A model generated the notes under the pieces. It did no database searches, was not told where the DNA came from, and worked only from the letters and a program-made list of their open reading frames with translations. This document shows positions 1 through 64,000 of a stretch of DNA of 64,000 nt, piece by piece; within the stretch, counting starts at the first letter, position 1, and the number at the start of each line of letters is the position of its first letter. Both the position numbers and the translations under genes were made by a program. The DNA comes from an uncultured Planctomycetaceae bacterium (GTDB lineage Bacteria; Planctomycetota; Planctomycetia; Pirellulales; Pirellulaceae): the NCBI GenBank assembly GCA_903863885.1, contig CAIPEB010000395.1, positions 1 to 64,000 of the forward strand, in the 5' to 3' direction.

Positions 1-163
1 CCTGGTGCTGCTGCAGACGCTGCCGCAGGTCGGCATCCTGGGCCAGCCGCCGTTCGATCTCGCGACTCAACTCGGCCGACAATTCGCCGTCGAGATATGC
101 GACAAGATCATCGTCGGATGTGGGTTCGGGAAGTCCTTCTGATCTGGTCAAGTCATGAGTCAT
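1..163 (-). CDS. Anti-sigma-factor-like protein, N-terminal part (cut by window edge)
   Basis: Reading the minus strand from an ATG at 163 gives about 54 residues that run off the window. They start MTHDLTRSEGLPEP and continue with DDDLVAYLDGELS and a charged helix rich in Arg, Glu and Gln. The phrase LVAYLDGEL followed by a helix is typical of the first segment of planctomycete anti-sigma or zinc-finger-like regulators encoded behind ECF sigma genes. No Cys/His zinc motif is visible in the part present. The start lies inside the last codons of the ECF sigma gene (11-bp overlap), so the two are probably translationally coupled. Expected role: a membrane or cytoplasmic regulator that sequesters the sigma factor. 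The family call rests on position and this short segment only. Confidence 0.6.
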   Translation of the reverse strand, partial: MTHDLTRSEGLPEPTSDDDLVAYLDGELSAELSREIERRLAQDADLRQRLQQHQ

Positions 164-809
164 TGTCGAGCCCTCCCGAGGGCCTCAAACCGTCCTCGAT
201 GTACGGCTCCAAGAGCACTCGCAAATTGTCCCGCGCCCGCGACAACAGCGATTTGGTGGCCTGAATGGTCAGGCCCATCGATTCCGCGATTTCCGCGTAA
301 CTCATTCCCTCGAATTTCGACAGGAGCAGCGCCATTCGCTGCCGCTCGTTCAGCGATGTGACGGCCTGCCGCACGATCTCCGCGCGTTCCACTTTGTCCA
401 GACGACGGGCCGGCATGGCACCGCTCGCGGCCACCGCCAACTGCTCCAGCGGAATGCCGGCGGAGCCGTCTCCCGGAGAATTCGACGCGTGAACCTCGCG
501 ACGCCGGGATTGCGACCGATTTGCGTTGCTGGCGACATTGTTGGCGATGGTGAACAGCCAGGTCGCGAACTTGGCATCGGGACGATATCGCTTGCGGGCC
601 CGGTAGACCCGCAGGAAAACCTCCTGCGCCAGGTCCTCGGCCTGATCGCGAACCGCGACGAGGTGCTGCATGATCGAGACCAGCCGAGTCTGGTATCGCA
701 GCACCAGTTCCTCGAATGCGGCCGCATCGTCATCGCGCACGCGCAGCATCAGCCGTACGTCTGGATCGAACAGCTCGTAGTTGTGCAGGGATGACTCGCT
801 AACCGACAC
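153..809 (-). CDS. ECF-type RNA polymerase sigma factor
   Basis: A 218-residue sigma-70-family factor of the extracytoplasmic-function type. Residues about 30-95 form region 2, with the signatures DQAEDLAQEVFLRVYRA and FATWLFTIANNVA. Residues about 145-200 form region 4, with LNERQRMALLLSKFEGMSY and a helix-turn-helix ending in LTIQATKSLLSRARDNLR. Regions 1 and 3 are absent, as expected for this class, and length is normal. The start is a GTG at 809 with a GAGAG sequence about 9 nt upstream; the next ATG would cut into region 2. It overlaps a downstream anti-sigma-like gene, so the pair probably responds to an envelope or stress signal. The target regulon cannot be read from this window. Confidence 0.93.
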   Translation of the reverse strand: MSVSESSLHNYELFDPDVRLMLRVRDDDAAAFEELVLRYQTRLVSIMQHLVAVRDQAEDLAQEVFLRVYRARKRYRPDAKFATWLFTIANNVASNANRSQSRRREVHASNSPGDGSAGIPLEQLAVAASGAMPARRLDKVERAEIVRQAVTSLNERQRMALLLSKFEGMSYAEIAESMGLTIQATKSLLSRARDNLRVLLEPYIEDGLRPSGGLDNDS

Positions 810-980
810 CAGGATATCTCTCGCTCTGCTGCCCCCTTCGCCAATGCACTTTGAAGTCTAGATCATCTCTCCCGCGGCTTCCAGCCTGACCGTCGTTCCC
901 GGATCTTGAACCCCGCGAGTGAAGCGAAGTTTCTCCGTGAGTCGGTCTGACGCCGCATTCTGCCATAACTCGGGGGCCGG

Positions 981-2105
981 TCATGACGACTGCGACACAG
1001 CATCGGGTCCGGCGCTGCGGGGATCCGTGTCAGCCGGTCCACTGCCACCCGGGGCAGCACCGGCAGGGCCGCTTTCCGACATCTGCCTTCTGAGCTGGCC
1101 GCAAGCAGCCGAAATGTCCGACCCCTTGCGTTCGCGGAACTGGACGTTCACGCCGGCCTGTTCGAGTATCTCGCGGAATCGACCCTGGGCAGCTGGCGAT
1201 GGCGTTCGATACGGCAGTCCGGCCACCGGATTATAGGGTATGACGTTCAGCAGTGCCGCGCGGCCGCGAAGCAGAGCGGCCAGTTGGCGTGCGTGTTCGG
1301 GCTGGTCATTCACATCGGCCAGCAGCACATACTCGAACGTGAGGCGTCGGGATGAGACCTCGAAGTAGTGGTCCGCCGCCGAAAGCACCGCTTCCAGCCC
1401 GGTCTTCCGGTTGATGGGCACAAGCCGGTTGCGAAGCTCGTCGTTCGGCGCGTGCAGCGAAACGGCCAGATGAAAACGCGCATCGAGCTTCGCCAGACGG
1501 CGTATGGCGGCGGGCAGACCCACCGTCGAGATCGTGATGCGCCGCACGCCGACACCGAGCCCTTGAGAATGAGAGGCCCGCTCGAGCGCCGGCAGGAGTT
1601 CGTTCAGATTCGCCAGCGGCTCGCCCATTCCCATTACAACGATGTGGCTGATCCGCTCGTCGGCCGGCAACAGCCTCGCCAGCAGCAGCATCTGCTCGAG
1701 GATTTCGCCGCGAGTCAGATTGCGCTGGACTCCGTCCAGTCCGCTGGCGCAGAAAACGCATCCCATCGCGCACCCGACCTGAGTGCTGATGCAGACGGTG
1801 CGGCGGGCGTTATCTCGATCCCGCAACAGCACGCATTCAATGCGGCCTCCATCGGCCAGTTGCAGCACGAGCTTCCTGGTTCCGTCCGGTGCCTTGTGCA
1901 CTGCTGCGACCTGTGTCGTCCAGATCTGAAACTCGTCCTTCAGCGCAGCTCGCAGCGTCGCGGGCAGATCGCTCATGTCGTCAAACGAAACAGCGCGGCC
2001 CTGATACACCCAGCGTTCGATCTGGCGCGCGCGGAACTCGGCCTGCTCGTGCTCGACCAGCCACCTGCGCAATTCGTCCCGATCAAGTGTCAGCAAGTGT
2101 TTCAT
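981..2105 (-). CDS. rlmN: Dual-specificity 23S rRNA/tRNA adenine-C2 methyltransferase RlmN
   Basis: A radical-SAM enzyme that methylates C2 of A2503 in 23S rRNA and A37 in some tRNAs. The iron-sulfur motif is C112-x3-C116-x2-C119 (CAMGCVFC). The GEP motif is MGMGEPLAN near residue 160. The C-terminal methyl-carrying cysteine is C335 in GSDISAACGQLR. I chose the ATG at 2105 (MKHLLTLDRDEL) because it gives the usual family length and the upstream in-frame sequence is not protein-like. The last 35 residues are a Gly/Pro/Ala-rich tail not needed for catalysis. The start codon overlaps the stop of the upstream gene (ATGA), so the two are probably one operon. Confidence 0.96.
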   Translation of the reverse strand: MKHLLTLDRDELRRWLVEHEQAEFRARQIERWVYQGRAVSFDDMSDLPATLRAALKDEFQIWTTQVAAVHKAPDGTRKLVLQLADGGRIECVLLRDRDNARRTVCISTQVGCAMGCVFCASGLDGVQRNLTRGEILEQMLLLARLLPADERISHIVVMGMGEPLANLNELLPALERASHSQGLGVGVRRITISTVGLPAAIRRLAKLDARFHLAVSLHAPNDELRNRLVPINRKTGLEAVLSAADHYFEVSSRRLTFEYVLLADVNDQPEHARQLAALLRGRAALLNVIPYNPVAGLPYRTPSPAAQGRFREILEQAGVNVQFRERKGSDISAACGQLRRQMSESGPAGAAPGGSGPADTDPRSAGPDAVSQSS

Positions 2106-2560
2106 GCGTCGGGTGCCCGCCGCCGGGCGAGTTCGGCCCGGACAAGTGCTGCCAGCTTCCCGGACTTCAGCTCGCGCTCGAAAGCCGCAAAGTCCGGATA
2201 AACGAAGTGGCTGCAGAATCGCACCGCCCAGTTGTGCGAGAGCGGACTGATCGACACGACTACACCGCGGCCATGCTCGTGAGCTTCCCACATCTCGATC
2301 GCCGTCCCCATCGACGCCTGCGGAACAAACGCCACGACGACGTCCACTTCGCGGCACAGGCGATTGTGGCGGTAGAAGACGGCCCTCGCCTTGTCGTCCT
2401 CATAATCGAGCGAGTTGGCGTGGTCCGCCAGCGGATCGTAAATGTCCGCGTCGGGAAAGTGCTCGGCCAGCAGCGTTCGAAGCCGCGGACGATAATCCTG
2501 ATCATGCAACGAAGCGTCGGCGTGCGAGCCCTGCATGATGCCTGCAAGAAAAAATCGCAT
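2102..2560 (-). CDS. Nucleoside 2-deoxyribosyltransferase-like / TIR-like small protein
   Basis: A 152-residue soluble protein beginning MRFFLAGIMQGSH. An N-terminal strand-glycine start (FFLAGIMQGS), then DADIYDPLADH, then DVVVAFVPQASMGTAIEMWEAHEHG and GVVVSISPL, resemble the nucleoside 2-deoxyribosyltransferase fold. In that family an Asp binds substrate and a Glu in a conserved S/P-x-G-T/S-x-x-E pattern is the nucleophile. Here ASMGTAIEM supplies a candidate Glu. The real start is taken as the ATG at 2560; a longer open frame exists upstream but its residues look like antisense of the neighbouring peptidase. The stop overlaps the rlmN start, so the genes are co-transcribed. Substrate is unknown; a base-salvage or NAD-processing role is only a guess. 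Confidence 0.72.
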   Translation of the reverse strand: MRFFLAGIMQGSHADASLHDQDYRPRLRTLLAEHFPDADIYDPLADHANSLDYEDDKARAVFYRHNRLCREVDVVVAFVPQASMGTAIEMWEAHEHGRGVVVSISPLSHNWAVRFCSHFVYPDFAAFERELKSGKLAALVRAELARRRAPDA

Positions 2561-2864
2561 GAAAAACACCTGAGACAGAGCGGCACATCGTACGGTTGCA
2601 CCGCAGCGAACCCATTCCGCACGGCCATCACGAGCGACGCGACGCATCGGCCTGCCGCACCTGTCCCCATTCTGCCGACTCGAGAGCGAATTGGCCAGCG
2701 GCGACTCGAAGGCCGCCTTACAGCGAGCCCCGAAAGCAGCCGAAAAGACAGCCGAGAAAACCGGCCCCGAAAGCAGTCCCCGAAAGGCCAGGGCGACACG
2801 TATCGGGTTGCGGACTATGATGGCGGGAAGTCGGTCCCAAAATGCAACCTGACGGTCGTGCGAC
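2561..2864. other. Intergenic region between divergent genes, no gene seen
   Basis: About 300 bp between the start of the deoxyribosyltransferase-like gene (minus) and the M20 peptidase gene (plus). It must hold both promoters, but I see no clear -35/-10 pair or hairpin. Open frames through it look like shadows and lack ribosome-binding sites. Confidence 0.5.
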
Positions 2865-4100
2865 ATGAAAGTGAAGCGATCCTCGTCCGCCCGGAAATCC
2901 CCGCCGCGGGGCGGCAGCTCCCGCGCCGTGGATTTTGTGATGCAGATGATGGCCATTCCGGGCGGCAGCGGTCGGGAACGCCAGGTCGCGTCGTTTGTTA
3001 TGGACCAGCTCGAGCGGGCTGGACTTCCGCGCGACCAGTTCCGCATGGATTCCGCTCACCGCAAATCGCCTCTGGGCGGAGAGTGCGGCAACCTCATCCT
3101 GAAGCTGCGCGGCACCCAGCGAGGGCCTCGCCGCTTGCTTTCGGCGCACCTCGATACGGTGCCCCTGTGTGTCAACACCCGTCCCGACCGCCGCGGCCGA
3201 ATCGTGCGTTCGGGCAACCCCGAAAAAGGACTGGGCGCCGATGACCGCGCGGGATGCGCCGTGTTGCTCAACACGGCGTTCGAAATCATCCGCCGCGGAC
3301 TGCCCCACCCGCCGCTGACTTTCTGCTGGTTCGTGCAGGAAGAAGTGGGCCTGATGGGCTCGCGCCATCTCACCACATCCATGCTCGGCAAGCCGGCCGT
3401 CGGATTCAATTTCGACGGAGGCTCCGCCGCCAAACTGACCATCGGTGCAACCGGCGGCTATCGCATGACCGTGGAAATCCAGGGCCTGGCCAGCCATGCG
3501 GGCGGCGCGCCCGAGCAGGGCGTCAGCGCGATCGCGATCGCGGCGCTGGCCATTGCCGACCTCCACCGGTCGGGCTGGCACGGCGACATCCAGCGTGACG
3601 GACTGCACGGAACAAGCAACGTCGGTGTGATCTCCGGCGGCGCAGCAACGAACGTCGTCGCCGATCGGGTCACGGTTCGGGTCGAAGCTCGCAGCCACGA
3701 TTCGGCGTTCCGACAGCGGATCGTCGCGGAAATCGAAGAGAGCTTCCGGAACGCCGCAAAATCCGTCACGAATGTCATGGGGCAGTGCGGCAGCGTGGCG
3801 ATTGACGGGCGGCTGGATTACGAGTCGTTTCTGCTCCCACGCAACGAACCGGCCGTTGAAATGGCCGATGCGGCCGTTCGCTCGATCGGTCGCCAGCCGG
3901 AACGGACTGTCACCAACGGCGGACTCGACGCCAACTGGCTTTTCCGTCACGGCATCCCCACCGTGTCGCTGGGCTGCGGCCAGAAGGACCAGCACATGCG
4001 CAGCGAAACACTGGATCTGGACGAATTCGAAGACGCCTGCCGAGTCGCTCTGCATCTGGCCACATCAGGGAACCTACATGACGCACCCACGCGAGAATGA
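2865..4100 (+). CDS. M20 family metallopeptidase (PepT/ArgE/DapE-like)
   Basis: A 411-residue two-zinc aminoacylase or peptidase. The motif HLDTVP (near residue 96) supplies the first zinc ligand and the neighbouring Asp. GADDRAG (about 125) supplies the bridging Asp. QEEVGLMGS (about 164) supplies the general-base Glu and next ligand. The lid/dimerisation segment carries GLASHAGGAPEQG, with the His expected in M20 dimerisation domains. The C-terminal ligand is in QKDQHMRSE. The pattern is closest to PepT-like tripeptidases and related M20 proteins, but substrate cannot be fixed. The first 20 residues are basic and Ser/Pro-rich with no signal peptide, so it is probably cytoplasmic. It overlaps the next gene by 23 bp. 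Confidence 0.9.
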   Translation: MKVKRSSSARKSPPRGGSSRAVDFVMQMMAIPGGSGRERQVASFVMDQLERAGLPRDQFRMDSAHRKSPLGGECGNLILKLRGTQRGPRRLLSAHLDTVPLCVNTRPDRRGRIVRSGNPEKGLGADDRAGCAVLLNTAFEIIRRGLPHPPLTFCWFVQEEVGLMGSRHLTTSMLGKPAVGFNFDGGSAAKLTIGATGGYRMTVEIQGLASHAGGAPEQGVSAIAIAALAIADLHRSGWHGDIQRDGLHGTSNVGVISGGAATNVVADRVTVRVEARSHDSAFRQRIVAEIEESFRNAAKSVTNVMGQCGSVAIDGRLDYESFLLPRNEPAVEMADAAVRSIGRQPERTVTNGGLDANWLFRHGIPTVSLGCGQKDQHMRSETLDLDEFEDACRVALHLATSGNLHDAPTRE

Positions 4101-4434
4101 CCGCGACGATCTCGACCGGGAGGTGTGTCTGTGCTTCCACGTCACGCTGCGGAAACTGAAGCAGCATCTGCGAGTCGCCAAACCGCAATTCGCTTCTCAA
4201 CTCAGTGAGTGCTTCGGTGCGGGCACGGGGTGCGGATGGTGCCGCCCCTTCCTGCGCAAGTTGCACGAGGCTGGATCCGCGCCGCCCGCCTCACCCATCC
4301 TGCCCGATGCTGCCAGCTATCAGTCGGCACGCGGCGAATACCTGGCGCGAACTGCACAAAACAGGGTAGATGCCGATTCCGGTTCAGGTCGCCAACCGAG
4401 CGCGGATGACGCGGACGCAGGTTCCGCGCAGTAG
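4078..4434 (+). CDS. BFD-like [2Fe-2S]-binding protein
   Basis: A 118-residue protein starting MTHPRENDRDD. It holds a bacterioferritin-associated-ferredoxin-type [2Fe-2S] domain: C-x-C in EVCLCFHVT near residue 27 and C-x2-C in GTGCGWCRPFLRKLH near residue 64. Such domains bind one [2Fe-2S] cluster and act in electron transfer or iron release. The C-terminal 45 residues are low in structure (SGSGRQPSADDADAG). The ATG lies 23 bp before the stop of the M20 peptidase, so the two are translationally coupled. Why a peptidase and an iron-sulfur protein are coupled is unclear. No bacterioferritin gene is nearby. Confidence 0.85.
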   Translation: MTHPRENDRDDLDREVCLCFHVTLRKLKQHLRVAKPQFASQLSECFGAGTGCGWCRPFLRKLHEAGSAPPASPILPDAASYQSARGEYLARTAQNRVDADSGSGRQPSADDADAGSAQ

Positions 4435-4715
4435 TTGTCGCCAGCTTGCCTCCCGCGCGTTACTCGCTCGACCGGCGTCAGACTCCCAAATCGCCTCGTT
4501 CTATTTTCCCTATTCCGCCGCGTTCGCCCCGTAAGCCGAGATCGCCGCAGCGGCGTGGCGACGCTTTGCCGTGTTGGTCACATTCTTCTATTGCTGCAAC
4601 GGGCCGCTTTGACTACAAGCCCCGCTTGTCTCTTCCGCGCGGTGCGTCCGGAACCGCACCGCGCTGTCTTGTCTTTTGTTCGTCGAACGCACGCAGGCAT
4701 GGAAAGGAAACAGAC

Positions 4716-5051
4716 ATGTTTGCGCCGCTGAGAAGTCGTCGCGGCTTTCTGATGAGCTGCGCTGCCGCTGTTTGGTTGCTCGTGAAGCGTGTTTCGGCCG
4801 AAGATACGCCGGGCGCACAGATCGCGGACTTGAAGGACCAGTTGGAAAAAGGTCTGCGGGCCCGCCGGCCTGAAGAATTCGCATTTATCGCCCGCGTGCT
4901 GCAGATGGTCGACGAAGGGACGCTGCCATTGGAACTGGTCAAGGGCACGTTTCAGTGGGCGCGGAAGAAGGCGGATCTCAAGAAGTATCCGTTCCCTTAC
5001 TTTGAACAGGCGCTGCGGATTCGTGCGAAACGCATCGGCATCGTGATCTGA
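4716..5051 (+). CDS. Small exported protein of unknown function
   Basis: A 111-residue protein that I do not recognise as a named family. The N-terminus LRSRRGFLMSCAAAVWLL is a twin-arginine-like signal: RR, then a hydrophobic stretch ending near ASA-like residues before EDTPG. The mature part of about 80 residues is helical and charged (QIADLKDQLEKGLRARRPEEF, with WARKKADLKKYPFPYFEQAL). The start is the ATG at 4716, preceded by GGAAAGGAAA at a good distance. Short secreted helical proteins like this recur in planctomycete genomes, but I cannot assign a role. It is convergent with dihydroorotase. Confidence 0.7.
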   Translation: MFAPLRSRRGFLMSCAAAVWLLVKRVSAEDTPGAQIADLKDQLEKGLRARRPEEFAFIARVLQMVDEGTLPLELVKGTFQWARKKADLKKYPFPYFEQALRIRAKRIGIVI

Positions 5052-5106
5052 ACGAGCCGGAATTCGCCTGAAGTCTCTCGTCCCGAAAATCTCTCGTCCT
5101 GCGCGG

Positions 5107-6429
5107 CTATTGCCAGTAACCGCCGCGTGAATGGTCGTAGGTCGCCTCACTTCCTTGACGCGACTCGTCGAATCGCCCGTCGCGATAGACTTCGTGTCCC
5201 ATTACCCACGTGCGCACCGGCCATCCGGTCAGTTTTGTGCCGTGCCAGGGACTCCAGCCGCACCGAGTTTCCTGCAGTTCGTTGCGGATTTCGGCCGTCT
5301 TGTGCATGTCGACAAGTACGAGGTCCGCATCGTAGCCGCGGGCGATTCGTCCTTTGTTGACGATATCCCACACCCGTGCCGGTCCGTCGCACATCCAGGA
5401 TGCAATCTGGTCGAGCGAACATCGCCCTCGACTGGCCTGATCGAGCATGAGCGGCAGAAAGTTCTCGACGGCGGGCAGGCCGGACGGTGACTGGGGATAC
5501 GGCCGCTGCTTTTCCTCCAGCGTGTGCGGCGCATGATCGGTCGCCAGGATCTGGATGCGTCCGTCGAGCAACGCCTGCCAGAGTTCCTCGGTATCGGCTT
5601 TGGTCTTCAACGACGGGTTCATCTGGACGAGCGTGCCGAGCCGCTCGTAGTCTCCGACGTCAAACAGAAGATGATGCGGACAGACCTCGGCCGTGATCAA
5701 TCCGCCGTGGTCTGCAACGAGGTTCGCTTCTTCTCCAGTGGAAACGTGCAACAGATGAAACCGGTGCCGATGGCGCCGGGCCAGGTCGAGCGCGCGGCGA
5801 GTCGAGCGGATGGCCGCTTCGTGGTCTCGTATCCGCGAGTGGTCGGCCACGTCGCGGCTCTCGGCGAATTTTGCCGCATTGTTCCTGACGGTCGCTTCGT
5901 CCTCGCAGTGGGCACAAATCGGCAGCGTGGTTTCGCCAAAGATCCGCTCCAGCGCATCCTGGTCGTCCACGAGAAGATCCCCGGTGCTCGATCCCATGAA
6001 GATCTTGATGCCGGGAGTCCGTCGAGCGGCCCGCAGTTCGTCGAGGTTGTTCGGAGTAGCTCCGACATAGAAGCCGTAATTGACCAGCGATTTCCCGGAG
6101 GCCAATTGCAGTTTCTGATCGAGCAACTCGCAGGTGGTGGTGGCGGGCCGCGTATTGGGCATTTCGAGAAACGTGGTCACGCCCCCCTTGGCACAGGCGC
6201 GGGAAGCCGTCCGCAGGTCTTCCTTGTGGGTGAGTCCCGGATCGCGAAAGTGAACCTGGTCGTCAATAACTCCGGGCAGAAGGTACAGGCCGGTTGCATC
6301 GACCGTTTCGTCGGCCTGCGTCTGGATCGCCGGATCGATATCCGCGATCGTGCGGCCGTCGATCAGCACAGAGACCCGCCGGCAGCCTTCCGGAAGCACG
6401 ACGGTGGCATTGCGAATTACGGTCTTCAT
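5107..6429 (-). CDS. pyrC: Dihydroorotase (amidohydrolase type, PyrC)
   Basis: A 440-residue enzyme converting carbamoyl-aspartate to dihydroorotate, the third step of pyrimidine synthesis. Motifs: [20 protein letters not shown] near residues 54-71; [15 protein letters not shown], near the bridging residue region; [17 protein letters not shown]; and LATDHAPHT with the catalytic Asp. The usual HxH metal pair reads Q58-V-H60, so the first ligand is Gln. From memory this QVH form occurs in a Bacteroidetes-like branch of true dihydroorotases, so I still call it PyrC. The ATG at 6429 ([15 protein letters not shown]) gives the family length. No other pyrimidine gene is adjacent. Confidence 0.92.
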
Positions 6430-6742
6430 GGCTGACACCCGAGTGGCATTCAAGTCGCGGATTTGAAGCGACGCCCGATCGTCGGGACGTCCACGCTCAT
6501 GTTCGCCAACGTATCGCAGCCCGTCAATCGCGGAGTCTGGAGTCTGGAGTCTGGAGGCAGGAGTCTGGAGTCTGGAGGTGCGATACTCCACGCCGGCATC
6601 TGGCATCCGGCATCCGGCATCCCGACGGCCTGTTTTCAACCGAGTCAACTCGCTCTTAGAATGCCGTTGGCAATTCGGGCCGCGTGCAATCTGCCGCGGC
6701 ACAGTTCATGGTGGTACGGCAATCAGGCTGGCGAGGTGCAAC
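6430..6742. other. Intergenic region carrying composite repeat copy A
   Basis: Divergent spacer of about 310 bp between pyrC (minus) and the CE15-like gene (plus). It contains the repeat element at 6532-6624 and probably both promoters; none is clearly recognisable. Confidence 0.6.
6532..6624 (-). repeat. Composite dispersed intergenic repeat, copy A
   Basis: Seven-base GGAGTCT units repeat at 6532-6578, interrupted once by GGCAG. They are followed at 6593-6624 by units of GGCATC(C/T). Read on the minus strand this is the same order as copies B, C, E and F: GATGCCG units first, then GACTCCA units. Confidence 0.8.
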
Positions 6743-8080
6743 ATGCTGACGAAACAACCACGTTTTTTCGTGCTTGGTTTGGTTGCGATCGGTTCTTTTG
6801 CCATGGCGGCAGGGGTGGTGCTGACAGGTTTTTCGGCTGGGGCCGCCGAGGAATTCAACTATGACGAGGCGAAGGTCGGGCAGTTCACCTTGCCCGACCC
6901 GCTGGTCATGAACAATGGCGAGAAGGTGACGACGCCCGAACAGTGGAAGGAAAAACGCCGTGGGGAGATTCTCGAACTGTTCCGCACGCACATGTTCGGA
7001 CGCAGTCCGGCCGCGCCGCGCGATCTGTCCTTTCAAGTGACGTCCGTGGACAAGCACGCGCTGGATGGCAAGGCAATCCGCAAGGAAATCTCTATCTGGT
7101 TTACGGCCGACAAGAAGGGGCCGCGGATGGATCTGCTGGTTTATCTGCCGGCCGACGCCAAAGGGCCGGTGCCCATGTTTGTCGGGTTGAATTTCAACGG
7201 GAATCATGCGATCAGCAAGGACCCGGGCATTACGCTTTCGCAGTCCTGGATGTCGAACGATCGGGAGGGGGTCAAGGACAATCGGGCGACCGAGAAAAGT
7301 CGCGGGTCGGAAGCCAGTCGCTGGGCGGTGGAAATGATCCTCTCCCGCGGGTACGGGCTGGCCACCGCGTATTACGGCGACATCGACCCCGATTTCGACG
7401 ACGGTTTCAAGAACGGCGTGCAGCCGCTCTTCTACCGCGAAGGCCAAACAAGACCGGCCGCCGACGAATGGGGTTCGATTGCGGCGTGGGCCTGGGGACT
7501 GAGTCGTGCAATGGACTATTTCCAGACCGATGCGGACATCGACGCGAAGCACGTGGCCGTGATGGGCCACTCGCGACTGGGCAAGACCGCATTGTGGGCC
7601 GGTGCGGAGGACGAGCGGTTCGGCATCGTGATATCGAATGATTCCGGTTGCGGCGGGGCCGCACTGAGCCGACGCATTTTCGGAGAAACCGTAAACCGGA
7701 TCAACAACTCCTTCCCGCATTGGTTCTGTGCCAACTTCCGCAAGTACAACAACAACGAGAATGCGTTGCCGATGGACCAGCACGAATTGATCGCGCTTGC
7801 GGCGCCTCGGCCGGTTTATGTCGCCAGCGCCGAAGACGATACCTGGGCTGATCCTCGCGGCGAGTTTCTTTCCGCAAAATATGCGGATCCGGTCTATCGG
7901 TTGCTGGGAACCAGCGGACTGGGGGCCGACGATATGCCGGCCGTGGGACAGCCGATTATGAACACCATCGGTTACCACATTCGAAAGGGCAAGCACGACG
8001 TCACGGACTACGACTGGAAGTGCTACCTCGACTTCGCCGACAAGCACTGGGGAAAGCCCGGGACAAAACCCGCGAATTGA
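6743..8080 (+). CDS. CE15-like glucuronoyl esterase / alpha-beta hydrolase, secreted
   Basis: A 445-residue secreted alpha/beta-hydrolase. A signal peptide occupies about residues 1-34 ([18 protein letters not shown], then AGAAEE). The nucleophile elbow is GHSRLGK with Ser277; the CE15 family uses G-C/H-S-R-x-G-K with the Arg in the oxyanion hole. Before it comes [17 protein letters not shown], typical of CE15. After it comes [16 protein letters not shown] with a candidate acid, and a late His lies in [18 protein letters not shown]15 enzymes cleave the ester between glucuronic acid on xylan and lignin; bacterial members are broader. The ATG at 6743 has GAGGTG upstream. It stands alone, without other carbohydrate genes next to it, so the substrate is uncertain. 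Confidence 0.87.
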
Positions 8081-8146
8081 TGCGGATTGATGGGCGGGTT
8101 CGGGTTGCCCGTCCGTTGCGATTCGTCGCAGCAACAGCAGGCCTGC

Positions 8147-8210
8147 AGATGCTGGTAGGCTGCAGGGGCGGAGCTGGATGGGTGTTGGTTTCCTCCGGAC
8201 TCCGGACTTA
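8147..8210 (+). repeat. Composite dispersed intergenic repeat, copy B (degenerate)
   Basis: Contains GATGCTGGTAGGC, then GGATGGGTGTTGGTTTCC, then two CTCCGGA units. Same block order as copies C, E and F but shorter and diverged. It lies between two convergent genes and ends at the stop codon of the thioredoxin/trypsin-like gene. Confidence 0.6.
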
Positions 8211-9995
8211 TCTGTCGGCAGACTGGGCGCGGACTACATTGCCTTCGTCGGGCGACGTGGCAGAGCGGGTGTGTGACCAGGCCGCGGGGCCTTGCGGTTC
8301 GCTGACCGCCTGCAGCTTGATCTCCGCCGGCATGCGCTGAGCATCGAGCGGCCGCGATTCCCGCATGACCTGCTGCAGCAGTTCGGGCGAGGGCTGGGTG
8401 AGGATCAGCAAGCGATCGCCGCCTTGAGGTTGATTGCGGGGGCGAATGATGCAGATTAATTCAGAATCCCCTGCGGCGGACGCGAGCGACGCATTGGAAA
8501 TCGGAGGCGCGTGGGGTGCGGGCTGCGATCCGGCGACGGGACCGGCGTTGGGAATCGGCATGACGTTCGCGACGGGAATCGTGTTTGCGACCGGAGTTAT
8601 GTTCGGAACCGGTGCTGCATTTGCCGCCGACCGGACCCGCGAGTCGGCCATTGCGACGGGCATCTCAGGTGGCGGAGCGTCCCGGCGAACGGCACCGGCT
8701 TGCCGCGTGTCCTCCGCCAGGAGCGGTCGGGGCTGTTGACGATCGTAGATTGAACGCTGCCCGATCTGGTCCAATTGCCACTGAATGGCGGTCAATCCGG
8801 CATAGATCCCTTCCTTATCAGTGGGATCGGCCGCATTGCAGATACCGATGAGCATGCCATCCTTCGAGAAAAGGCCTCCGCCGCTTCGGCCTTCCACGGG
8901 CTGCCCGGCGACTTCGAAGTTCGGAGCGCCGAGGTACTTGTCGATTGCCGTCACCTGGCTGGCCACTACGGTCGGATCCGCGCCGTGATTGCATCCAACC
9001 GAGAACACCGTGTCGCCGCGCTGGATCGCGTAGCCGCGAGGAGCGACGCGCACGGGCCGAAGCTCGACGCTCGGCACGATGCTGATCAGACCGAGATCTC
9101 GCTCAAGGTCGAAGCCGACGAGCTGTCCTCGCACGGTTTGAGGCGAAGCGCCCGCGAACAGATCAACAGAGATTATGCCTTTGCCCTTCGAGTCGCGGAA
9201 CAGGTGTCCGCACGTGATGACAAGCGCTTCGCCATCGTGCGTATCGATCACCGTTCCCGTGCCGACTGACTGTCCGGACGGATCTTCGACACGGATGCGT
9301 ACCGTCGCCTGAAACGCCGTCTGCGAGTCAACCGGACTGTTCGTCGCGGTGGGACGCAGGTTCGGTTGTGCCGTCGATTGTGAACTGACCGGTACCGTTC
9401 CTTGTGAACTCATCTGCGGACGCGGAGGCGGCGCTGCTGCGGAGACATTGCTCACGGCGTACTGGTTGTTCGCAGCTGCCGAACCGGGGACCGGATAGAT
9501 CGGCTGACGCGGCTGGCCGGCCGGCGGATTAGGGGATCCGGCGGGAATGGCCTGTTGTCGCTGCGCCGCCATCTGTGCAGGCGCGGCCATTTGCCCGGAA
9601 GCCATCTGGCTCGGGGGGGCCATCTGGTGGGTGGCACCGGCCATCTGGTGGGTGGCACCTACTTGGCTGGAGGCCGGGCTGCCGGTTCGACCCCCGGCTG
9701 ACGCTAGCAATTGCGCGAGTTGGGCATAACTCGCGCCGCCCGTGGTGCGGTTAACCTCGCGTCCATCCACGACCAGTACGAAGCAAGGAACGAGAGTGAC
9801 TCGATAGTTCGCAGCCTGCTGCGGATTCCGGTCGACGTTGATCTGTTGAATCGGGTAGCCGTCGGCGATCAGCCGCCGGACGGTGGGCTCGGTGGCTTTG
9901 CATGCACCGCACCAGTCCGCGGTGAACTCCAGCAGCACCGTATCGCCGGCACCGGCGACCGACAGAACGAGAGCGAGCGCATGAGCTGCGACCAT
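8208..9995 (-). CDS. Exported thioredoxin-trypsin-like serine protease fusion
   Basis: A 595-residue two-domain exported protein. Residues 1-17 are a short signal peptide. Residues about 18-105 form a thioredoxin fold with W28-C29-G30-A31-C32 and the cis-Pro loop VTLVPCFVLV. A linker (about 105-225) is rich in Gln, Met, Ala and Pro, with repeats of the type ATHQMA and QMA. Residues about 225-405 form a trypsin/HtrA-like protease: His264 in ITCGHLF, Asp300 in ERDLGLIS and Ser371 in GRSGGG complete the triad. The tail (about 410-520) has Pro-Val-Ala-Asn-Ile repeats and a final 60-residue segment. GGAGGG lies 6 nt before the ATG. Expected location is the periplasm. No PDZ domain is present. Partners are unknown. 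Confidence 0.85.
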   Translation of the reverse strand: MVAAHALALVLSVAGAGDTVLLEFTADWCGACKATEPTVRRLIADGYPIQQINVDRNPQQAANYRVTLVPCFVLVVDGREVNRTTGGASYAQLAQLLASAGGRTGSPASSQVGATHQMAGATHQMAPPSQMASGQMAAPAQMAAQRQQAIPAGSPNPPAGQPRQPIYPVPGSAAANNQYAVSNVSAAAPPPRPQMSSQGTVPVSSQSTAQPNLRPTATNSPVDSQTAFQATVRIRVEDPSGQSVGTGTVIDTHDGEALVITCGHLFRDSKGKGIISVDLFAGASPQTVRGQLVGFDLERDLGLISIVPSVELRPVRVAPRGYAIQRGDTVFSVGCNHGADPTVVASQVTAIDKYLGAPNFEVAGQPVEGRSGGGLFSKDGMLIGICNAADPTDKEGIYAGLTAIQWQLDQIGQRSIYDRQQPRPLLAEDTRQAGAVRRDAPPPEMPVAMADSRVRSAANAAPVPNITPVANTIPVANVMPIPNAGPVAGSQPAPHAPPISNASLASAAGDSELICIIRPRNQPQGGDRLLILTQPSPELLQQVMRESRPLDAQRMPAEIKLQAVSEPQGPAAWSHTRSATSPDEGNVVRAQSADR

Positions 9996-10496
9996 CGGTT
10001 CCCTCCATGGATCGATGTGTCACGAAAAAGCATGAGCGTCCCAGCAGATCAACCTCCTGTCGATCTTGCAGCCGCCCTGGTCGAATGACCTCAAGCAGAG
10101 CGGTTTTGTTGTTGGCTCATTGCGTTTTCGGGGGTCGGGAATGTCCTCGGAAATTGAAATTCTTACAAGACCAGAATCCGGCACAGCGGCGATCCGTCTG
10201 CAAGCAAAATCGTGCGAGCGGATCCAAACTCCAGGGCCGTCGGCGATTAAGTGCAGACGCCCGCAACACGCGATTGGGGACCCGACGCCGTAATGCCAGC
10301 CGAAATCGCAGATAATGCAGGCTGTGTGCCAAAGGCGGGGAAAGAGATGCCGGATGCCGGTAGGCTGTAGGCTGTAGGCTGTAGGGGCGGATTGCCACAA
10401 CCTTTAGGTCTGTAGGGGGTAGTCGGCAGATGCCGAGTTTGAAAGCCAAACTCTCTCCAGACTCCAGACTCCAGACTCCAGACTCCAGACTCTGGC
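9996..10496. other. Intergenic region with repeat copy C and no convincing gene
   Basis: About 500 bp between the thioredoxin/trypsin-like gene start and the hicB stop, both minus strand. Short open frames on both strands lack ribosome-binding sites and family features. The right half holds the composite repeat at 10345-10492. The left part should hold the promoter of the exported fusion protein. Confidence 0.55.
10345..10492 (+). repeat. Composite dispersed intergenic repeat, copy C
   Basis: Left block 10345-10390: GATGCCG units, then three TGTAGGC units and GGGGCGG. Right block 10452-10492: six tandem GACTCCA-type units. About 60 bp of unrelated sequence separates the blocks. The right block ends a few bases before the hicB stop codon. 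Confidence 0.85.
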
Positions 10497-10703
10497 CTAC
10501 GCCTCGATGTACCCGACGACGGAAGACGGTTCGGGCGTCTTCAGGCCTTGGGCCTTCATTTCCGCAATGTGGCGTTTCAGGGCTTCGGTAATCAGAGTCT
10601 TCGCTTCGGCGAGCGACTCGCCGGAGGCTACGCATCCAGGGACGTCTGGAACGTATGCGCCGTAACTTGTTTCGGACTTCTCGAAAATCACGGCGTAGCG
10701 CAT
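10497..10703 (-). CDS. HicB-like antitoxin-family protein (lone)
   Basis: A 68-residue protein starting MRYAVIFEKSETSYGAY. The pattern of a beta strand, then YVPDVPGCVASGES, then an amphipathic helix (AEAKTLITEALKRHIAEMK) is the partial RNase-H fold of HicB-type antitoxins. The C-terminal DNA-binding helix-turn-helix of full HicB proteins is absent. HicB normally neutralises the HicA mRNA interferase. No HicA-like open frame with the catalytic GSHH motif occurs on either side, so this is a solitary member. Such lone HicB-like proteins are common and may not act in toxin-antitoxin pairs. The start is ATG at 10703; a longer open frame upstream is not family-like. Confidence 0.8.
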   Translation of the reverse strand: MRYAVIFEKSETSYGAYVPDVPGCVASGESLAEAKTLITEALKRHIAEMKAQGLKTPEPSSVVGYIEA

Positions 10704-11030
10704 CGATCGGGCTCCCCAACCCGAGCCAGTTTCCAGAATTGACGGCGTGCTTCCTCGGGCAGTCTTCGAAGTATCTATTGACGATCCGAACGGGTCAATA
10801 GTCGGCAGTCGCGGTGATAGCATGACCTCTGTTCGGGTGGGAGACAGGGCTCACCCCACGGAAATCGGACTACTCCCGAATATGGCGAGGCTGGGCTACA
10901 ATCTGAGACTTTGCGGGGGCATCCGCCGGGCATACGCCGGCTGCGGCGTCGGTCTGCGAAGGCTGTGCCGGCGACGGGTCTATCAGGCGTTTTTTCAGGG
11001 CGTTCGTGTTGCGCGCGGCGCGGGGATTCC
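10704..11030. other. Divergent promoter region between hicB-like gene and metG
   Basis: About 330 bp with no gene I can support. It must carry the metG promoter and leader. The segment 10920-11015 is GC-rich with several short inverted repeats (CGCCGG/CCGGCG types), but I see no recognisable riboswitch. One minus-strand frame near 10704-10780 reads LPEEARRQFWKLA, faintly reminiscent of RelE-type toxins, but it has no start and ends out of frame. Confidence 0.5.
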
Positions 11031-13085
11031 ATGAGTAAAGCTCGAAAGATACTGGTCACGGCAGCGCTTCCTTACGCGAACGGTCCGATTCACCTGGGGC
11101 ATCTCGTCGAGTACATCCAGACGGATATCTGGGTTCGCTTCCAGAACTTGCGCGGGAATCGCTGCATTTACATCTGTGCGGACGACACTCACGGCACGGC
11201 GATTATGAAGAGCGCGCGGCAGCGAGGCTGCACGGAAGAGCAGTTCGTCGCGATGATGCACGACGCTCATCGACGGGATTTCGCCGGTTTCGACGTCGAG
11301 TTCGACAACTACGGCAGCACGAACAGTCCCGAGAACCGCGAGTACTGTGAAGAGATCTGGCGGGCTCTCCAGGACAAAGGACTGATTGCTCAGCGTCAGG
11401 TTGTCGAGCTTTTCGACAGCCAGACGGGCGAGACGCTGCCCGATCGTTTTGTCAAAGGCACGTGCCCGAATCCGCGTTGCGGCGCGACCGACCAGTACGG
11501 CGACAACTGCGACCGTTGCGGTTCGACCTACAGTGCGATTGACCTGATCGATCCGATCAGCACCATCAGCGGCACGCCCCCGGTCAAAGGCGAGTCCGAG
11601 CATTTCTTTGTGAACATCGAGGCCTTGCACGAATTTCTTGACGAATGGACGCAATCGGGCGAGCACCTGCAGGACGAGGTGGCCAACTACCTGAAAAGCC
11701 ACTTCCTCGAGGCACCGCTGCGCGATTGGGACGTCTCCCGTCCGGCGCCCTATTTCGGTTTCGAAATCCCGGGCACACACGGGCGGCACTATTGGTATGT
11801 CTGGTTCGATGCGCCGATCGGCTACATGGGTTCAACGCGCGAGTGGTGCAAACGCCGGGGCGAGGATTCGGATGAATGGTGGCGGGGTGAATCGACCGAA
11901 ATCCATCACTTCATCGGCAAGGACATCCAGTATTTCCACTGCCTGTTCTGGCCGGCGATGCTCCGCGTCGCCGGCTTCAATCTGCCGGACAAGGTGCACA
12001 TCCACGGGTTCCTGACCGTCAACGGCCGCAAGATGTCCAAACGCGACGGCACGTTCGTCATGGCGGCGACGTACCTCAAACATCTGGATCCGGCCGCGCT
12101 GCGATATTACTACGCAGCGAAGCTGGGACCGCGGCTCGACGACATCGACATGAACCTCGACGAGTTCGTCGCCAAGGTCAACGCGGATATCGTCGGCAAG
12201 GTCGTCAATCTGGCGAGCCGAACTGCGAAGTTCGTCGAATCAACCGGCCTGTCCCCGGTCTATCCGGACGACGGCGGACTGTTTGCCCAGGCGGCGTCCG
12301 TTGCGGACGAGATTGCCGCGGCGTACGAGTCGTGCGACTACAACCGCGCGGTGCGATTGGTGCTCGAGATGGCCGACCGAGCCAACCCGTACGTGGAAAA
12401 CGCGGCGCCGTGGAGCCTGAAGAAGGATCCCGGCCGCGCGAAAGAGCTTCAGGACGTCTGCACCGTGGCGCTCAATCTGTTCCGACAGATTGCGGTCTAC
12501 CTGTCGCCCGTGCTGCCGCGACTGGCCAAACAGACCGAGGAACTCCTGGGCCAGCCCATCCGACATTGGGACGAAGTGCAGACTCCGCTTGTGGGAACGC
12601 CGGTCGCCCCCTTCCGCCACATGATGCAACGCATAGACAAGAAGGACGTGCAAGCCATGATCGAGGAAAGCCGCGAATCGGCGCTCGGCGCCGAATCGCC
12701 GAAACCGCAGCCGCTCCAGGACAGCGACGAGGCGCTGAAGGCCGAACCGCTCGCCCCCACCTGCACGATCGACGACTTTACGAAGGTCGATCTGCGCATC
12801 GCACGAGTGGTTTCCGCGGAACATGTACCCGATGCGGAAAAGCTGCTGAAACTCGTGTTGAGCCTCGGCGGCGAAGAACGTCGCACCGTATTCGCGGGAA
12901 TCAAGAAGGCTTATCAGCCCGAACAACTCGTCGGGCGCATGGTCGTCATGGCGGCGAACCTCGCACCTCGCAAGATGAAGTTCGGTCTCAGCGAAGGCAT
13001 GGTCCTCGCTTCAGGTCCCGGCGGAGCCGAAGTTTTTCTGCTCGGCGCCGACAGCGGCGCGAAGCCCGGCCAGCGAGTGCACTGA
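11031..13085 (+). CDS. metG: Methionyl-tRNA synthetase with C-terminal tRNA-binding domain
   Basis: A 684-residue class I synthetase charging tRNA-Met. The HIGH-type motif is [11 protein letters not shown] at residues 14-24. The zinc knuckle is CPNPRCG near 145 plus CDRCG about 17 residues later. The second active-site motif is GRKMSKRDG near 334 (KMSKR instead of KMSKS). Residues about 440-550 form the anticodon-binding helical domain. A linker follows, and residues about 581-684 are an EMAP/Trbp111-type OB fold ([24 protein letters not shown]) that aids dimerisation and tRNA binding. The ATG at 11031 ([13 protein letters not shown]) is chosen because the residues upstream do not align with the family. 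Length is typical of the long bacterial form. Confidence 0.97.
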
Positions 13086-13140
13086 CCTTGCGTGGAGGCG
13101 AGGGCCATGAGGTGGGCCGGTCGGGAGGCGTTCGCCGCGT

Positions 13141-13158
13141 TGCGGTCTCCTGACCGCA
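13141..13158. terminator. Hairpin between convergent metG and dehydrogenase genes
   Basis: TGCGGTC, a 4-base TCCT loop and GACCGCA form a perfect 7-bp stem 55 bp after the metG stop. No T-run follows on either strand, so terminator function is uncertain. Confidence 0.3.
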
Positions 13159-13225
13159 TCCCTCCCGGGAAACACCCTGAGCCCGGCCCGCAACTTGGTC
13201 CATGCCGCCGAGTCTGTCAGTTCAG

Positions 13226-14386
13226 TCAGGCTTCGACCGATTCCACATCGACCCAGCGCTGCTCGCGATGGCTCCTCAGGATCGCCTCGCAGAGCAGGAT
13301 CTCGCGGTGTCCGTCGGCGAACGTGGGGAACGTCGGCCGGCCGGCGAATTCGCCCGATTGGATCGACTGATAGAACGCGCGGAAGCACTGTTTGAAGGTG
13401 TCCGGGAATCCTTCGTTGTGGCCGCCCGGATAGTCCGTGCATCGGCGGGCTTCGCTGCCCAGCAGTGACGGATCGCGCAGCAGCAGTTCGTTGGCCCGGT
13501 CGCGATGGCCGACCCACAGCTCATTCGGCCTTTCGCTGTTCCATGCCACGGCCTGCTTGGAACCGGCGATTTCATAACGCAGGCAATTCTTGCGTCCGGC
13601 GGTCACCTGCGAAACGGTCAGCGATCCTCGCGATCCCCCGCGGAAGCGAAGCAGAATGCAGCCATAGTCCTCGGTGGTGATCCGGATCGGTTCGGTCGCG
13701 GCGACTTTCTGCTCCTTGCCGCTGAAGGTCTCCACTTCCCCCTTGGGACGCAGACGCTGCGGGTAGATCGTCTTCAGATCCGCACAAACCGATTCCACTT
13801 CGAGAGCGGTGACTGAGTGAATCAGGTCGAGCCAGTGCGTGCCGATGTCGGCCACCGCACGCAATTCACCCCCGTCCTCGGCAACGACCCGCCAGTTGAA
13901 ATCGGTGGGATGGAACAGCCAGTCCTGGACATAGCTGCCCGTGACATGCAGGACTTCGCCCAGCGTTCCATCGTGCGTCCGCTGCGCGACTTCGCGGGAA
14001 ATCGGATAGAAACGGATGTTGTAGTTCACTCCCGCGGCCAGACCCGACTCGCGAGCCAATCGCACCAGTTGCGCGGACTCGCTCGAGTTCATCGCCAACG
14101 GTTTTTCGCACATGACGTGCTTGCCTGCCCGCAGCACGGCAGCAGCCATCTCGAAGTGGTAGCGGTTCGGCGTGGTGATGTGCACGGATCGGACCTCGTC
14201 GTCCGCCAGTACCTCCCCAAAACTCGAGTAGGCCTTTGCCAGTCCCAATCGGGCCGCGGCCTGCCGCGATTTCTCCGGCGTGATGTCCAGGATGCCGGAT
14301 ACCGCGATTCCGGCTCGCAGCAAACCTTCCACATGAACGGGTCCGATGAATCCGGCGCCAACGACCGCTGCCTTGATCGACGACAT
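13226..14386 (-). CDS. Gfo/Idh/MocA family NAD(P)-dependent oxidoreductase
   Basis: A 386-residue dehydrogenase. The N-terminal Rossmann motif is [11 protein letters not shown], the nucleotide-binding turn includes [13 protein letters not shown], and the catalytic-Lys motif is CEKPLAMN. The substrate domain carries NYNIRFYP, then [10 protein letters not shown] with the conserved Asp/His positions. This family oxidises sugars, inositols or related polyols; planctomycetes have many paralogues, and the substrate cannot be deduced. The ATG at 14386 ([10 protein letters not shown]) has AAGGAA about 8 nt upstream; an in-frame TTG further up is less likely. It ends convergent with metG and is transcribed alone. 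Confidence 0.93.
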
Positions 14387-14443
14387 CTGGTATGTTCCTT
14401 GCAACGGGCGCGGCCCGCATCAATGGGAATTCTCGGAATCCGT

Positions 14444-15157
14444 CTAGGGTTGGGGCGAGTCGACCTGAATGAACGGATTGTCTGCGCCTTCCGGTTTGTC
14501 GGGTTCCGGCTTTTCGCTTTCAGGTTGCGGCTCCGGAGGCTGCATGTCCGGAGGCTGCATATCCGGAGGCTGCATATCCGGAGGCTGCATATCTGGGGGC
14601 TGCATGTCCGGGGGCTGCATATCTGGGGGCTGCATGTCCGGGGGCTGCATGTCGTTCAGGTTTCGAGGGCCCTCCGGCGCGACCTGGAACGGATGAATGT
14701 TCCGTGGCTGCTGGAGATCCCGCAGCATCTGCATCTGCATCGGATCGAACTTCATCGGAGCGGGCGGTTGCGGCGGGTTCGGGGGCAGGGCGAGCTTGAG
14801 CAGTCGCGGCGCCTTGAGCAACACGATTACGAGAATGGCGATGCCGATGCCGAGCCCACGACGGACTGCTGTTTTCGGGGCGGGAGACGAAAGCGGCCGC
14901 CCGAACGGTTCGCCCGCCGGCGAAGCCCATTCGGGGCCGGGTTTCGGTTGCTGTGCGGGCGCAAAGGGTCTCGGCTGCTGTTTGGGGACAATCCGCTCGC
15001 GTGCAGGAGCCTGCGGCTTCGGTTCCCGCTTCGCGACGGTATCTTCCAGTTCGCGCGGGCGGAACGTGGCTCCGCACGTACGGCAACGCACGAGCGGATT
15101 CGGCAGGTGGTCTGCGGCTCGCAGGCGTTTTCCGCAATCGGGACAGTTGAATTCCAT
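14444..15157 (-). CDS. Zinc-ribbon membrane protein with DMQPP repeat tail
   Basis: A 237-residue protein of unknown function. Residues 1-40 are a zinc ribbon: CPDCGKRL then VRCRTCGATFRP. A Pro/Gln/Lys-rich linker of about 70 residues follows, then one membrane helix (LGIGIAILVIVLL, about residue 120). The outer part is Pro/Met-rich and ends with a run of near-identical DMQPP pentapeptides encoded by a 15-bp tandem repeat. This layout (cytoplasmic zinc ribbon, one helix, low-complexity outside) is frequent in planctomycetes. I chose the ATG at 15157 because it begins exactly at the zinc ribbon (MEFNCPDCG). Function is not known, and repeat copy number may vary between strains. Confidence 0.75.
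   Translation of the reverse strand: MEFNCPDCGKRLRAADHLPNPLVRCRTCGATFRPRELEDTVAKREPKPQAPARERIVPKQQPRPFAPAQQPKPGPEWASPAGEPFGRPLSSPAPKTAVRRGLGIGIAILVIVLLKAPRLLKLALPPNPPQPPAPMKFDPMQMQMLRDLQQPRNIHPFQVAPEGPRNLNDMQPPDMQPPDMQPPDMQPPDMQPPDMQPPDMQPPDMQPPEPQPESEKPEPDKPEGADNPFIQVDSPQP
14535..14654 (-). repeat. 15-bp tandem repeat, eight units, coding for DMQPP
   Basis: Eight units of about GGAGGCTGCATATCC (plus-strand reading) start every 15 bp from 14535. Units differ only at two or three synonymous positions. The array is in frame in the zinc-ribbon membrane protein. Confidence 0.95.
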
Positions 15158-15240
15158 GGTTGGTCTTCTCACCAGATTGAACCGGCCGTCGCCGAACGTG
15201 CGGATTCGCAGCAGGCATGCCAACCCGCTACGGCAACGGC

Positions 15241-16116
15241 TTAGAACAATGCCATCGAAAGCTTGCGGCGGTAGTTGGTCGTCAGCTCTGAATCCTCGGG
15301 CAGCACGCGGAAAATGTCAATCATCAACTTCCGTGCCCGTTCCCCCGTGTTTTTGCGGTCGCGCTCGACGAGCGACAGGCAGATCTGCAGCGATTCCTCA
15401 AACTGTTGTGCGCCGACGAGCGACTCGGCCAGTTGCAGCTGCAATTCAAGGTTGTCGGGATCGGCCTGTGCCGCAGCCCGATACTCGGCAAGCCCTTCGG
15501 ACGACTTCTGGCCCAGATCGAGAGCCGCTTTGATCTTCTGGGCTTCGGGTTCCAGGAACCCTCTCCGCTCCAGTTCGGCGATCACTTCGCGAGATTCGTC
15601 GAGACGATCCATGGCGAGCAGCGTGCGGGCCAAGCCGATCTGAGCTTCGTGAACCCTCGGATTTTCGGCCACGAATCGCCGATACAGTCGTTCGGCCAAG
15701 GCCAGGTCGACCGCTTCGGCGTCGCGTGCGTCGCCCAGGCAGTGAGCGGCCAGCATTCGGTCGAGCCATGTGCGAATCTGCGGTTCGGGCATGACGCCGG
15801 TGAAGCCATCGAGAATCTCGCCGCCGCTCACGGCAAACACGGCCGGAATTCCCTGCACTTTGAATTGGGCCGCCGCATCGGGCATTTCATCCGTATTGGC
15901 CTTCACCAGGATGAAGCGTCCTCCGTGCTGTTCGGCCAGCCGCTCCAGGACCGGGCCGAGCGCGCGGCACGGCGCGCACCAGGGCGCCCAGAAATCGACC
16001 ACGACGACCGCGCTGCGCGACTGGTCGAAAACATCGGCCTGAAAGGCCTCTTTGGTGGTGGAAATTACCCAGCCTGCAGGCTCGGAGCGTGAGTTGCTTG
16101 TGTCGGACTCGTTCAT
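15241..16116 (-). CDS. Thioredoxin-TPR protein (CnoX/YbbN-like)
   Basis: A 291-residue protein with an N-terminal thioredoxin fold: FWAPWCAPCR with C47 and C50, and cis-Pro loop GIPAVFAV. It is followed by a tetratricopeptide-type helical region (about 145-285) with repeats such as AQIGLARTLLAMDRLDES and LQLQLAESLVGAQQFEESL. This is the layout of CnoX/YbbN chaperedoxins, which hold oxidised or unfolding clients and pass them to GroEL. Unlike the E. coli protein it keeps a full CxxC, so it may be redox-active. There is no signal peptide, so it is cytoplasmic. The ATG at 16116 (MNESDTSNSRSE) fits the family. It is divergent from panD. Confidence 0.85.
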   Translation of the reverse strand: MNESDTSNSRSEPAGWVISTTKEAFQADVFDQSRSAVVVVDFWAPWCAPCRALGPVLERLAEQHGGRFILVKANTDEMPDAAAQFKVQGIPAVFAVSGGEILDGFTGVMPEPQIRTWLDRMLAAHCLGDARDAEAVDLALAERLYRRFVAENPRVHEAQIGLARTLLAMDRLDESREVIAELERRGFLEPEAQKIKAALDLGQKSSEGLAEYRAAAQADPDNLELQLQLAESLVGAQQFEESLQICLSLVERDRKNTGERARKLMIDIFRVLPEDSELTTNYRRKLSMALF

Positions 16117-16412
16117 GGCATTGGTTGCACGGGGCGTGGTTAACCCAAAACGGCGGGAAAGCCGAATGCCGGGGCATCGGCGAAGCCAAGCTGTAGCTTC
16201 TGTACCAACCAGTCTAAGGGCATACTCGGGTCCGGCAAAGTGCCACACGGTCCGGGTCCCTCGGAGGGGAGCGCAGTTTTGGGTTGAGTTTCACACCCCC
16301 TCCGCAGGCAAACCGGGCTGCCCGGGGCGGCTTGACCCTTGCCCGAACGGGCCAAATAGTCGAACATGTCAGAGAGGCACCGCCTCTGCATTCCTTCCTT
16401 ATGGGTAGGTTC

Positions 16413-16781
16413 ATGAGACGAACTCTGCTGAAGTCGAAAATCCATCGCGCCACGGTCACGGACGCGCAGTTGCACTATCCTGGCAGCATCACGATCGATC
16501 CGGTTCTCATGGCGGCCGCAGACATTGTCGAGCACGAGCGAGTCGAGGTCTACAACGTGACCAACGGTGCCCGCCTTGCCACCTATGCGATCAGCGGCGA
16601 GCCCGAGTCGGGCGTGATCTGCATCAACGGCGCTGCCGCCCATCTGGTTGACCCGGGGGATGTGGTGATCATCGCCTCGTATGCGGAATACGAAGAAAAG
16701 GAACTCACCGGGCACAATCCGCGAGTCATCCTGGTGGACAGCCAGAATCGCATTCGGCACGAGGCGGCACCTACGCGGTGA
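16413..16781 (+). CDS. panD: Aspartate 1-decarboxylase (pyruvoyl enzyme)
   Basis: A 122-residue proenzyme that makes beta-alanine for pantothenate and CoA synthesis. The self-cleavage site is Gly24-Ser25 in [10 protein letters not shown]; Ser25 becomes the pyruvoyl group. Using the ATG at 16413 ([16 protein letters not shown]) places Ser at position 25, as in characterised enzymes, which decides this start over the ATG at 16401. Lys9, Arg12 and the [14 protein letters not shown] and [10 protein letters not shown] segments are conserved. GGTAGGT precedes the start. No panB or panC is nearby; the next gene (43 bp downstream) is an M24 peptidase and may share the transcript. Confidence 0.96.
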
Positions 16782-16823
16782 TCCTGGGACACCCCGCACG
16801 ACTTGTTACAGGACATCACCGCC

Positions 16824-17918
16824 ATGCATTGCTTCGAGCAGCGCCGCGAGCGACTCCGTTCCCTGTTGAAGAGTGCCGAAGTTGATGCGTTGCTGGTGAC
16901 CCGTTTTACGAACGTCACGTACCTGACGGGTTTTAAGGGTGAGGACAGCTACCTGCTCCTCACCCGGCACGGGGAAGTCCTGCTGAGTGATCCCCGCTTC
17001 ACCGTTCAGCTGGAAGAGGAATGTCCCGGCATTGAGCGGGAAATCCGCCGCCCCGGTTCGCCCATCGTCGGCTCGGTCGTGCGCGCCGTTCTCGCTTTGG
17101 GCCTCCGTACGCTGGCCATCGAGGCGGGTTCGATGACGGTCGAGGTGTTTCAGAAGCTGAACAGCGAATTGGCCGCTGTGACGATCCAGCCAAAGTCGGG
17201 GCTGGTCGAGCAGCTGCGGGAGATCAAGGACAAGGACGAGATCGACGAGATTCGCCGCGCGGTCGAGATCGCCGAGCGTGCGTTCAGTGTCGTGAAGGCA
17301 TCGCTTCGTCCGGACTTTACCGAGAAGCAGGTTGCCGATGCTCTGGAGGCCCAGATTCGCGCGTTCGGCGGCGACTGCTGCAGTTTCTGGCCGATCGTGG
17401 CGGTTGGGCCGCGAGCCGCCTTGCCGCACGCTCGCCCGGGGGGCAACCGCATTGAACAGAGCAGCTTCGTATTGATCGATTGGGGCGCGAGGGGGCCGAG
17501 TCTCTACCTGAGCGACTTGACTCGACTCGTCGTGACCCGCAAGCCGCCGTCGCGGCTGGAGAAGATCTACGAAATCGTCCTGGCGGCCCAGCGGAGCGCG
17601 ATCGACGCGATTCGTCCCGGGGCCATCATGGAAGACATCGACGCCGCAGCCCGGCGTGTGATCACCGAGGCCGGCTACGGCCGCCGATTCAGCCACTCGC
17701 TCGGCCACGGGATCGGTCTGGAAGTCCACGAACAACCTCGATTGGCGGTGGACCAGAAACGCCCGCTGAAAGCCGGAATGGTCGTAACCGTTGAACCGGG
17801 CGTCTATCTGCCGGAGTGGGGCGGCATACGGATCGAAGACGATGTGCTCGTGACCAAAGACGGCTGTGAAGTACTCAGCCGGTGTCCCAAAGAGTTCGCC
17901 CAGTGCTTTATCGGCTGA
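16824..17918 (+). CDS. M24B family Xaa-Pro aminopeptidase-like protein
   Basis: A 364-residue creatinase/aminopeptidase-P-type protein. Residues about 1-130 form the creatinase N domain (ALLVTRFTNVTYLTGF). The pita-bread catalytic domain carries the five metal ligands: Asp in IDWGARG, Asp in YLSDLTRLV, His in HSLGHGIGLEVHE, Glu in VTVEPGVYLPEWGG and Glu in RIEDDVLV. A complete ligand set supports an active di-metal peptidase that removes N-terminal residues before proline. The ATG at 16824 (MHCFEQRRERL) has AGGA about 10 nt upstream; an in-frame TTG at 16803 is possible. A second M24 gene follows in the same direction 53 bp later. Confidence 0.93.
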   Translation: MHCFEQRRERLRSLLKSAEVDALLVTRFTNVTYLTGFKGEDSYLLLTRHGEVLLSDPRFTVQLEEECPGIEREIRRPGSPIVGSVVRAVLALGLRTLAIEAGSMTVEVFQKLNSELAAVTIQPKSGLVEQLREIKDKDEIDEIRRAVEIAERAFSVVKASLRPDFTEKQVADALEAQIRAFGGDCCSFWPIVAVGPRAALPHARPGGNRIEQSSFVLIDWGARGPSLYLSDLTRLVVTRKPPSRLEKIYEIVLAAQRSAIDAIRPGAIMEDIDAAARRVITEAGYGRRFSHSLGHGIGLEVHEQPRLAVDQKRPLKAGMVVTVEPGVYLPEWGGIRIEDDVLVTKDGCEVLSRCPKEFAQCFIG

Positions 17919-17971
17919 CGGCAAGTTTGCCGCAGTTTTCCTTGCTCGGCAGAACGGAGCGGAGTCCCCAC

Positions 17972-19162
17972 ATGATCGACATCCCGCGCATCCAGGCAAC
18001 CCTGCGTGAAAACCGGCTCGACGGTTGGCTGCTTTACGATTTTCGCGGAAGCAACGCGCTGGCGCGCCGCATCCTGGGACTGGACGGACGCGGCATGTCT
18101 TCACGTCGCCTGTTGTACTGGATACCCGCGCAGGGCGAGCCCAGAAAGCTAGTTCATCGGATCGAATCCGCGGCACTGGACGACCTGCCCGGCTCCAAGC
18201 TGGTCTACCTTCCGTGGCAGCAGTTCGAAGAGGGAGTCGCTTCACTGGTGAGTGGATCCGGACGGATCGCGATGGAGTACGCGCCGCGGAACTCCAATCC
18301 CTACGTGTCCCGCGTCGATGCGGGCACCGTGGAGCTGGTCAGGAGTCTCGGAGTCGAAGTCGTTTCATCGGGCGACCTGATCCAGCAGTTCGAGGCCACT
18401 TGGAGTGAAGATCAGTGGCGCATGCACTGCGAAGCCGCAAAACATACCGATTCCGCCTATACCCGAGCCTGGGCGTTCATCGCCGAGCGAGTTCGCCGCG
18501 ACGGCCAAGTGATGGAAACGACCGTGCAGCAGGTGATCATGGATCATTTCACTCAGCACGGCCTTGTTTTCGACCACGGTCCGATTGTGGGGGTGAACGC
18601 CCACAGCGGCGATCCGCACTTTGAAACGTGTCCGGCGAGCGACCAGCCCATCCGCGCCGGAGATCTGGTATTGATCGACCTCTGGGCGAAGGTCAACCAG
18701 CCCGATGCGGTCTACAGCGATCTGACCCGCATGGCAGTTGTAGACACGGCAGCTCAGCCCAGGCATGCCGAGGTCTTCGATATTGTGTGCCGTGCGAGAG
18801 ATGCGGCCATCGAAGCCGTGCGGTCGGCCTTTGCCTCAGGCACTCCGATCCCGGGATGGCAAGTGGATGATGCCGCCCGCCGCGTCATCGAGCAATCCGG
18901 TTATGGAGCCTATTTCATTCATCGCACGGGGCACAGCATTGGCCAGGAAGTCCACGGCAACGGCGCGAATATGGATAACCTGGAAATGCATGATGAACGC
19001 CGGATTCTGCCATGCACCTGCTTCTCCGTAGAGCCCGGAATTTACCTGCCGGAATTCGGGATGAGGTCGGAAGTGGACGTCTACGTGGGGCACGACGGAC
19101 GCGTCCACGTAACCGGCGGTTCGCCTCAGACGGCCCTTATGCCGATCCTGGCCGCTTTTTAA
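17972..19162 (+). CDS. Second M24 family metallopeptidase
   Basis: A 396-residue M24 protein, only distantly similar to its neighbour. The N-terminal creatinase-like domain has RLDGWLLYDFRGSN. Metal ligands are visible: Asp in VLIDLWAKV, Asp in VYSDLTRMAVV, His in IHRTGHSIGQEVHGNG, Glu in FSVEPGIYLPEFG and Glu in RSEVDVYV. Between the creatinase and catalytic domains is a segment containing DHGPIVGVNAHSGDPHFE. Full ligands suggest activity. The ATG at 17972 (MIDIPRIQATLRENRL) follows a CGGAGCGGAG ribosome-binding sequence. The pair probably shares a transcript with panD. Substrates may differ, but I cannot say how. Confidence 0.92.
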   Translation: MIDIPRIQATLRENRLDGWLLYDFRGSNALARRILGLDGRGMSSRRLLYWIPAQGEPRKLVHRIESAALDDLPGSKLVYLPWQQFEEGVASLVSGSGRIAMEYAPRNSNPYVSRVDAGTVELVRSLGVEVVSSGDLIQQFEATWSEDQWRMHCEAAKHTDSAYTRAWAFIAERVRRDGQVMETTVQQVIMDHFTQHGLVFDHGPIVGVNAHSGDPHFETCPASDQPIRAGDLVLIDLWAKVNQPDAVYSDLTRMAVVDTAAQPRHAEVFDIVCRARDAAIEAVRSAFASGTPIPGWQVDDAARRVIEQSGYGAYFIHRTGHSIGQEVHGNGANMDNLEMHDERRILPCTCFSVEPGIYLPEFGMRSEVDVYVGHDGRVHVTGGSPQTALMPILAAF

Positions 19163-19169
19163 GAGGGGG

Positions 19170-19199
19170 GGAGTCTGGAGTCTGGCATCCGGCATCCGC
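19170..19199 (-). repeat. Composite dispersed intergenic repeat, copy D
   Basis: Minimal copy: GGAGTCTGGAGTCTGG followed at once by CATCCGGCATCCG. On the minus strand it reads GGATGCCGGATGCC then AGACTCCAGACTC, the same order as the other copies. It starts 8 bp after the M24 gene stop. Confidence 0.75.
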
Positions 19200-19343
19200 C
19201 CCAGTCGCGGTTGACGCATTTTGGCGATGAGGCTAAAATCTCGCCCAAAGTTCAAGAGCGGAACGGGTTTGTGTTAATCAATCGTGGCGCGACTCGGCTC
19301 ATTCCAGTCGTGGCCCGCAGAAACCAATTGGGAGAACGATCCG

Positions 19344-19850
19344 ATGGCGGATCCCGCGACGCCGCGTGAAGACGTATTTGAGGTTGAACGCATTCGCAAG
19401 CTGCTGAATCTGATGCAGGAATTCGAGCTGCGCGAGATTGACCTGCGGCAGACTGACCAGCGCATCAGGCTTTGTCGCGGAACCGAACCGGCGGTGATTG
19501 CCACGGTGCCGCCCATCGCCGCGGCCCCCGCGAAAGCGGCTCCTGCCGCGGCGCCGCAGCCTGCGGCAACGCAGGCCCCGCCTCGCGCGGAGGCCGAAAG
19601 CCCGAACATCGCGTACATCAAGAGCCCGATGGTGGGCACTTTCTATTCGCGGCCCAATCCGAAGGCCGAACCTTACGTGCGGCCGGGCGATAACGTGTCT
19701 CCCGAGTCGGTGGTGTGCATCATCGAGGCGATGAAGGTCTTCAACGAGATTCCCGCGGAAGTCCGCGGCCGCATCGTCGCCATCCTTGTCGACGACGAGG
19801 AGCCGGTCGAGTTCGGCAAACCGCTGTTCAAGGTCGACACCGGCGCGTGA
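19344..19850 (+). CDS. accB: Acetyl-CoA carboxylase biotin carboxyl carrier protein
   Basis: A 168-residue biotin carrier of acetyl-CoA carboxylase. The N-terminal dimer region is EVERIRKLLNLMQEFELREID. A Pro/Ala linker (about 60-90) precedes the biotinyl domain (IKSPMVGTFYSRPNP). The biotin attachment site is Lys131 in IIEAMKVFNEI. The ATG at 19344 (MADPATPRED) has GGGAGAA about 9 nt upstream. accC lies 178 bp downstream in the same direction, and the two carry the first half-reaction of fatty-acid synthesis. The carboxyltransferase genes accA and accD are not in this window. Confidence 0.96.
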   Translation: MADPATPREDVFEVERIRKLLNLMQEFELREIDLRQTDQRIRLCRGTEPAVIATVPPIAAAPAKAAPAAAPQPAATQAPPRAEAESPNIAYIKSPMVGTFYSRPNPKAEPYVRPGDNVSPESVVCIIEAMKVFNEIPAEVRGRIVAILVDDEEPVEFGKPLFKVDTGA

Positions 19851-20028
19851 GCCGATCCTCCACGGTGTCGCCGCCCGATCGGCCCAGCAGGCCAACGAGC
19901 GGGCGACGGTGGAAGATCGTCCGGAGATGGGCGCCTTGGATGGAGCGCCTTTGAATGAAGCGCTGATAAATGAGCGCCAGTGAACGATTGGATTAGTAAT
20001 CCCTGATCGAGTCCACGCAGAGCCCGCC

Positions 20029-21390
20029 ATGTACAAGCGAATTCTGGTAGCCAACCGCGGCGAAATCGCGCTGCGGATCATCCGTGCCTGCCGCGAAATG
20101 GGCATTGAGACGGTTGCGATTTTCAGCGAGGCCGATCGGGGCAGCGCCTACCTCGAGTTGGCCGATGAAGCTTATTGCATCGGGCCGCCGAAAGCCGGGT
20201 TGAGCTATTTGAAGATCGATCAGGTGATCAGCGCGGCGGAGGTCGGCAACGTCGAGGCGATTCATCCCGGCTACGGTTTTCTGGCCGAGAATTCGCATTT
20301 CAACGAGGTCTGCCGAAGCTGCAAGATCGACTTCATCGGGCCGACTCCCGAAGCCATGGACATGCTGGGCGACAAGAACCGCGCCCGCAAAATGGCTCGT
20401 GAATGCGATGTGCCCGTCGTGCCCGGCAGCGACGGGTTGATCGAAGGCGAAGAGCAGGCGGTCCGGGTCGCACACCAGATCGGATTTCCGGTCCTGATCA
20501 AGGCGACGGCCGGCGGCGGCGGAAAAGGCATGCGGGTCGCCGCAAACGACCTGGTTTTGAAGTCGGCCCTGCAGCAGGCTCAGTCCGAGGCCAACGCCGC
20601 ATTCGGCAACGCCGGAGTGTACCTCGAGAAATACGTCGAACGACCGCGGCACGTCGAAGTGCAGGTCGTGGCCGACCATCACGGCAACGTCGTCCACCTG
20701 TGGGAACGCGAGTGCTCGACGCAGCGCCGCCATCAGAAGCTGATTGAAGAGAGCCCGGCTCCGAATCTCCCGCTGGAGATCCGGCAGTCGATGTGCGAAG
20801 CGGCCGTGCGGCTGATCAAGAAAGCCAATTACACGAACGCCGGCACGGTCGAGTTCATCGTCGATCAGGACAACAACTTTTATTTCATCGAAGTGAACGC
20901 CCGCATTCAGGTCGAGCATCCGGTGACCGAAATGGTGACGGGGATCGACCTGATTCGCACGCAGATCCAGATTGCGTGCGGATTGCCGCTGCCCTTCAAG
21001 CAGTCGGACATCGAGTCGCGCGGCGCGTCCATCGAATGCCGTATCAACGCCGAAGATCCCGATCGCAATTTCCAGCCGTGCGCCGGGAAGATCGAGCGGC
21101 TCTTCGTGCCGGGCGGCAAGGGAGTGCGTTTCGACTCCCATGCTCACGTCGGCTACTCCGTCCCGCCGCATTACGATTCGATGATCGGCAAGCTGATCGT
21201 GCATCAGCCGACGCGTGCTGAGGCGATTGCCTGCATGCTTCGGGCTCTTGATGAGCTGCGCGTGCAGGGCATCCGCACGACCGTGCCCTTCCACAAGAAG
21301 GTCCTGCAGCACTCGGACTTTGTGGAAGGATGGGTCGATACCACGTTCGTCGAGCGGGTTTTCCTCAGTCAGCCGGGCGGAGCGAAATAG
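20029..21390 (+). CDS. accC: Acetyl-CoA carboxylase biotin carboxylase subunit
   Basis: A 453-residue ATP-grasp enzyme that carboxylates biotin on AccB using bicarbonate. The N-terminal domain starts [20 protein letters not shown]. The glycine-rich ATP loop is [13 protein letters not shown]. The metal and bicarbonate site is [14 protein letters not shown], and the catalytic motif is [19 protein letters not shown]. The C-terminal domain has [10 protein letters not shown] and [12 protein letters not shown]. Length matches the bacterial subunit. It is probably co-transcribed with accB; the 178-bp spacer holds no gene. Confidence 0.97.
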
Positions 21391-21569
21391 CGCCGGCCGT
21401 CTTGCTCGAGGCGTCGGGTCCCGAAATGCGGGATGTCCCCTTTTCCCGCCGCGCCGATCGTTTCTAGAATTGCCGATCAGTTTGCGTCTGTTTGGCAACC
21501 GGGCGTTTCGAGAGAGACGCCGGGCTCAATGTTCCCGCCGCTGCGATTTGATCGCTTGGAGATCCCCCG

Positions 21570-22880
21570 ATGACGAATCCGCTGTCCAGTCCCGTTCAAC
21601 CCAAAACCAATCTGCGCCGCGTGGCGATTCTGTTCGCGGGCGGTCCGGCTCCCGCCGCGAATGCCGTGATTTCGACCTGCGCCGCCACGTTCCGCCAGGC
21701 CGGCGTCGAGGTGCTGGGGATCCTCAACGGCTACTCGAAGCTCACGGACTACACGCCGGAAAAACCGCTGGTTGCCGGACGCGATTACATTGTGCTCGAC
21801 CAGCAGGTGCTGAAGCGGTCTCGCAACTCCCAGGGCATTCTGATCGGCACCGCCCGGGCGAACCCCGGCAAGAAGATCGAGCATCCGTCGCACCTGACGG
21901 ATCCCGAGCGGTCGGCCCCGATGAAGCGCGTGTACGAAGGTCTGCGGTCGCTCGGCGTCGATGCGCTGATTTCGATCGGCGGCGACGACACGCTCAAGAC
22001 GGCCAACAAGATGAAACGGTATCAGGACACGCTGCCCGCCGACGCGCCGAAGTTCCCTGTCATCCATCTGCCCAAGACCATCGACAACGACTATCTGGGC
22101 ATCGATTTCACGTTCGGATTCTTCACGGCCGTCGAGTTCCTCGCGACCGAAATCCGCAACCTGCTCTATGATGCCGAAGCCGCCAAGGCGTACTTCGTTG
22201 CGGAAACGATGGGCCGCAGCGCGGGATGGCTGGCCTACGGCGCGGCGATCGCCGGCGAAGCCAGCATCGTGATCAGCGTCGAGGATATTGTCGGCGAATT
22301 CCGCGGCGAGGAGAGCTTCACCGACCCGAAAACGGGCAAGACCAAGACCAAACCGGTCATGAAGGCCGACCGAGTGATCGACCGCATCATGGCGACGATC
22401 ATGGCCCGCGAACAGGCCGGCAAGGAATACGGCGTGATCGTGCTGGCCGAAGGCCTTGCCGAATTCCTCTCCGAGGAACTGCTCAAGGACATTCCGCGAG
22501 ACGAACACGGACATATCTCGATCGCCCAGGTCAACCTCGGCAAGATGTGCGCCAAGCTGCTGGCCGACGCGTACCAGAAGAAGACCGGCAAACAGCGGAA
22601 GTTCACCGGCCTGCAGCTCGGTTACGAGTCGCGCTGCTCGCGGCCTCAGGCTTTCGACGTCATGCTCGGCAGCCAGCTCGGTGTCGGTGCCTACCGGGCA
22701 CTGGTCGAAGAGAAGAAAGACGGCGTGATGGTTTCGATCACCGGCCAGCTCGAACTGCGATACGTGCCGTTCGAGACGCTCGTTGACCCCGACACGCTCG
22801 TCACCAAGGTGCGGTTCATCGATACCAACAGCGACTATCACCAGCTGGCCCGCTATCTCGAAACGACGGTCAAGGACTAG
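21570..22880 (+). CDS. pfp: 6-phosphofructokinase, probably pyrophosphate-dependent
   Basis: A 436-residue phosphofructokinase converting fructose-6-phosphate to the 1,6-bisphosphate. The phosphoryl-donor site is ILFAGGPAPAAN. The decisive motif is SIGGDDTLKTA: the second Asp replaces the Gly of ATP enzymes (GGDGS) and blocks ATP, which with Lys in LPKTIDNDYLG marks the pyrophosphate-using class. Fructose-6-phosphate contacts sit in AETMGRSAGWLA. A loop of about 20 residues rich in Lys/Thr (DPKTGKTKTK) is inserted in the middle. Pyrophosphate use makes this glycolytic step reversible. The ATG at 21570 follows TTGGAGATC. It ends 84 bp from a convergent giant gene across a terminator hairpin. 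Confidence 0.92.
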   Translation: MTNPLSSPVQPKTNLRRVAILFAGGPAPAANAVISTCAATFRQAGVEVLGILNGYSKLTDYTPEKPLVAGRDYIVLDQQVLKRSRNSQGILIGTARANPGKKIEHPSHLTDPERSAPMKRVYEGLRSLGVDALISIGGDDTLKTANKMKRYQDTLPADAPKFPVIHLPKTIDNDYLGIDFTFGFFTAVEFLATEIRNLLYDAEAAKAYFVAETMGRSAGWLAYGAAIAGEASIVISVEDIVGEFRGEESFTDPKTGKTKTKPVMKADRVIDRIMATIMAREQAGKEYGVIVLAEGLAEFLSEELLKDIPRDEHGHISIAQVNLGKMCAKLLADAYQKKTGKQRKFTGLQLGYESRCSRPQAFDVMLGSQLGVGAYRALVEEKKDGVMVSITGQLELRYVPFETLVDPDTLVTKVRFIDTNSDYHQLARYLETTVKD

Positions 22881-22913
22881 CCGACCGAGTTCTGCGAGCC
22901 GCCATGATCACGC

Positions 22914-22960
22914 AAACCGGCAGTGGTTTCCAACTCGGAAGCCACTGCCGGTTTCGTTTT
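22914..22960. terminator. Strong bidirectional intrinsic terminator between convergent genes
   Basis: Inverted repeat with arms AAACCGGCAGTGG(T/C)TTCC of 18 bp, one G-U type mismatch and a 5-base loop (22914-22954), followed by CGTTTT on the plus strand and preceded by a short A-containing flank for the minus strand. It sits between the phosphofructokinase stop (22880) and the stop of the convergent giant gene (22964), so it can serve both. Confidence 0.85.
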
Positions 22961-22963
22961 GGC

Positions 22964-25900
22964 CTAACTGCCCAGATGCCCGACGATCGGTTCACCGCTT
23001 GACGGCAGCGTGTACAGCACGAAGCTCGCACGACGCGCGGCAATCTCGGTGAGGCCGGCGAGAGTCGACTTGCCGCCCGAGAGAGCCAGCGACCAGCGGT
23101 CGACGGCCGACGTGCTCTTGGCCGTGGTCGGCGAAGTCCAGATCCCCAGGTCGTCGATGCCGTCCCCGTCGAAGTCCCCGGCGAACAGTCGATCGAGCAG
23201 GCCGATCGGCGCCACACCCGTCGGCAATTGAATCGTGCTCGTGGCCTCGACCCGACCCTGCCTGGCCGCGTTGGCGGCTCCGCCCCCGGCGGCACTGCTC
23301 AGGCTGAGTTGCAGGCGGCTGAGCGATGCGTTCCACGTCGCGAGATCCTCAAGGCCATCGCCGTCGAAATCTCCTGCAACCGGCTTGCCGGCCATCGCGG
23401 AACTCAGCGGCGTCTCGTCCGAGATCAGGAAATCGTGATCGCGATCCAGATACCACTGCGAACCGGTGAAGAGCCCGATCTCGTCGCCATTGCCGGCGTT
23501 CCCGTCGAAATTGCCGACGATCGGCACTCCGGCGCCGGCGAACCCGCTTTTTTCCGTGAAGGTCTTATCGGCCGCGCCGTCGCCGTTGAAATCGACGAGC
23601 CAGCGATAGTTGTTGCCGGATCGACCGTAAGCGATCAGGCGGTCGGAGGTCCCTGCCGTCGTCCGCGAATTCTCGACGACCCGCCCGGCAATCACATAAT
23701 CGGTCGTCAATCCGAACGCCGGCAGAACCAGATCGCCGCCGGAAGGCTGCGGGGAAACCGAGCCGTTGCCGTGCGTGTCCATCGTGATCCCCGAACTGGT
23801 GCGGACACCAATCGCGGCGGGGCCCACGAGCACGGTTGAAGCACTGGTCGCAGCGGCCGATGCGGCAACGGACTTGGTGGCCGCGATCTTGGCCGCAGCC
23901 GCCGATATGACCGTGCCGGTTGAGCCGTTGCTGCCGGCAGTGGTGCCGGTCGATGCCGCGCGGGTGGCAGCTGCAGTGGTCGCAATGGCGGTCGCCGCAT
24001 TCGTGACCGTCGTCGTCGTCGTCTTCGGCACAGCCGTTGTGGTCGCGGCGGTTGCGGTTGCCGCAGGCGTGATCGTCGAGGCTGCCTTGCTGGCCGCCGC
24101 CGAAATCGTCTGAGCGACGTGAATCTGGAAGGTGTGATCCGCGTACGCTCCGCTGGAATCGGTGGCCCGCACGATGATTGAATCGTCGCCGAACAACTGC
24201 TTGCGGATGGTCAGCATCAGGCAACTGCCACGGACATCGGTCAGCACCAGGCTGCCGCTCTGGCTGACCACCGAGTACCGCAACGGCGAGCCATCGGGAT
24301 CGGCGAACACATTTCCCAGATCGAATACCTGAGGCAGGCCGTTCTGCTTGGCATTCACCTGGGTGGCCACCGAGGATGCAACCGGAGGGTCGTTAACCGG
24401 GCTGATCTGCACCTGGAACGTTTCCTCGGCAAACTGGCCGGAACTGTCGGTTGCGCGGATGCGAATCTGCGAGGATCCGCTGCGGTCGTTGTTCAGCGAC
24501 AACAGAAGTTGCGATCCCTGCACGCGGGCCGTAATCAGGGCCGTGTTGGAATTGCCGGAAACGCTGTAGGTCAGCGTATCTCCATCCACATCACGGAAGA
24601 CGCCTGACAGATCGATGGCCGACAGGTTCGAGTCCTCGACGGCGGCCACGTCGGCGATCTCCGCTGCTTTCTGAGGCGCGTCATTCGCGGCCGCAACGCG
24701 GATCTCAAACGTGTCGGTCGCGACGACTCCCAGGGCATCCTTCGCCTGAATCGTGATCTGGCTCTTGCCGGACAGGTTGGCCTTGAATGCAAGCTGGAGT
24801 TGCGAGCCGGTCAGGGTCGGTTCGACGAGTGTCGAGTTGGTATTGGCCTTGATGCTGTAGGTCAGCGTCTTGCCCTGCGAGTGCGTGAAACTCTTGGACA
24901 GGTCCAGAACTCGCGCGGCCGCGTCCTCGTTCACATCGATATCCGCAATCGCCGTGACGCGAATCGTTGCACTGGCGGCGGTTGTGGAAGTAGACGTCGT
25001 CGGCGTGGTGGTTGTGGAAGTAGTCGTCGTCGGCGTGGTGGTTGTGGAAGTAGTCGTCGTCGGCGTGGTGGTTGCGGGAGTTGCCGGTGTTGTGGGAGTT
25101 GTCGCCGCGCCCGTGCCCGTTGTCTGGGTGGTTGTCTTCGTGGTGCTTGTTGTGGTACTGGTCGAACTTGTGCTGCTCGAACCGGCAACCAGCGGCGGAT
25201 CGAAGTTTCCGGCCAGCGGCAGGGCTTGCCGGTCGCCGAACTTCGCAAAGATGTCGTTTCCGAACGGTGCGGCGCTGAACTGGATGGCCGAACCGATCTC
25301 CGTGTTGGCCGTCGCGAGAATGCGATCGGTCAGAGGTTTGCCGCTGGTGACCAGGAAATACCATTCGCCCGTGTCGCTCGGTGTCATGCCGCTTCGATCG
25401 GGAACCCAGAGGCCGAGATCATCGATCCCGTCGCCGTCCATGTCCGCAGCCACCGGTCGATCCAGCGTTCCACTGAACGGGTAGCCGGCTTCGATGGCGA
25501 ACGTGTGAGTCGCAGTGACTGCTCCGGACGTGATCGAGTTGGCAACCCCGCCGCCGGCGCTGCTGATGCTGAGGCTGACCGTGTTGGAACCCGGATTCCA
25601 GGTGCCGAGATCAGCCGCCGCGTCTCCGTCGAAATCCCCGACGAACGGATAACCCGAGATGTCGCTGGAGACTCGGACGGGATCGGTCAGTGCGGAGACC
25701 GGCGACTGGTAAAACAGCCAGTCTTTTCCCGTGAAAAGGCCGAGTTCATCGCCCGGCGAGGCCGGCGCAAAATCGCCGGCGACCGGCATGCCGGTTGATG
25801 CCCCCGGTGCCGGCACGTTCAGGTCCGTGATGCCGTCGTTGGTATAGTCAATCAGAAAACGGAAGCCGGTGGATGTCTTGCCGTAGACTGCCACCTTGTC

Positions 25901-28900
25901 GTAGCCATCGGCCGTATTGCCGTTGGGGAAGTTGCCGCTGAAAGCGAAATCGGTCAGCGATCCGACGGTCAGCACGACGTCTCGCTGCGTCGGGTCAGCA
26001 TCCGACGTGTCGAAGACCCGGTTGCCGTTCGTGTCGAGATACACCCGCCCGCGGGACCAGACTCCGATCTCGGCCTGATGATCGAGCGTGAACTGTGCGA
26101 TCGTGATTTCCGTCGCGCCGGTCGTCGTCGAGGATGACGTCAGCGAGTTGCCGGCCGGATCGCAGATCTGGTTCGAGACGATGATGCGATAGCGATCGTC
26201 GGGCAGAGGCTGTGCGAATTGGAGTTCGATCGTGCCGACGGCGGGTTGCGTGTTCGCATCGCCCGGGTTGCTCAGCCGGAACGTGTCGTCGGCACTGGGC
26301 GCCGCGGAAAACGTGCCGGCGTTGAAGACGAACGTGCGCGTATCGCCGATGTAGTCGACGACCACGCCGCGCTGGCCGACAAGCGCCCCGGAGGTGAAGT
26401 CCAGCACCCATCCGTTGTAGGTGTCATCCGTTGTGCTGAGCACCGGGCTGCCGTCGAAGTTGGCTGCCTGGCCGGTGAAGGTCGTTGCATCCGTCACAGC
26501 AGCCACGGCGGCGGGCAGTCCGATGATCACCTGCTGCACGGCGATTGTGCTGCCGCTGTTTCCGACCAGTCGGACGTAGCTTGCGCCGACCGGGGAACCG
26601 TCCCGGGCAAGCGTGGACAGCGCGCCGTACAGAAAGTTCGAGTCGCGGATCGGCAGGTCGCTCACCGAAATCGTGATGCTCTTGATCTGCGGCGTGGGGC
26701 CGACCAGACCTTTGCCGGTCAGCAGGCTGATCGCCGATTCGTCGGTCTCCGTGGTGGGATCGTCGGTGACTCGCACGTCGGTGACCTGCGGACCCTGGGT
26801 GTCCAGGAAGATATCGCGGAAGGCCGGTTGCGACACGTTGCCGGCGAGATCCTCGGCAGTCACGGCAATCTGCCGCAGGCCGTCGCGCGAGGTGGATACG
26901 ACCGGATCGTTCAATCCCACGCGGGTGGCAATCGTCCACTGGCCGGTGGCCGAAACCACGCTGCTGATGCCCTGCAGCGTGTCGCTCGCATCGATCACGG
27001 CGGGGGTTATCGTTGCGCCGTCGGTCCACAGGCGGACCATGGCCCCTGCCTCGGTCTGCCCGGTGAACGTTGGCAGGTTTTTCGACGTCACGAGACCGGC
27101 CAGGCTTGCCGGCAAGCCGCCTGTGGCCGTAGTGCCGTCGGACACGACGCCTTCGATCGAGACGGAGGGCGCGACGTTGTCGATGACGAGTTGGAGCGGC
27201 GACGAGAGAAGCGAACGCCCCTTCGCGGAAGCCGCATTGCTATTGGCGTCCTTCTGGCCGTCGAGGACCGTGACCGCGCCCTTCACGTAATGCAGCCAGC
27301 CGCCGTATTCGCTGGGGAATTGCTGCACGGGCAGTTGTGCCTGGGCGAACGTGTAGCGGAACAGGGTGCTTTCCGAGCCCGCGACCGGGTCGGCGAAGCC
27401 GATCGACTTGCCGTTCACGAAAACTTCGACCGCCACGCCGGGCCCGCCCTGGGCCGCCCCGGTCGCGTCAAGGACCGTGATGTTGTCGGCTGCGTAATCC
27501 GAAAGGTCGGCTTCGATCAGAATGTCCGCTTCGAGCCGGTTCGTGATGTCGTCCCGCTGGCTCGTGCCCGTATCATTCAGGACCGTGCTGTCGTCGAGAT
27601 CGGTCGGCGGAAGATCCACGAAATCGACTTGCGGAGCGGCGAAGCTCTCGATTTCGAGCGAATAAGCATTGGTCGCGCCGGCCAGACTGGAGACTTCAAT
27701 GTAATAGGTCTGCTGGCCGACCACGGGGAACACGAGATGGCCCGGATTGGCATCGTCCGAATCGGCAAGCGTGTTGCCGTTCTTGTCGACGGCACGGACA
27801 TTCAGATCGCCGTTCGCCGGATCGTAGACGGCATTGACCACGAGTTTGCCGGTCTGGTGCGCCGTGATTCGGAACATGTCCCGGTCCTGGGCATCGTGAA
27901 TCGTCAACGCCTGGATCGCGACGTTGTCGTTCGAGCCGAGGAAGGACGCGGTCGCGATCGTATCGTTGGGTTCCATCGCGTCCAGCACCTGCGCCGAACC
28001 GCTGTAGAGCAGCGAAAAAGCCTGCGCCGCAGCGCCGGTTACTCGAATCGTATAGACCCCGGTCGCCTTCGTGACCATCCGGATCTGCTCGACATTGTCC
28101 ACCGAGTTGTCGCCCGTCGTGGCCGTCGCGCTGGGCGAAGACGGGTTCAGAACCCATGGGCGATAGATGGTCCCGTCGGGCGCCGTGATCGTCATGTCCA
28201 GGTCGTTGAACAGATCGGAAGCGGCCGGGTCGGTGGCCAAGGCAGGGTCGGCGAGATTCACGCCCGTGCCGGCCGGGTCCGTCCAGACCAAAGTCGCCGA
28301 AAAAGAGTGCTTCTCGTCCAGGTTGACGGTGTAGGTTGCGCCCGCAGGGCCGGGTGTCCCCAATTCAATTCCGTCCACTCCGGCCACCGGCGGAACACTT
28401 AATCGGGTCAGCATGTTGGCGGCACCGAGCGCATTGACAAGACCCCAGCCGCTGCGATAGTCGGGACCGGTCTGGTACAGGTCGGTCGCCGTGTGGATGA
28501 GCAGCGCCTTCATCGTGGCGCTCGTGGGATTGCCGCCTTCGATGCCGAGCCGGTTGTAGTACTCGGTCAGCAGCGCCACGGTTCCCGAGACGCTGGCCGC
28601 GGCCATGCTCGTGCCGTCCAGCGATCCGTAGGCGCTGTTCGAAGTGGCAGTCGTGGAAAAGACGCTCGTTCCGTCAGCCACAAGGTCCGGCTTGATGCGG
28701 CCGTCGTCCGTTGGCCCCCAATTCGAAAACGCGGCGACGTTGCTGGACGAGCTGCCGTTGACCGCACCGACGACAATCGCGTTTTTCGAAGTCGTCCCGG
28801 CGCTGGGCAGGCTATCGTAGCCCGCGCCCGAGTTGCCGTCGGACCCCGGCGCTACGGTCGCGCCCGTGCTGACCACGGAATACCATCCGGCCGGGCCGCC

Positions 28901-30775
28901 GCCGACACCCGCCGAGAAATAAGCAACGTACCGATTCACGCCCGCGTAACCGGCCGCCGCGCTGTCGGTGAACTTGTCGTCCCGATCATTGCCCGCCGAC
29001 TGGACGCTCACCAGATTCAGCCGATTCGGCTGCGATGCGTCCGACAGAAACTGATCGATGGCCTGTGTCTCGTCGCTGTACGCGCCGAACCTGGCGTCCT
29101 CGGTGCCCGTGCTGCGATCCGCCATCCACAGCGAGAGTTTGTCTTCGATGCCGTTGCCGTTCAAGTCCTCGTTGTTCGGACCGCTGGTCACGAACGGGCC
29201 GCCGTTGAAGTTCTCCGTCGTCGCGAGTTGAGACCAGCCGAAGTCGTAGTTGTAACCGTGGTTGGTGATATTCAATCCTGCAGCGTCGGCGTCGCTGATG
29301 CCGAAGTCGGTCGTCACCGGGAAACTGACGATATTCGAGGACGGAGCAAATCCGAGTGCATCGGGGTTCGTGCCCGACCCCGCAATCGTTCCTGCGACGG
29401 CCGTCGCGTGGTTGCTGTAGATCCCCGTGTCGGTCCCGGGGATCGTCGCACGGCCCGTCAGATCCTGGTGCGCGATGCGAACGTTGGTGCCGCCCGTGAC
29501 GTCGATCGTGCCGTTGCCGTTGGTGTCCTCGGCGGGATCCAGAACGCCGTTACTGTTGGTGTCCTCGCTGGGATCCAGGACTCCATTGCTGTTGGTGTCC
29601 TCGCCATCATCCAGAACGCCGTTGCCGTTAGTGTCCTCGGTCGGATCCAGGACGCCGTTGCTGTTGGTGTCCTCGCTGGGATCCAGGACGCCGTTGCCGT
29701 TCACATCCTCGGTTGCTGTCGGTTCGCTCGCTTCGATCACGCCGACTTTGATGCCCGTGCCGGTCAGGTTCAGGCCGCTGCTGCCGCCGGTAATCAGCGT
29801 GTCCGCATTCGCACTCTTGATCGAACTGGCACCGCTGGTCTGGAATACCTGGGGCTGCAGATAAGGATGAACGCCGGCACCGTAGTAAGTCACGTCCGCC
29901 GACAGCGCAACGGCCTGGCCCGCCAGACCGACCGAGTTCAAAGGCGTGCCGGCCGTGAATTGAAAGACGTAACGGCCAAGTTCGCTGGAACGCAGCGAAT
30001 TATGCACGAGTCCCGTGACTGTATTCGAGTCAAGCAGCGCGCCGGTGATACCCGAACCGATCAAATTGTAGTACGTCAGCGCAGCGGTTGTTCCCGCCGT
30101 AAAACCGGCTCGAGCCGCAGGCGGCGGAGCGGGGATTCCCGCCTTGGCATCGCCCGTGTCCCACGTCACTGCGTCGTAATTGAATTCCAAATCGACGTCG
30201 CCGGCCGCCCGGTCCGAGCGATCGATCAGCACCAGCTGGAAGCTGGCGGTCGGCGTGGCCTTCTGGGAGTACGAACCGACATTCGTCCAGTTGACCGCAT
30301 ACGCGGGCCGAGGCGTGTCGGTTCCGTTGATGCTGACGGTCACCGTCCCCGGGCCATAACTGACCGTTCCCGCCCCGTTGCTTGTGTCCACGTCGGCCCA
30401 GAAGGGCGCAATCACCGGGTGGTTCGTCGTCGAGATCGACTCGCCCGTGTAATTCGCAGCCGCCGCATCAAGCGAGACGTTTCCGTCGTTGTTGACATAC
30501 AGACTGGTGTAATTCGTCCCAAAGAAATTGAACGTCATTCCCACGGGCACGGCGGCGGGAGTTGAACCGTTGTCTCCGGCCGCCAGTGGAGTGAAGGTGA
30601 ATCCCGCGGTGCGCACGGCGGTCATCAGCTGCCGCGTCTCGAGACTCTCGAACGTCAGCGCCCGTTGGTCTTCACGTGCCTGCAATCGCCGCAGGTTTCG
30701 AGCGCGCCGAACGGTGCGGATCCCATTGCTTCGGCTCCGTCCGGAAAACAAAAAACGAGAAATCCGCGACCACAT
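22964..30775 (-). CDS. Giant secreted subtilase-like protein with NIDO, PPC, cadherin-like and FG-GAP modules
   Basis: A 2603-residue extracellular or surface protein. The N-terminus is long, basic and ends in FESLETRQLM (42-51), the planctomycete export-type signature. Domains in order: NIDO-like (about 55-290, VIAPFWADVDTSNGAGTV); S8 subtilase-like (about 335-760) with His456 in SNHATAVAG, Asn596 in QSAGND and Ser723 in DGTSMAA, but Glu348 where the Asp is expected; a six-fold 12-residue Ca-binding-like repeat inside it (356-427); PPC (about 930-1045); Ig-like modules; FG-GAP-like GDFDGD repeats; a Thr/Ser linker; three cadherin-like modules (about 1939-2221, SQITIQAKDALG); an Ala/Thr linker; and more FG-GAP repeats. 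ATG at 30775 has AAGGAG 7 nt upstream. Function is probably surface adhesion or protein processing. Confidence 0.85.
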   Translation of the reverse strand: MWSRISRFLFSGRSRSNGIRTVRRARNLRRLQAREDQRALTFESLETRQLMTAVRTAGFTFTPLAAGDNGSTPAAVPVGMTFNFFGTNYTSLYVNNDGNVSLDAAAANYTGESISTTNHPVIAPFWADVDTSNGAGTVSYGPGTVTVSINGTDTPRPAYAVNWTNVGSYSQKATPTASFQLVLIDRSDRAAGDVDLEFNYDAVTWDTGDAKAGIPAPPPAARAGFTAGTTAALTYYNLIGSGITGALLDSNTVTGLVHNSLRSSELGRYVFQFTAGTPLNSVGLAGQAVALSADVTYYGAGVHPYLQPQVFQTSGASSIKSANADTLITGGSSGLNLTGTGIKVGVIEASEPTATEDVNGNGVLDPSEDTNSNGVLDPTEDTNGNGVLDDGEDTNSNGVLDPSEDTNSNGVLDPAEDTNGNGTIDVTGGTNVRIAHQDLTGRATIPGTDTGIYSNHATAVAGTIAGSGTNPDALGFAPSSNIVSFPVTTDFGISDADAAGLNITNHGYNYDFGWSQLATTENFNGGPFVTSGPNNEDLNGNGIEDKLSLWMADRSTGTEDARFGAYSDETQAIDQFLSDASQPNRLNLVSVQSAGNDRDDKFTDSAAAGYAGVNRYVAYFSAGVGGGPAGWYSVVSTGATVAPGSDGNSGAGYDSLPSAGTTSKNAIVVGAVNGSSSSNVAAFSNWGPTDDGRIKPDLVADGTSVFSTTATSNSAYGSLDGTSMAAASVSGTVALLTEYYNRLGIEGGNPTSATMKALLIHTATDLYQTGPDYRSGWGLVNALGAANMLTRLSVPPVAGVDGIELGTPGPAGATYTVNLDEKHSFSATLVWTDPAGTGVNLADPALATDPAASDLFNDLDMTITAPDGTIYRPWVLNPSSPSATATTGDNSVDNVEQIRMVTKATGVYTIRVTGAAAQAFSLLYSGSAQVLDAMEPNDTIATASFLGSNDNVAIQALTIHDAQDRDMFRITAHQTGKLVVNAVYDPANGDLNVRAVDKNGNTLADSDDANPGHLVFPVVGQQTYYIEVSSLAGATNAYSLEIESFAAPQVDFVDLPPTDLDDSTVLNDTGTSQRDDITNRLEADILIEADLSDYAADNITVLDATGAAQGGPGVAVEVFVNGKSIGFADPVAGSESTLFRYTFAQAQLPVQQFPSEYGGWLHYVKGAVTVLDGQKDANSNAASAKGRSLLSSPLQLVIDNVAPSVSIEGVVSDGTTATGGLPASLAGLVTSKNLPTFTGQTEAGAMVRLWTDGATITPAVIDASDTLQGISSVVSATGQWTIATRVGLNDPVVSTSRDGLRQIAVTAEDLAGNVSQPAFRDIFLDTQGPQVTDVRVTDDPTTETDESAISLLTGKGLVGPTPQIKSITISVSDLPIRDSNFLYGALSTLARDGSPVGASYVRLVGNSGSTIAVQQVIIGLPAAVAAVTDATTFTGQAANFDGSPVLSTTDDTYNGWVLDFTSGALVGQRGVVVDYIGDTRTFVFNAGTFSAAPSADDTFRLSNPGDANTQPAVGTIELQFAQPLPDDRYRIIVSNQICDPAGNSLTSSSTTTGATEITIAQFTLDHQAEIGVWSRGRVYLDTNGNRVFDTSDADPTQRDVVLTVGSLTDFAFSGNFPNGNTADGYDKVAVYGKTSTGFRFLIDYTNDGITDLNVPAPGASTGMPVAGDFAPASPGDELGLFTGKDWLFYQSPVSALTDPVRVSSDISGYPFVGDFDGDAAADLGTWNPGSNTVSLSISSAGGGVANSITSGAVTATHTFAIEAGYPFSGTLDRPVAADMDGDGIDDLGLWVPDRSGMTPSDTGEWYFLVTSGKPLTDRILATANTEIGSAIQFSAAPFGNDIFAKFGDRQALPLAGNFDPPLVAGSSSTSSTSTTTSTTKTTTQTTGTGAATTPTTPATPATTTPTTTTSTTTTPTTTTSTTTTPTTSTSTTAASATIRVTAIADIDVNEDAAARVLDLSKSFTHSQGKTLTYSIKANTNSTLVEPTLTGSQLQLAFKANLSGKSQITIQAKDALGVVATDTFEIRVAAANDAPQKAAEIADVAAVEDSNLSAIDLSGVFRDVDGDTLTYSVSGNSNTALITARVQGSQLLLSLNNDRSGSSQIRIRATDSSGQFAEETFQVQISPVNDPPVASSVATQVNAKQNGLPQVFDLGNVFADPDGSPLRYSVVSQSGSLVLTDVRGSCLMLTIRKQLFGDDSIIVRATDSSGAYADHTFQIHVAQTISAAASKAASTITPAATATAATTTAVPKTTTTTVTNAATAIATTAAATRAASTGTTAGSNGSTGTVISAAAAKIAATKSVAASAAATSASTVLVGPAAIGVRTSSGITMDTHGNGSVSPQPSGGDLVLPAFGLTTDYVIAGRVVENSRTTAGTSDRLIAYGRSGNNYRWLVDFNGDGAADKTFTEKSGFAGAGVPIVGNFDGNAGNGDEIGLFTGSQWYLDRDHDFLISDETPLSSAMAGKPVAGDFDGDGLEDLATWNASLSRLQLSLSSAAGGGAANAARQGRVEATSTIQLPTGVAPIGLLDRLFAGDFDGDGIDDLGIWTSPTTAKSTSAVDRWSLALSGGKSTLAGLTEIAARRASFVLYTLPSSGEPIVGHLGS
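24981..25070 (-). repeat. 30-bp tandem repeat in Thr/Ser linker of giant protein
   Basis: Three near-identical 30-bp units (GTGGTTGTGGAAGTAG... in plus-strand reading) encode TTTTSTTTTP-like decapeptides inside a longer Thr/Ser-rich region (about 24980-25190). Confidence 0.8.
29495..29710 (-). repeat. 36-bp tandem repeat, six units, encoding EDTNGNGVLDPS
   Basis: Six in-frame units of 36 bp (residues 356-427). Each encodes a variant of E-D-T-N-G/S-N-G-V-L-D-P-x, with Asp/Asn at positions of an EF-hand or dockerin-like calcium loop. The run lies just after the subtilase strand that should carry the catalytic Asp. Confidence 0.9.
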
Positions 30776-31276
30776 GGCTCGCTCCTTCGATAGTCCCTCG
30801 AGTTGCACGTCCGTGGAAACGCCCCGCGGAAAGACAGCGCCAAGTCCGTTTCCGTCGTTAACGTCCGCCTTAAGGTAAGACTGGTAAGCAGGAGCGTCAA
30901 CCAAACGGCGCGCTTGCCCGCTTCAAGTTCCGCGAAGGGGCGTTTCTCTCATGTCAGGATTCCCTGGTCAACCTAGTTTGTACAAACTTCGGAGAGTTTG
31001 TGAAGCCTAGGAGGCTCGGATCGAGCGGGAAGAGTCTTTGTTCTGCGCAGAGTGGGCTTGGTGTGGTCGCCCAGAGCAGAGAGCGGATTGAGAGCGGATT
31101 TTGCTTACCAGTCACCGATCGCGCAGCAACGATCGGGTGTCAGGCAATCGACAAGGCCCGGAGAGAATCGGGCGAGAAGAGATGCCGGATGCCGGTAGGC
31201 CAAAGCTGGATTGGTGTTTGTTTTGCTCCGGACTCCAGACTCCAGACTCCAGACTCCAGACTCCAGACTCCAGACC
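30776..31276. other. Intergenic region with promoter of giant gene and repeat copy E
   Basis: About 500 bp between two minus-strand genes: the start of the giant subtilase-like gene and the stop of the BBP7 gene. The left part must hold the giant gene promoter; a TTTGTACAAAC palindrome lies near 30976. No gene is convincing. The composite repeat occupies 31181-31275. Confidence 0.55.
31181..31275 (+). repeat. Composite dispersed intergenic repeat, copy E (most complete)
   Basis: GATGCCGGATGCCGGTAGGC, then TGGATTGGTGTTTGTTTTGC, then seven tandem seven-base units (TCCGGAC once, then TCCAGAC). The middle block is shared with copy F and partly with copy B. The array ends 1 bp before the stop codon of the BBP7 gene. 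Confidence 0.88.
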
Positions 31277-32602
31277 CTAAAACCGCACTTCAGCTCGTGC
31301 GACGGGGCCGTCGAAGACCATGGTGTCTTTGCAATTATTGTACGTGCCGCTCTGCACGGATCGGATGAACTCTTCGTTGCTGACAATGTTGTACCAGGCG
31401 CTGACCATATAGCCGGCCGAGAGCATGAACCGCTCGCGGGGGCTTCTCCAGCCGAGGCCCAGTTCCAGGTCGAGAATCGGAACGATGCGGTCGTCTGTCC
31501 ACGACGTATTTGCAACGGTTCCGGCGAAGTTGTCCTGCTGGGTAAACGTCGAACTGAATTGACCGGTCACGAAACTGGCATAGCCGCGGCCGTACACCAG
31601 GAAACCGCAGCGCTGGTTTCGTCGCTCGCCTTCAAGTCCGAGCCGCAAACCGGCTCCCTTGAAGTTGATGGACGTGTTCATGTTTTCAATCGTCACAGCA
31701 TTGGAGAACTGCGCGCTGAAGTCCTGGTCGAGTTGTGCGTAGCGGGCGCCGAGCACGAAATCGAGAGTCTGATACGGGCCCGTGTAATTCGGCACCATGC
31801 CGCGGTACTCGAGATCACCCATGATGAGCGTCAGCGAACTGTTGGCGCTCGCGTCGAGAAACCCCGCGTGGGCTGCCGGCGTTCCGGGATGAAACACGAG
31901 CGATTCCAGCACGCCGCCGCCCGGCAGCGCTTCCACCGAGTTGTTCGTGTCGGCCTTGAGGTACGTGACCATTCCGGCCCATTCACCCATCGGAGTCATG
32001 CGGACTCCCAGGCCGGCGCGGAAGCCCGGCGTGTAGGCGGGGTTCGTCCCGGAGACCGGTCCGAGCGGCACCGGCGAATCGGGCAGGGGAATTACGGCAC
32101 CACTGACCGGAATAGCGTAGTCCGTGATCGCACCGCCCGATGGCTGCAGAAACATGATGTCTCCATACAACCGCACGCGGTACGCGGGTGTCTGGTTGTA
32201 TCCGGGCGTTGCATAGGGCGATGCCGGAGCGGCCAGCGTCGGCGGGCATGGCGTCGCATAGGCAGGCGGGCATTCCGGCGGACAAGTGTAAGGATCAAAG
32301 TTGACCGAAGGCGCCGTCAATGTCGGCAACGCGGGCAGCGTCCCCGATCCCGTCGCGTCCGTGTAGCTCGGCACAGGCACAATCGGCGCGGATTGCGGCG
32401 CGGCGGGGGTCGTAGTGGTTGCGCGGGGCGTTGTTGTCGTGGTTCCCTGCGCGAGCTGCACGGCGCTCTTGGATGGTCCCGAGACCGTCGTGACATCGCG
32501 CTGCGTCAGGCGTACACGCGGTTGGGCATGAACCGAGGCAGCGATCAGCAGACAGGCCGCAAAGCACGCGGTCACCGACAGACGCTTAGGCCTTGCAATC
32601 AT
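31277..32602 (-). CDS. BBP7-family outer-membrane beta-barrel protein
   Basis: A 441-residue protein with a clear signal peptide (LSVTACFAACLLIAASVHAQ, residues about 8-27) and a Thr/Pro-rich stretch up to about 130. The rest is a predicted beta barrel: alternating strands such as VRLYGDIMFLQPSGG, GFRAGLGVRMTP, LDFVLGARYAQLDQDF, GFLVYGRGYASFVTGQF and ELGLGWRSPRERFMLSAGY. The sequence ends AEVRF, with the C-terminal Phe expected for BAM-dependent barrels. This matches the BBP7 family expanded in planctomycetes, whose function is unknown (porin or adhesin-like). The ATG at 32602 (MIARPKRLSVT) is chosen for the signal peptide. Confidence 0.87.
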   Translation of the reverse strand: MIARPKRLSVTACFAACLLIAASVHAQPRVRLTQRDVTTVSGPSKSAVQLAQGTTTTTPRATTTTPAAPQSAPIVPVPSYTDATGSGTLPALPTLTAPSVNFDPYTCPPECPPAYATPCPPTLAAPASPYATPGYNQTPAYRVRLYGDIMFLQPSGGAITDYAIPVSGAVIPLPDSPVPLGPVSGTNPAYTPGFRAGLGVRMTPMGEWAGMVTYLKADTNNSVEALPGGGVLESLVFHPGTPAAHAGFLDASANSSLTLIMGDLEYRGMVPNYTGPYQTLDFVLGARYAQLDQDFSAQFSNAVTIENMNTSINFKGAGLRLGLEGERRNQRCGFLVYGRGYASFVTGQFSSTFTQQDNFAGTVANTSWTDDRIVPILDLELGLGWRSPRERFMLSAGYMVSAWYNIVSNEEFIRSVQSGTYNNCKDTMVFDGPVARAEVRF

Positions 32603-32835
32603 GGTAGATGAGCCGATTCGAGGAGATGGTCGGAAAAATCGTGGCGGGGGAATACCAAAGGCACAGACTGGAGTCAAGTGCAACGCACGTGAGTTCGGCA
32701 GGATGGGCAAGTCGCGGCCTGCAGGCAAAGCGAAGTCTGCCCGGAAGAAGGTTGCCCTGATTGCAGCGGCCCGTTTCGCTCCTGTCTGGCGCCGGCCATC
32801 GAATAGGCAACCGGTTCGATAGAGTTTCGGCCGCT

Positions 32836-33507
32836 TTAGCGTCGGACCTGTCGGGGCTCGCGGAAACGGCTTTCAGTCCACGGATCGCCGCGATCGTGGT
32901 AACCGGCACGTTCCCAGTAGCCTGAGCGATCCTCGGCGGCCAATTCGATGGCGCGAATCCACTTCGCGCTTTTCCACGCATAGAGTCGCGGAACCACTGC
33001 ACGAACCGGACCGCCATGCGCGGCGGAAATCGGCTGGCCATCGTGTGTGTCGGCCAGCAGCACGTCGGCTTCCAGAAAATCGCCGAGTGGCAGATTGGTC
33101 GTCCAATCGCGGTCGCACGCGTGGAGAATCACAAAGCGTGCCCCGTCGAGAACACCCGCCTGATCGACCAGGAACCGGGCCGAGACTCCTTCCCAGAGAT
33201 TGCCCAGCCGGGACCAGCGTGTGACGCAATGGAAGTCGGCGAACACCTTGACTCGCGGCAACGCGCGGAATTGTTCCAGCGTCCAGCGCTGCGGATGTGC
33301 CACAAGCCCGAATACCTCGAGCGTCCACTGTTCGGGCGAGAATTCGGGAGTTCCGCTTGCGTCCAGTACGGGCCACTTGCGGGTGCGAACCTGGCGTGGC
33401 GGCAGCCGCTCATCGCGTTGCGTGTCGGGGCTGACGATGACATCGTCGGGCAGCCCCGCCGGGCCGGGCGCTTCGTCCCACTGGTACTTTTCATCTCTTG
33501 CCCGCAC
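32836..33507 (-). CDS. Sulfite-oxidase-like molybdopterin oxidoreductase
   Basis: A 223-residue molybdenum-cofactor protein of the sulfite oxidase/MsrP fold. The molybdenum-binding Cys is C94 in FADFHCVTRWSRLGN. Other cofactor contacts are in SAAHGGPVRAVVPRLYAWKSAKW. The N-terminus lacks a Tat signal and there is no haem domain or dimerisation domain, so it is a short cytoplasmic form. Substrate is unknown; the family includes sulfite, methionine-sulfoxide and nitrate-like reductases. It starts 22 bp after the stop of the threonine aldolase gene in the same direction, so the two are probably one transcript. Confidence 0.88.
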   Translation of the reverse strand: MRARDEKYQWDEAPGPAGLPDDVIVSPDTQRDERLPPRQVRTRKWPVLDASGTPEFSPEQWTLEVFGLVAHPQRWTLEQFRALPRVKVFADFHCVTRWSRLGNLWEGVSARFLVDQAGVLDGARFVILHACDRDWTTNLPLGDFLEADVLLADTHDGQPISAAHGGPVRAVVPRLYAWKSAKWIRAIELAAEDRSGYWERAGYHDRGDPWTESRFREPRQVRR

Positions 33508-33529
33508 GAGCCACTCTCCATCGAACGCA

Positions 33530-34591
33530 TTACCTGCGGGAAACGCTGCTCAACCGTTCAGCACATTGCCGGATGATCTCGCCCGCTTTCCGAACCTGCT
33601 TCGAGTCCACATCCAGGTGCGTCACGGCGCGGATCTTGGCGGGACTGATCGACAACATCAGCACGCCGGCCTGCTGCAACGCGGCCATGAAGTCGGTTGC
33701 CGAACCGAGTGCCGGATCGACTGCGAAAATCACCATGTTGCTCTCGACCAGGTCCGGAACGAGCTTCAGTCCGGGCGAGTTGCGAATAGCCTCGGCAAGA
33801 ATTCTCGCGTTGGCATGGTCCTCTGCGAGCCGGTCGCGATGGTGTTCCAAAGCGAACAGCGCGCCTGCCGCGATAACGCCGACCTGCCGCATTCCTCCGC
33901 CGAAGAGTTTGCGATGTCGCCTTGCCTCGCGAATCAGGTCCCGGGGACCGGCCAGCGCCGAACCAACCGGCGCGCCCAGCCCTTTGCTGAAGCAGACGCT
34001 GACCGTGTCGAAGTGCTTCGCCCATTGCTCCGCGGCGATGCCGGTTGCCGCCACGGCATTGAACAATCTGGCCCCGTCCAGATGCGTGCGCAGGCCGTGG
34101 GACTGTGCCCAGCCGGTGATCGCTTCGACGACCGGATAGGGCTGGACACGGCCGGCCCCGCGGTTGTGCGTGTTCTCCAGACAGACCAGCCGCGTTCTGA
34201 CGAGGTGGTCATTCTGCGGGCGAATCAGATCCTCCAATTGCGCAAGCTGCAGCACGCCATGTTCACCCTCGACGGTTCGAGCAACAACGCCGCTGAGCTG
34301 GGCGAAGGCGCCCTGCTCGTAGTTGTAGATATGGCAGCCGGATTCGCAGAGGAACTCGTCTCCGGGGCGGCAGTGCAGACGCACGGCAATCTGGTTCGTC
34401 ATGCTGCCCGACGGCATGAAGATGGCAGCTTCCTTGCCCAGCAACTCGGCCGTTAACTGCTGCAGACGTTCCGCGGTCGGGTCGATATCGATTACGTCAT
34501 CGCCAACCTCGGCCTCGGCCATCGCCGCGCGCATGGCCTTCGTGGGACGTGTGACCGTGTCGCTGCGAAGATCAATCGTTTCCGGTTTCAT
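33530..34591 (-). CDS. ltaE: Low-specificity L-threonine aldolase
   Basis: A 353-residue PLP enzyme of fold type I that cleaves threonine or allo-threonine to glycine and acetaldehyde. It starts MKPETIDLRSDTVTRPT, the classic family opening. The active-site His is near HIYNYEQG, the cofactor Asp is in THLDGARLFN, and Lys203 in SVCFSKGLGAPVGS forms the Schiff base. Length matches the family. It leads a likely two-gene unit with the sulfite-oxidase-like gene and is divergent from the his genes. Confidence 0.94.
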   Translation of the reverse strand: MKPETIDLRSDTVTRPTKAMRAAMAEAEVGDDVIDIDPTAERLQQLTAELLGKEAAIFMPSGSMTNQIAVRLHCRPGDEFLCESGCHIYNYEQGAFAQLSGVVARTVEGEHGVLQLAQLEDLIRPQNDHLVRTRLVCLENTHNRGAGRVQPYPVVEAITGWAQSHGLRTHLDGARLFNAVAATGIAAEQWAKHFDTVSVCFSKGLGAPVGSALAGPRDLIREARRHRKLFGGGMRQVGVIAAGALFALEHHRDRLAEDHANARILAEAIRNSPGLKLVPDLVESNMVIFAVDPALGSATDFMAALQQAGVLMLSISPAKIRAVTHLDVDSKQVRKAGEIIRQCAERLSSVSRR

Positions 34592-34967
34592 GACACTGAA
34601 GTACCTCGGCGGTGAACTGAACTCTCGACCGATTATAGGGGAGGCGGTGCGGCACAGCGATGTGTGAGCCGGAGAGCGGGGCCGGATGCCGAAGCCGGAT
34701 TGGTGTTTGTCTTCCTCCGGACTCCAGACTCCAGACTCCGGACTCCGGACTCCGGACTCCGGACTCCACGCTTTTGTCCTGCGGCGGGCCGGAGGCCTCC
34801 AGATCCGTCGTTTTTTCAGGATTTTTGTCCGGCCTTCCCACTCGCGGTTGTCGCGAACAAAATATCACGGACTTGCGTCGTATTGGTAGTCAACGAGAAT
34901 CAAGGCTTCCTGCCGCAATTTGCCGGCTTTGCCAGCGTTCAGCCCATCGCGTCCGGAAAGAGAGTTT
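34592..34967. other. Divergent spacer with repeat copy F and hisD leader
   Basis: About 375 bp between ltaE (minus) and hisD (plus). Copy F of the composite repeat occupies 34681-34769. Further right, TCGCG-GTTGT-CGCGA forms a small hairpin at 34842-34856, flanked by ATTTTTGT and ACAAAAT arms, which could belong to a leader or regulatory structure of the his genes. No gene is seen. Confidence 0.5.
34681..34769 (+). repeat. Composite dispersed intergenic repeat, copy F
   Basis: GCCGGATGCCGAAGCC, then GGATTGGTGTTTGTCTTCC, then eight seven-base units mixing CTCCAGA and CTCCGGA. Shares its middle block with copy E almost exactly. Confidence 0.85.
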
Positions 34968-36329
34968 ATGTCCGTCGATCCGTCGCCGCTGCAAATTCAA
35001 CGCATCGATGCCCGCAGGGAGAATGTGCAAGCGGCGCTGGAGTCCTTGCGGGAGCGGATGAGTCCGCGGGGCAATGTGGTCAGCGAGCAGGGACGCCGCC
35101 GGACGATCGAAGTATTCGGCGAGGAGTTGACGCCGCAGGAGGTGGTTGAGCGGATCTGCGCCGAGGTGCGGCAGTCCGGCCTGGAGGCCGTGCTGAGATA
35201 CAGCCGCAAGCTGGATAAGGCCGATCTGGGACCGGGCGACCTGCGCGTGAAAGCCGAAGAGCTCGAGCGGGCGCACGCTGCGGCGCGACCGGAATTTCTC
35301 GCCGCCGTGCGGCGGATTCGCGAGAACATTCTCGAATTTCAGCGGGCGATCCTGCACTCCGACAAGACGGTCACTCGCCCGGGTGTGATGCTGCAGCAAC
35401 GTTATGTGCCGCTGCAGCGGATCGGCGTATGCGTCCCCGGCGGCGCGGCCGCTTATCCCTCGACCGTCCTGATGACGGCCGTATGCGCGCAGGCCGCGGG
35501 GGTTCCGGAAATTGCCGTTATCGCGCCGCCCACGCAGTTCGGCGCCAATCATCCGGACGTGCTGGCCACATGCCGGGAGATCGGCGTGACGGATGTCTAC
35601 CGTGTGGGCGGAGCTCAAGGCGTTGCCGCGCTGGCTTATGGCGTCGAGGGTCTGCCGCAAGTGGACAAGATTGTCGGGCCCGGCAATCTGTTTGTCGCGC
35701 TCGCGAAGAAACATGTCTACGGCGAAGTCAGCATCGATTCGATCGCCGGACCCAGCGAAGTGGTGATTATTGCCGACGAAACAACCCGCCCGGATTATGT
35801 GGCCGCCGACATGCTGGCCCAGGCCGAGCACTCACCCGGTGCCAGCCTGCTGGTGACCTGGAGCGAAGGCGTGCTGAACGCGGCCGCCGCGGAACTGGCC
35901 CGGCAGGTTGCGAAGCTGTCCCGAAGCGACGTGACGGCTCAGAGCCTCGAGTCCTTCGGCGCGCTGATTCTGGTGCGGGACGAAGCGGAAGCCTGCCGCA
36001 TCACGAATTACATTGCACCGGAACATCTGCACGTCGCGATGAACGACGGCCAGCGGCTCGTGCCTCAATTGCGCAACGCGGGCGCCACGTTTGTGGGAAA
36101 TTACTCGCCCGTGGCGTTGGGGGACTATTTCGCAGGTCCATCCCACGTGTTGCCCACGGGCGGAACGGCTCGCTGGGCCTCAGGCCTGACTGCCAACGAT
36201 TTCCTGCGAGGCAGCAGCGTGATCTCGTACACTCAGGACGCCCTTCGCGGGGCTGCGCCCGATATCCAGTTGCTCGCGGATCGGGAGGGCTTGACTGCCC
36301 ATCGCGCGAGCGTTGACATTCGCCTCTGA
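34968..36329 (+). CDS. hisD: Histidinol dehydrogenase
   Basis: A 453-residue zinc enzyme catalysing the last two steps of histidine synthesis (histidinol to histidine with two NAD). Family motifs: VPGGAAAYPSTVLM, DIYRVGGAQG-type VYRVGGAQGVAALAYG, VGPGNLFVALAK, SIDSIAGPSEVVIIAD, the acid/base pair Glu-His in YIAPEHLHVAM, and FAGPSHVLPTGG. The ATG at 34968 (MSVDPSPLQIQRI) has GGAAAGAGAG upstream; an earlier in-frame start lacks one. hisC follows after 75 bp and hisB after a further 100 bp. Confidence 0.96.
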   Translation: MSVDPSPLQIQRIDARRENVQAALESLRERMSPRGNVVSEQGRRRTIEVFGEELTPQEVVERICAEVRQSGLEAVLRYSRKLDKADLGPGDLRVKAEELERAHAAARPEFLAAVRRIRENILEFQRAILHSDKTVTRPGVMLQQRYVPLQRIGVCVPGGAAAYPSTVLMTAVCAQAAGVPEIAVIAPPTQFGANHPDVLATCREIGVTDVYRVGGAQGVAALAYGVEGLPQVDKIVGPGNLFVALAKKHVYGEVSIDSIAGPSEVVIIADETTRPDYVAADMLAQAEHSPGASLLVTWSEGVLNAAAAELARQVAKLSRSDVTAQSLESFGALILVRDEAEACRITNYIAPEHLHVAMNDGQRLVPQLRNAGATFVGNYSPVALGDYFAGPSHVLPTGGTARWASGLTANDFLRGSSVISYTQDALRGAAPDIQLLADREGLTAHRASVDIRL

Positions 36330-36404
36330 CCGGGCCGGTCGGTTCCAAGCAACCGTTCCGCTCCCTTTTCATTCCTGCATCGAAATCCAAATCGCCCAAT
36401 CATC

Positions 36405-37457
36405 ATGAGTCTTTTCATCCGCAATGAAATCCGGGAGATGCACGGCTATCAGCCGGGCAAGCAGTCCCAGGCTTCCAAAATCATCAAGCTCAATACGAAC
36501 GAGAATCCGTATCCGCCCCCGCCGGCCGTTGCACAAGCAGTTCAATCGGCGCTGGAATCCGGCCTGCAGAAGTACCCTGATCCCGTAGCTACGCCCTTTC
36601 GCATGAGAGCCGCCGAGTTGTTCGGCGTCGAGCCGGACTGGGTGCTGTGCGGCAACGGGAGCGACGACATCCTGACAATCGTGACTCGCGCCTTTGTCGG
36701 GCAGGGGGAACTCGTGCGTTACCCGTGTCCGAGCTACATCCTGTACAAGACGCTTGCCCAGCTTCAGGGCGCTCGTTGGCAGGAGGTGCGGTACGAGGAC
36801 GACTGGAGCCTGTCCGACGATTTCGCCGCCCCCGCGGACGGATTGCGCCTGGTATTCCTGGCCAACCCGAACAGCCCCTCGGGCACGATGATTTCGCCCC
36901 GGCGGGTGCTGCAACTGGCCGAAAAACTCCCTTGCCCGCTGCTGGTGGACGAAGCTTATGTCGATTTCGCCGGCGAAAGCTGTATGCCGCTCGTCCGCGA
37001 GAACGAGAAGATCATGGTCTCGCGGTCGCTGAGCAAGTCCTACGCTCTGGCCGGACTGCGATTCGGGTTCCTCGTGGCCCAGCCGCAAGTGATCGCCGAA
37101 CTGATCAAGGTCAAGGACTCGTACAACTGCGATGCCCTGTCGATTGCCGCGGCGACCGCCGCGCTGAACGACCAGGCCTGGCTCGCAACCAACCGCGCCA
37201 AGATCCTGGCGACGCGCGAGCGAATGGCACGGCAGCTCGCCGAGATGGGATTTGAGATCGTCCCGTCCCAGGCAAATTTTGTTTGGTGCCGGCATCCGGG
37301 CCGTTCTTCGCTCGAATTGTCGCAGATCCTGGAAAAGCAGAAGATCTTCGTGCGATATATGAACTACGATGGATGGGGAGACGGCCTGCGAATCAGCGTC
37401 GGGACCGACGACCAGATCAACATCTGTCTCGATGTGCTGAAGTCGGCCCTGTCCTGA
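36405..37457 (+). CDS. hisC: Histidinol-phosphate aminotransferase
   Basis: A 350-residue PLP aminotransferase converting imidazole-acetol phosphate to histidinol phosphate. Typical features: [15 protein letters not shown] near the N-terminus, [11 protein letters not shown] for phosphate binding, [23 protein letters not shown] with the cofactor Asp, and Lys211 in [17 protein letters not shown]. The final Arg is in [11 protein letters not shown]. It lies between hisD and hisB in the same direction. Confidence 0.95.
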
Positions 37458-37557
37458 GCGGCGGGACGGCCTGAATGTCCGGACGGACCGCGGGCGTGCC
37501 GGTAAGGACGGGGCGGCGGGCAACTCCGAGGCCGAACCCGAAAACACGAGGAAACCG

Positions 37558-38154
37558 ATGATGGCGCGAAATGCCCTGGTCAAGCGAAAAACGGCTGAAA
37601 CGGAGATCGAACTCGAATTGGATCTGGACGGAACCGGCCGGTCCGAAATCAACAGCGGCGTGGGCTTTCTCGACCACATGCTCACTCTGCTCGCGCGTCA
37701 TGCCTGCATCGATCTGAGAGTCGCGGCAACGGGCGACCTGCACATCGACCAACACCACACCGTGGAAGACGTCGGCATCTGTCTCGGCCGCGCGATCCAC
37801 CAGGCTCTCGGCGAAAAGGTCGGCCTGCGCCGCTACGGCCACTTCACGCTGCCGATGGAAGAGACTCTCGTCACGACGGCGGTTGACTTCAGCGGTCGAT
37901 CCTACCTTGTGTTCCAGGCACAGTTCCCCTCGCCCAAGATCGGCGAATTCGACAGCGAACTGGTCGAGGACTTCTGGCAGGCGATGTCCGCCAACGCGCT
38001 GTGCAATCTCCACGTGCTGGTCCACTACGGCCGGAACAGCCACCACATCAGCGAGGCTATCTTCAAATGCCTGGCCCGCGCGATCCGGATGGCCGCGGAA
38101 CTTGACCCGCGAAGTCCGGGCGTGCCCAGCACCAAAGGGACGCTCAGCTCGTAA
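37558..38154 (+). CDS. hisB: Imidazoleglycerol-phosphate dehydratase
   Basis: A 198-residue manganese enzyme of histidine synthesis. Metal-binding repeats are visible: [15 protein letters not shown] and [14 protein letters not shown] in the first half, [15 protein letters not shown] between, and [15 protein letters not shown] in the second half. It is the single-domain form without the N-terminal phosphatase of E. coli. GAGGAAA precedes the two consecutive ATG codons at 37558 and 37561. It is the third of the local his genes; hisA, hisF, hisG and hisH are not in the window. Confidence 0.96.
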
Positions 38155-38459
38155 CTCGAACGGCTTTTTGCGATGGTCGCCTTTCGCGAAAGGACGACCG
38201 TGCAGCACCGCATTGCAGGCGCGGCGTGGCGCGAATCTCGGCGAGCTTGCCCCGCCCTGCGAATTTATCGTCCCCTCGAGAGCCGCGGCCGTTTCTTGAA
38301 GAGCAGCCGGCCGGCGATTACAAGAGACTTTGCCGCGAAGAAACGCAATTCGACCTTGGCGCATTCAGTTCAGTGAACCCGCGGGAGCCGATTCCTCGAA
38401 GTCGCTTCCGCACGGCTTGGGCCGGCCATCCTATTGCCCGGTGTGGAGAGTGATCTGCC
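38155..38459. other. Intergenic region after hisB, no gene seen
   Basis: About 305 bp between hisB and the propeller/PDZ gene, both plus strand. A hairpin with arms GGTCGCCTTTCG/CGAAAGGaCGACC (one bulged A) occurs at 38175-38199, 20 bp after the hisB stop. It has no T-run after it but could end the his transcript. Open frames here are short and unconvincing. Confidence 0.45.
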
Positions 38460-41400
38460 ATGACAATATCGAGTTCCGCTCGACGCCTGAGTGCCTTGTT
38501 GAGCATCTGGATCGGACTGGCCATCACGTGCGTCCGCGGTGCCGAGACGCCGCCGGCCGAAAAACCGGCCGAATCTCCGGCCCCGGCTCCCGCCGCGAAA
38601 GAGCCCGAGAAGAAAGCAGACGCGAAGAAGCCGGAAGAGAAGAAAGCAGAAGAGAAAGAAGAACCTCGACCTGGGCAGTCCTCCGAGGGCGATCAGTTGC
38701 TGGGGAGAATCCAGGAAAAGCTGCGCGATCTGGCCGAGGAAGTTGGAAGCCTGCGCGGCGCCGCTTCCAGGCCGTCGGAAGCTCCCGCAACTCCGCCGGT
38801 CGTGCCTGCTGATGCCAAGGTGACGTTGCCCGAATCTTGGCTGAAGGCGATTTCTTGGCGTTGCATCGGGCCGGCCAACATGGGCGGCCGCGTCGTGGAT
38901 ATCGCAGTGAACGAGAACGACCCGAGTACGTTCTGGTTCGCAACGGCTTCCGGAGGGCTGCTGAAGACGACCAACAACGGGATCTCGTTGGAACATCAGT
39001 TCGACCGGCAGAGTACGGTCTCGATTGGTGCCGTCGCGGTCGCGCCTTCCGACCCGAACACGGTCTGGGTGGGAACGGGCGAAAGCAATCCCCGCAACTC
39101 GGTGTCGTATGGCGACGGAGTCTACAAGTCCACGGACGGCGGCAAGACGTGGCAGCACATGGGGCTGAACGAGACTTTCCAGGTCGGGCGCATCGTCATT
39201 CACCCGCAGGATCCCAAGATCGTATACGTGGCCGCGCTTGGCCGGCTTTATGGTCCCAACGAACGCCGGGGCGTGTTCAAGACGACTGATGGCGGAACGA
39301 ACTGGGAGCGGGTTCTCTACGCGGATGACAGGACGGGTGCCGTCGATTTGCGGATGCACCCGACGAATCCCGAGGTGTTGATCGCCGCTCTGTGGCAGAG
39401 ACAGCGGGATGGCTTCGACAGCTGGCCCGGCAACGAAGTTCCGAAACCGGACGGCTACAACGGCTACGATCCGTTCGTCAAATGGGGCCCGAACAGCGGG
39501 TTGTACAAGACGGGGGACGGCGGACGCACCTGGCGAAAGCTGACGCAGGGTCTGCCCCCCGGCAATATCGGACGCATCGGCGTCGATTGGCACCGCAAGA
39601 ACCCGAATGTTCTGTATGCGGTGGTCGATGGCGAGCACTACGGCAAGGGGCCCAAGCCGATGGACGTCTTCTTTGGCGTGGTCGGTGCGGATGAAGCCGA
39701 CAAGATCCGCGTGACGCAGGTGCTGCCGGAAAGTCCCGCAGCCAAAGCGGGCGTGCAGGCAGGCGACTTGCTCACGGAACTGAATGGCCAGTCCGTGGTC
39801 TCCTTCGACAAGCTGCTCGAACAACTGCGCGAAAAGCAGCCGGGCCAGTCCGTGAAGCTGAAATTTCTGCGGGGCAGCGACGCCAAAGAGGTAGACGTGG
39901 CGCTGGTTGCCCGGCCCGAATCGCTGGGCGGCGAGCCGTCCCGCGTCTGGCTGGGCGTAACCGGCGAAACTCGTGAGGGGAAAGCGACGCTGACTCAGAT
40001 CGTCCCCGACGGTCCGGCGGCGAAAACCGGACTGGAGATCGATGATGTGATTGCGGCTGTGGACGAGAAGCCTGTGCCGGGGTTCAACGAACTCATGGAT
40101 GCGGTTCGCGCCAGGCAGGCCGGCGAGAAGCTCAAGCTGCAGATCCTGCGGGGAGCCGAGACGAAGACGGTCGAATTAACTCTGGAAAACAGGCCCGGCG
40201 CTCCGGAACGCACCGATGTGTACCTGGGCGTCCAGGGGCAGGACGCTCCGGGTGGAGCCAGGATCACCGAGGTGACCGAGGGCGGACCGGCGGAAAAGGC
40301 GGGGCTGCGTGCCGACGATGTGGTGCAGGCCGTCGGCGACAAACCGATCGCGAACTACGCCGCTCTGTCCGAGCAGATCCGTGCCAGGAAGGCCGGCGAA
40401 GAACTTCGCATGAAAGTCAAACGCGGCGATCAGGTCATCGATGTCGCGGCCGCGCTTGAACTGCGCCCGGGCGCCAACCGTCCGTATGCGAACGGGTTGG
40501 GCGGACAGAATCCGAATCAGCAGGATCTGCAGGGGTCGAAAGGCCCGGAATACGGAGGCGTCTATCGCTCATCCGATGCGGGTGAAACATGGGTTCGCGT
40601 CAACAGTCTCAATCCGCGTCCCATGTACTTCAGCCAGGTTCGCGTCGATCCGAATGACGAGAACTACGTGTATGTCCTGGGCATATCGCAGTACATTTCC
40701 TCGAACGGCGGCGCGACGTTCAGCGAGGAGTTCGGCAAGGCGGTGCATGCGGATGGCCACGCCATGTGGGTGGATCCGCGAGACGGGCGCCACTCGATCA
40801 TCGGCACGGACGGCGGAACGTATGTGACCTACGACCGCGGATCGCACTGGGACCACCTGAACCACGCGGCGATCGGCCAGTTCTATCACGTTGCCATATC
40901 GCTCAAGGAGCCGTACTGGGTGACCGGCGGCTTGCAGGACAACGGCACCTGGATGGGGCCGAGTCGTGGAAGCAGCGGCCGGGGCCCTGTGAACGAGGAC
41001 TGGTTCGCAGTTGCGGGCAGTGACGGCTTCATGTGCCGCGTCGATCGGGACGATCCGGACTTGGTTTATTACTCGGCTCAGGACGGCAACATGGGACGCC
41101 GCAATCTGCGCACGGGCGAACAGAAGGACATTCGGCCGGAGCGGCCGAAAGGCAAGCCGGCGTATCGCTTCAATTGGAACACGCCGTTCCTGCTGTCGAG
41201 CCACAATTCGCGCATCTTTTTCGCCGCCGGGAACTTCGTGTTTCGCTCGCTGGATCGGGGCGACGACCTGCAGGTCATCTCGCCGGAAATCACGCTCACG
41301 CGCCGAGGCAGTGCGTCCGCGCTGGCCGAGTCGCCGCGAAACGAAAAGGTCCTGTATGTCGGGACCGACGACGGTGCGCTGTGGGTCACTCGCGACGGCG

Positions 41401-42368
41401 GGCGGGAATGGAACGAGATCGGCAAGAACGCGGGACTGCCGGGTCCCCGTTGGGTCGCCTCGATCGAAGCCTCGCGATTCGAGGAAGGCCGCGTCTATGT
41501 GGCGTTCGACGGCCACCGCAGCAATGACGATCAGGCCTATGTGTACGCGTCGGAGGATTTCGGGCAGACCTGGAAATCGTTGCGGGCCAACTTGCCGCAG
41601 GGATCCACCCGCTGCCTGCGCGAGGATCTTGTGAATCCGAACCTGTTGTTTCTCGGGACCGAATTCGCGGCATTCTGCTCGCTTGACCGCGGTCAGAGTT
41701 GGAACAAGATGAACGCGAACCTTCCGACCGTGGCCGTCCACGAGCTTGCATTGCACCCGGTCCGCGGGGAACTGGTCGCCGCAACGCACGGGCGGAGCTT
41801 ATGGGTCTGCGACATTTCCGCGCTTCGCCAGGTTCGCCCCGAGCACCTTTCGGGCAAGCCGGTTCTATTTGCTCCGGAGAAGGTCATTCGCTGGCAGCGT
41901 CAACCTCACCGCGGTACGACCAATCGGGCCTTTGTCGGAGAGAATCCGCCTTCGGGCGCCCAGATTTACATTGCGCTGCCCGGGCAGGCGGGAAAGGCAT
42001 CGCTGAAGATCCATGATATCGAAGGCCGGATCGTGCGCGAGTTGCGAGTCCCGCGCGAGGCGGGAATGCACCGCGTGTCCTGGGACCTCGAGCGCAACCC
42101 GCCGAAATCCGGCCGCTCCGGTTCCGAGTCTCGCAAGTCCGCCGGTGAGGCCAAGCAAGTGAAGGGCGAACCCCGCGGCGCCGCTCCGCTGGGGAGCTAC
42201 CGTCTTGAACTCGTTGTCGATGGATTTTCCTCTGCCCAGATCCTCGAAATTGAAAGAGATCCGTCCGCTCCCGCGGATGCGGTGAGCGGCGAGGACGGAG
42301 ACGCTTCGGAGGACTTCGAGGAGCGTGAACGCGAGGAGGCACGCGGCACGCTGTGGTTTGACGACTGA
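38460..42368 (+). CDS. Secreted VPS10/BNR-type beta-propeller protein with three internal PDZ domains
   Basis: A 1302-residue exported protein. Residues 1-27 are a signal peptide (LSALLSIWIGLAITCVRGAE), and 28-110 are Pro/Ala/Lys/Glu-rich. The first half of a sortilin-like propeller covers about 120-400, with BNR signatures GVYKSTDGGKTWQHMG, GVFKTTDGGTNWERV and GLYKTGDGGRTWRKL. Three PDZ domains follow at about 402-485, 492-580 and 585-669, each with a GxxA-type loop such as SPAAKAGVQAGDLL. The second propeller half is about 690-1130 (GGVYRSSDAGETWVRV, ALWVTRDGGREW). The C-terminus has a FlgD-like Ig module (SLKIHDIEGRIVREL, APLGSYRLELVV) and an acidic tail. Enzymatic activity is not evident. 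Probably periplasmic or surface-attached. Confidence 0.88.
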   Translation: MTISSSARRLSALLSIWIGLAITCVRGAETPPAEKPAESPAPAPAAKEPEKKADAKKPEEKKAEEKEEPRPGQSSEGDQLLGRIQEKLRDLAEEVGSLRGAASRPSEAPATPPVVPADAKVTLPESWLKAISWRCIGPANMGGRVVDIAVNENDPSTFWFATASGGLLKTTNNGISLEHQFDRQSTVSIGAVAVAPSDPNTVWVGTGESNPRNSVSYGDGVYKSTDGGKTWQHMGLNETFQVGRIVIHPQDPKIVYVAALGRLYGPNERRGVFKTTDGGTNWERVLYADDRTGAVDLRMHPTNPEVLIAALWQRQRDGFDSWPGNEVPKPDGYNGYDPFVKWGPNSGLYKTGDGGRTWRKLTQGLPPGNIGRIGVDWHRKNPNVLYAVVDGEHYGKGPKPMDVFFGVVGADEADKIRVTQVLPESPAAKAGVQAGDLLTELNGQSVVSFDKLLEQLREKQPGQSVKLKFLRGSDAKEVDVALVARPESLGGEPSRVWLGVTGETREGKATLTQIVPDGPAAKTGLEIDDVIAAVDEKPVPGFNELMDAVRARQAGEKLKLQILRGAETKTVELTLENRPGAPERTDVYLGVQGQDAPGGARITEVTEGGPAEKAGLRADDVVQAVGDKPIANYAALSEQIRARKAGEELRMKVKRGDQVIDVAAALELRPGANRPYANGLGGQNPNQQDLQGSKGPEYGGVYRSSDAGETWVRVNSLNPRPMYFSQVRVDPNDENYVYVLGISQYISSNGGATFSEEFGKAVHADGHAMWVDPRDGRHSIIGTDGGTYVTYDRGSHWDHLNHAAIGQFYHVAISLKEPYWVTGGLQDNGTWMGPSRGSSGRGPVNEDWFAVAGSDGFMCRVDRDDPDLVYYSAQDGNMGRRNLRTGEQKDIRPERPKGKPAYRFNWNTPFLLSSHNSRIFFAAGNFVFRSLDRGDDLQVISPEITLTRRGSASALAESPRNEKVLYVGTDDGALWVTRDGGREWNEIGKNAGLPGPRWVASIEASRFEEGRVYVAFDGHRSNDDQAYVYASEDFGQTWKSLRANLPQGSTRCLREDLVNPNLLFLGTEFAAFCSLDRGQSWNKMNANLPTVAVHELALHPVRGELVAATHGRSLWVCDISALRQVRPEHLSGKPVLFAPEKVIRWQRQPHRGTTNRAFVGENPPSGAQIYIALPGQAGKASLKIHDIEGRIVRELRVPREAGMHRVSWDLERNPPKSGRSGSESRKSAGEAKQVKGEPRGAAPLGSYRLELVVDGFSSAQILEIERDPSAPADAVSGEDGDASEDFEEREREEARGTLWFDD

Positions 42369-42445
42369 AACGCACTGGCGAAAGGATGTATGTTGCGCCG
42401 ACAATCGGTATGATGATCTGGTGAAGACTGATTGCGGAGTGAGCC

Positions 42446-43621
42446 ATGGAAACTTATTTTGCTCCGGCTGGGCGTGATGATCCCGATTCGCTGGAGCGGC
42501 GAATCGGTATCGTGCGACGGACTGAGTTTGTTCAGGCCATGCTGGACGCGATACCGGTTCCGGCCATCGTGCTGAACGGTTGCCGCCAGATCCTGGCCGT
42601 CAACGAGTCGCTGCGCAGATTGCTGGAGGCCAATCCGGATGAAATCATCGGGCGGAGGCCCGGTGAAGTGATGGGATGCGCGTACTGGCACGAAGGCCCC
42701 GACGGTTGCGGCACCAGCAAGCACTGCCTCACGTGCGGAGCGGTTTCGGCGATTCTCGACAGCCAGCGGTATCCTGAACACGCCGTGCGCGAATGCCGCA
42801 TGTCGTTGGACGATGCGCTCGATGGCGGCGCGCTGGACCTGCGGGTGACCGCTTCGCGACTCGATGTCGGCGAAGAACATTTCACTGTCTGCATTCTGGA
42901 AGATACCAGCCGCGAAAAGCGACTGAACGTGCTCAGCCGCGTCTTTTTTCACGACGTGCTGAATACGGCCGGCGGCATTCAGGGTTACGTTCACCTGCTG
43001 GAAGATGCGCTGCGAGAGGATCCCGAATCTGTCAGCAAACTCGAGCAACTCGGCCGACTCGCGGACCAGCTCGTGAGCGAGATCGAAGGACAGCGGGAAC
43101 TGACATTGGCCGAGTCGGGTGACCTCGTTATCCACCTGGAGGCTGTGGAGACGGCAGCTTTGCTTCAGGGATTGCGGACCCTTTACATGGGGCACGATGT
43201 CGCCAAGCGTCGACGCATCGTCCTGGAGAACGTCTGGGACGGTCGCCTGGTCACCGATGCGAGGCTTCTCAGTCGAGTGCTGGGCAATATGCTGAAGAAC
43301 GCGCTGGAGGCCACGAAAAGCGGCGAGTGCGTGACGCTCGGCTGCAGTCACGATCAGGGATACGTCAACTTCACGGTACACAATCCCGCGTGCATGCCCG
43401 AAGAAGTGAAACTGCAGATCTTCCACCGTTCGTTCAGCACGAAAGCCGCGACCGGCCGCGGCGTCGGCACTTACAGCATGCGACTGCTGGGCGAACATTA
43501 CCTCGGCGGCACGGTGAGTTTTACGAGCACCGAACAGGAGGGTACGTGCTTCACGCTCCGCGTGCCGCGACTTCTGCCGCCCCCGGTGAGCAAGCCGAAC
43601 GTCAAGAGCGGGTTCAATTGA
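42446..43621 (+). CDS. PAS-domain sensor histidine kinase with cysteine motif
   Basis: A 391-residue soluble kinase. Residues about 28-160 are a PAS domain with a cysteine cluster: C78 in EVMGCAYW, C88 in DGCGTSK, C94 and C97 in HCLTCGAV. Residues about 160-225 are a HisKA-like dimerisation helix with phospho-acceptor His169 in RVFFHDVLNTAGG. The ATPase domain follows: N box NMLKNALEAT, G1 box VHNPACMPEEVKLQIF region, F box FHRSFSTKA, G2 box GRGVGTYSMRL and EGTCFTLRVP. There is no transmembrane segment. No response regulator is adjacent. The ligand of the cysteines (metal, iron-sulfur or redox state) is not established. The ATG at 42446 has GGAGTGAGCC upstream. Confidence 0.88.
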   Translation: METYFAPAGRDDPDSLERRIGIVRRTEFVQAMLDAIPVPAIVLNGCRQILAVNESLRRLLEANPDEIIGRRPGEVMGCAYWHEGPDGCGTSKHCLTCGAVSAILDSQRYPEHAVRECRMSLDDALDGGALDLRVTASRLDVGEEHFTVCILEDTSREKRLNVLSRVFFHDVLNTAGGIQGYVHLLEDALREDPESVSKLEQLGRLADQLVSEIEGQRELTLAESGDLVIHLEAVETAALLQGLRTLYMGHDVAKRRRIVLENVWDGRLVTDARLLSRVLGNMLKNALEATKSGECVTLGCSHDQGYVNFTVHNPACMPEEVKLQIFHRSFSTKAATGRGVGTYSMRLLGEHYLGGTVSFTSTEQEGTCFTLRVPRLLPPPVSKPNVKSGFN

Positions 43622-43630
43622 GAAACTCGA

Positions 43631-43939
43631 CTAGGCGCTCAGCACCGTGCGGTTGGCGACTCCGCCCGTTTCCGCGTCGAGACGATTCAGTTGCGCACAT
43701 CGCTTGAAGTCGAATCCCGCGTCGCGCAATGCGGCTTCCACACATTCCTTCGTCAACTTCTCCTGGCAATCGTGGACAAGGCCCCAGAAGACTGTGCACC
43801 CGCCGTTCACGTGGACGCCCGTAGCAACCGGAGTGACATGCAATCGCGAGTTCATGCGTGCCAACAGATGCTGGAATGCGTAGAACTCGTTTTCGTCGCG
43901 CACCGAAAACGCAGTTGGTACCTTTACCGACAATTCCAT
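43631..43939 (-). CDS. Small protein of unknown function
   Basis: A 102-residue soluble protein starting MELSVKVPTAFSVRDENEF. It has three cysteines (GGCTVFWG, HDCQEKL, KECVEAALRD, with KRCAQL making a fourth). I do not recognise the family. AAGGGG sits about 8 nt before the ATG at 43939, supporting translation. It is convergent with the histidine kinase, only 9 bp between stops, so it is probably not in the same operon. A link to the kinase is only proximity. Confidence 0.6.
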   Translation of the reverse strand: MELSVKVPTAFSVRDENEFYAFQHLLARMNSRLHVTPVATGVHVNGGCTVFWGLVHDCQEKLTKECVEAALRDAGFDFKRCAQLNRLDAETGGVANRTVLSA

Positions 43940-44242
43940 CACACATCCCCTTCTGCTGCAGAACTGACAAGGCGTTGAACCGGCCGATCGGCTGATGGCG
44001 ATTAAAGATATTATTCCATTCTGATGGAGTGATCGTACAGGTCAACAGCTAATAGGGGCTGCCGGACAATTCCGCCCGCCTCGGTCTCGGCGGGAGCATG
44101 ACTCCCGGGCCGCTCCTCGATCGCGGCGATTCCGAGAAGTGCATTCAAGACTTTTTCGGCACGGGTGCGCATAATTGGGGCTTGCCGTGCAGATTTCGGC
44201 ACGGGATATCGTTCGTCCCGTCCATTTTATTGGAGTCGTGCC
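43940..44242. other. Intergenic region with promoter candidates; one weak small frame
   Basis: About 300 bp between divergent genes. A minus-strand frame at 44011-44172 encodes 53 residues (MRTRAEKVLNALLGIAAIEE...) with acceptable codon use but no ribosome-binding site and no recognised family. I do not call it a gene. An AT-rich patch near 44004-44025 (GATTAAAGATATTATTCC) is a promoter candidate. Confidence 0.4.
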
Positions 44243-44950
44243 ATGCGCAACCTGCCGCTTGCAATTCCCTTCTTGCTGCTGGCCGTCGCACCGATCGACC
44301 GCGACGCCCGCTGCGGGGATGAAAATGCGGAATCGGGCTTCACGAGACTCTTCCCCCAGGACGGCGTTCCGGCGGGATGGGTCGTGCGGCGCTGGAGCGA
44401 CGTCAGCAAGCCGACCGAAGCAAGCACGGTCTGGATGGTCCGCGACGGGGTGCTGCACGGAGGCGAGCCGCGGGGAAGCTGGCTGATGAGCGAAAAGGAA
44501 TATGGCGACTTCGTACTTCGGTTTGAGTTTCAACTCGGACCGCGAGGCAACAGCGGTTGTGCGCTGCGGGCACCGCTGGCCGGCGATCCGGCGTTTGACG
44601 GCATGGAACTGCAGATGGCGGATCTTCGATACAACACCGAAGCAAAGGACTCGGAATTGACGGGCGGCATCTATCGCGCCATTGCTCCGCGCCGTCAGGT
44701 CTACAAGCCGACCGAATGGAACGAATACGAGATCGAACTGCGGGGCTCAAAACTGCGCGTGGTGCTCAACGGTGAAACGATCCAGGACCTCGATCTGAGC
44801 CGGCAGGCTCAGGAGGTCAAACGCCACGACGGCACCAATGCGCCGCCCGTGAAGGACCGCCCGAGACGCGGCCACATCGGCTTCCAGGATCTCAGCCGCG
44901 ACAACTCTCATGTGCTGATCCGCAATGCGCGGCTGAAAGAACTGGAGTGA
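44243..44950 (+). CDS. DUF1080 (3-keto-disaccharide hydrolase) domain protein, first copy
   Basis: A 235-residue exported protein. Signal peptide MRNLPLAIPFLLLAVAPI, then a concanavalin-like sandwich of the DUF1080 family: WMVRDGVLHGGEPRGSWLMS, YGDFVLRFEFQLGPRGNSGC, DGMELQMADLR, WNEYEIELRGSKLRVVLNG and GHIGFQDLSRDNSHVLIRN. Family members are now linked to 3-keto-glycoside or disaccharide hydrolysis or to sugar-binding in planctomycetes; the substrate here is unknown. GGAG precedes the ATG at 44243. A second DUF1080 gene follows in the same direction. Confidence 0.9.
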   Translation: MRNLPLAIPFLLLAVAPIDRDARCGDENAESGFTRLFPQDGVPAGWVVRRWSDVSKPTEASTVWMVRDGVLHGGEPRGSWLMSEKEYGDFVLRFEFQLGPRGNSGCALRAPLAGDPAFDGMELQMADLRYNTEAKDSELTGGIYRAIAPRRQVYKPTEWNEYEIELRGSKLRVVLNGETIQDLDLSRQAQEVKRHDGTNAPPVKDRPRRGHIGFQDLSRDNSHVLIRNARLKELE

Positions 44951-45023
44951 CCGGATCCCGGTTTTCCGATCTTCGACTCTTTTAAACTGGCTCAGGACAC
45001 TGTTACGCGGAGGTCCGTATTTG

Positions 45024-45809
45024 ATGAACCGTCCGATTATCCTCTGGGGATTCGCATCGCTGACCTTGTTCGCTGGCCGCGCGGGATGGGGCCAGCAACC
45101 CGTGCTGCTGTTCGACGGCACCTCGCTGCAGGGGTGGCACCGAGTCGATGGAAAGCAGGTCTCCGACGACTGGGAGGCAGTCGACGGTACGCTGCACCTG
45201 AAGCCCAATCCTTCCGGCGGAGCGAATCTGTTCAGCGATCGGGAGTTCGGGAACTTCGACCTGGAGTTCGAATGGAAGATCTGCAAGGGAGGAAATAACG
45301 GACTGAAGTACCGCGTGCACAAGTTCGGAGATCAGTATCTCGGCTGCGAATACCAGATCCTTGACGATGCGGCTTTCGATCTGAAGCCACGCGGAATGAC
45401 CGGTTCGCTTTACGAGGTCTATGAGCCGAACGAGGCAAAGCAGTTAAAGCCGGTCGGCGAGTTCAATCACGCGAGGATCGTCGTGCGCGGCAACCACATA
45501 GAACATTGGCTCAATGGCCGCCTCATAGTCTCGGCCGAGGCCGGAAGCCCGGAGTGGTTTCGACGCGTTTCCGAAAGCAAGTTCGCGCCGGTCGAGGGAT
45601 TCGGCCTGAATCACCTCGGAAAAATCATGCTTACCGCACACGGCAGCGAAGTGTGGTACCGGAATATTGTCCTGAGGCCGCTGCCGCCGCCGGAGCCCGT
45701 GCAACGATACGCAGCGGCATCGCGGGTCAGGCACCATCCATCGTGGCTTCGCCCTCTGCGGAATTGCCGCCTGACGCTGAGATTACCGGCGCGGGCCCGC
45801 TGTCGCTGA
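45024..45809 (+). CDS. DUF1080 domain protein, second copy
   Basis: A 261-residue exported protein 73 bp downstream of the first. Signal peptide NRPIILWGFASLTLFAGRAG, then the sandwich with LLFDGTSLQGWHRVDG, WEAVDGTLHLKP, GNFDLEFEWKICKGGNNGLKY, EYQILDDAAF and HGSEVWYRNIVLRPLP. GGAGG lies about 10 nt before the ATG at 45024. The domain ends at IVLRPLP; the last 40 residues are Arg/Leu-rich and look unlike a folded domain, perhaps read-through of a lost stop. It is convergent with the isomerase-like gene. Confidence 0.88.
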   Translation: MNRPIILWGFASLTLFAGRAGWGQQPVLLFDGTSLQGWHRVDGKQVSDDWEAVDGTLHLKPNPSGGANLFSDREFGNFDLEFEWKICKGGNNGLKYRVHKFGDQYLGCEYQILDDAAFDLKPRGMTGSLYEVYEPNEAKQLKPVGEFNHARIVVRGNHIEHWLNGRLIVSAEAGSPEWFRRVSESKFAPVEGFGLNHLGKIMLTAHGSEVWYRNIVLRPLPPPEPVQRYAAASRVRHHPSWLRPLRNCRLTLRLPARARCR

Positions 45810-45823
45810 CCGGGGATGTCCGT

Positions 45824-46690
45824 TCAGCGCTGCGGAGCTTTCGCATTGAGATAATCGCGTGATTTTGCCAAGGCCGCGGCCATTTCGTCGGGGGCAAGGT
45901 CGCCGTGCATGAACGGATTGACAAACCCTTCGTATCCGCTTGACGACAACGCCGAGAGCCACGGCGCAAAGTCCGTCGGCCCGTGACCGGGCAATTGGTC
46001 GCGGTCGTTTCCGTGCTGCCACGCATAGAAGAAAAAGAGCTGCTTGCCGCACACGCGGATCGTCTCTTCGACCGGAATCTTCCCGGCCTGCAGATGATAT
46101 GGGGCCAACGCGATCCCGACATGAGGCGATCGGTTCATGTCGACAAACGCCTTGAATGAATCGAGCGAGTCGAGCAGCGAGCTGCCGTGGTTCTCGATCG
46201 CAAGCCGGGTCTGGTGTTTTTCGGCCAGCTCGATTTCCGGTTTCAGGCTTTCGAGAAACTCGGCCATGCGCTGCTTTAACTCTGCGGGCTCGCAGGGTCC
46301 TGCGCTGCCTCGAATCGCCACGCCGCCCCCCGCAGCGCCAAGCAATTCGGCGTAACGCGGATATCCGCCGACGTAGACGGAAAAAGAAAACAGTTTCAGT
46401 TTTGTGCGTTCGAGCAATGCACGCAGTCCGTCGGATTTGAGCCGGCTAAGCGCATCATCGAGGTGCGGGCAACCCGCGTAGGACGACCAGATGTCGACCG
46501 CTTGAAAACCCAGGGCGGCGATACGCTCGCATGCCTGTTCGATCGGCAGATGCAAGAAGTGGATCGATGACGTGGAAAGCCGCATCCTTGTGGCTTCGCC
46601 CGTGTTTTCAGCTGCGAAAACGGCCTTTCCTGCTGCGGAAGCCATGACTGCCCCGCCTGCCAGTGTCTCGAAAAAAGTTCGGCGATCCAT
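45824..46690 (-). CDS. Tat-exported sugar-phosphate isomerase/epimerase-like protein
   Basis: A 288-residue TIM-barrel protein of the xylose-isomerase-like family. The N-terminus DRRTFFETLAGGAVMASAAG is a Tat signal. The barrel includes LSTSSIHFLHLPIEQACERI, ALGFQAVDIWSS, LAIENHGSS with a metal-ligand Glu/His, VGIALAPYHLQAG, FFYAWQHGNDRDQ and GYEGFVNPFMHGD. Members of this exported branch are widespread in planctomycetes and often lie beside DUF1080 or Gfo/Idh/MocA genes in sugar catabolism. The exact reaction is unknown. The ATG at 46690 (MDRRTFFETL) fixes the Tat motif at the start. Confidence 0.88.
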   Translation of the reverse strand: MDRRTFFETLAGGAVMASAAGKAVFAAENTGEATRMRLSTSSIHFLHLPIEQACERIAALGFQAVDIWSSYAGCPHLDDALSRLKSDGLRALLERTKLKLFSFSVYVGGYPRYAELLGAAGGGVAIRGSAGPCEPAELKQRMAEFLESLKPEIELAEKHQTRLAIENHGSSLLDSLDSFKAFVDMNRSPHVGIALAPYHLQAGKIPVEETIRVCGKQLFFFYAWQHGNDRDQLPGHGPTDFAPWLSALSSSGYEGFVNPFMHGDLAPDEMAAALAKSRDYLNAKAPQR

Positions 46691-46700
46691 GGAGTAGTCC

Positions 46701-46725
46701 TCGGAGTCTGGAGTCGGGAGTCTGG
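46701..46725 (-). repeat. Composite dispersed intergenic repeat, copy G (partial)
   Basis: Three GGAGTCT-type units (one reads GAGTCGG) without the GATGCC block. It lies about 10 bp upstream of the Tat-type isomerase gene start. Confidence 0.65.
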
Positions 46726-46913
46726 TTGCAATTGAATTGTGATCGCGTCTTCTCATCCGTGTCAGTCCGTGCCCATCCGCGGCCTCTTCCGTCCGGCTAC
46801 CGGTCATTCTGCAAAAGTGGTTCGCTGTTGTCTACATTCGCCGTCCCCGCTATCTGGGGGGTGTAAACAGGGATTCACATCATGGCAAATCGGGAGATCG
46901 CGATTAGGATAGA

Positions 46914-46926
46914 GTTGACTGTCAAC
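46914..46926. promoter_or_regulatory. 13-bp palindrome upstream of the giant secretin-N gene
   Basis: GTTGAC-T-GTCAAC is a perfect inverted repeat 109 bp before the start codon. It overlaps a TTGACT that could be a -35 box, so it could be a repressor operator. This is inference from the sequence only. Confidence 0.3.
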
Positions 46927-47035
46927 CGAAAAGGTTCCCGCCTGCCGTTATCCCGCCTCGTCCGACCGACGACGATCGCTGCGGCAACTGGTCCGTTTTA
47001 CGAGCTGAACCAGGGACGTTTGAGGAGTTCCTGCC

Positions 47036-50000
47036 ATGTACGTCTTTGCGAAATTCAATTGGTCTTTGATGCTGGCCCTGGCCGTGTCGTGTGATGCGAT
47101 ATGCGCAGTTGGGGCGGAGCCGGCCCCCGCACCCGCCCCGGCTCCCGCGCCCGCGGCGAAACCCGAAGCCAAACCGGCTCCCGCGCCTGCTGCTGCGCCC
47201 GAGGCGAAGCCGGCGGCAGCCGCTGAAGCGAAGCCGGCAACTCCGCCAGCGCCCGAGGCCAAGCCCGCGACGGCCGCTCCCGCCGCCACTCCCGCGCCTG
47301 CTCCTGAGGCAAAGCCTGCGGCAGCTCCGGACGCGAAACCGGCTCCCGAGGCGAAACCGATCAAGGTGCAGTTCTCGTTTCGGTTCCAGAAGTGGACCGA
47401 GGTGCTCGACTGGTTCGCGCAGCAGGCGGAATTGAGTCTGGTCATGGACAGCCCTCCGCCGGGGACTTTTAACTACACGGACAACAAAGAGTTCACGGTG
47501 ACCGAGGCGTTGGACCTGCTCAACAGCGTCCTGCTCACCAAGGGCTACACGCTGATCCACGAGGGGCGGATGCTGCGGGTGCTGAACACGGCGGATGGAA
47601 TTCCGCCCGATGTGGTACCTCGCGTCAAGCTCGACGAACTCGACAAGCGCGGGAACTTTGAACTCGTGACGGTCGAGTTTCCGCTCGGCCGGCGCGACAC
47701 CGACGCGGTGCGGTCCGAGATCAGCCATCTGCTCAGTCCTCTGGGCACCGTGGTGGTACTGCCTCAGACCAAGCAGATCATCGTGACGGAGCGAGCCGGA
47801 ATGATGCGGGCAATTGCCGCGATCGTTCAGGGCATACCCGAAACTCCGGTCCCGGCGACTCCTCCCACGCCCGAGAAATCGGCGCTGCAGATTTATCCTC
47901 TGAAAAACTCGGATCCGACCAAGGTATCGGAAATCCTGCTGAAGCTGTTCCCGAGCGTCACGATGGTCGCCGACACCCAGGCGAAGCAGGTGAGCGCGTA
48001 CGGGACGCCGTCGCAGCACGCCGAGATCAAGAAGATGATCGACCAGATGGAGGCCAACGAACCTCCGGATGTCCAGCCGCGACTGGAGGTCTACCCGCTC
48101 ACCGCACACCTGATGAATGCGACGGCCATTCGCCGCCGGCGCGCGGAGCCGGGCACTTTCGAGGCGACGCTGTTGTCGCAGCTGCAGGCCGCGGCTCCCG
48201 AGATGCGGTTGCTGGTGGACTCCGCCGCGCGCAAGCTGCTTGCCTGGGGTACGCCCAAGCAGCACGAGTCGCTGAAGCAGGCGCTGGACAAGCTTGCCGA
48301 GCAGTCGAAGCCGGATGCTCCGAAGCAGGTCGAGACCTACCGCATCACCAAGATGGATCCGACGAGCGTCCAGACGCTGTTGACGTCTCTGTTCCCGCTC
48401 ATCGACGTGACGCTGGACGCGACAACTCGGACGATCGTGGTTTCCGCGACGGCGGAAGACCAGCTGGCCGTAAAGAACCTGATTGACCAGCTGCAGCCCG
48501 CGACGCCGCGGGCCGATTCGCCCGAGCTGCGGATCCTGCCTCTGAAGGAAACGCCGCCGACGAATCTGACCACCGTTCTGAAGGATCTCGTCCCGTCGGC
48601 GAGCGTCACGTTGGCTGCCGACGGTCTGCGGCTTCTGGTGGTGGCTTCTCCCACGGATCAGGAGACGATCAAGAAGACGGTGGATCAACTCGAACAACCG
48701 GCGACTCCGAAAGTGCGGGCGACGTTGAAGTACTATCCGGTCACGCCTTCGCAGCGCACGCGGTTCGACGCGATCTTGAAGGACCTGACCACCGACCTGC
48801 CGGGCCTGCGCATCATCGAGGACGCGGAGCCGGGCGAATTGGCGGTCTGGGCCAGGCCCGAGCAGCACGAGGTCCTCGCGCAGATCCTGGAAGAACTCAA
48901 GCACGACGTGCCCGCGGATCAACAGTACCAGCTGTTCGTGCATCCCATCAACGCGGAGATCGCCGTCCGGATCACGACGGTCCTGACGGAACTGTATCCC
49001 AAGCTGAAGATCATCAAGGAGCCGGGCGCCGATCGAATGCTGCTGTGGACCAGCCCGCCGCAGTTCGAGAAGATCAAGAAGACGCTGGAAGAACTGCAGA
49101 GCCAGGCGGCGTCGGAACAGACGCCCGAGTTTCGCAGCCTCAGTCTGCGGGGTGTGGACACGACCACGGCCATGACTCAGCTTCAAGCCGCGGTCCCCGA
49201 GGCCAAGCTGTCGCTCGACAAGGACAGCGGGAAGATGATCGTCTGGGCCACGCCGCGCAATCACGAGAAGCTCGCCAAGGCACTCGAGCAGCTCACGGGG
49301 GCCATGGCGACAACCTCCCAGAGGCAGCTGGAGTTGTTCGCGCTGAACAAGGTCGAGCCGACGGCTGCCCTGTCGCTGCTGCAGTCCCTGTTGCCCGAGG
49401 CCAAGCTGACGCTGGATTCCGCCAACAGCAAGATCATCGCCCTGGGGTCGCCGGAAGATCTCCGCGCGGTTCGCGCACTGCTGGACCAGTTGCGTGAGGG
49501 GGGCAAGGACACGAATGCGGCGGTGCTCGAGTTCTATCCGCTGGAGCGCGCCCTCGATGCGGCTACCCAGGCGGTGATCACGAAGCTCGTCCCCGCTGCG
49601 CAGCTCACCGTGCTTGAGGATCGACTGCTGGTCGTGGCTTCGCCGGACGATCAGGAAAAAGTAAAGAAGACACTGACGGACGTGATTTCCGAGACGCCCG
49701 TGAACCAGCGCAGCACGCTGGTCATCTATCCCGTCACGGCCGCCCAGAAGAAGCGCATCCAGGCGGTTGCCACCTCCCTGACCAAGGAGCTGCCCGGCGT
49801 GCAGCTCATTTCGGACAGCGAGCCGGGCGAGTTGGCGGTCTGGGCCAAACCGGCCCAGCACGCGGTCTTCCGCGGCATTCTCGAGCAATTCGTGGGAGAT
49901 TCGGCGGAAGGCGAGCAGGAGCAACTGGTCGCCTACCAGCTGCAGGTGGCCGATGTGACCAAGGCGAAGGAAATCCTGACCGAAATGTACCCGACGGCCA

Positions 50001-53000
50001 AGTTCGTCGTGGACGTGGAAGCCAACCGCCTGATGGTCTGGGCCAAGTCGAAGCAGCAGGAGTCGATCAAGGCGTCGGTGACCGAACTGGATCAGGGCAC
50101 GCCGGTCGAGCGCAAAGAAAAGTTCATGATCTATCCGATGCCCGACGCGGATGGCCGCACCCTGCTGCCGCTGCTGCAGGAGCTTGCGCCCAAGGCCAAG
50201 GTGAGCTACGACCCGGTGGCTCGCACGCTGACCGTCTGGGCAAAACCCAAGGACCAGCAGGCGATCTCCGAAATCGTCAAGCAGGCCGAGGCGGGCGGCG
50301 ACGCGGCCGTGCGATCCGGGGTTCAGGTCTATCCCGGTCCGATTGAAAACCTCGACGATACGGTCACTCTGCTGCGGGCGCTGACTCCCAACGCGAAAAT
50401 CGTCGTCAGCACAGCGACCGGTTCGTTGACCGCATTCGCGACGCCGCGCGAACAGGAAACCATTAAGTCGACTCTCGAGCAGCTCAAAGCCAAAGGCGCC
50501 GATGCCGAGCGGTCGGTCCAGGGCTTCAAGCTCGATTCCATGACGGCCGAGCGCGCGATCCCGCTGCTGCAGGCCGTGGTGCCCGGCGTCACGTTCGCTC
50601 CCCGGCGCGATCCGCAGAAGTTCATCGCGTGGGGGCGGAAGGACCAGCTCGAAAAAGTCACCAAAATCGTCGAACAGATCCAGTCCGAGGGCGGCTATGA
50701 AAAGCTGAGCGTGAAGTCCTACACGCTCAAGTCAACGAGCGCCTCGGTGATCCTGCCGATGCTGAGCCGCGGAGTGCCGGCCGCGAACATTACGCCCGGC
50801 GCCGATCCCCGCGAACTGATCGTGTGGGCCACCGAAGCCGACCACAAGTCGATCGCCGACGCGATTCAGGAACTCGACGCGAGCTACGAGCAGGGCGCTT
50901 TGACCATCTATCCGGTCAAAGGCCTGACCGGGTCCGCCGCCGTCGCACTGCTCGCAACCGCCGTGCCCGCCGCAAAGGTCAGCGCCAGCGCCGATCCGCA
51001 GAAGATCCTCGTCTGGGCCAAGCCCGAGGATCACCAGATCGTCAAGGAGTTGCTCGACCAGATCGAACAACAGGGCAAGGCAAGCGACCGCGTGCTGACG
51101 GTCTATCCGTTGAAGGACGCCGACATGGACGCCGTGCAGACGGCGCTCAAGCCGGTGCTCGGCACCGATGTGGACGTGGTGAAGGACACGGTCCGCAAGA
51201 GCCTCGTTGTCTGGGCGACTCCCGCCGATCACGAGAAGATCAAGACGACCCTCGAACAGCTGATCAAGGATCTGCCGGAACCCGAAAAAGACGTGGCGCG
51301 CATTTACCACTTCGAAAACGCGGCCGCGTCCACCGCTTATTACGCCATCTATCGGCTGCTGCCCAAGGCGACCGTTGCCCTGGACTCGGTCGGAAACAAC
51401 GTGATCGTGACCGGCAGCGCCAAGGACCACGAGACGCTGGCCTCGACGCTGGCCGAACTGGACAAGGTCGGCAATTCGCAGGGAAACGTGAAGATCTATC
51501 CGTTGAAGTCCGCCGATCTGGCCAGCGCGTACAGCCTCCTGCAGACGCTGTTCCGCCAGTATTCCGACGTGACGTTCACGATGGATACGAAGAACCGCAG
51601 CATCATGGTCCTGGCTCCCGAGGAGCGCCAGGCCAACGTCCAGAAGGTCATTGCGCAGCTCGAAGAACAGGGGACCGCGCAGAGCCGCATGCTGATGGTT
51701 TATCCGCTGAAGGATGCCGACCTGGACGCGATGCAGGCGGCGATCAAGTCCGTGACAGGAACGGATACCGAAGTCGTCAAGGACACGATCCGCAAATGTC
51801 TCGTGGTCTGGGGCACGGCGACGGATCACGAGAAGATCAAGACGACGCTTGCTCAGCTGGTCAAGGATCTTCCCGAGCCCGAAAAGGAAATCGCAAAGGT
51901 CTATCACTTCCAGAACGCCGCGGCGACAGCCGCGTACTATGCGATCTACCGTCTGCTGCCCAAGGCCATGGTGTCGCTCGATTCGGTCGGCAACAACGTG
52001 GTGGTGACCGGGTCCGCGAAGGATCACGAATTGCTGGCCACCACGCTTGAGCAGCTTGAGCAGTTGGGCGGATCGCAGGCCAATGTGCAGATCCACCCGC
52101 TGAAAAACGCGGACGTGACCGCAACATACACGATTCTGCAGACGATCCTCCGCCAGTATGCGGACGTGACGCTGACGCCGGACCCCCGTTCGCACAGCAT
52201 CGTGGCGGTGGCGCCGCCCGAGCGTCAGAAGCAGATCGAGAAGATCATCCAGCAGTTCGACGAGCAGGGCTCGCGCGAGGACCGCGTCATCACGGTTTAT
52301 CCGCTGAACACGGAAGACGCGACGACCTTCACTAAGCTGCTGACGCCCTTCCTCGAGCAGGGCGTGACGTACTCGCAGGACGCTCGCCGCAAGAGCCTGA
52401 TTGTCTGGGCCACCGCGGAACAGCACGCCAAGATCCGCGACGCGTTCCAGCAGCTGGCTGTCGAACTGCCCGAGCCTGAAACCCTCTCGACCGAGGTTTA
52501 TCATTTCAAGAATGCAACGGCGTACGCGGCTTACACAGCGCTGCCGCGGCTCGTGCCGGAAGCGATCATCGGCCTCGACACGACCGGCAACAACCTGGTG
52601 ATCACCGCCAGCTCCAAGGACCACGCGACCATCCGCGCGTCGGTGGAACAGCTGGACAAGGCAGGGGCCTCCGATACGCCCGAGGCCAAAGTCTATCCGT
52701 TGAAGACCTCCGACCCCGCTTCGATCGTGACTTTGCTGCAGACCCTGTTTACCGGCGAGCGAAAGGTCAGTTTCACCGCCGACCTGAAGCATCGTTCCGT
52801 GGTGGTCGCGGCGCCGGCCGAGCGTCAGCCATTTATCCAGCAGGTGATCGATCAGGTTGAAGCCGGGGCCGCCGGCGGTGTCGCCGCGACGACGAAGGTC
52901 TATCGATTCAAGGTCGCCAGCCCCTATGCGGCGTATCTGGCGCTGTATTCGCTGCTGACCAACGCGCGCATGGGGTACGACCTGACCGCCAAGACTCTGG

Positions 53001-56000
53001 TCGTCACCGGTTCCCCCGAGGACCACGAGACCGTGGCGGCCGTGGTCAAGGACATGGAAGCCGCGGGCGCCGAGAAGCAGGCGGTCATTGAGGTCTATCC
53101 GCTCGACTCGGCGGATCCGACCAGCGCGGCTACCGCGCTGCAGGCCACTTTCCGCACCGACGATGCAGTGCGGATTTCGGTGGACACGAAGACCAAGGCC
53201 ATCGTTTCCGTGGCTCCCGCCGAACAACAGAAACAGATCGCCGAGCTGATCAAGCGGATCGAAGCGGCCGGCCCGGCCGCCAGCGCATTGAAGACCCAGG
53301 TCTACCATCTGAAGAACTCGACGGCCTACGCGGCTTACCTCGCGCTGCCGCGCCTGGTGCCCGACGCGATCATCGGCCTCGACACGACCGGCAACAACCT
53401 CGTGGTTACGGCAGTCGAAAAGGACCACGCGGCCGTTCGCGAGACGGTCGAACAACTGGACAAGGCGGGGGCGTCCGACACGGCCGAGGCCAAGGTTTAT
53501 CCGCTGAAGTCCTCGGATCCCGCTTCGCTGGTGACACTGCTGCAGACGCTGTTCACCGGCGAGCGCAAGATCAGCTTCACCGCCGATCTGAAACGTCGTT
53601 CGGTCGTGGCCGCGGCTCCCGCGGACCGCCAGCCGTTCATCAAGCAGGTGATCGAGCAAATCGAAGCGGGGGCGGCGGAAGGTACTGCCGCCAAGACGGT
53701 TGTCTATCGATTCAAGAACTCGAGCCCCTACGCGGCCTACCTCGCGCTGTACACGCAGTTTCCCAACTCGCGCATGGGGTACGACCTGACGGCCAAGACT
53801 CTGGTCGTCACCGGTTCGGCGGAAGACCAGGAAGGGGTTGCGGCAGTCGTGAAGGACATGGAAGAGGCGGGCCTGGAAAAGCAGGCGGTTGTCGAGGTCT
53901 ATCCGCTCGCCACGGCCGACCCGACCAGCGTGGCTACCGCACTGCAGACCACGTTCCGCGCCGACGATACGGTACGGATTTCGGTGGACACCAAGACCAA
54001 GGCCATCGTCTCGGTGGCTCCGGCGGAACAGCAGAAACAAATCGCCGAGATGATCAAGCGGATCGAGGCCGCGGGGCCGGCTGCGGGCGACCTGAAGACC
54101 GAGGTCTACCACTTCAAGAATGCCACGGCCTCTGCGGCCTACACGGCGCTGCCGCGGCTGGTGCCCGATGCGATCATCGGCCTCGATACAACGGGCAACA
54201 ACCTCATCGTCACGGCGGTCGAGAAAGATCACGCGACGATCCGTGCGTCGGTGGAGCAGTTGGACAAGGCGGGGGCCGCCGATACGGCTGAGGCCAAGGT
54301 GTATCCGCTGAAATCCTCGGATCCCACGACGATTGTGACGCTGCTGCAGACGCTGTTCACCGGGGAACGGAAGATCAGCTTCACCGCCGATCTGAAGCAT
54401 CGGGCCGTGATCGCTGCGGCTCCGGCGGACCGCCAGCCGGTCATCAAGCAGGTGATCGAGCAGATCGAAGCAGGGTCGGCCGACGGTGCGGCCACGACCA
54501 CGCAGGTCTATCGGCTCAAGAACTCCAGCCCCTACGCGGCGTACCTCGCGCTGACCTCGCTGCTGACCACCGCCCGCATGGGCTACGACCTGACCGCCAA
54601 GACCCTCGTCGTGACCGGCACCGCCGAAGATCATCAGACGGTCGGAGCCGTCGTCAAGGACATGGAGGCGGCGGGCGAGGAGAAGAAAGCGACCGTCCAG
54701 GTTCATCACCTGGCGACCGCCGATCCGACCAGCGTGGCCACCGCGCTGCAGGCATCGTTCCGCGCGGACGATACGGTGCGGATCTCGGTGGATGCGCGTA
54801 GCCGTTCGATCGTTTCGGTTGCTCCCGAAGAGCAGCAGAAACAGATCACGGAGATGATCAAGCAGATCGAGGGCGCAGGCCCCGGGGCCGATGCGTTGAA
54901 GACCGAGGTCTACCACTTCAAGTTCAGCACGCCTGTCGCGGCCTACCGCGCACTCACGACGCTGTTGCCCAACGTCCAGCTTGGTTACGACGTCGAGGGC
55001 AAGAACCTGGTGGCAACCGCTACCCCCGAAGAGCACAAGACCATCAAGGCGCTCGTCGATCGCATGGAGCAGTCGAGCGAGGCCGATCGCGGCACAATGC
55101 AGCACTATCGCCTCCAGACGGCCGAGCCGCGGGCGGTCTACAACGTGCTGCAGGGACTGTACCAGTCCGACTCGACCGTCCGGGTCTCGCTTGATATCGC
55201 CAACCGCGCGGTCGCCGTCGTCGCCTCGCCCGAGCAGCAGAAATTCATCAAGGACATGATCGACCAGATGGAGGCTCAGGATGCCTCCCGCGCCGACTGG
55301 GCCACTCAGGTCTACCACTTCAAGGCCGCGTCGCCCGATGCGGCCATGGAAACCCTGCAGCGGATCGTGCCCAACGCGAGGCTCGTCGTCGACACCCGCG
55401 GCGCGAATCTCGTCGTGACCGCGAGTGAAGAAGACCACGCCACGGTCAAAACGACCGTCGACGAAATGGACAAGGCGGGGATGGAAGCTCGCGGCAGTCT
55501 GCAGGTCTATCCGCTGAAGAACGGGAATCCCAAGAGCGTCTACGATGCTCTGAGCAGGCTGTACGTCTCCGATCGGGAGACCCGGATTTCGTTCGACGAG
55601 CGCAGCGGTGCGATCGTCGTGGTCGCGACCCCTGAGCAGCACGAGTCGATCCGCACCGTCATTGAGCAACTCGAGGCTCAGGGATCGGGTCAGAAAGGCT
55701 GGTCGACCCAGGTTTATCGTCTGAAGAAGACCGATCCGCGAGCCGCGCAGCAGTCGCTGACCGTGCTGTTGCCCGCCGCGGAAATCGCGTTTGACGTCCG
55801 CAGCCGCACGCTGATCGTGACCGCGAGCGAAGAAGACCAGAAGACGGTCAAGTCGGCCGTCGACCAGATGGACCAGGCAGTTACGCTGAACGAACCCGCG
55901 GCGCGCGTCTATCCGGTGAAGACCGCCAACCCGGCCGACGTGCTGCGGGTGCTTCAGTCGCTGTTCGCCGCGGACCCCGCCGTCCAGATCTCCGCGGATC

Positions 56001-58285
56001 CGCGCAAGGGGACCGTCGTGGCGGTCGCCGAACCGGATCAGCAGAAGCTCATCGAGACCATCATCCAGCAGGTCGAATCGGCCGTGCCGGCGGGCGGAGC
56101 CCTCGAGACCAAGGTGTATCACTTCCAGGAAGGCAGCCCGCTCGCCGCCGTCCAGGCTCTGACGTCGCTCCTTCCCAACGCGAAAATCGCGGCCGATCCG
56201 GCCGGCAAGAACCTCGTTGTCACTGGGACGCAGGATGATCAGCAGGTGGCCAGGTCCACAGTCGATGAAATGGAACAGGCAAGCCTCAAGGACCGCACTT
56301 CGGCCCGCATCTATCGCCTGAAGTCCGCTGACGTCGAGGATGCCTTCGATGTGCTCCAGGCACTCTATCGAACGAGCGCGACGACGCGCGTTTCACTCGA
56401 TCGAAGCCAGCAGGCCATCGTGGTTGTCGCTTCTCCTGTGGAACACGAGATCATCCAGCAGCTTGTGGAAGATATGGACAAGCGAGGCGGGGCGGGCACG
56501 GAAAACAACGTTGTCTCCTATGACCTCGGGGAATCGGACGGCAGAGCCGTGCTGCAGACGCTCCAGGAACTGCTCACCAAGGAAGTCAAAGCGGGCACCG
56601 TGCAGCTTTCACTCCTGGCACAGGACAACAAACTGGTCGCCGTGGCCCGCGAGAAGGAACACGAGACCATCCGCAAAACCGTCGAAGAACTGAAAACCAA
56701 AGACCGCGAACTCGAAGTCTTCCAGCTTCAGGCTGTCGATCCGTTCACCGCCGAACTGGCGATCGAAAGCCTCTTCGGCACCGAGGGCCTCACCAGCGCG
56801 AATGCGCCGTCGATCGAGTCGGATGCCGCGACCCAGCAGCTCTACGTGCGCGGGACCCGCGCTCAGTTGGAGAACATCCGCGACCTGCTGGTCAAAATGG
56901 GCGAGACCCAACTCGTTCAAGCCGGCCCTTTGAAGACCGGTGCGGGGACGCTGCGCGTCGTTCCGTTCCAGGGAGATGCGAGGTCGGCGATGGAGGAAAT
57001 CCAACGGATCTGGCCGCAGTTGCGCAAGAACGAGATCCGCGTGGTGACGCCCTCCGCCGAACCGCGGACGCTGCAGTCGCCCCGTTCCACCACCCCCGAT
57101 CGAAAGAAAACCGACCCTGTCAAGAAACCCGAAGCGGCGCCTTCCCCGAAGTCGAACGGCGCCCACCGTGCAACGCCGCCGAACCAGAATCTGCACAGTC
57201 AGGCCCCCTGGGGCCGAACCGCCAACGCATGGGTGCCGTGTTCGCTGAACGCAGCCGAAGAAGCGGCGTCTGCGGAGACGGGACCTGGGGAGGACAGGCC
57301 GACGTCGGGCGCCGGCGAGGCAAAAGCAGCGGGAGATGCAAAAGCGACGGACTCGGCCGAAAGGCCGTCGGACCCGCCTGCGGCTCCATCCGACGCAATG
57401 CTCCGCGATGCGAATCAAGCCACGAGGGAAGAAGACCAGGACGAGAAGAACGACCAGAAGAAGGAGGCTCCGGCCGTACCGCCCGGGACGCCGGATTCCG
57501 CGACTCCTTCCCCCGTCGTCATCATGCTCGGCGACGGGAGTATCACGATCGCGTCACAGGATCAGGAAGCCCTGAATCAGCTCGAGGCCCTGCTGGCCGC
57601 ACTGGCCCGCGGCACGCGCGGCGTAGGGCGGAACTTCGTGGTGTTCAGCCTGCGAAACACGTCCGCAGTCACCGCCGCTGAGACGATCGAGCGTCTGTTT
57701 CGACAGATCAGCGCCGGAGGCGGCGGCGTCCGCACCGGGACCGGCAAAGTCGTCGCCGTTCCCGATGAACGGTTGAATGCGATTCTGGTCTACGCCAACA
57801 AATCGGATCAGGCGGTCGTCGAGAACCTCGTGCGCATCCTGGACTCGGCCGAGATTCCCGACTCTCTGGCGCTCGTGCGCCCGAAGCTGATCCCCATCAA
57901 GAACACGCGGGCCTCGGAAATCGAAACGGTGTTGAGAAACGTCTATCGCACGCAGCTCAGCATGGGCGGCGGGCGGCGGGCGATGGAAATCCCGCGGGGC
58001 GTGCCATCGGAGATCGTCTCCGTGTTGCGCCAGTTGAACGCGGCCAATTCCGGGCCCCTGTTGAACCTCAGCGTCGATGAACAGACCAACACGCTGATCG
58101 TGCTGGCACCGACGGACCTCGTCGATGAGATCTCCGAACTGGTTGCCCAGTTGGACGAGGCCGCGCTGCAGGAGAACCCGGTCCAGACGATGCGGATTCT
58201 CTCCCTGAAAAAGATCAACGCATCGCGACTCGAACAGTCGCTCGATGAACTGCTGAGGTCGCGGCGGCGGCGTGCGGCACCGTAG
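47036..58285 (+). CDS. Giant exported protein with about 49 tandem secretin-N-domain-like modules
   Basis: A 3749-residue exported protein. Residues 1-27 are a signal peptide (WSLMLALAVSCDAICAVGAE) and about 28-110 a Pro/Ala/Lys linker. Residues about 112-185 form an STN-like domain (FQKWTEVLDWFAQQAELSLV). From about 205 the protein is a nearly unbroken chain of about 49 modules of some 65 residues, each with a strand such as VYPLKNAD, a helix, a central pair D-x-x-x-x-x-V-V-x-A and E-D-H-x-x-I-x-x-x-V-x-Q-L, as in the NolW/secretin-N fold. Residues about 3340-3488 are a charged linker; two further N-domain-like modules end the chain (to 3718). No secretin pore segment is visible, and the end is RRRRAAP. 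GAGGAG precedes the ATG. It may stack as a long periplasmic tube or wall; this is inference. Confidence 0.88.
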   Translation: MYVFAKFNWSLMLALAVSCDAICAVGAEPAPAPAPAPAPAAKPEAKPAPAPAAAPEAKPAAAAEAKPATPPAPEAKPATAAPAATPAPAPEAKPAAAPDAKPAPEAKPIKVQFSFRFQKWTEVLDWFAQQAELSLVMDSPPPGTFNYTDNKEFTVTEALDLLNSVLLTKGYTLIHEGRMLRVLNTADGIPPDVVPRVKLDELDKRGNFELVTVEFPLGRRDTDAVRSEISHLLSPLGTVVVLPQTKQIIVTERAGMMRAIAAIVQGIPETPVPATPPTPEKSALQIYPLKNSDPTKVSEILLKLFPSVTMVADTQAKQVSAYGTPSQHAEIKKMIDQMEANEPPDVQPRLEVYPLTAHLMNATAIRRRRAEPGTFEATLLSQLQAAAPEMRLLVDSAARKLLAWGTPKQHESLKQALDKLAEQSKPDAPKQVETYRITKMDPTSVQTLLTSLFPLIDVTLDATTRTIVVSATAEDQLAVKNLIDQLQPATPRADSPELRILPLKETPPTNLTTVLKDLVPSASVTLAADGLRLLVVASPTDQETIKKTVDQLEQPATPKVRATLKYYPVTPSQRTRFDAILKDLTTDLPGLRIIEDAEPGELAVWARPEQHEVLAQILEELKHDVPADQQYQLFVHPINAEIAVRITTVLTELYPKLKIIKEPGADRMLLWTSPPQFEKIKKTLEELQSQAASEQTPEFRSLSLRGVDTTTAMTQLQAAVPEAKLSLDKDSGKMIVWATPRNHEKLAKALEQLTGAMATTSQRQLELFALNKVEPTAALSLLQSLLPEAKLTLDSANSKIIALGSPEDLRAVRALLDQLREGGKDTNAAVLEFYPLERALDAATQAVITKLVPAAQLTVLEDRLLVVASPDDQEKVKKTLTDVISETPVNQRSTLVIYPVTAAQKKRIQAVATSLTKELPGVQLISDSEPGELAVWAKPAQHAVFRGILEQFVGDSAEGEQEQLVAYQLQVADVTKAKEILTEMYPTAKFVVDVEANRLMVWAKSKQQESIKASVTELDQGTPVERKEKFMIYPMPDADGRTLLPLLQELAPKAKVSYDPVARTLTVWAKPKDQQAISEIVKQAEAGGDAAVRSGVQVYPGPIENLDDTVTLLRALTPNAKIVVSTATGSLTAFATPREQETIKSTLEQLKAKGADAERSVQGFKLDSMTAERAIPLLQAVVPGVTFAPRRDPQKFIAWGRKDQLEKVTKIVEQIQSEGGYEKLSVKSYTLKSTSASVILPMLSRGVPAANITPGADPRELIVWATEADHKSIADAIQELDASYEQGALTIYPVKGLTGSAAVALLATAVPAAKVSASADPQKILVWAKPEDHQIVKELLDQIEQQGKASDRVLTVYPLKDADMDAVQTALKPVLGTDVDVVKDTVRKSLVVWATPADHEKIKTTLEQLIKDLPEPEKDVARIYHFENAAASTAYYAIYRLLPKATVALDSVGNNVIVTGSAKDHETLASTLAELDKVGNSQGNVKIYPLKSADLASAYSLLQTLFRQYSDVTFTMDTKNRSIMVLAPEERQANVQKVIAQLEEQGTAQSRMLMVYPLKDADLDAMQAAIKSVTGTDTEVVKDTIRKCLVVWGTATDHEKIKTTLAQLVKDLPEPEKEIAKVYHFQNAAATAAYYAIYRLLPKAMVSLDSVGNNVVVTGSAKDHELLATTLEQLEQLGGSQANVQIHPLKNADVTATYTILQTILRQYADVTLTPDPRSHSIVAVAPPERQKQIEKIIQQFDEQGSREDRVITVYPLNTEDATTFTKLLTPFLEQGVTYSQDARRKSLIVWATAEQHAKIRDAFQQLAVELPEPETLSTEVYHFKNATAYAAYTALPRLVPEAIIGLDTTGNNLVITASSKDHATIRASVEQLDKAGASDTPEAKVYPLKTSDPASIVTLLQTLFTGERKVSFTADLKHRSVVVAAPAERQPFIQQVIDQVEAGAAGGVAATTKVYRFKVASPYAAYLALYSLLTNARMGYDLTAKTLVVTGSPEDHETVAAVVKDMEAAGAEKQAVIEVYPLDSADPTSAATALQATFRTDDAVRISVDTKTKAIVSVAPAEQQKQIAELIKRIEAAGPAASALKTQVYHLKNSTAYAAYLALPRLVPDAIIGLDTTGNNLVVTAVEKDHAAVRETVEQLDKAGASDTAEAKVYPLKSSDPASLVTLLQTLFTGERKISFTADLKRRSVVAAAPADRQPFIKQVIEQIEAGAAEGTAAKTVVYRFKNSSPYAAYLALYTQFPNSRMGYDLTAKTLVVTGSAEDQEGVAAVVKDMEEAGLEKQAVVEVYPLATADPTSVATALQTTFRADDTVRISVDTKTKAIVSVAPAEQQKQIAEMIKRIEAAGPAAGDLKTEVYHFKNATASAAYTALPRLVPDAIIGLDTTGNNLIVTAVEKDHATIRASVEQLDKAGAADTAEAKVYPLKSSDPTTIVTLLQTLFTGERKISFTADLKHRAVIAAAPADRQPVIKQVIEQIEAGSADGAATTTQVYRLKNSSPYAAYLALTSLLTTARMGYDLTAKTLVVTGTAEDHQTVGAVVKDMEAAGEEKKATVQVHHLATADPTSVATALQASFRADDTVRISVDARSRSIVSVAPEEQQKQITEMIKQIEGAGPGADALKTEVYHFKFSTPVAAYRALTTLLPNVQLGYDVEGKNLVATATPEEHKTIKALVDRMEQSSEADRGTMQHYRLQTAEPRAVYNVLQGLYQSDSTVRVSLDIANRAVAVVASPEQQKFIKDMIDQMEAQDASRADWATQVYHFKAASPDAAMETLQRIVPNARLVVDTRGANLVVTASEEDHATVKTTVDEMDKAGMEARGSLQVYPLKNGNPKSVYDALSRLYVSDRETRISFDERSGAIVVVATPEQHESIRTVIEQLEAQGSGQKGWSTQVYRLKKTDPRAAQQSLTVLLPAAEIAFDVRSRTLIVTASEEDQKTVKSAVDQMDQAVTLNEPAARVYPVKTANPADVLRVLQSLFAADPAVQISADPRKGTVVAVAEPDQQKLIETIIQQVESAVPAGGALETKVYHFQEGSPLAAVQALTSLLPNAKIAADPAGKNLVVTGTQDDQQVARSTVDEMEQASLKDRTSARIYRLKSADVEDAFDVLQALYRTSATTRVSLDRSQQAIVVVASPVEHEIIQQLVEDMDKRGGAGTENNVVSYDLGESDGRAVLQTLQELLTKEVKAGTVQLSLLAQDNKLVAVAREKEHETIRKTVEELKTKDRELEVFQLQAVDPFTAELAIESLFGTEGLTSANAPSIESDAATQQLYVRGTRAQLENIRDLLVKMGETQLVQAGPLKTGAGTLRVVPFQGDARSAMEEIQRIWPQLRKNEIRVVTPSAEPRTLQSPRSTTPDRKKTDPVKKPEAAPSPKSNGAHRATPPNQNLHSQAPWGRTANAWVPCSLNAAEEAASAETGPGEDRPTSGAGEAKAAGDAKATDSAERPSDPPAAPSDAMLRDANQATREEDQDEKNDQKKEAPAVPPGTPDSATPSPVVIMLGDGSITIASQDQEALNQLEALLAALARGTRGVGRNFVVFSLRNTSAVTAAETIERLFRQISAGGGGVRTGTGKVVAVPDERLNAILVYANKSDQAVVENLVRILDSAEIPDSLALVRPKLIPIKNTRASEIETVLRNVYRTQLSMGGGRRAMEIPRGVPSEIVSVLRQLNAANSGPLLNLSVDEQTNTLIVLAPTDLVDEISELVAQLDEAALQENPVQTMRILSLKKINASRLEQSLDELLRSRRRRAAP
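51092..52285 (+). repeat. Tandem 597-bp in-frame duplication (two units) in giant gene
   Basis: Units start at 51092 and 51689, and the next homologous start is at 52286, so both are exactly 597 bp (199 residues, three modules). Each opens with a module of the type VYPLKDAD, continues with IYHFENAAA/VYHFQNAAA and closes with an IYPLKSAD-type module. Confidence 0.9.
52493..54904 (+). repeat. Tandem 804-bp in-frame repeat (three units) in giant gene
   Basis: Homologous modules open at 52493, 53297, 54101 and again at 54905, giving three consecutive units of exactly 804 bp (268 residues, four modules). Unit openings read EVYHFKNATAYAAY, QVYHLKNSTAYAAY and EVYHFKNATASAAY. The copies are highly similar, so they look recent. 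Confidence 0.93.
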
Positions 58286-58310
58286 CCGCAGCGTCAGGCC
58301 GGCGGTCAAT

Positions 58311-59276
58311 TCACTCGCGCCGCCGGCGCCGTTCGCCTTTCGGTGCGTCGTCGCCTCTGGGGGATTCCTTAGATGCGTCCTTGGCCGTTTCTTTGGATGA
58401 ATCGGCCGAGTTTTCCGGCTTTTTCTCGGGGATTTCGACCTTCGGCCGGATGAGCTGCGGCTTGCGGCCCAGGGCCTCGTCCGTCGTGATGACCCCGTCT
58501 CCGTCGCGGTCCAGCTTCTTGAATTCCGCGAGCGAGCTTGCGGTCACCTCGTTCGAATACTCGGCCAACGTGATCTGGCCGTCGCCGTCCTTGTCCTGCG
58601 CGTAGAACCAGGCCGGCAGTCCCCCGGGCAGCCTCCCGGCGGGCACAAAGAACTTGGTATCGCGGCGTCGCGCCACCGGCTTGGGCGGCTGAGCTTCGGC
58701 GGGCGGACTGGCTGCAGCCGCTGGGTCAGCGGGCGTTGCCGGAGCGGGGGCGGCTGCGGCGGCCGTCGGAGCTGCCTGCGGGTTGTCCGCTCCCGGCTTG
58801 GGCGGCGGCAGCTGGTTCGCCGAGGATTTCGGCTGCAGCAACGGCGGCTCCTCGGCAACGGTGACTTCCGGGAAGACAACTCGCAGCTGCCGCTTCGACG
58901 CGAAACTCGTTACGTACGCTTCGAACTCGTCGCGGGTAATCACTCCGTCTCGATTGGTGTCGAGCAGTTCCGGATGGCCCTGCATCCCGGCCCATTCGGC
59001 CTGCTGAAGTTGCCCGTCTCCGTTCTTGTCGTACGCGCGAATGACACGCTCCACGTATCGTTGGACCTTTGCTGTCGCCGTCGGTCCGGAAGGGCGAACC
59101 GGCGGGCGGCTCGGCGCGGACGCCAGCGATTGTTCGGCCGAATTCAGGCCTTCGCAGGGCAGGAATGCGGCGGTCGAGAGCAGAAAGAAAGCCAGAAGAA
59201 ACCACGGATCACAAAGAACTTGCGTCGCGATAGGGCGTCGAGACAGCATTTTGGGGTTGCATTTGAGATCGCACAT
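58311..59276 (-). CDS. Exported EF-hand protein
   Basis: A 321-residue exported calcium-binding protein. A hydrophobic signal segment lies at about 22-40 (LCDPWFLLAFFLLSTAAFL). Four EF-hand loops are visible: DKNGDGQLQQAEW (from 83), DTNRDGVITRDEF (from 106), DKDGDGQITLAEY (from 228) and DRDGDGVITTDEA (from 256). A long Pro/Ala-rich linker of about 70 residues separates the two pairs. The tail is Lys/Glu/Arg-rich. The start used is ATG at 59276; ATG at 59249 is an alternative. It sits between the giant repeat gene (convergent, 25 bp apart) and gspE (divergent). Secreted EF-hand proteins are common in planctomycetes; a role with the secretion locus is not shown. Confidence 0.85.
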   Translation of the reverse strand: MCDLKCNPKMLSRRPIATQVLCDPWFLLAFFLLSTAAFLPCEGLNSAEQSLASAPSRPPVRPSGPTATAKVQRYVERVIRAYDKNGDGQLQQAEWAGMQGHPELLDTNRDGVITRDEFEAYVTSFASKRQLRVVFPEVTVAEEPPLLQPKSSANQLPPPKPGADNPQAAPTAAAAAPAPATPADPAAAASPPAEAQPPKPVARRRDTKFFVPAGRLPGGLPAWFYAQDKDGDGQITLAEYSNEVTASSLAEFKKLDRDGDGVITTDEALGRKPQLIRPKVEIPEKKPENSADSSKETAKDASKESPRGDDAPKGERRRRRE

Positions 59277-59659
59277 AGGTTACTTCTCTGCAAATGGCCT
59301 CAATTAAGTGGCCACCCACAAGGAGGGGTGAAGTATTGACTGGCGATGCAAGTGTGTTTAGTATTCTAATCACAGCGGCCGAAACTAGCACACCGCTGCG
59401 ATTGGTTTACGCGATTCGTTTACGCAATCGTTAAGCAGAATGATCCGGCCTTTGGGCGACACCGACTCGCCCCTGAAATCACGCCCTCCGACCTCCGAAT
59501 TTTTATCCTGCCTGCATCATCCCTGAGTCGGTCGTCCGGATCGAAATTGGAAACTCGCTGCAAGACTTGAAGTCTTACCGCTGGCTGGCGGCAGCTTCCG
59601 CGTTGATGCTGCGTACCTGTCCAGGGGTAATCATTGTCATAGTCATCAATAGGGATGCC
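59277..59659. other. Divergent spacer upstream of gspE
   Basis: About 380 bp between the EF-hand gene and gspE. It contains the promoter candidate at 59336-59364 and an AGGAGGGG stretch near 59321. A TGGCC/GGCCA inverted repeat lies just upstream (59295-59314). No gene is seen. Confidence 0.5.
59336..59364 (+). promoter_or_regulatory. Sigma-70-type promoter candidate for the gsp genes
   Basis: TTGACT (59336-59341), a 17-bp spacer and TAGTAT (59359-59364) match the -35/-10 consensus at 5/6 and 4/6 positions. It lies about 295 bp before the gspE start, so a long leader is implied. Confidence 0.5.
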
Positions 59660-61351
<1,692 letters not shown>

Positions 61352-61426
61352 ACGCACACGGGCGACAAGCAACACGGATGAACTGAGAAACTGAAGCAGA
61401 GATTCTGACGGCGACAGACCACTACC

Positions 61427-62647
61427 ATGCCTGAATTCAGCTACACAGCACGAACGCTCGCGGGAGAGCAGGTGACCGGCGCGATAGTCGCCGAGAACCG
61501 GCGCGATGCGCTTACGGCGCTGTTCGATCGCTCGCTCTTCCCGATGAAGGTCGAGAGCAGCGAGTCGGTCGGGGCAAAGTGGCAGCGGATCATGTCGACT
61601 CGCCGCCGCATCAAGACGGACATTATTGCGACGAACCTGACGCAGTTGGCGGACCTGCTGCAGAACGGCGTTCCGCTGCTCACGTCGCTGCGGCTTCTCT
61701 CCGAACAATCGACGCATCCGGGGCTGGCCGAGGTGCTGCGCGATGTTCATGACCGGGTTGCGGACGGCTTGTCGCTGGACAAGGCGATGGTGCGGCACCC
61801 GCACGTATTCGACGAATTGACGGCGAGCATGGTGCGGGCCGGTTCCGAAGGCGCGTTTCTCGAGGAGGCGCTGCAGCGGACGGCCGACTTCATGCAACTG
61901 CAGCAGGAACTCAAGAGCCGCCTGGTGGGGGCCATGGCCTATCCGGCGTTTCTCGCCGTGACGGGGTTCGTGGTCACGCTGGTGCTGGTGGTGTTTTTCG
62001 TGCCGAAATTCGCAGGGCTGTTTCAGAGCCTCGAGCGAGCCGGCGGATTGCCGGCGGCCACCGTGGCTTTGCTGGCGTTGAGCGATTTCCTGAGGGACTA
62101 CGGGCTGTTCGTCGGCATCGGCGCTTTCATGCTGATTTCCTGGGTGCGGCGCTGGTTGCGCAAACCTCAGGGCCGCCTTCTGGCCGACCGCTGGAAACTG
62201 CGGATTCCGGTGGCGGGACCGATCTTCCTGAATTATGCCGTGTCGCGATTCTGCCGCGTGCTCGGCACTCTGCTGCGCAACGGCGTTCCGCTGCTCAAGT
62301 CGCTGGAAATCAGCAGCGAGTCGGCGGGGAACCTGGTGCTGGCCAAGGCGATTACCGCTTCGGCGGAAAATATATCCACGGGCAACACGCTCTCTCGTCC
62401 GCTGGCCAATTGCGGACTGATTCCCAAGGCGGTCATGGCGATGATCAGCGTGGCGGAAGAATCCAACAATCTCGACAACGTGCTCGTGAATATCGCCGAC
62501 GGGATCGATCGCAAGGCGGCTCGCCAGCTGGACATCATGGTGCGCCTTGTGGAGCCGGCGATGCTGCTGGTGATGGGTACGGTCATCCTGTTCGTGTTGA
62601 CCGCGCTGCTGCTTCCGATTTTCGACATGAGTGCGGCTCTGGGGTGA
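61427..62647 (+). CDS. gspF: Type II secretion inner-membrane platform protein GspF
   Basis: A 406-residue inner-membrane protein starting MPEFSYTARTLAGEQVTGAI, the usual GspF/PilC opening. Two homologous T2SSF domains lie at about 65-190 (QLADLLQNGVPLLTSLRLLS) and 268-395 (VLGTLLRNGVPLLKSLEI). Membrane helices are at about 170-195, 215-240 and 375-400 (LLVMGTVILFVLTALLLPI). It anchors the GspE ATPase to the membrane. The start codon lies 75 bp after the gspE stop, and gspG starts 71 bp after its stop. Confidence 0.95.
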   Translation: MPEFSYTARTLAGEQVTGAIVAENRRDALTALFDRSLFPMKVESSESVGAKWQRIMSTRRRIKTDIIATNLTQLADLLQNGVPLLTSLRLLSEQSTHPGLAEVLRDVHDRVADGLSLDKAMVRHPHVFDELTASMVRAGSEGAFLEEALQRTADFMQLQQELKSRLVGAMAYPAFLAVTGFVVTLVLVVFFVPKFAGLFQSLERAGGLPAATVALLALSDFLRDYGLFVGIGAFMLISWVRRWLRKPQGRLLADRWKLRIPVAGPIFLNYAVSRFCRVLGTLLRNGVPLLKSLEISSESAGNLVLAKAITASAENISTGNTLSRPLANCGLIPKAVMAMISVAEESNNLDNVLVNIADGIDRKAARQLDIMVRLVEPAMLLVMGTVILFVLTALLLPIFDMSAALG

Positions 62648-62718
62648 GCCGTCCGATGGGAACCGCTGCCGCGTCGAATCCCGCTCGACCGGCGGCCAAG
62701 GGGTGAAGGAACTTGACG

Positions 62719-63330
62719 ATGAAGAAGACCGCAAACAACCGCAACCTGCCAAGGCAGGGCTTCACATTGGTCGAGATGCTGGTGGTGCTGGCCATCCTCG
62801 TGCTGCTCGTCGGCATGGTGGCGCCTCGCGTGCTCAAATCTCAGAAGAAGGCTGATGCGAGCAACGCCAAGGCTCAGATCGGCATGTTCCGCACATGCCT
62901 CGACCGTTACGCAATCGACATGAAGACCTATCCGTCAACCGAACAGGGCCTGAATGCCCTGATCAAGAAACCGGAAGGCGATGCCGGCTCGGCAGAACCC
63001 GCCGCGGCTGCCGCGCCGGTCGACGGCGAAAAGAGCGGAGCGGGCGGCGAATCGTCTTCCGGTCCGAGTTCCGGCTGGGACGGACCGTACGTCAATCAGG
63101 ACAGCATCCCCAAGGATCCCTGGGGTAATGCATATCAATACGAGTATCCGCCTACCCATGGACAGGGTGAATACCCGGACATCTGGTCGCTCGGACCGGA
63201 TGGCCAGGATGGCACGGAGGACGACATCGTGAGTTGGAGTAACACCGATGGCAACAGAGACGCAGCATCAGGAAGTGACAGCCAATCGCCACCAAGACCT
63301 GCACCGGCCAAGGGCGGTGCCAATGAATAA
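62719..63330 (+). CDS. gspG: Type II secretion major pseudopilin GspG
   Basis: A 203-residue prepilin-type protein. The leader MKKTANNRNLPRQG is followed by the cleavage site between G14 and F15 and the helix FTLVEMLVVLAILVLLVGM with Glu5 of the mature protein. The pseudopilin core includes FRTCLDRYAIDMKTYPSTEQG, WDGPYVNQDSIPKDPWGNAYQY and IWSLGPDGQDGTEDDIVSW. Compared with usual GspG (about 140 residues) it has a roughly 33-residue Gly/Ser/Ala insertion before WDGPY and a disordered C-terminal tail. GAAGGAACT precedes the ATG. It overlaps the next gene by eight bases. Confidence 0.94.
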   Translation: MKKTANNRNLPRQGFTLVEMLVVLAILVLLVGMVAPRVLKSQKKADASNAKAQIGMFRTCLDRYAIDMKTYPSTEQGLNALIKKPEGDAGSAEPAAAAAPVDGEKSGAGGESSSGPSSGWDGPYVNQDSIPKDPWGNAYQYEYPPTHGQGEYPDIWSLGPDGQDGTEDDIVSWSNTDGNRDAASGSDSQSPPRPAPAKGGANE

Positions 63331-64000
63331 GCCATCTCGCGGATATACGCTCAACGAGATGCTTATCGTAGTCGCGGTTCTGGCGGCGCTGGCCACCATG
63401 TCGTGGCCGGCTCTCCGCAAGCCTCTTGCAAGGCATCGCCTCACCTCCGCCGCCAAACAGTTGCGGGCGGAGTTGATGCGTACTCGACTGCACGCGATCC
63501 AGCGCGGCGAGCCGATGGAGTTCCGGTATGTGCCGGGTTCGGCGCAATATCGCGTGCGTGCCGTGCGGTCGGTCTGCGGTGAACGGTCTGCCGCCGCGAA
63601 CAGCGAATCGGCCTGGCAGGGAGGTTTCTCCAACGCCGTGGACGACCTGCGCGTGGAAACGAGCAGCAGCGAGGGTGCGGTCGCCGCGCCCGCCGAGGAA
63701 GAAGCAAGCGCGCTGCCGGAAGAGATCACGTTTGCACAGGTTTGCGCCTCGGCCGAGGGCGGAATTATCGAACCGGCCGCCGCTGAGCCCGCTCCAGGAC
63801 CGATCGCCGGCGATTCGCTGCTCGAAACGTCCGACGGGACCGCGGCAGAAGACTGGTCTCAGCCGGTCGTGTTTTATCCGAACGGCCGAAGTACCGACGC
63901 GGAAATTTCGCTCGTAGGCGAGCGGGATTACCACGTGCGGTTGAGCCTTCGCGGCGCGACCGGAACGGTCACGGTAGGCAATGTGGAACTCCCGTCCGAG
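63323..64000 (+). CDS. gspH: GspH/FimT-like minor pseudopilin (3' end outside window)
   Basis: At least 226 residues, open at the window edge. It opens MNKPSRGYTLNEMLIVVAV with a prepilin cleavage between G7 and Y8 and Glu at mature position 5. The body has LTSAAKQLRAELMRTRLHAIQRG and EFRYVPGSAQYRVR, the GspH/FimT core, then an acidic Ala/Glu-rich insert and SQPVVFYPNGRSTDAEISLVG. The ATG overlaps the gspG stop (ATGAATAA), so the two are co-translated. It would cap or prime the pseudopilus. The family call is well supported, but which minor pseudopilin it replaces is less certain. Confidence 0.85.
   Translation, partial: MNKPSRGYTLNEMLIVVAVLAALATMSWPALRKPLARHRLTSAAKQLRAELMRTRLHAIQRGEPMEFRYVPGSAQYRVRAVRSVCGERSAAANSESAWQGGFSNAVDDLRVETSSSEGAVAAPAEEEASALPEEITFAQVCASAEGGIIEPAAAEPAPGPIAGDSLLETSDGTAAEDWSQPVVFYPNGRSTDAEISLVGERDYHVRLSLRGATGTVTVGNVELPSE

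Follow-up and report, generated by a model that had tools for sequence, protein, structure and literature searches.

The giant, pore-less chain protein described here is, on balance, probably one half of a split secretin of a type II secretion system (T2SS), namely the half on the inner-membrane side, and would bridge a deep periplasm together with a separate, headless GspD. Its gene lies in a stretch of 64,000 nucleotides from an uncultured Planctomycetaceae bacterium, the whole of which is called the window in the following. A split secretin would be a concrete and testable answer to the question of how planctomycetes transport proteins across a possibly very wide periplasm: if this reading is true, the T2SS machine could span two membranes that lie unusually far apart. 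It would also depart from two customary expectations, a pore in every secretin gene and a count of two to six N domains. N domains, N0 and the T2SS are known kinds. Among the titles and abstract openings searched, with few subscription papers covered, we found no published description of a long, pore-less or split planctomycete secretin, and the same holds for a pore-less T2SS-linked chain with up to 48 N modules, a headless GspD partner and fused GspDs that are four to five thousand residues long. Sequence comparisons and structural models support the identity of the modules, the missing pore and the duplication of blocks, and they bring in an N0-N1 head, an adjacent T2SS operon with a headless GspD, a family of variable length and pore-fused counterparts in other lineages, four points that were absent from the first-pass annotation of this DNA.

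The chain gene is a single frame with zero internal stops, and GAGGAG is found at 47022-47027, 8 nt 5' of its ATG. It can be divided as follows.

47036..58285, + strand: pore-less secretin-N chain protein (ATG start, 3749 aa, about 407 kDa)
47036..47119, + strand: predicted N-terminal signal peptide, read by eye (K6, hydrophobic core, VGA/EP)
47117..47350, + strand: Ala/Pro-rich linker, residues 28-105 (45% A, 32% P)
47351..47599, + strand: N0 domain of GspD type, residues ~106-188 (AlphaFold2 head model, 4jtm match, head HMM)
47648..47860, + strand: N1-type domain, second part of the head (HMM and AlphaFold2 head model; 6hcg match)
47882..56908, + strand: 45 N modules in a row, repeating every 66-67 aa (residues 283-3291)
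51092..52285, + strand: older three-module tandem duplication, residues 1353-1551 and 1552-1750 (70.5% DNA identity)
52487..54898, + strand: four-module (804 bp) block in three tandem copies (78-81% DNA identity, dN/dS 0.17)
56945..57049, + strand: first half of an interrupted N module, residues 3304-3338 (by eye)
57050..57490, + strand: Pro/charged low-complexity linker inside the interrupted module, residues 3339-3485
57491..58282, + strand: conserved, apparently pore-free C-terminal end (remainder of the interrupted module, then two N modules that carry loop insertions and a half module to close)

The Pfam model Secretin_N (PF03958) matches the chain with an E-value of 1.9e-262, in 39 stretches at E<=1 and 27 at E<=0.01. 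An HMM built from the chain protein itself found 47 modules and a family HMM 48, and 20 shuffled copies of the chain gave no module at all. Together with the N0 domain, the interrupted module (its second half spanning residues ~3486-3522) and a terminal half module, the last two read by eye, this gives about 49 units, so the number counted by eye in the annotation holds. Self-comparison of the chain gave peaks at 66, 134, 199, 268 and 402 residues, with those at 134 and 268 stronger than that at 66. An assembly or repeat artefact is unlikely: the repeated blocks are just 78-81% identical, and a relative from another MAG (L086) has the same architecture, its frame of 3751 aa, which runs off the 5' contig end, holding 48 modules. 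Two antisense frames of 1000 and 1796 aa opposite the chain gene were taken as shadow frames of the plus-strand gene. Besides that, the chain scores 533.9 bits against TIGR02517, the NCBIfam equivalog for GspD (cut-off 351.35, 17 stretches). As this score exceeds the cut-off despite the absent pore, automatic naming would mislead and call the chain GspD; the false equivalog call is probably caused by summing over repeats.

The annotation had assigned the modules to the NolW/secretin-N pattern, and the Pfam and HMM matches agree on this identity with the predicted fold. An AlphaFold2 model of six modules, computed from 75 of 89 six-module stretches (alignment A4), reached a pLDDT of 91.2 and shows each module as beta-alpha-beta-beta-alpha, while its pTM of 0.47 leaves the geometry between modules uncertain. 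In a Foldseek search of this model against the PDB, ranks 1-37 were all secretins or T2SS/T3SS complexes holding one, with ExeD as best match (3.6e-10) and an enzyme at rank 38; the predicted module fold is thus that of secretin N domains and not a different one. Using VIA-align, residues 100-319 of ETEC GspD, which we take to be N1 to N3, superposed on three consecutive modules over 185 residues (rmsd 5.1, Z 11.6). The head modelled alone reached a pLDDT of 96.4 and a pTM of 0.87; the head alignment (A5) comprised the window protein and 71 of the 79 eligible heads. Its model matches the N0 of ETEC GspD (4jtm) with Z 11.9 over 80 residues (rmsd 2.2) and, with both head domains, PulD in the assembled complex (6hcg) with Z 13.8 over 165 residues (rmsd 4.3). 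For crystallized N-terminal pieces of XcpQ and GspD, both domains fit the head at just 9-11 Å in Foldseek. A PDB sequence search with the whole chain gave no match at 1e-3. Among viral structures, 11 matches were obtained at E<=0.001, all of them uncharacterised or unnamed proteins of giant-virus type with low TM-scores.

The pore-forming segment appears to be missing, as the annotation had stated. PF00263 has no match in the chain at E<=1 and none at E<=0.1 in the last 314 residues searched alone, which speaks against a barrel hidden at the C-terminus. T2SS GspDs carry an S domain with pilotin binding after the pore, and the C-terminal end of the chain was found to consist of N modules. A query with the C-terminal 269 aa found homologues in 33 of 40 relatives, some of them being GspD. 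From these 33 matching genomes, 15 relatives were aligned with the window protein (alignment A1), leaving out G008, which ends at a contig edge, and other weaker matches. Secretin_N was found in 16 of these 16 members and PF00263 in none (0/16), so that the homologues checked share the absence of the pore. In the end-to-end alignment, both ends are common and the number of modules differs; W3326, R3330 and N3332, in the first half of the interrupted module, are invariant. The head is present in all 15 chains with a complete N-terminus, and these chains were found by their C-terminus.

A wider set was obtained from named genomes, with the best 80 of 136 relatives taken, all of them planctomycete records and many named as Pirellulales. 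Our own pore HMM found the pore in 0 of these 80 loci, 56 of which are complete frames; as the loci were fetched by the head, the presence of the head and partly the absence of the pore are not independent of the selection. Exactly 6 modules were counted in 28 of the complete frames and 15-34 in another 25, with the remaining three at 2, 5 and 7. The family consists of a short form with 6 modules and a long form with about 15-48, and the 47-48 modules of the window protein are the most among the complete frames counted. When the head alone was scored, a match at 1e-25 was present in 177 of 248 genomes of the class, where the longest head-bearing frame among the matches listed is that of the window, followed by one of 3265 residues. 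One head in a 2117-aa frame (G224:C2) belongs to a genome placed outside the class; as its bin has 6% contamination and its contig is exactly as long (23772) as that of named locus L127 (CPC9), the contig may be mis-binned, and it was set aside.

Judged from block identities and substitution rates, the array has grown by tandem duplication of blocks that were kept under purifying selection. Modules 24-35 form the three four-module copies of 268 aa each (residues 1818-2085, 2086-2353 and 2354-2621), to which the next block (residues 2622-2889) is merely 53-55% identical. Modules 17-19 and 20-22 represent the older duplication, with a dN/dS of 0.24.

As a next point, the genomic context links the chain to a T2SS. 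The gene is located directly upstream, and on the same strand, of a gspE-F-G operon that ends in gspD.

58311..59276, - strand: EF-hand protein gene, between chain and gspE
59567..61351, + strand: gspE (T2SSE ATPase with MshEN domain)
61427..62647, + strand: gspF
62713..63330, + strand: gspG pseudopilin
C395:70872-74561, on the same contig past the window end: GspD (1229 aa, 7 Secretin_N stretches and PF00263 pore)

Past the window, gspG is followed by pseudopilin-type genes at the H-, I-, J- and K-positions, then by the L and M places and finally by gspD. Pfam assigns the J- and K-position genes to T2SSJ and T2SSK; for those in the H and I places, only a sub-threshold GspH match and N-methylation motifs were found, and of the genes in the L and M places one has a weak PilM match and one has none. 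GspC gave no match at E<=1 in this genome, with the same search positive in three control genomes. The search for gspD that the annotation had suggested hence led to a pore-bearing GspD on the chain's own contig, in the adjacent operon. The same genome (G000) holds two further pore-bearing GspDs, both headless (contigs C608 and C431), and two further chain-like frames, one on C35 (1094 aa) and one on C230 (928 aa), which is cut by the contig end so that a pore could lie beyond. Taken together, these point to perhaps three chain/GspD pairs in one genome. EF-hand matches beside the chain recur in G025, G032, G036, L088, L090, L093, L097 and L099; the EF-hand protein is a possible calcium-linked T2SS partner, and EF-hand genes may also simply be common here.

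Linkage to the T2SS genes is partial across the family. Of the 15 aligned relatives, six (G025, G032, G004, G010, G024 and G036) likewise have gspE downstream of the chain. Among named chains with at least 2.5 kb of downstream sequence, gspE follows within 6 kb on the same strand in 11/23 long and 3/28 short ones, and over the whole stretch covered around the chain, a gsp gene of some kind or a pore-bearing GspD was seen for 21 of the 80 named loci. The chain of Blastopirellula marina lies far from the gsp operon; that of strain DSM 3645 (L110) is of the short form.

The distribution of head and pore supports the split. For the window's order, 13 GspDs with a pore were searched, and N0 was absent from all of them, even at E<=10; three of these come from the window's own genome, and one (G334) is from Blastopirellula marina, a presumed relative. 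The Pfam N0 model is a weak detector: it matches the chain at E 8e-4, under its cut-off, and its negative result for 7 of 7 GspDs of the order is no strong control, since it is also blind to G219 and G134, where our own HMM sees N0. We also used a head HMM made without any chain sequence, for which the heads of 15 secretins with a pore were taken from other classes; the nine shorter outgroup secretins had been chosen for their match to the head profile. This HMM gave 71 bits in the window protein and found the head in 80 of 81 chains, a count which shows the kind of head and not its frequency, because 80 of the 81 were fetched by the head. For all 13 GspDs of the order, it returned no match at the place of the head. 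Within this order, the chain thus carries the head and GspD the pore. The picture differs in family f18 of the same class: N0 is present in 8 of the 9 GspDs taken, several of which came from places already known as N0 matches, although a chain is present as well. The only headless GspD of this family is that of G190, whose chain has 31 modules. Since GspDs with N0 and a chain occur together in f18, both partners can have a head.

Planctomycete lineages outside the window's class hold the same elements in one piece. In a survey of 294 genomes, at least six frames over 4000 aa were found among the matches listed, namely GspDs of 4213-5073 aa in G073, G134, G041, G210, G150 and G289 (loci L183, L167, L214, L215, L184 and L169, respectively). 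They are the longest secretin frames met in this analysis, and each joins the N0-N1 head, 43-49 modules (E<=0.1) and PF00263 in a single frame. For four of them, 37-42 modules were counted at E<=0.01, and in two, Pfam detected the pore together with 40 and 42 stretches of Secretin_N. T2SS genes precede the fused giant in all four surroundings that were read. A tree built from 90 head sequences places the 75 chains in a single clade (support 0.83), within which the long chains form one of their own (0.91; 41 tips, including L147 and L141 with few modules); the fused giants fall into a separate clade (0.89). Repeat length differs too, with 64-69 aa in the chains versus about 75-80 in the fused giants. 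Because of the separate clades and the different module spacing, the two giant arrays look like separate expansions, and the fused giants look like a parallel case rather than a direct ancestor of the chains.

The N0 of a GspD docks at the inner-membrane platform, and its pore sits in the outer membrane. In the fused giants, with N0 at the platform and the pore in the outer membrane, the array must lie between the membranes. By analogy, the chain would take this inner position in the window's order. The exported chain would dock with its N0-N1 head on the inner-membrane platform and continue with about 47 more N modules, and its partner would be the separate, headless GspD of the same operon, with 6-8 N modules and the outer-membrane pore, so that chain and GspD together would do the job of one GspD elsewhere. 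Duplication of three- and four-module blocks would have lengthened the chain so that the machine bridges the deep periplasm. Most likely, the modules would pile up as N rings and so prolong the ring stack of GspD toward the inner membrane, with the substrate or the pseudopilus presumably running inside the chain stack. The contact between chain and GspD, the formation of rings and a reach set by the number of modules are all steps that we infer. Counting against the split secretin are the partial gene linkage, the f18 GspDs that mostly keep N0, the uncertain geometry between modules and the fact that half of the complete named chains (28/56) have just 6 modules. A periplasmic tube or scaffold, as proposed in the annotation, remains the best kind of reading.

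Several other explanations were weighed. The chain could be a flexible tether or ruler: held at the T2SS platform by its head, it would connect to GspD or to the cell wall through loose strands free of rings. Low-complexity linkers near both chain ends, the pTM of 0.47 and the widely varying number of modules would fit. We regard this as unlikely, as the modules are of a kind that forms rings in known secretins, three of them superpose on GspD 100-319 at 5.1 Å, and in the fused giants each pore protomer would presumably carry an array. That the chain belongs to a separate periplasmic machine, as a pore-less GspD paralogue serving its own structure or type IV pili instead of completing GspD, seems improbable: gspE was unseen downstream in 12/23 long and 25/28 short loci, f18 GspDs mostly keep their own N0 and the Blastopirellula marina chain is far from the gsp operon, but GspDs in the window's order lack N0 (0/13), while the chains there carry the head.

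There is little in favor of a role at the cell surface, be it as a fibre, an adhesin or a wall component such as one at the crateriform pits that the annotation had brought up, and none of our results has a bearing on these pits. The length of the chain and its putative signal peptide suit such a role, and most giant bacterial genes encode surface proteins or PKS/NRPS according to the accessible part of PMC5177795; yet the Pfam matches of the chain include no surface-anchor or adhesin domain, and the secretin-type head and the T2SS operon argue against it, which makes it a very remote prospect. Of all readings, we give least credit to a periplasmic substrate-binding or chaperone array of KH-like modules. 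The chain does have weak Pfam matches to the KH family, but these lie where Secretin_N modules score much higher, and the head and the operon need no such reading.

The split secretin can be compared with known systems. With GspD/PulD/XcpQ (TIGR02517, PF03958 and PF00263), the chain shares the N0-N1 head, the N modules and the T2SS operon; it differs in having about 47 N modules beyond the head and neither a detectable PF00263 nor, apparently, anything after it. The giant planctomycete GspDs likewise have the N0-N1 head and 43-49 N modules, with T2SS genes beside four of them, but their pore is fused in frame, their clade is their own and their module spacing is longer. As the annotation had claimed, the chain is far longer than known secretins: the longest stack found, in the part of PMC5745081 available to us, is that of Thermus thermophilus PilQ, with six N rings and 350 Å, read there as spanning a wide periplasm. 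The likeness lies in a long stack of N rings across a wide periplasm, and the difference is that PilQ holds six N domains and the pore in one protein and serves the type IV pilus and DNA uptake. Phage pIV also has N0 and N-type domains and represents the opposite extreme, with one N0, one N3 and the pore (PMC8563730, as far as accessible). Planctomycetes are described as having an enlarged periplasm in the available part of PMC11131199. It is conceivable, though rather doubtful, that about 50 stacked N rings form a conduit on the order of 100-200 nm, a figure extrapolated from the 350 Å of the six-ring PilQ. Such a conduit would cross this enlarged periplasm and would have become longer on two separate occasions, within GspD in one lineage and as a detached, pore-less half in another, with the number of modules acting as a ruler.

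Finally, two other large frames were seen in the window. The one at 22964-30904 on the minus strand (2646 aa) contains NIDO, subtilase (Peptidase_S8) and bacterial Ig/cadherin-like domains and represents a large putative secreted protease, and the one at 38460-42368 on the plus strand encodes a protein of 1302 aa with PDZ domains and sortilin/BNR-type repeats.
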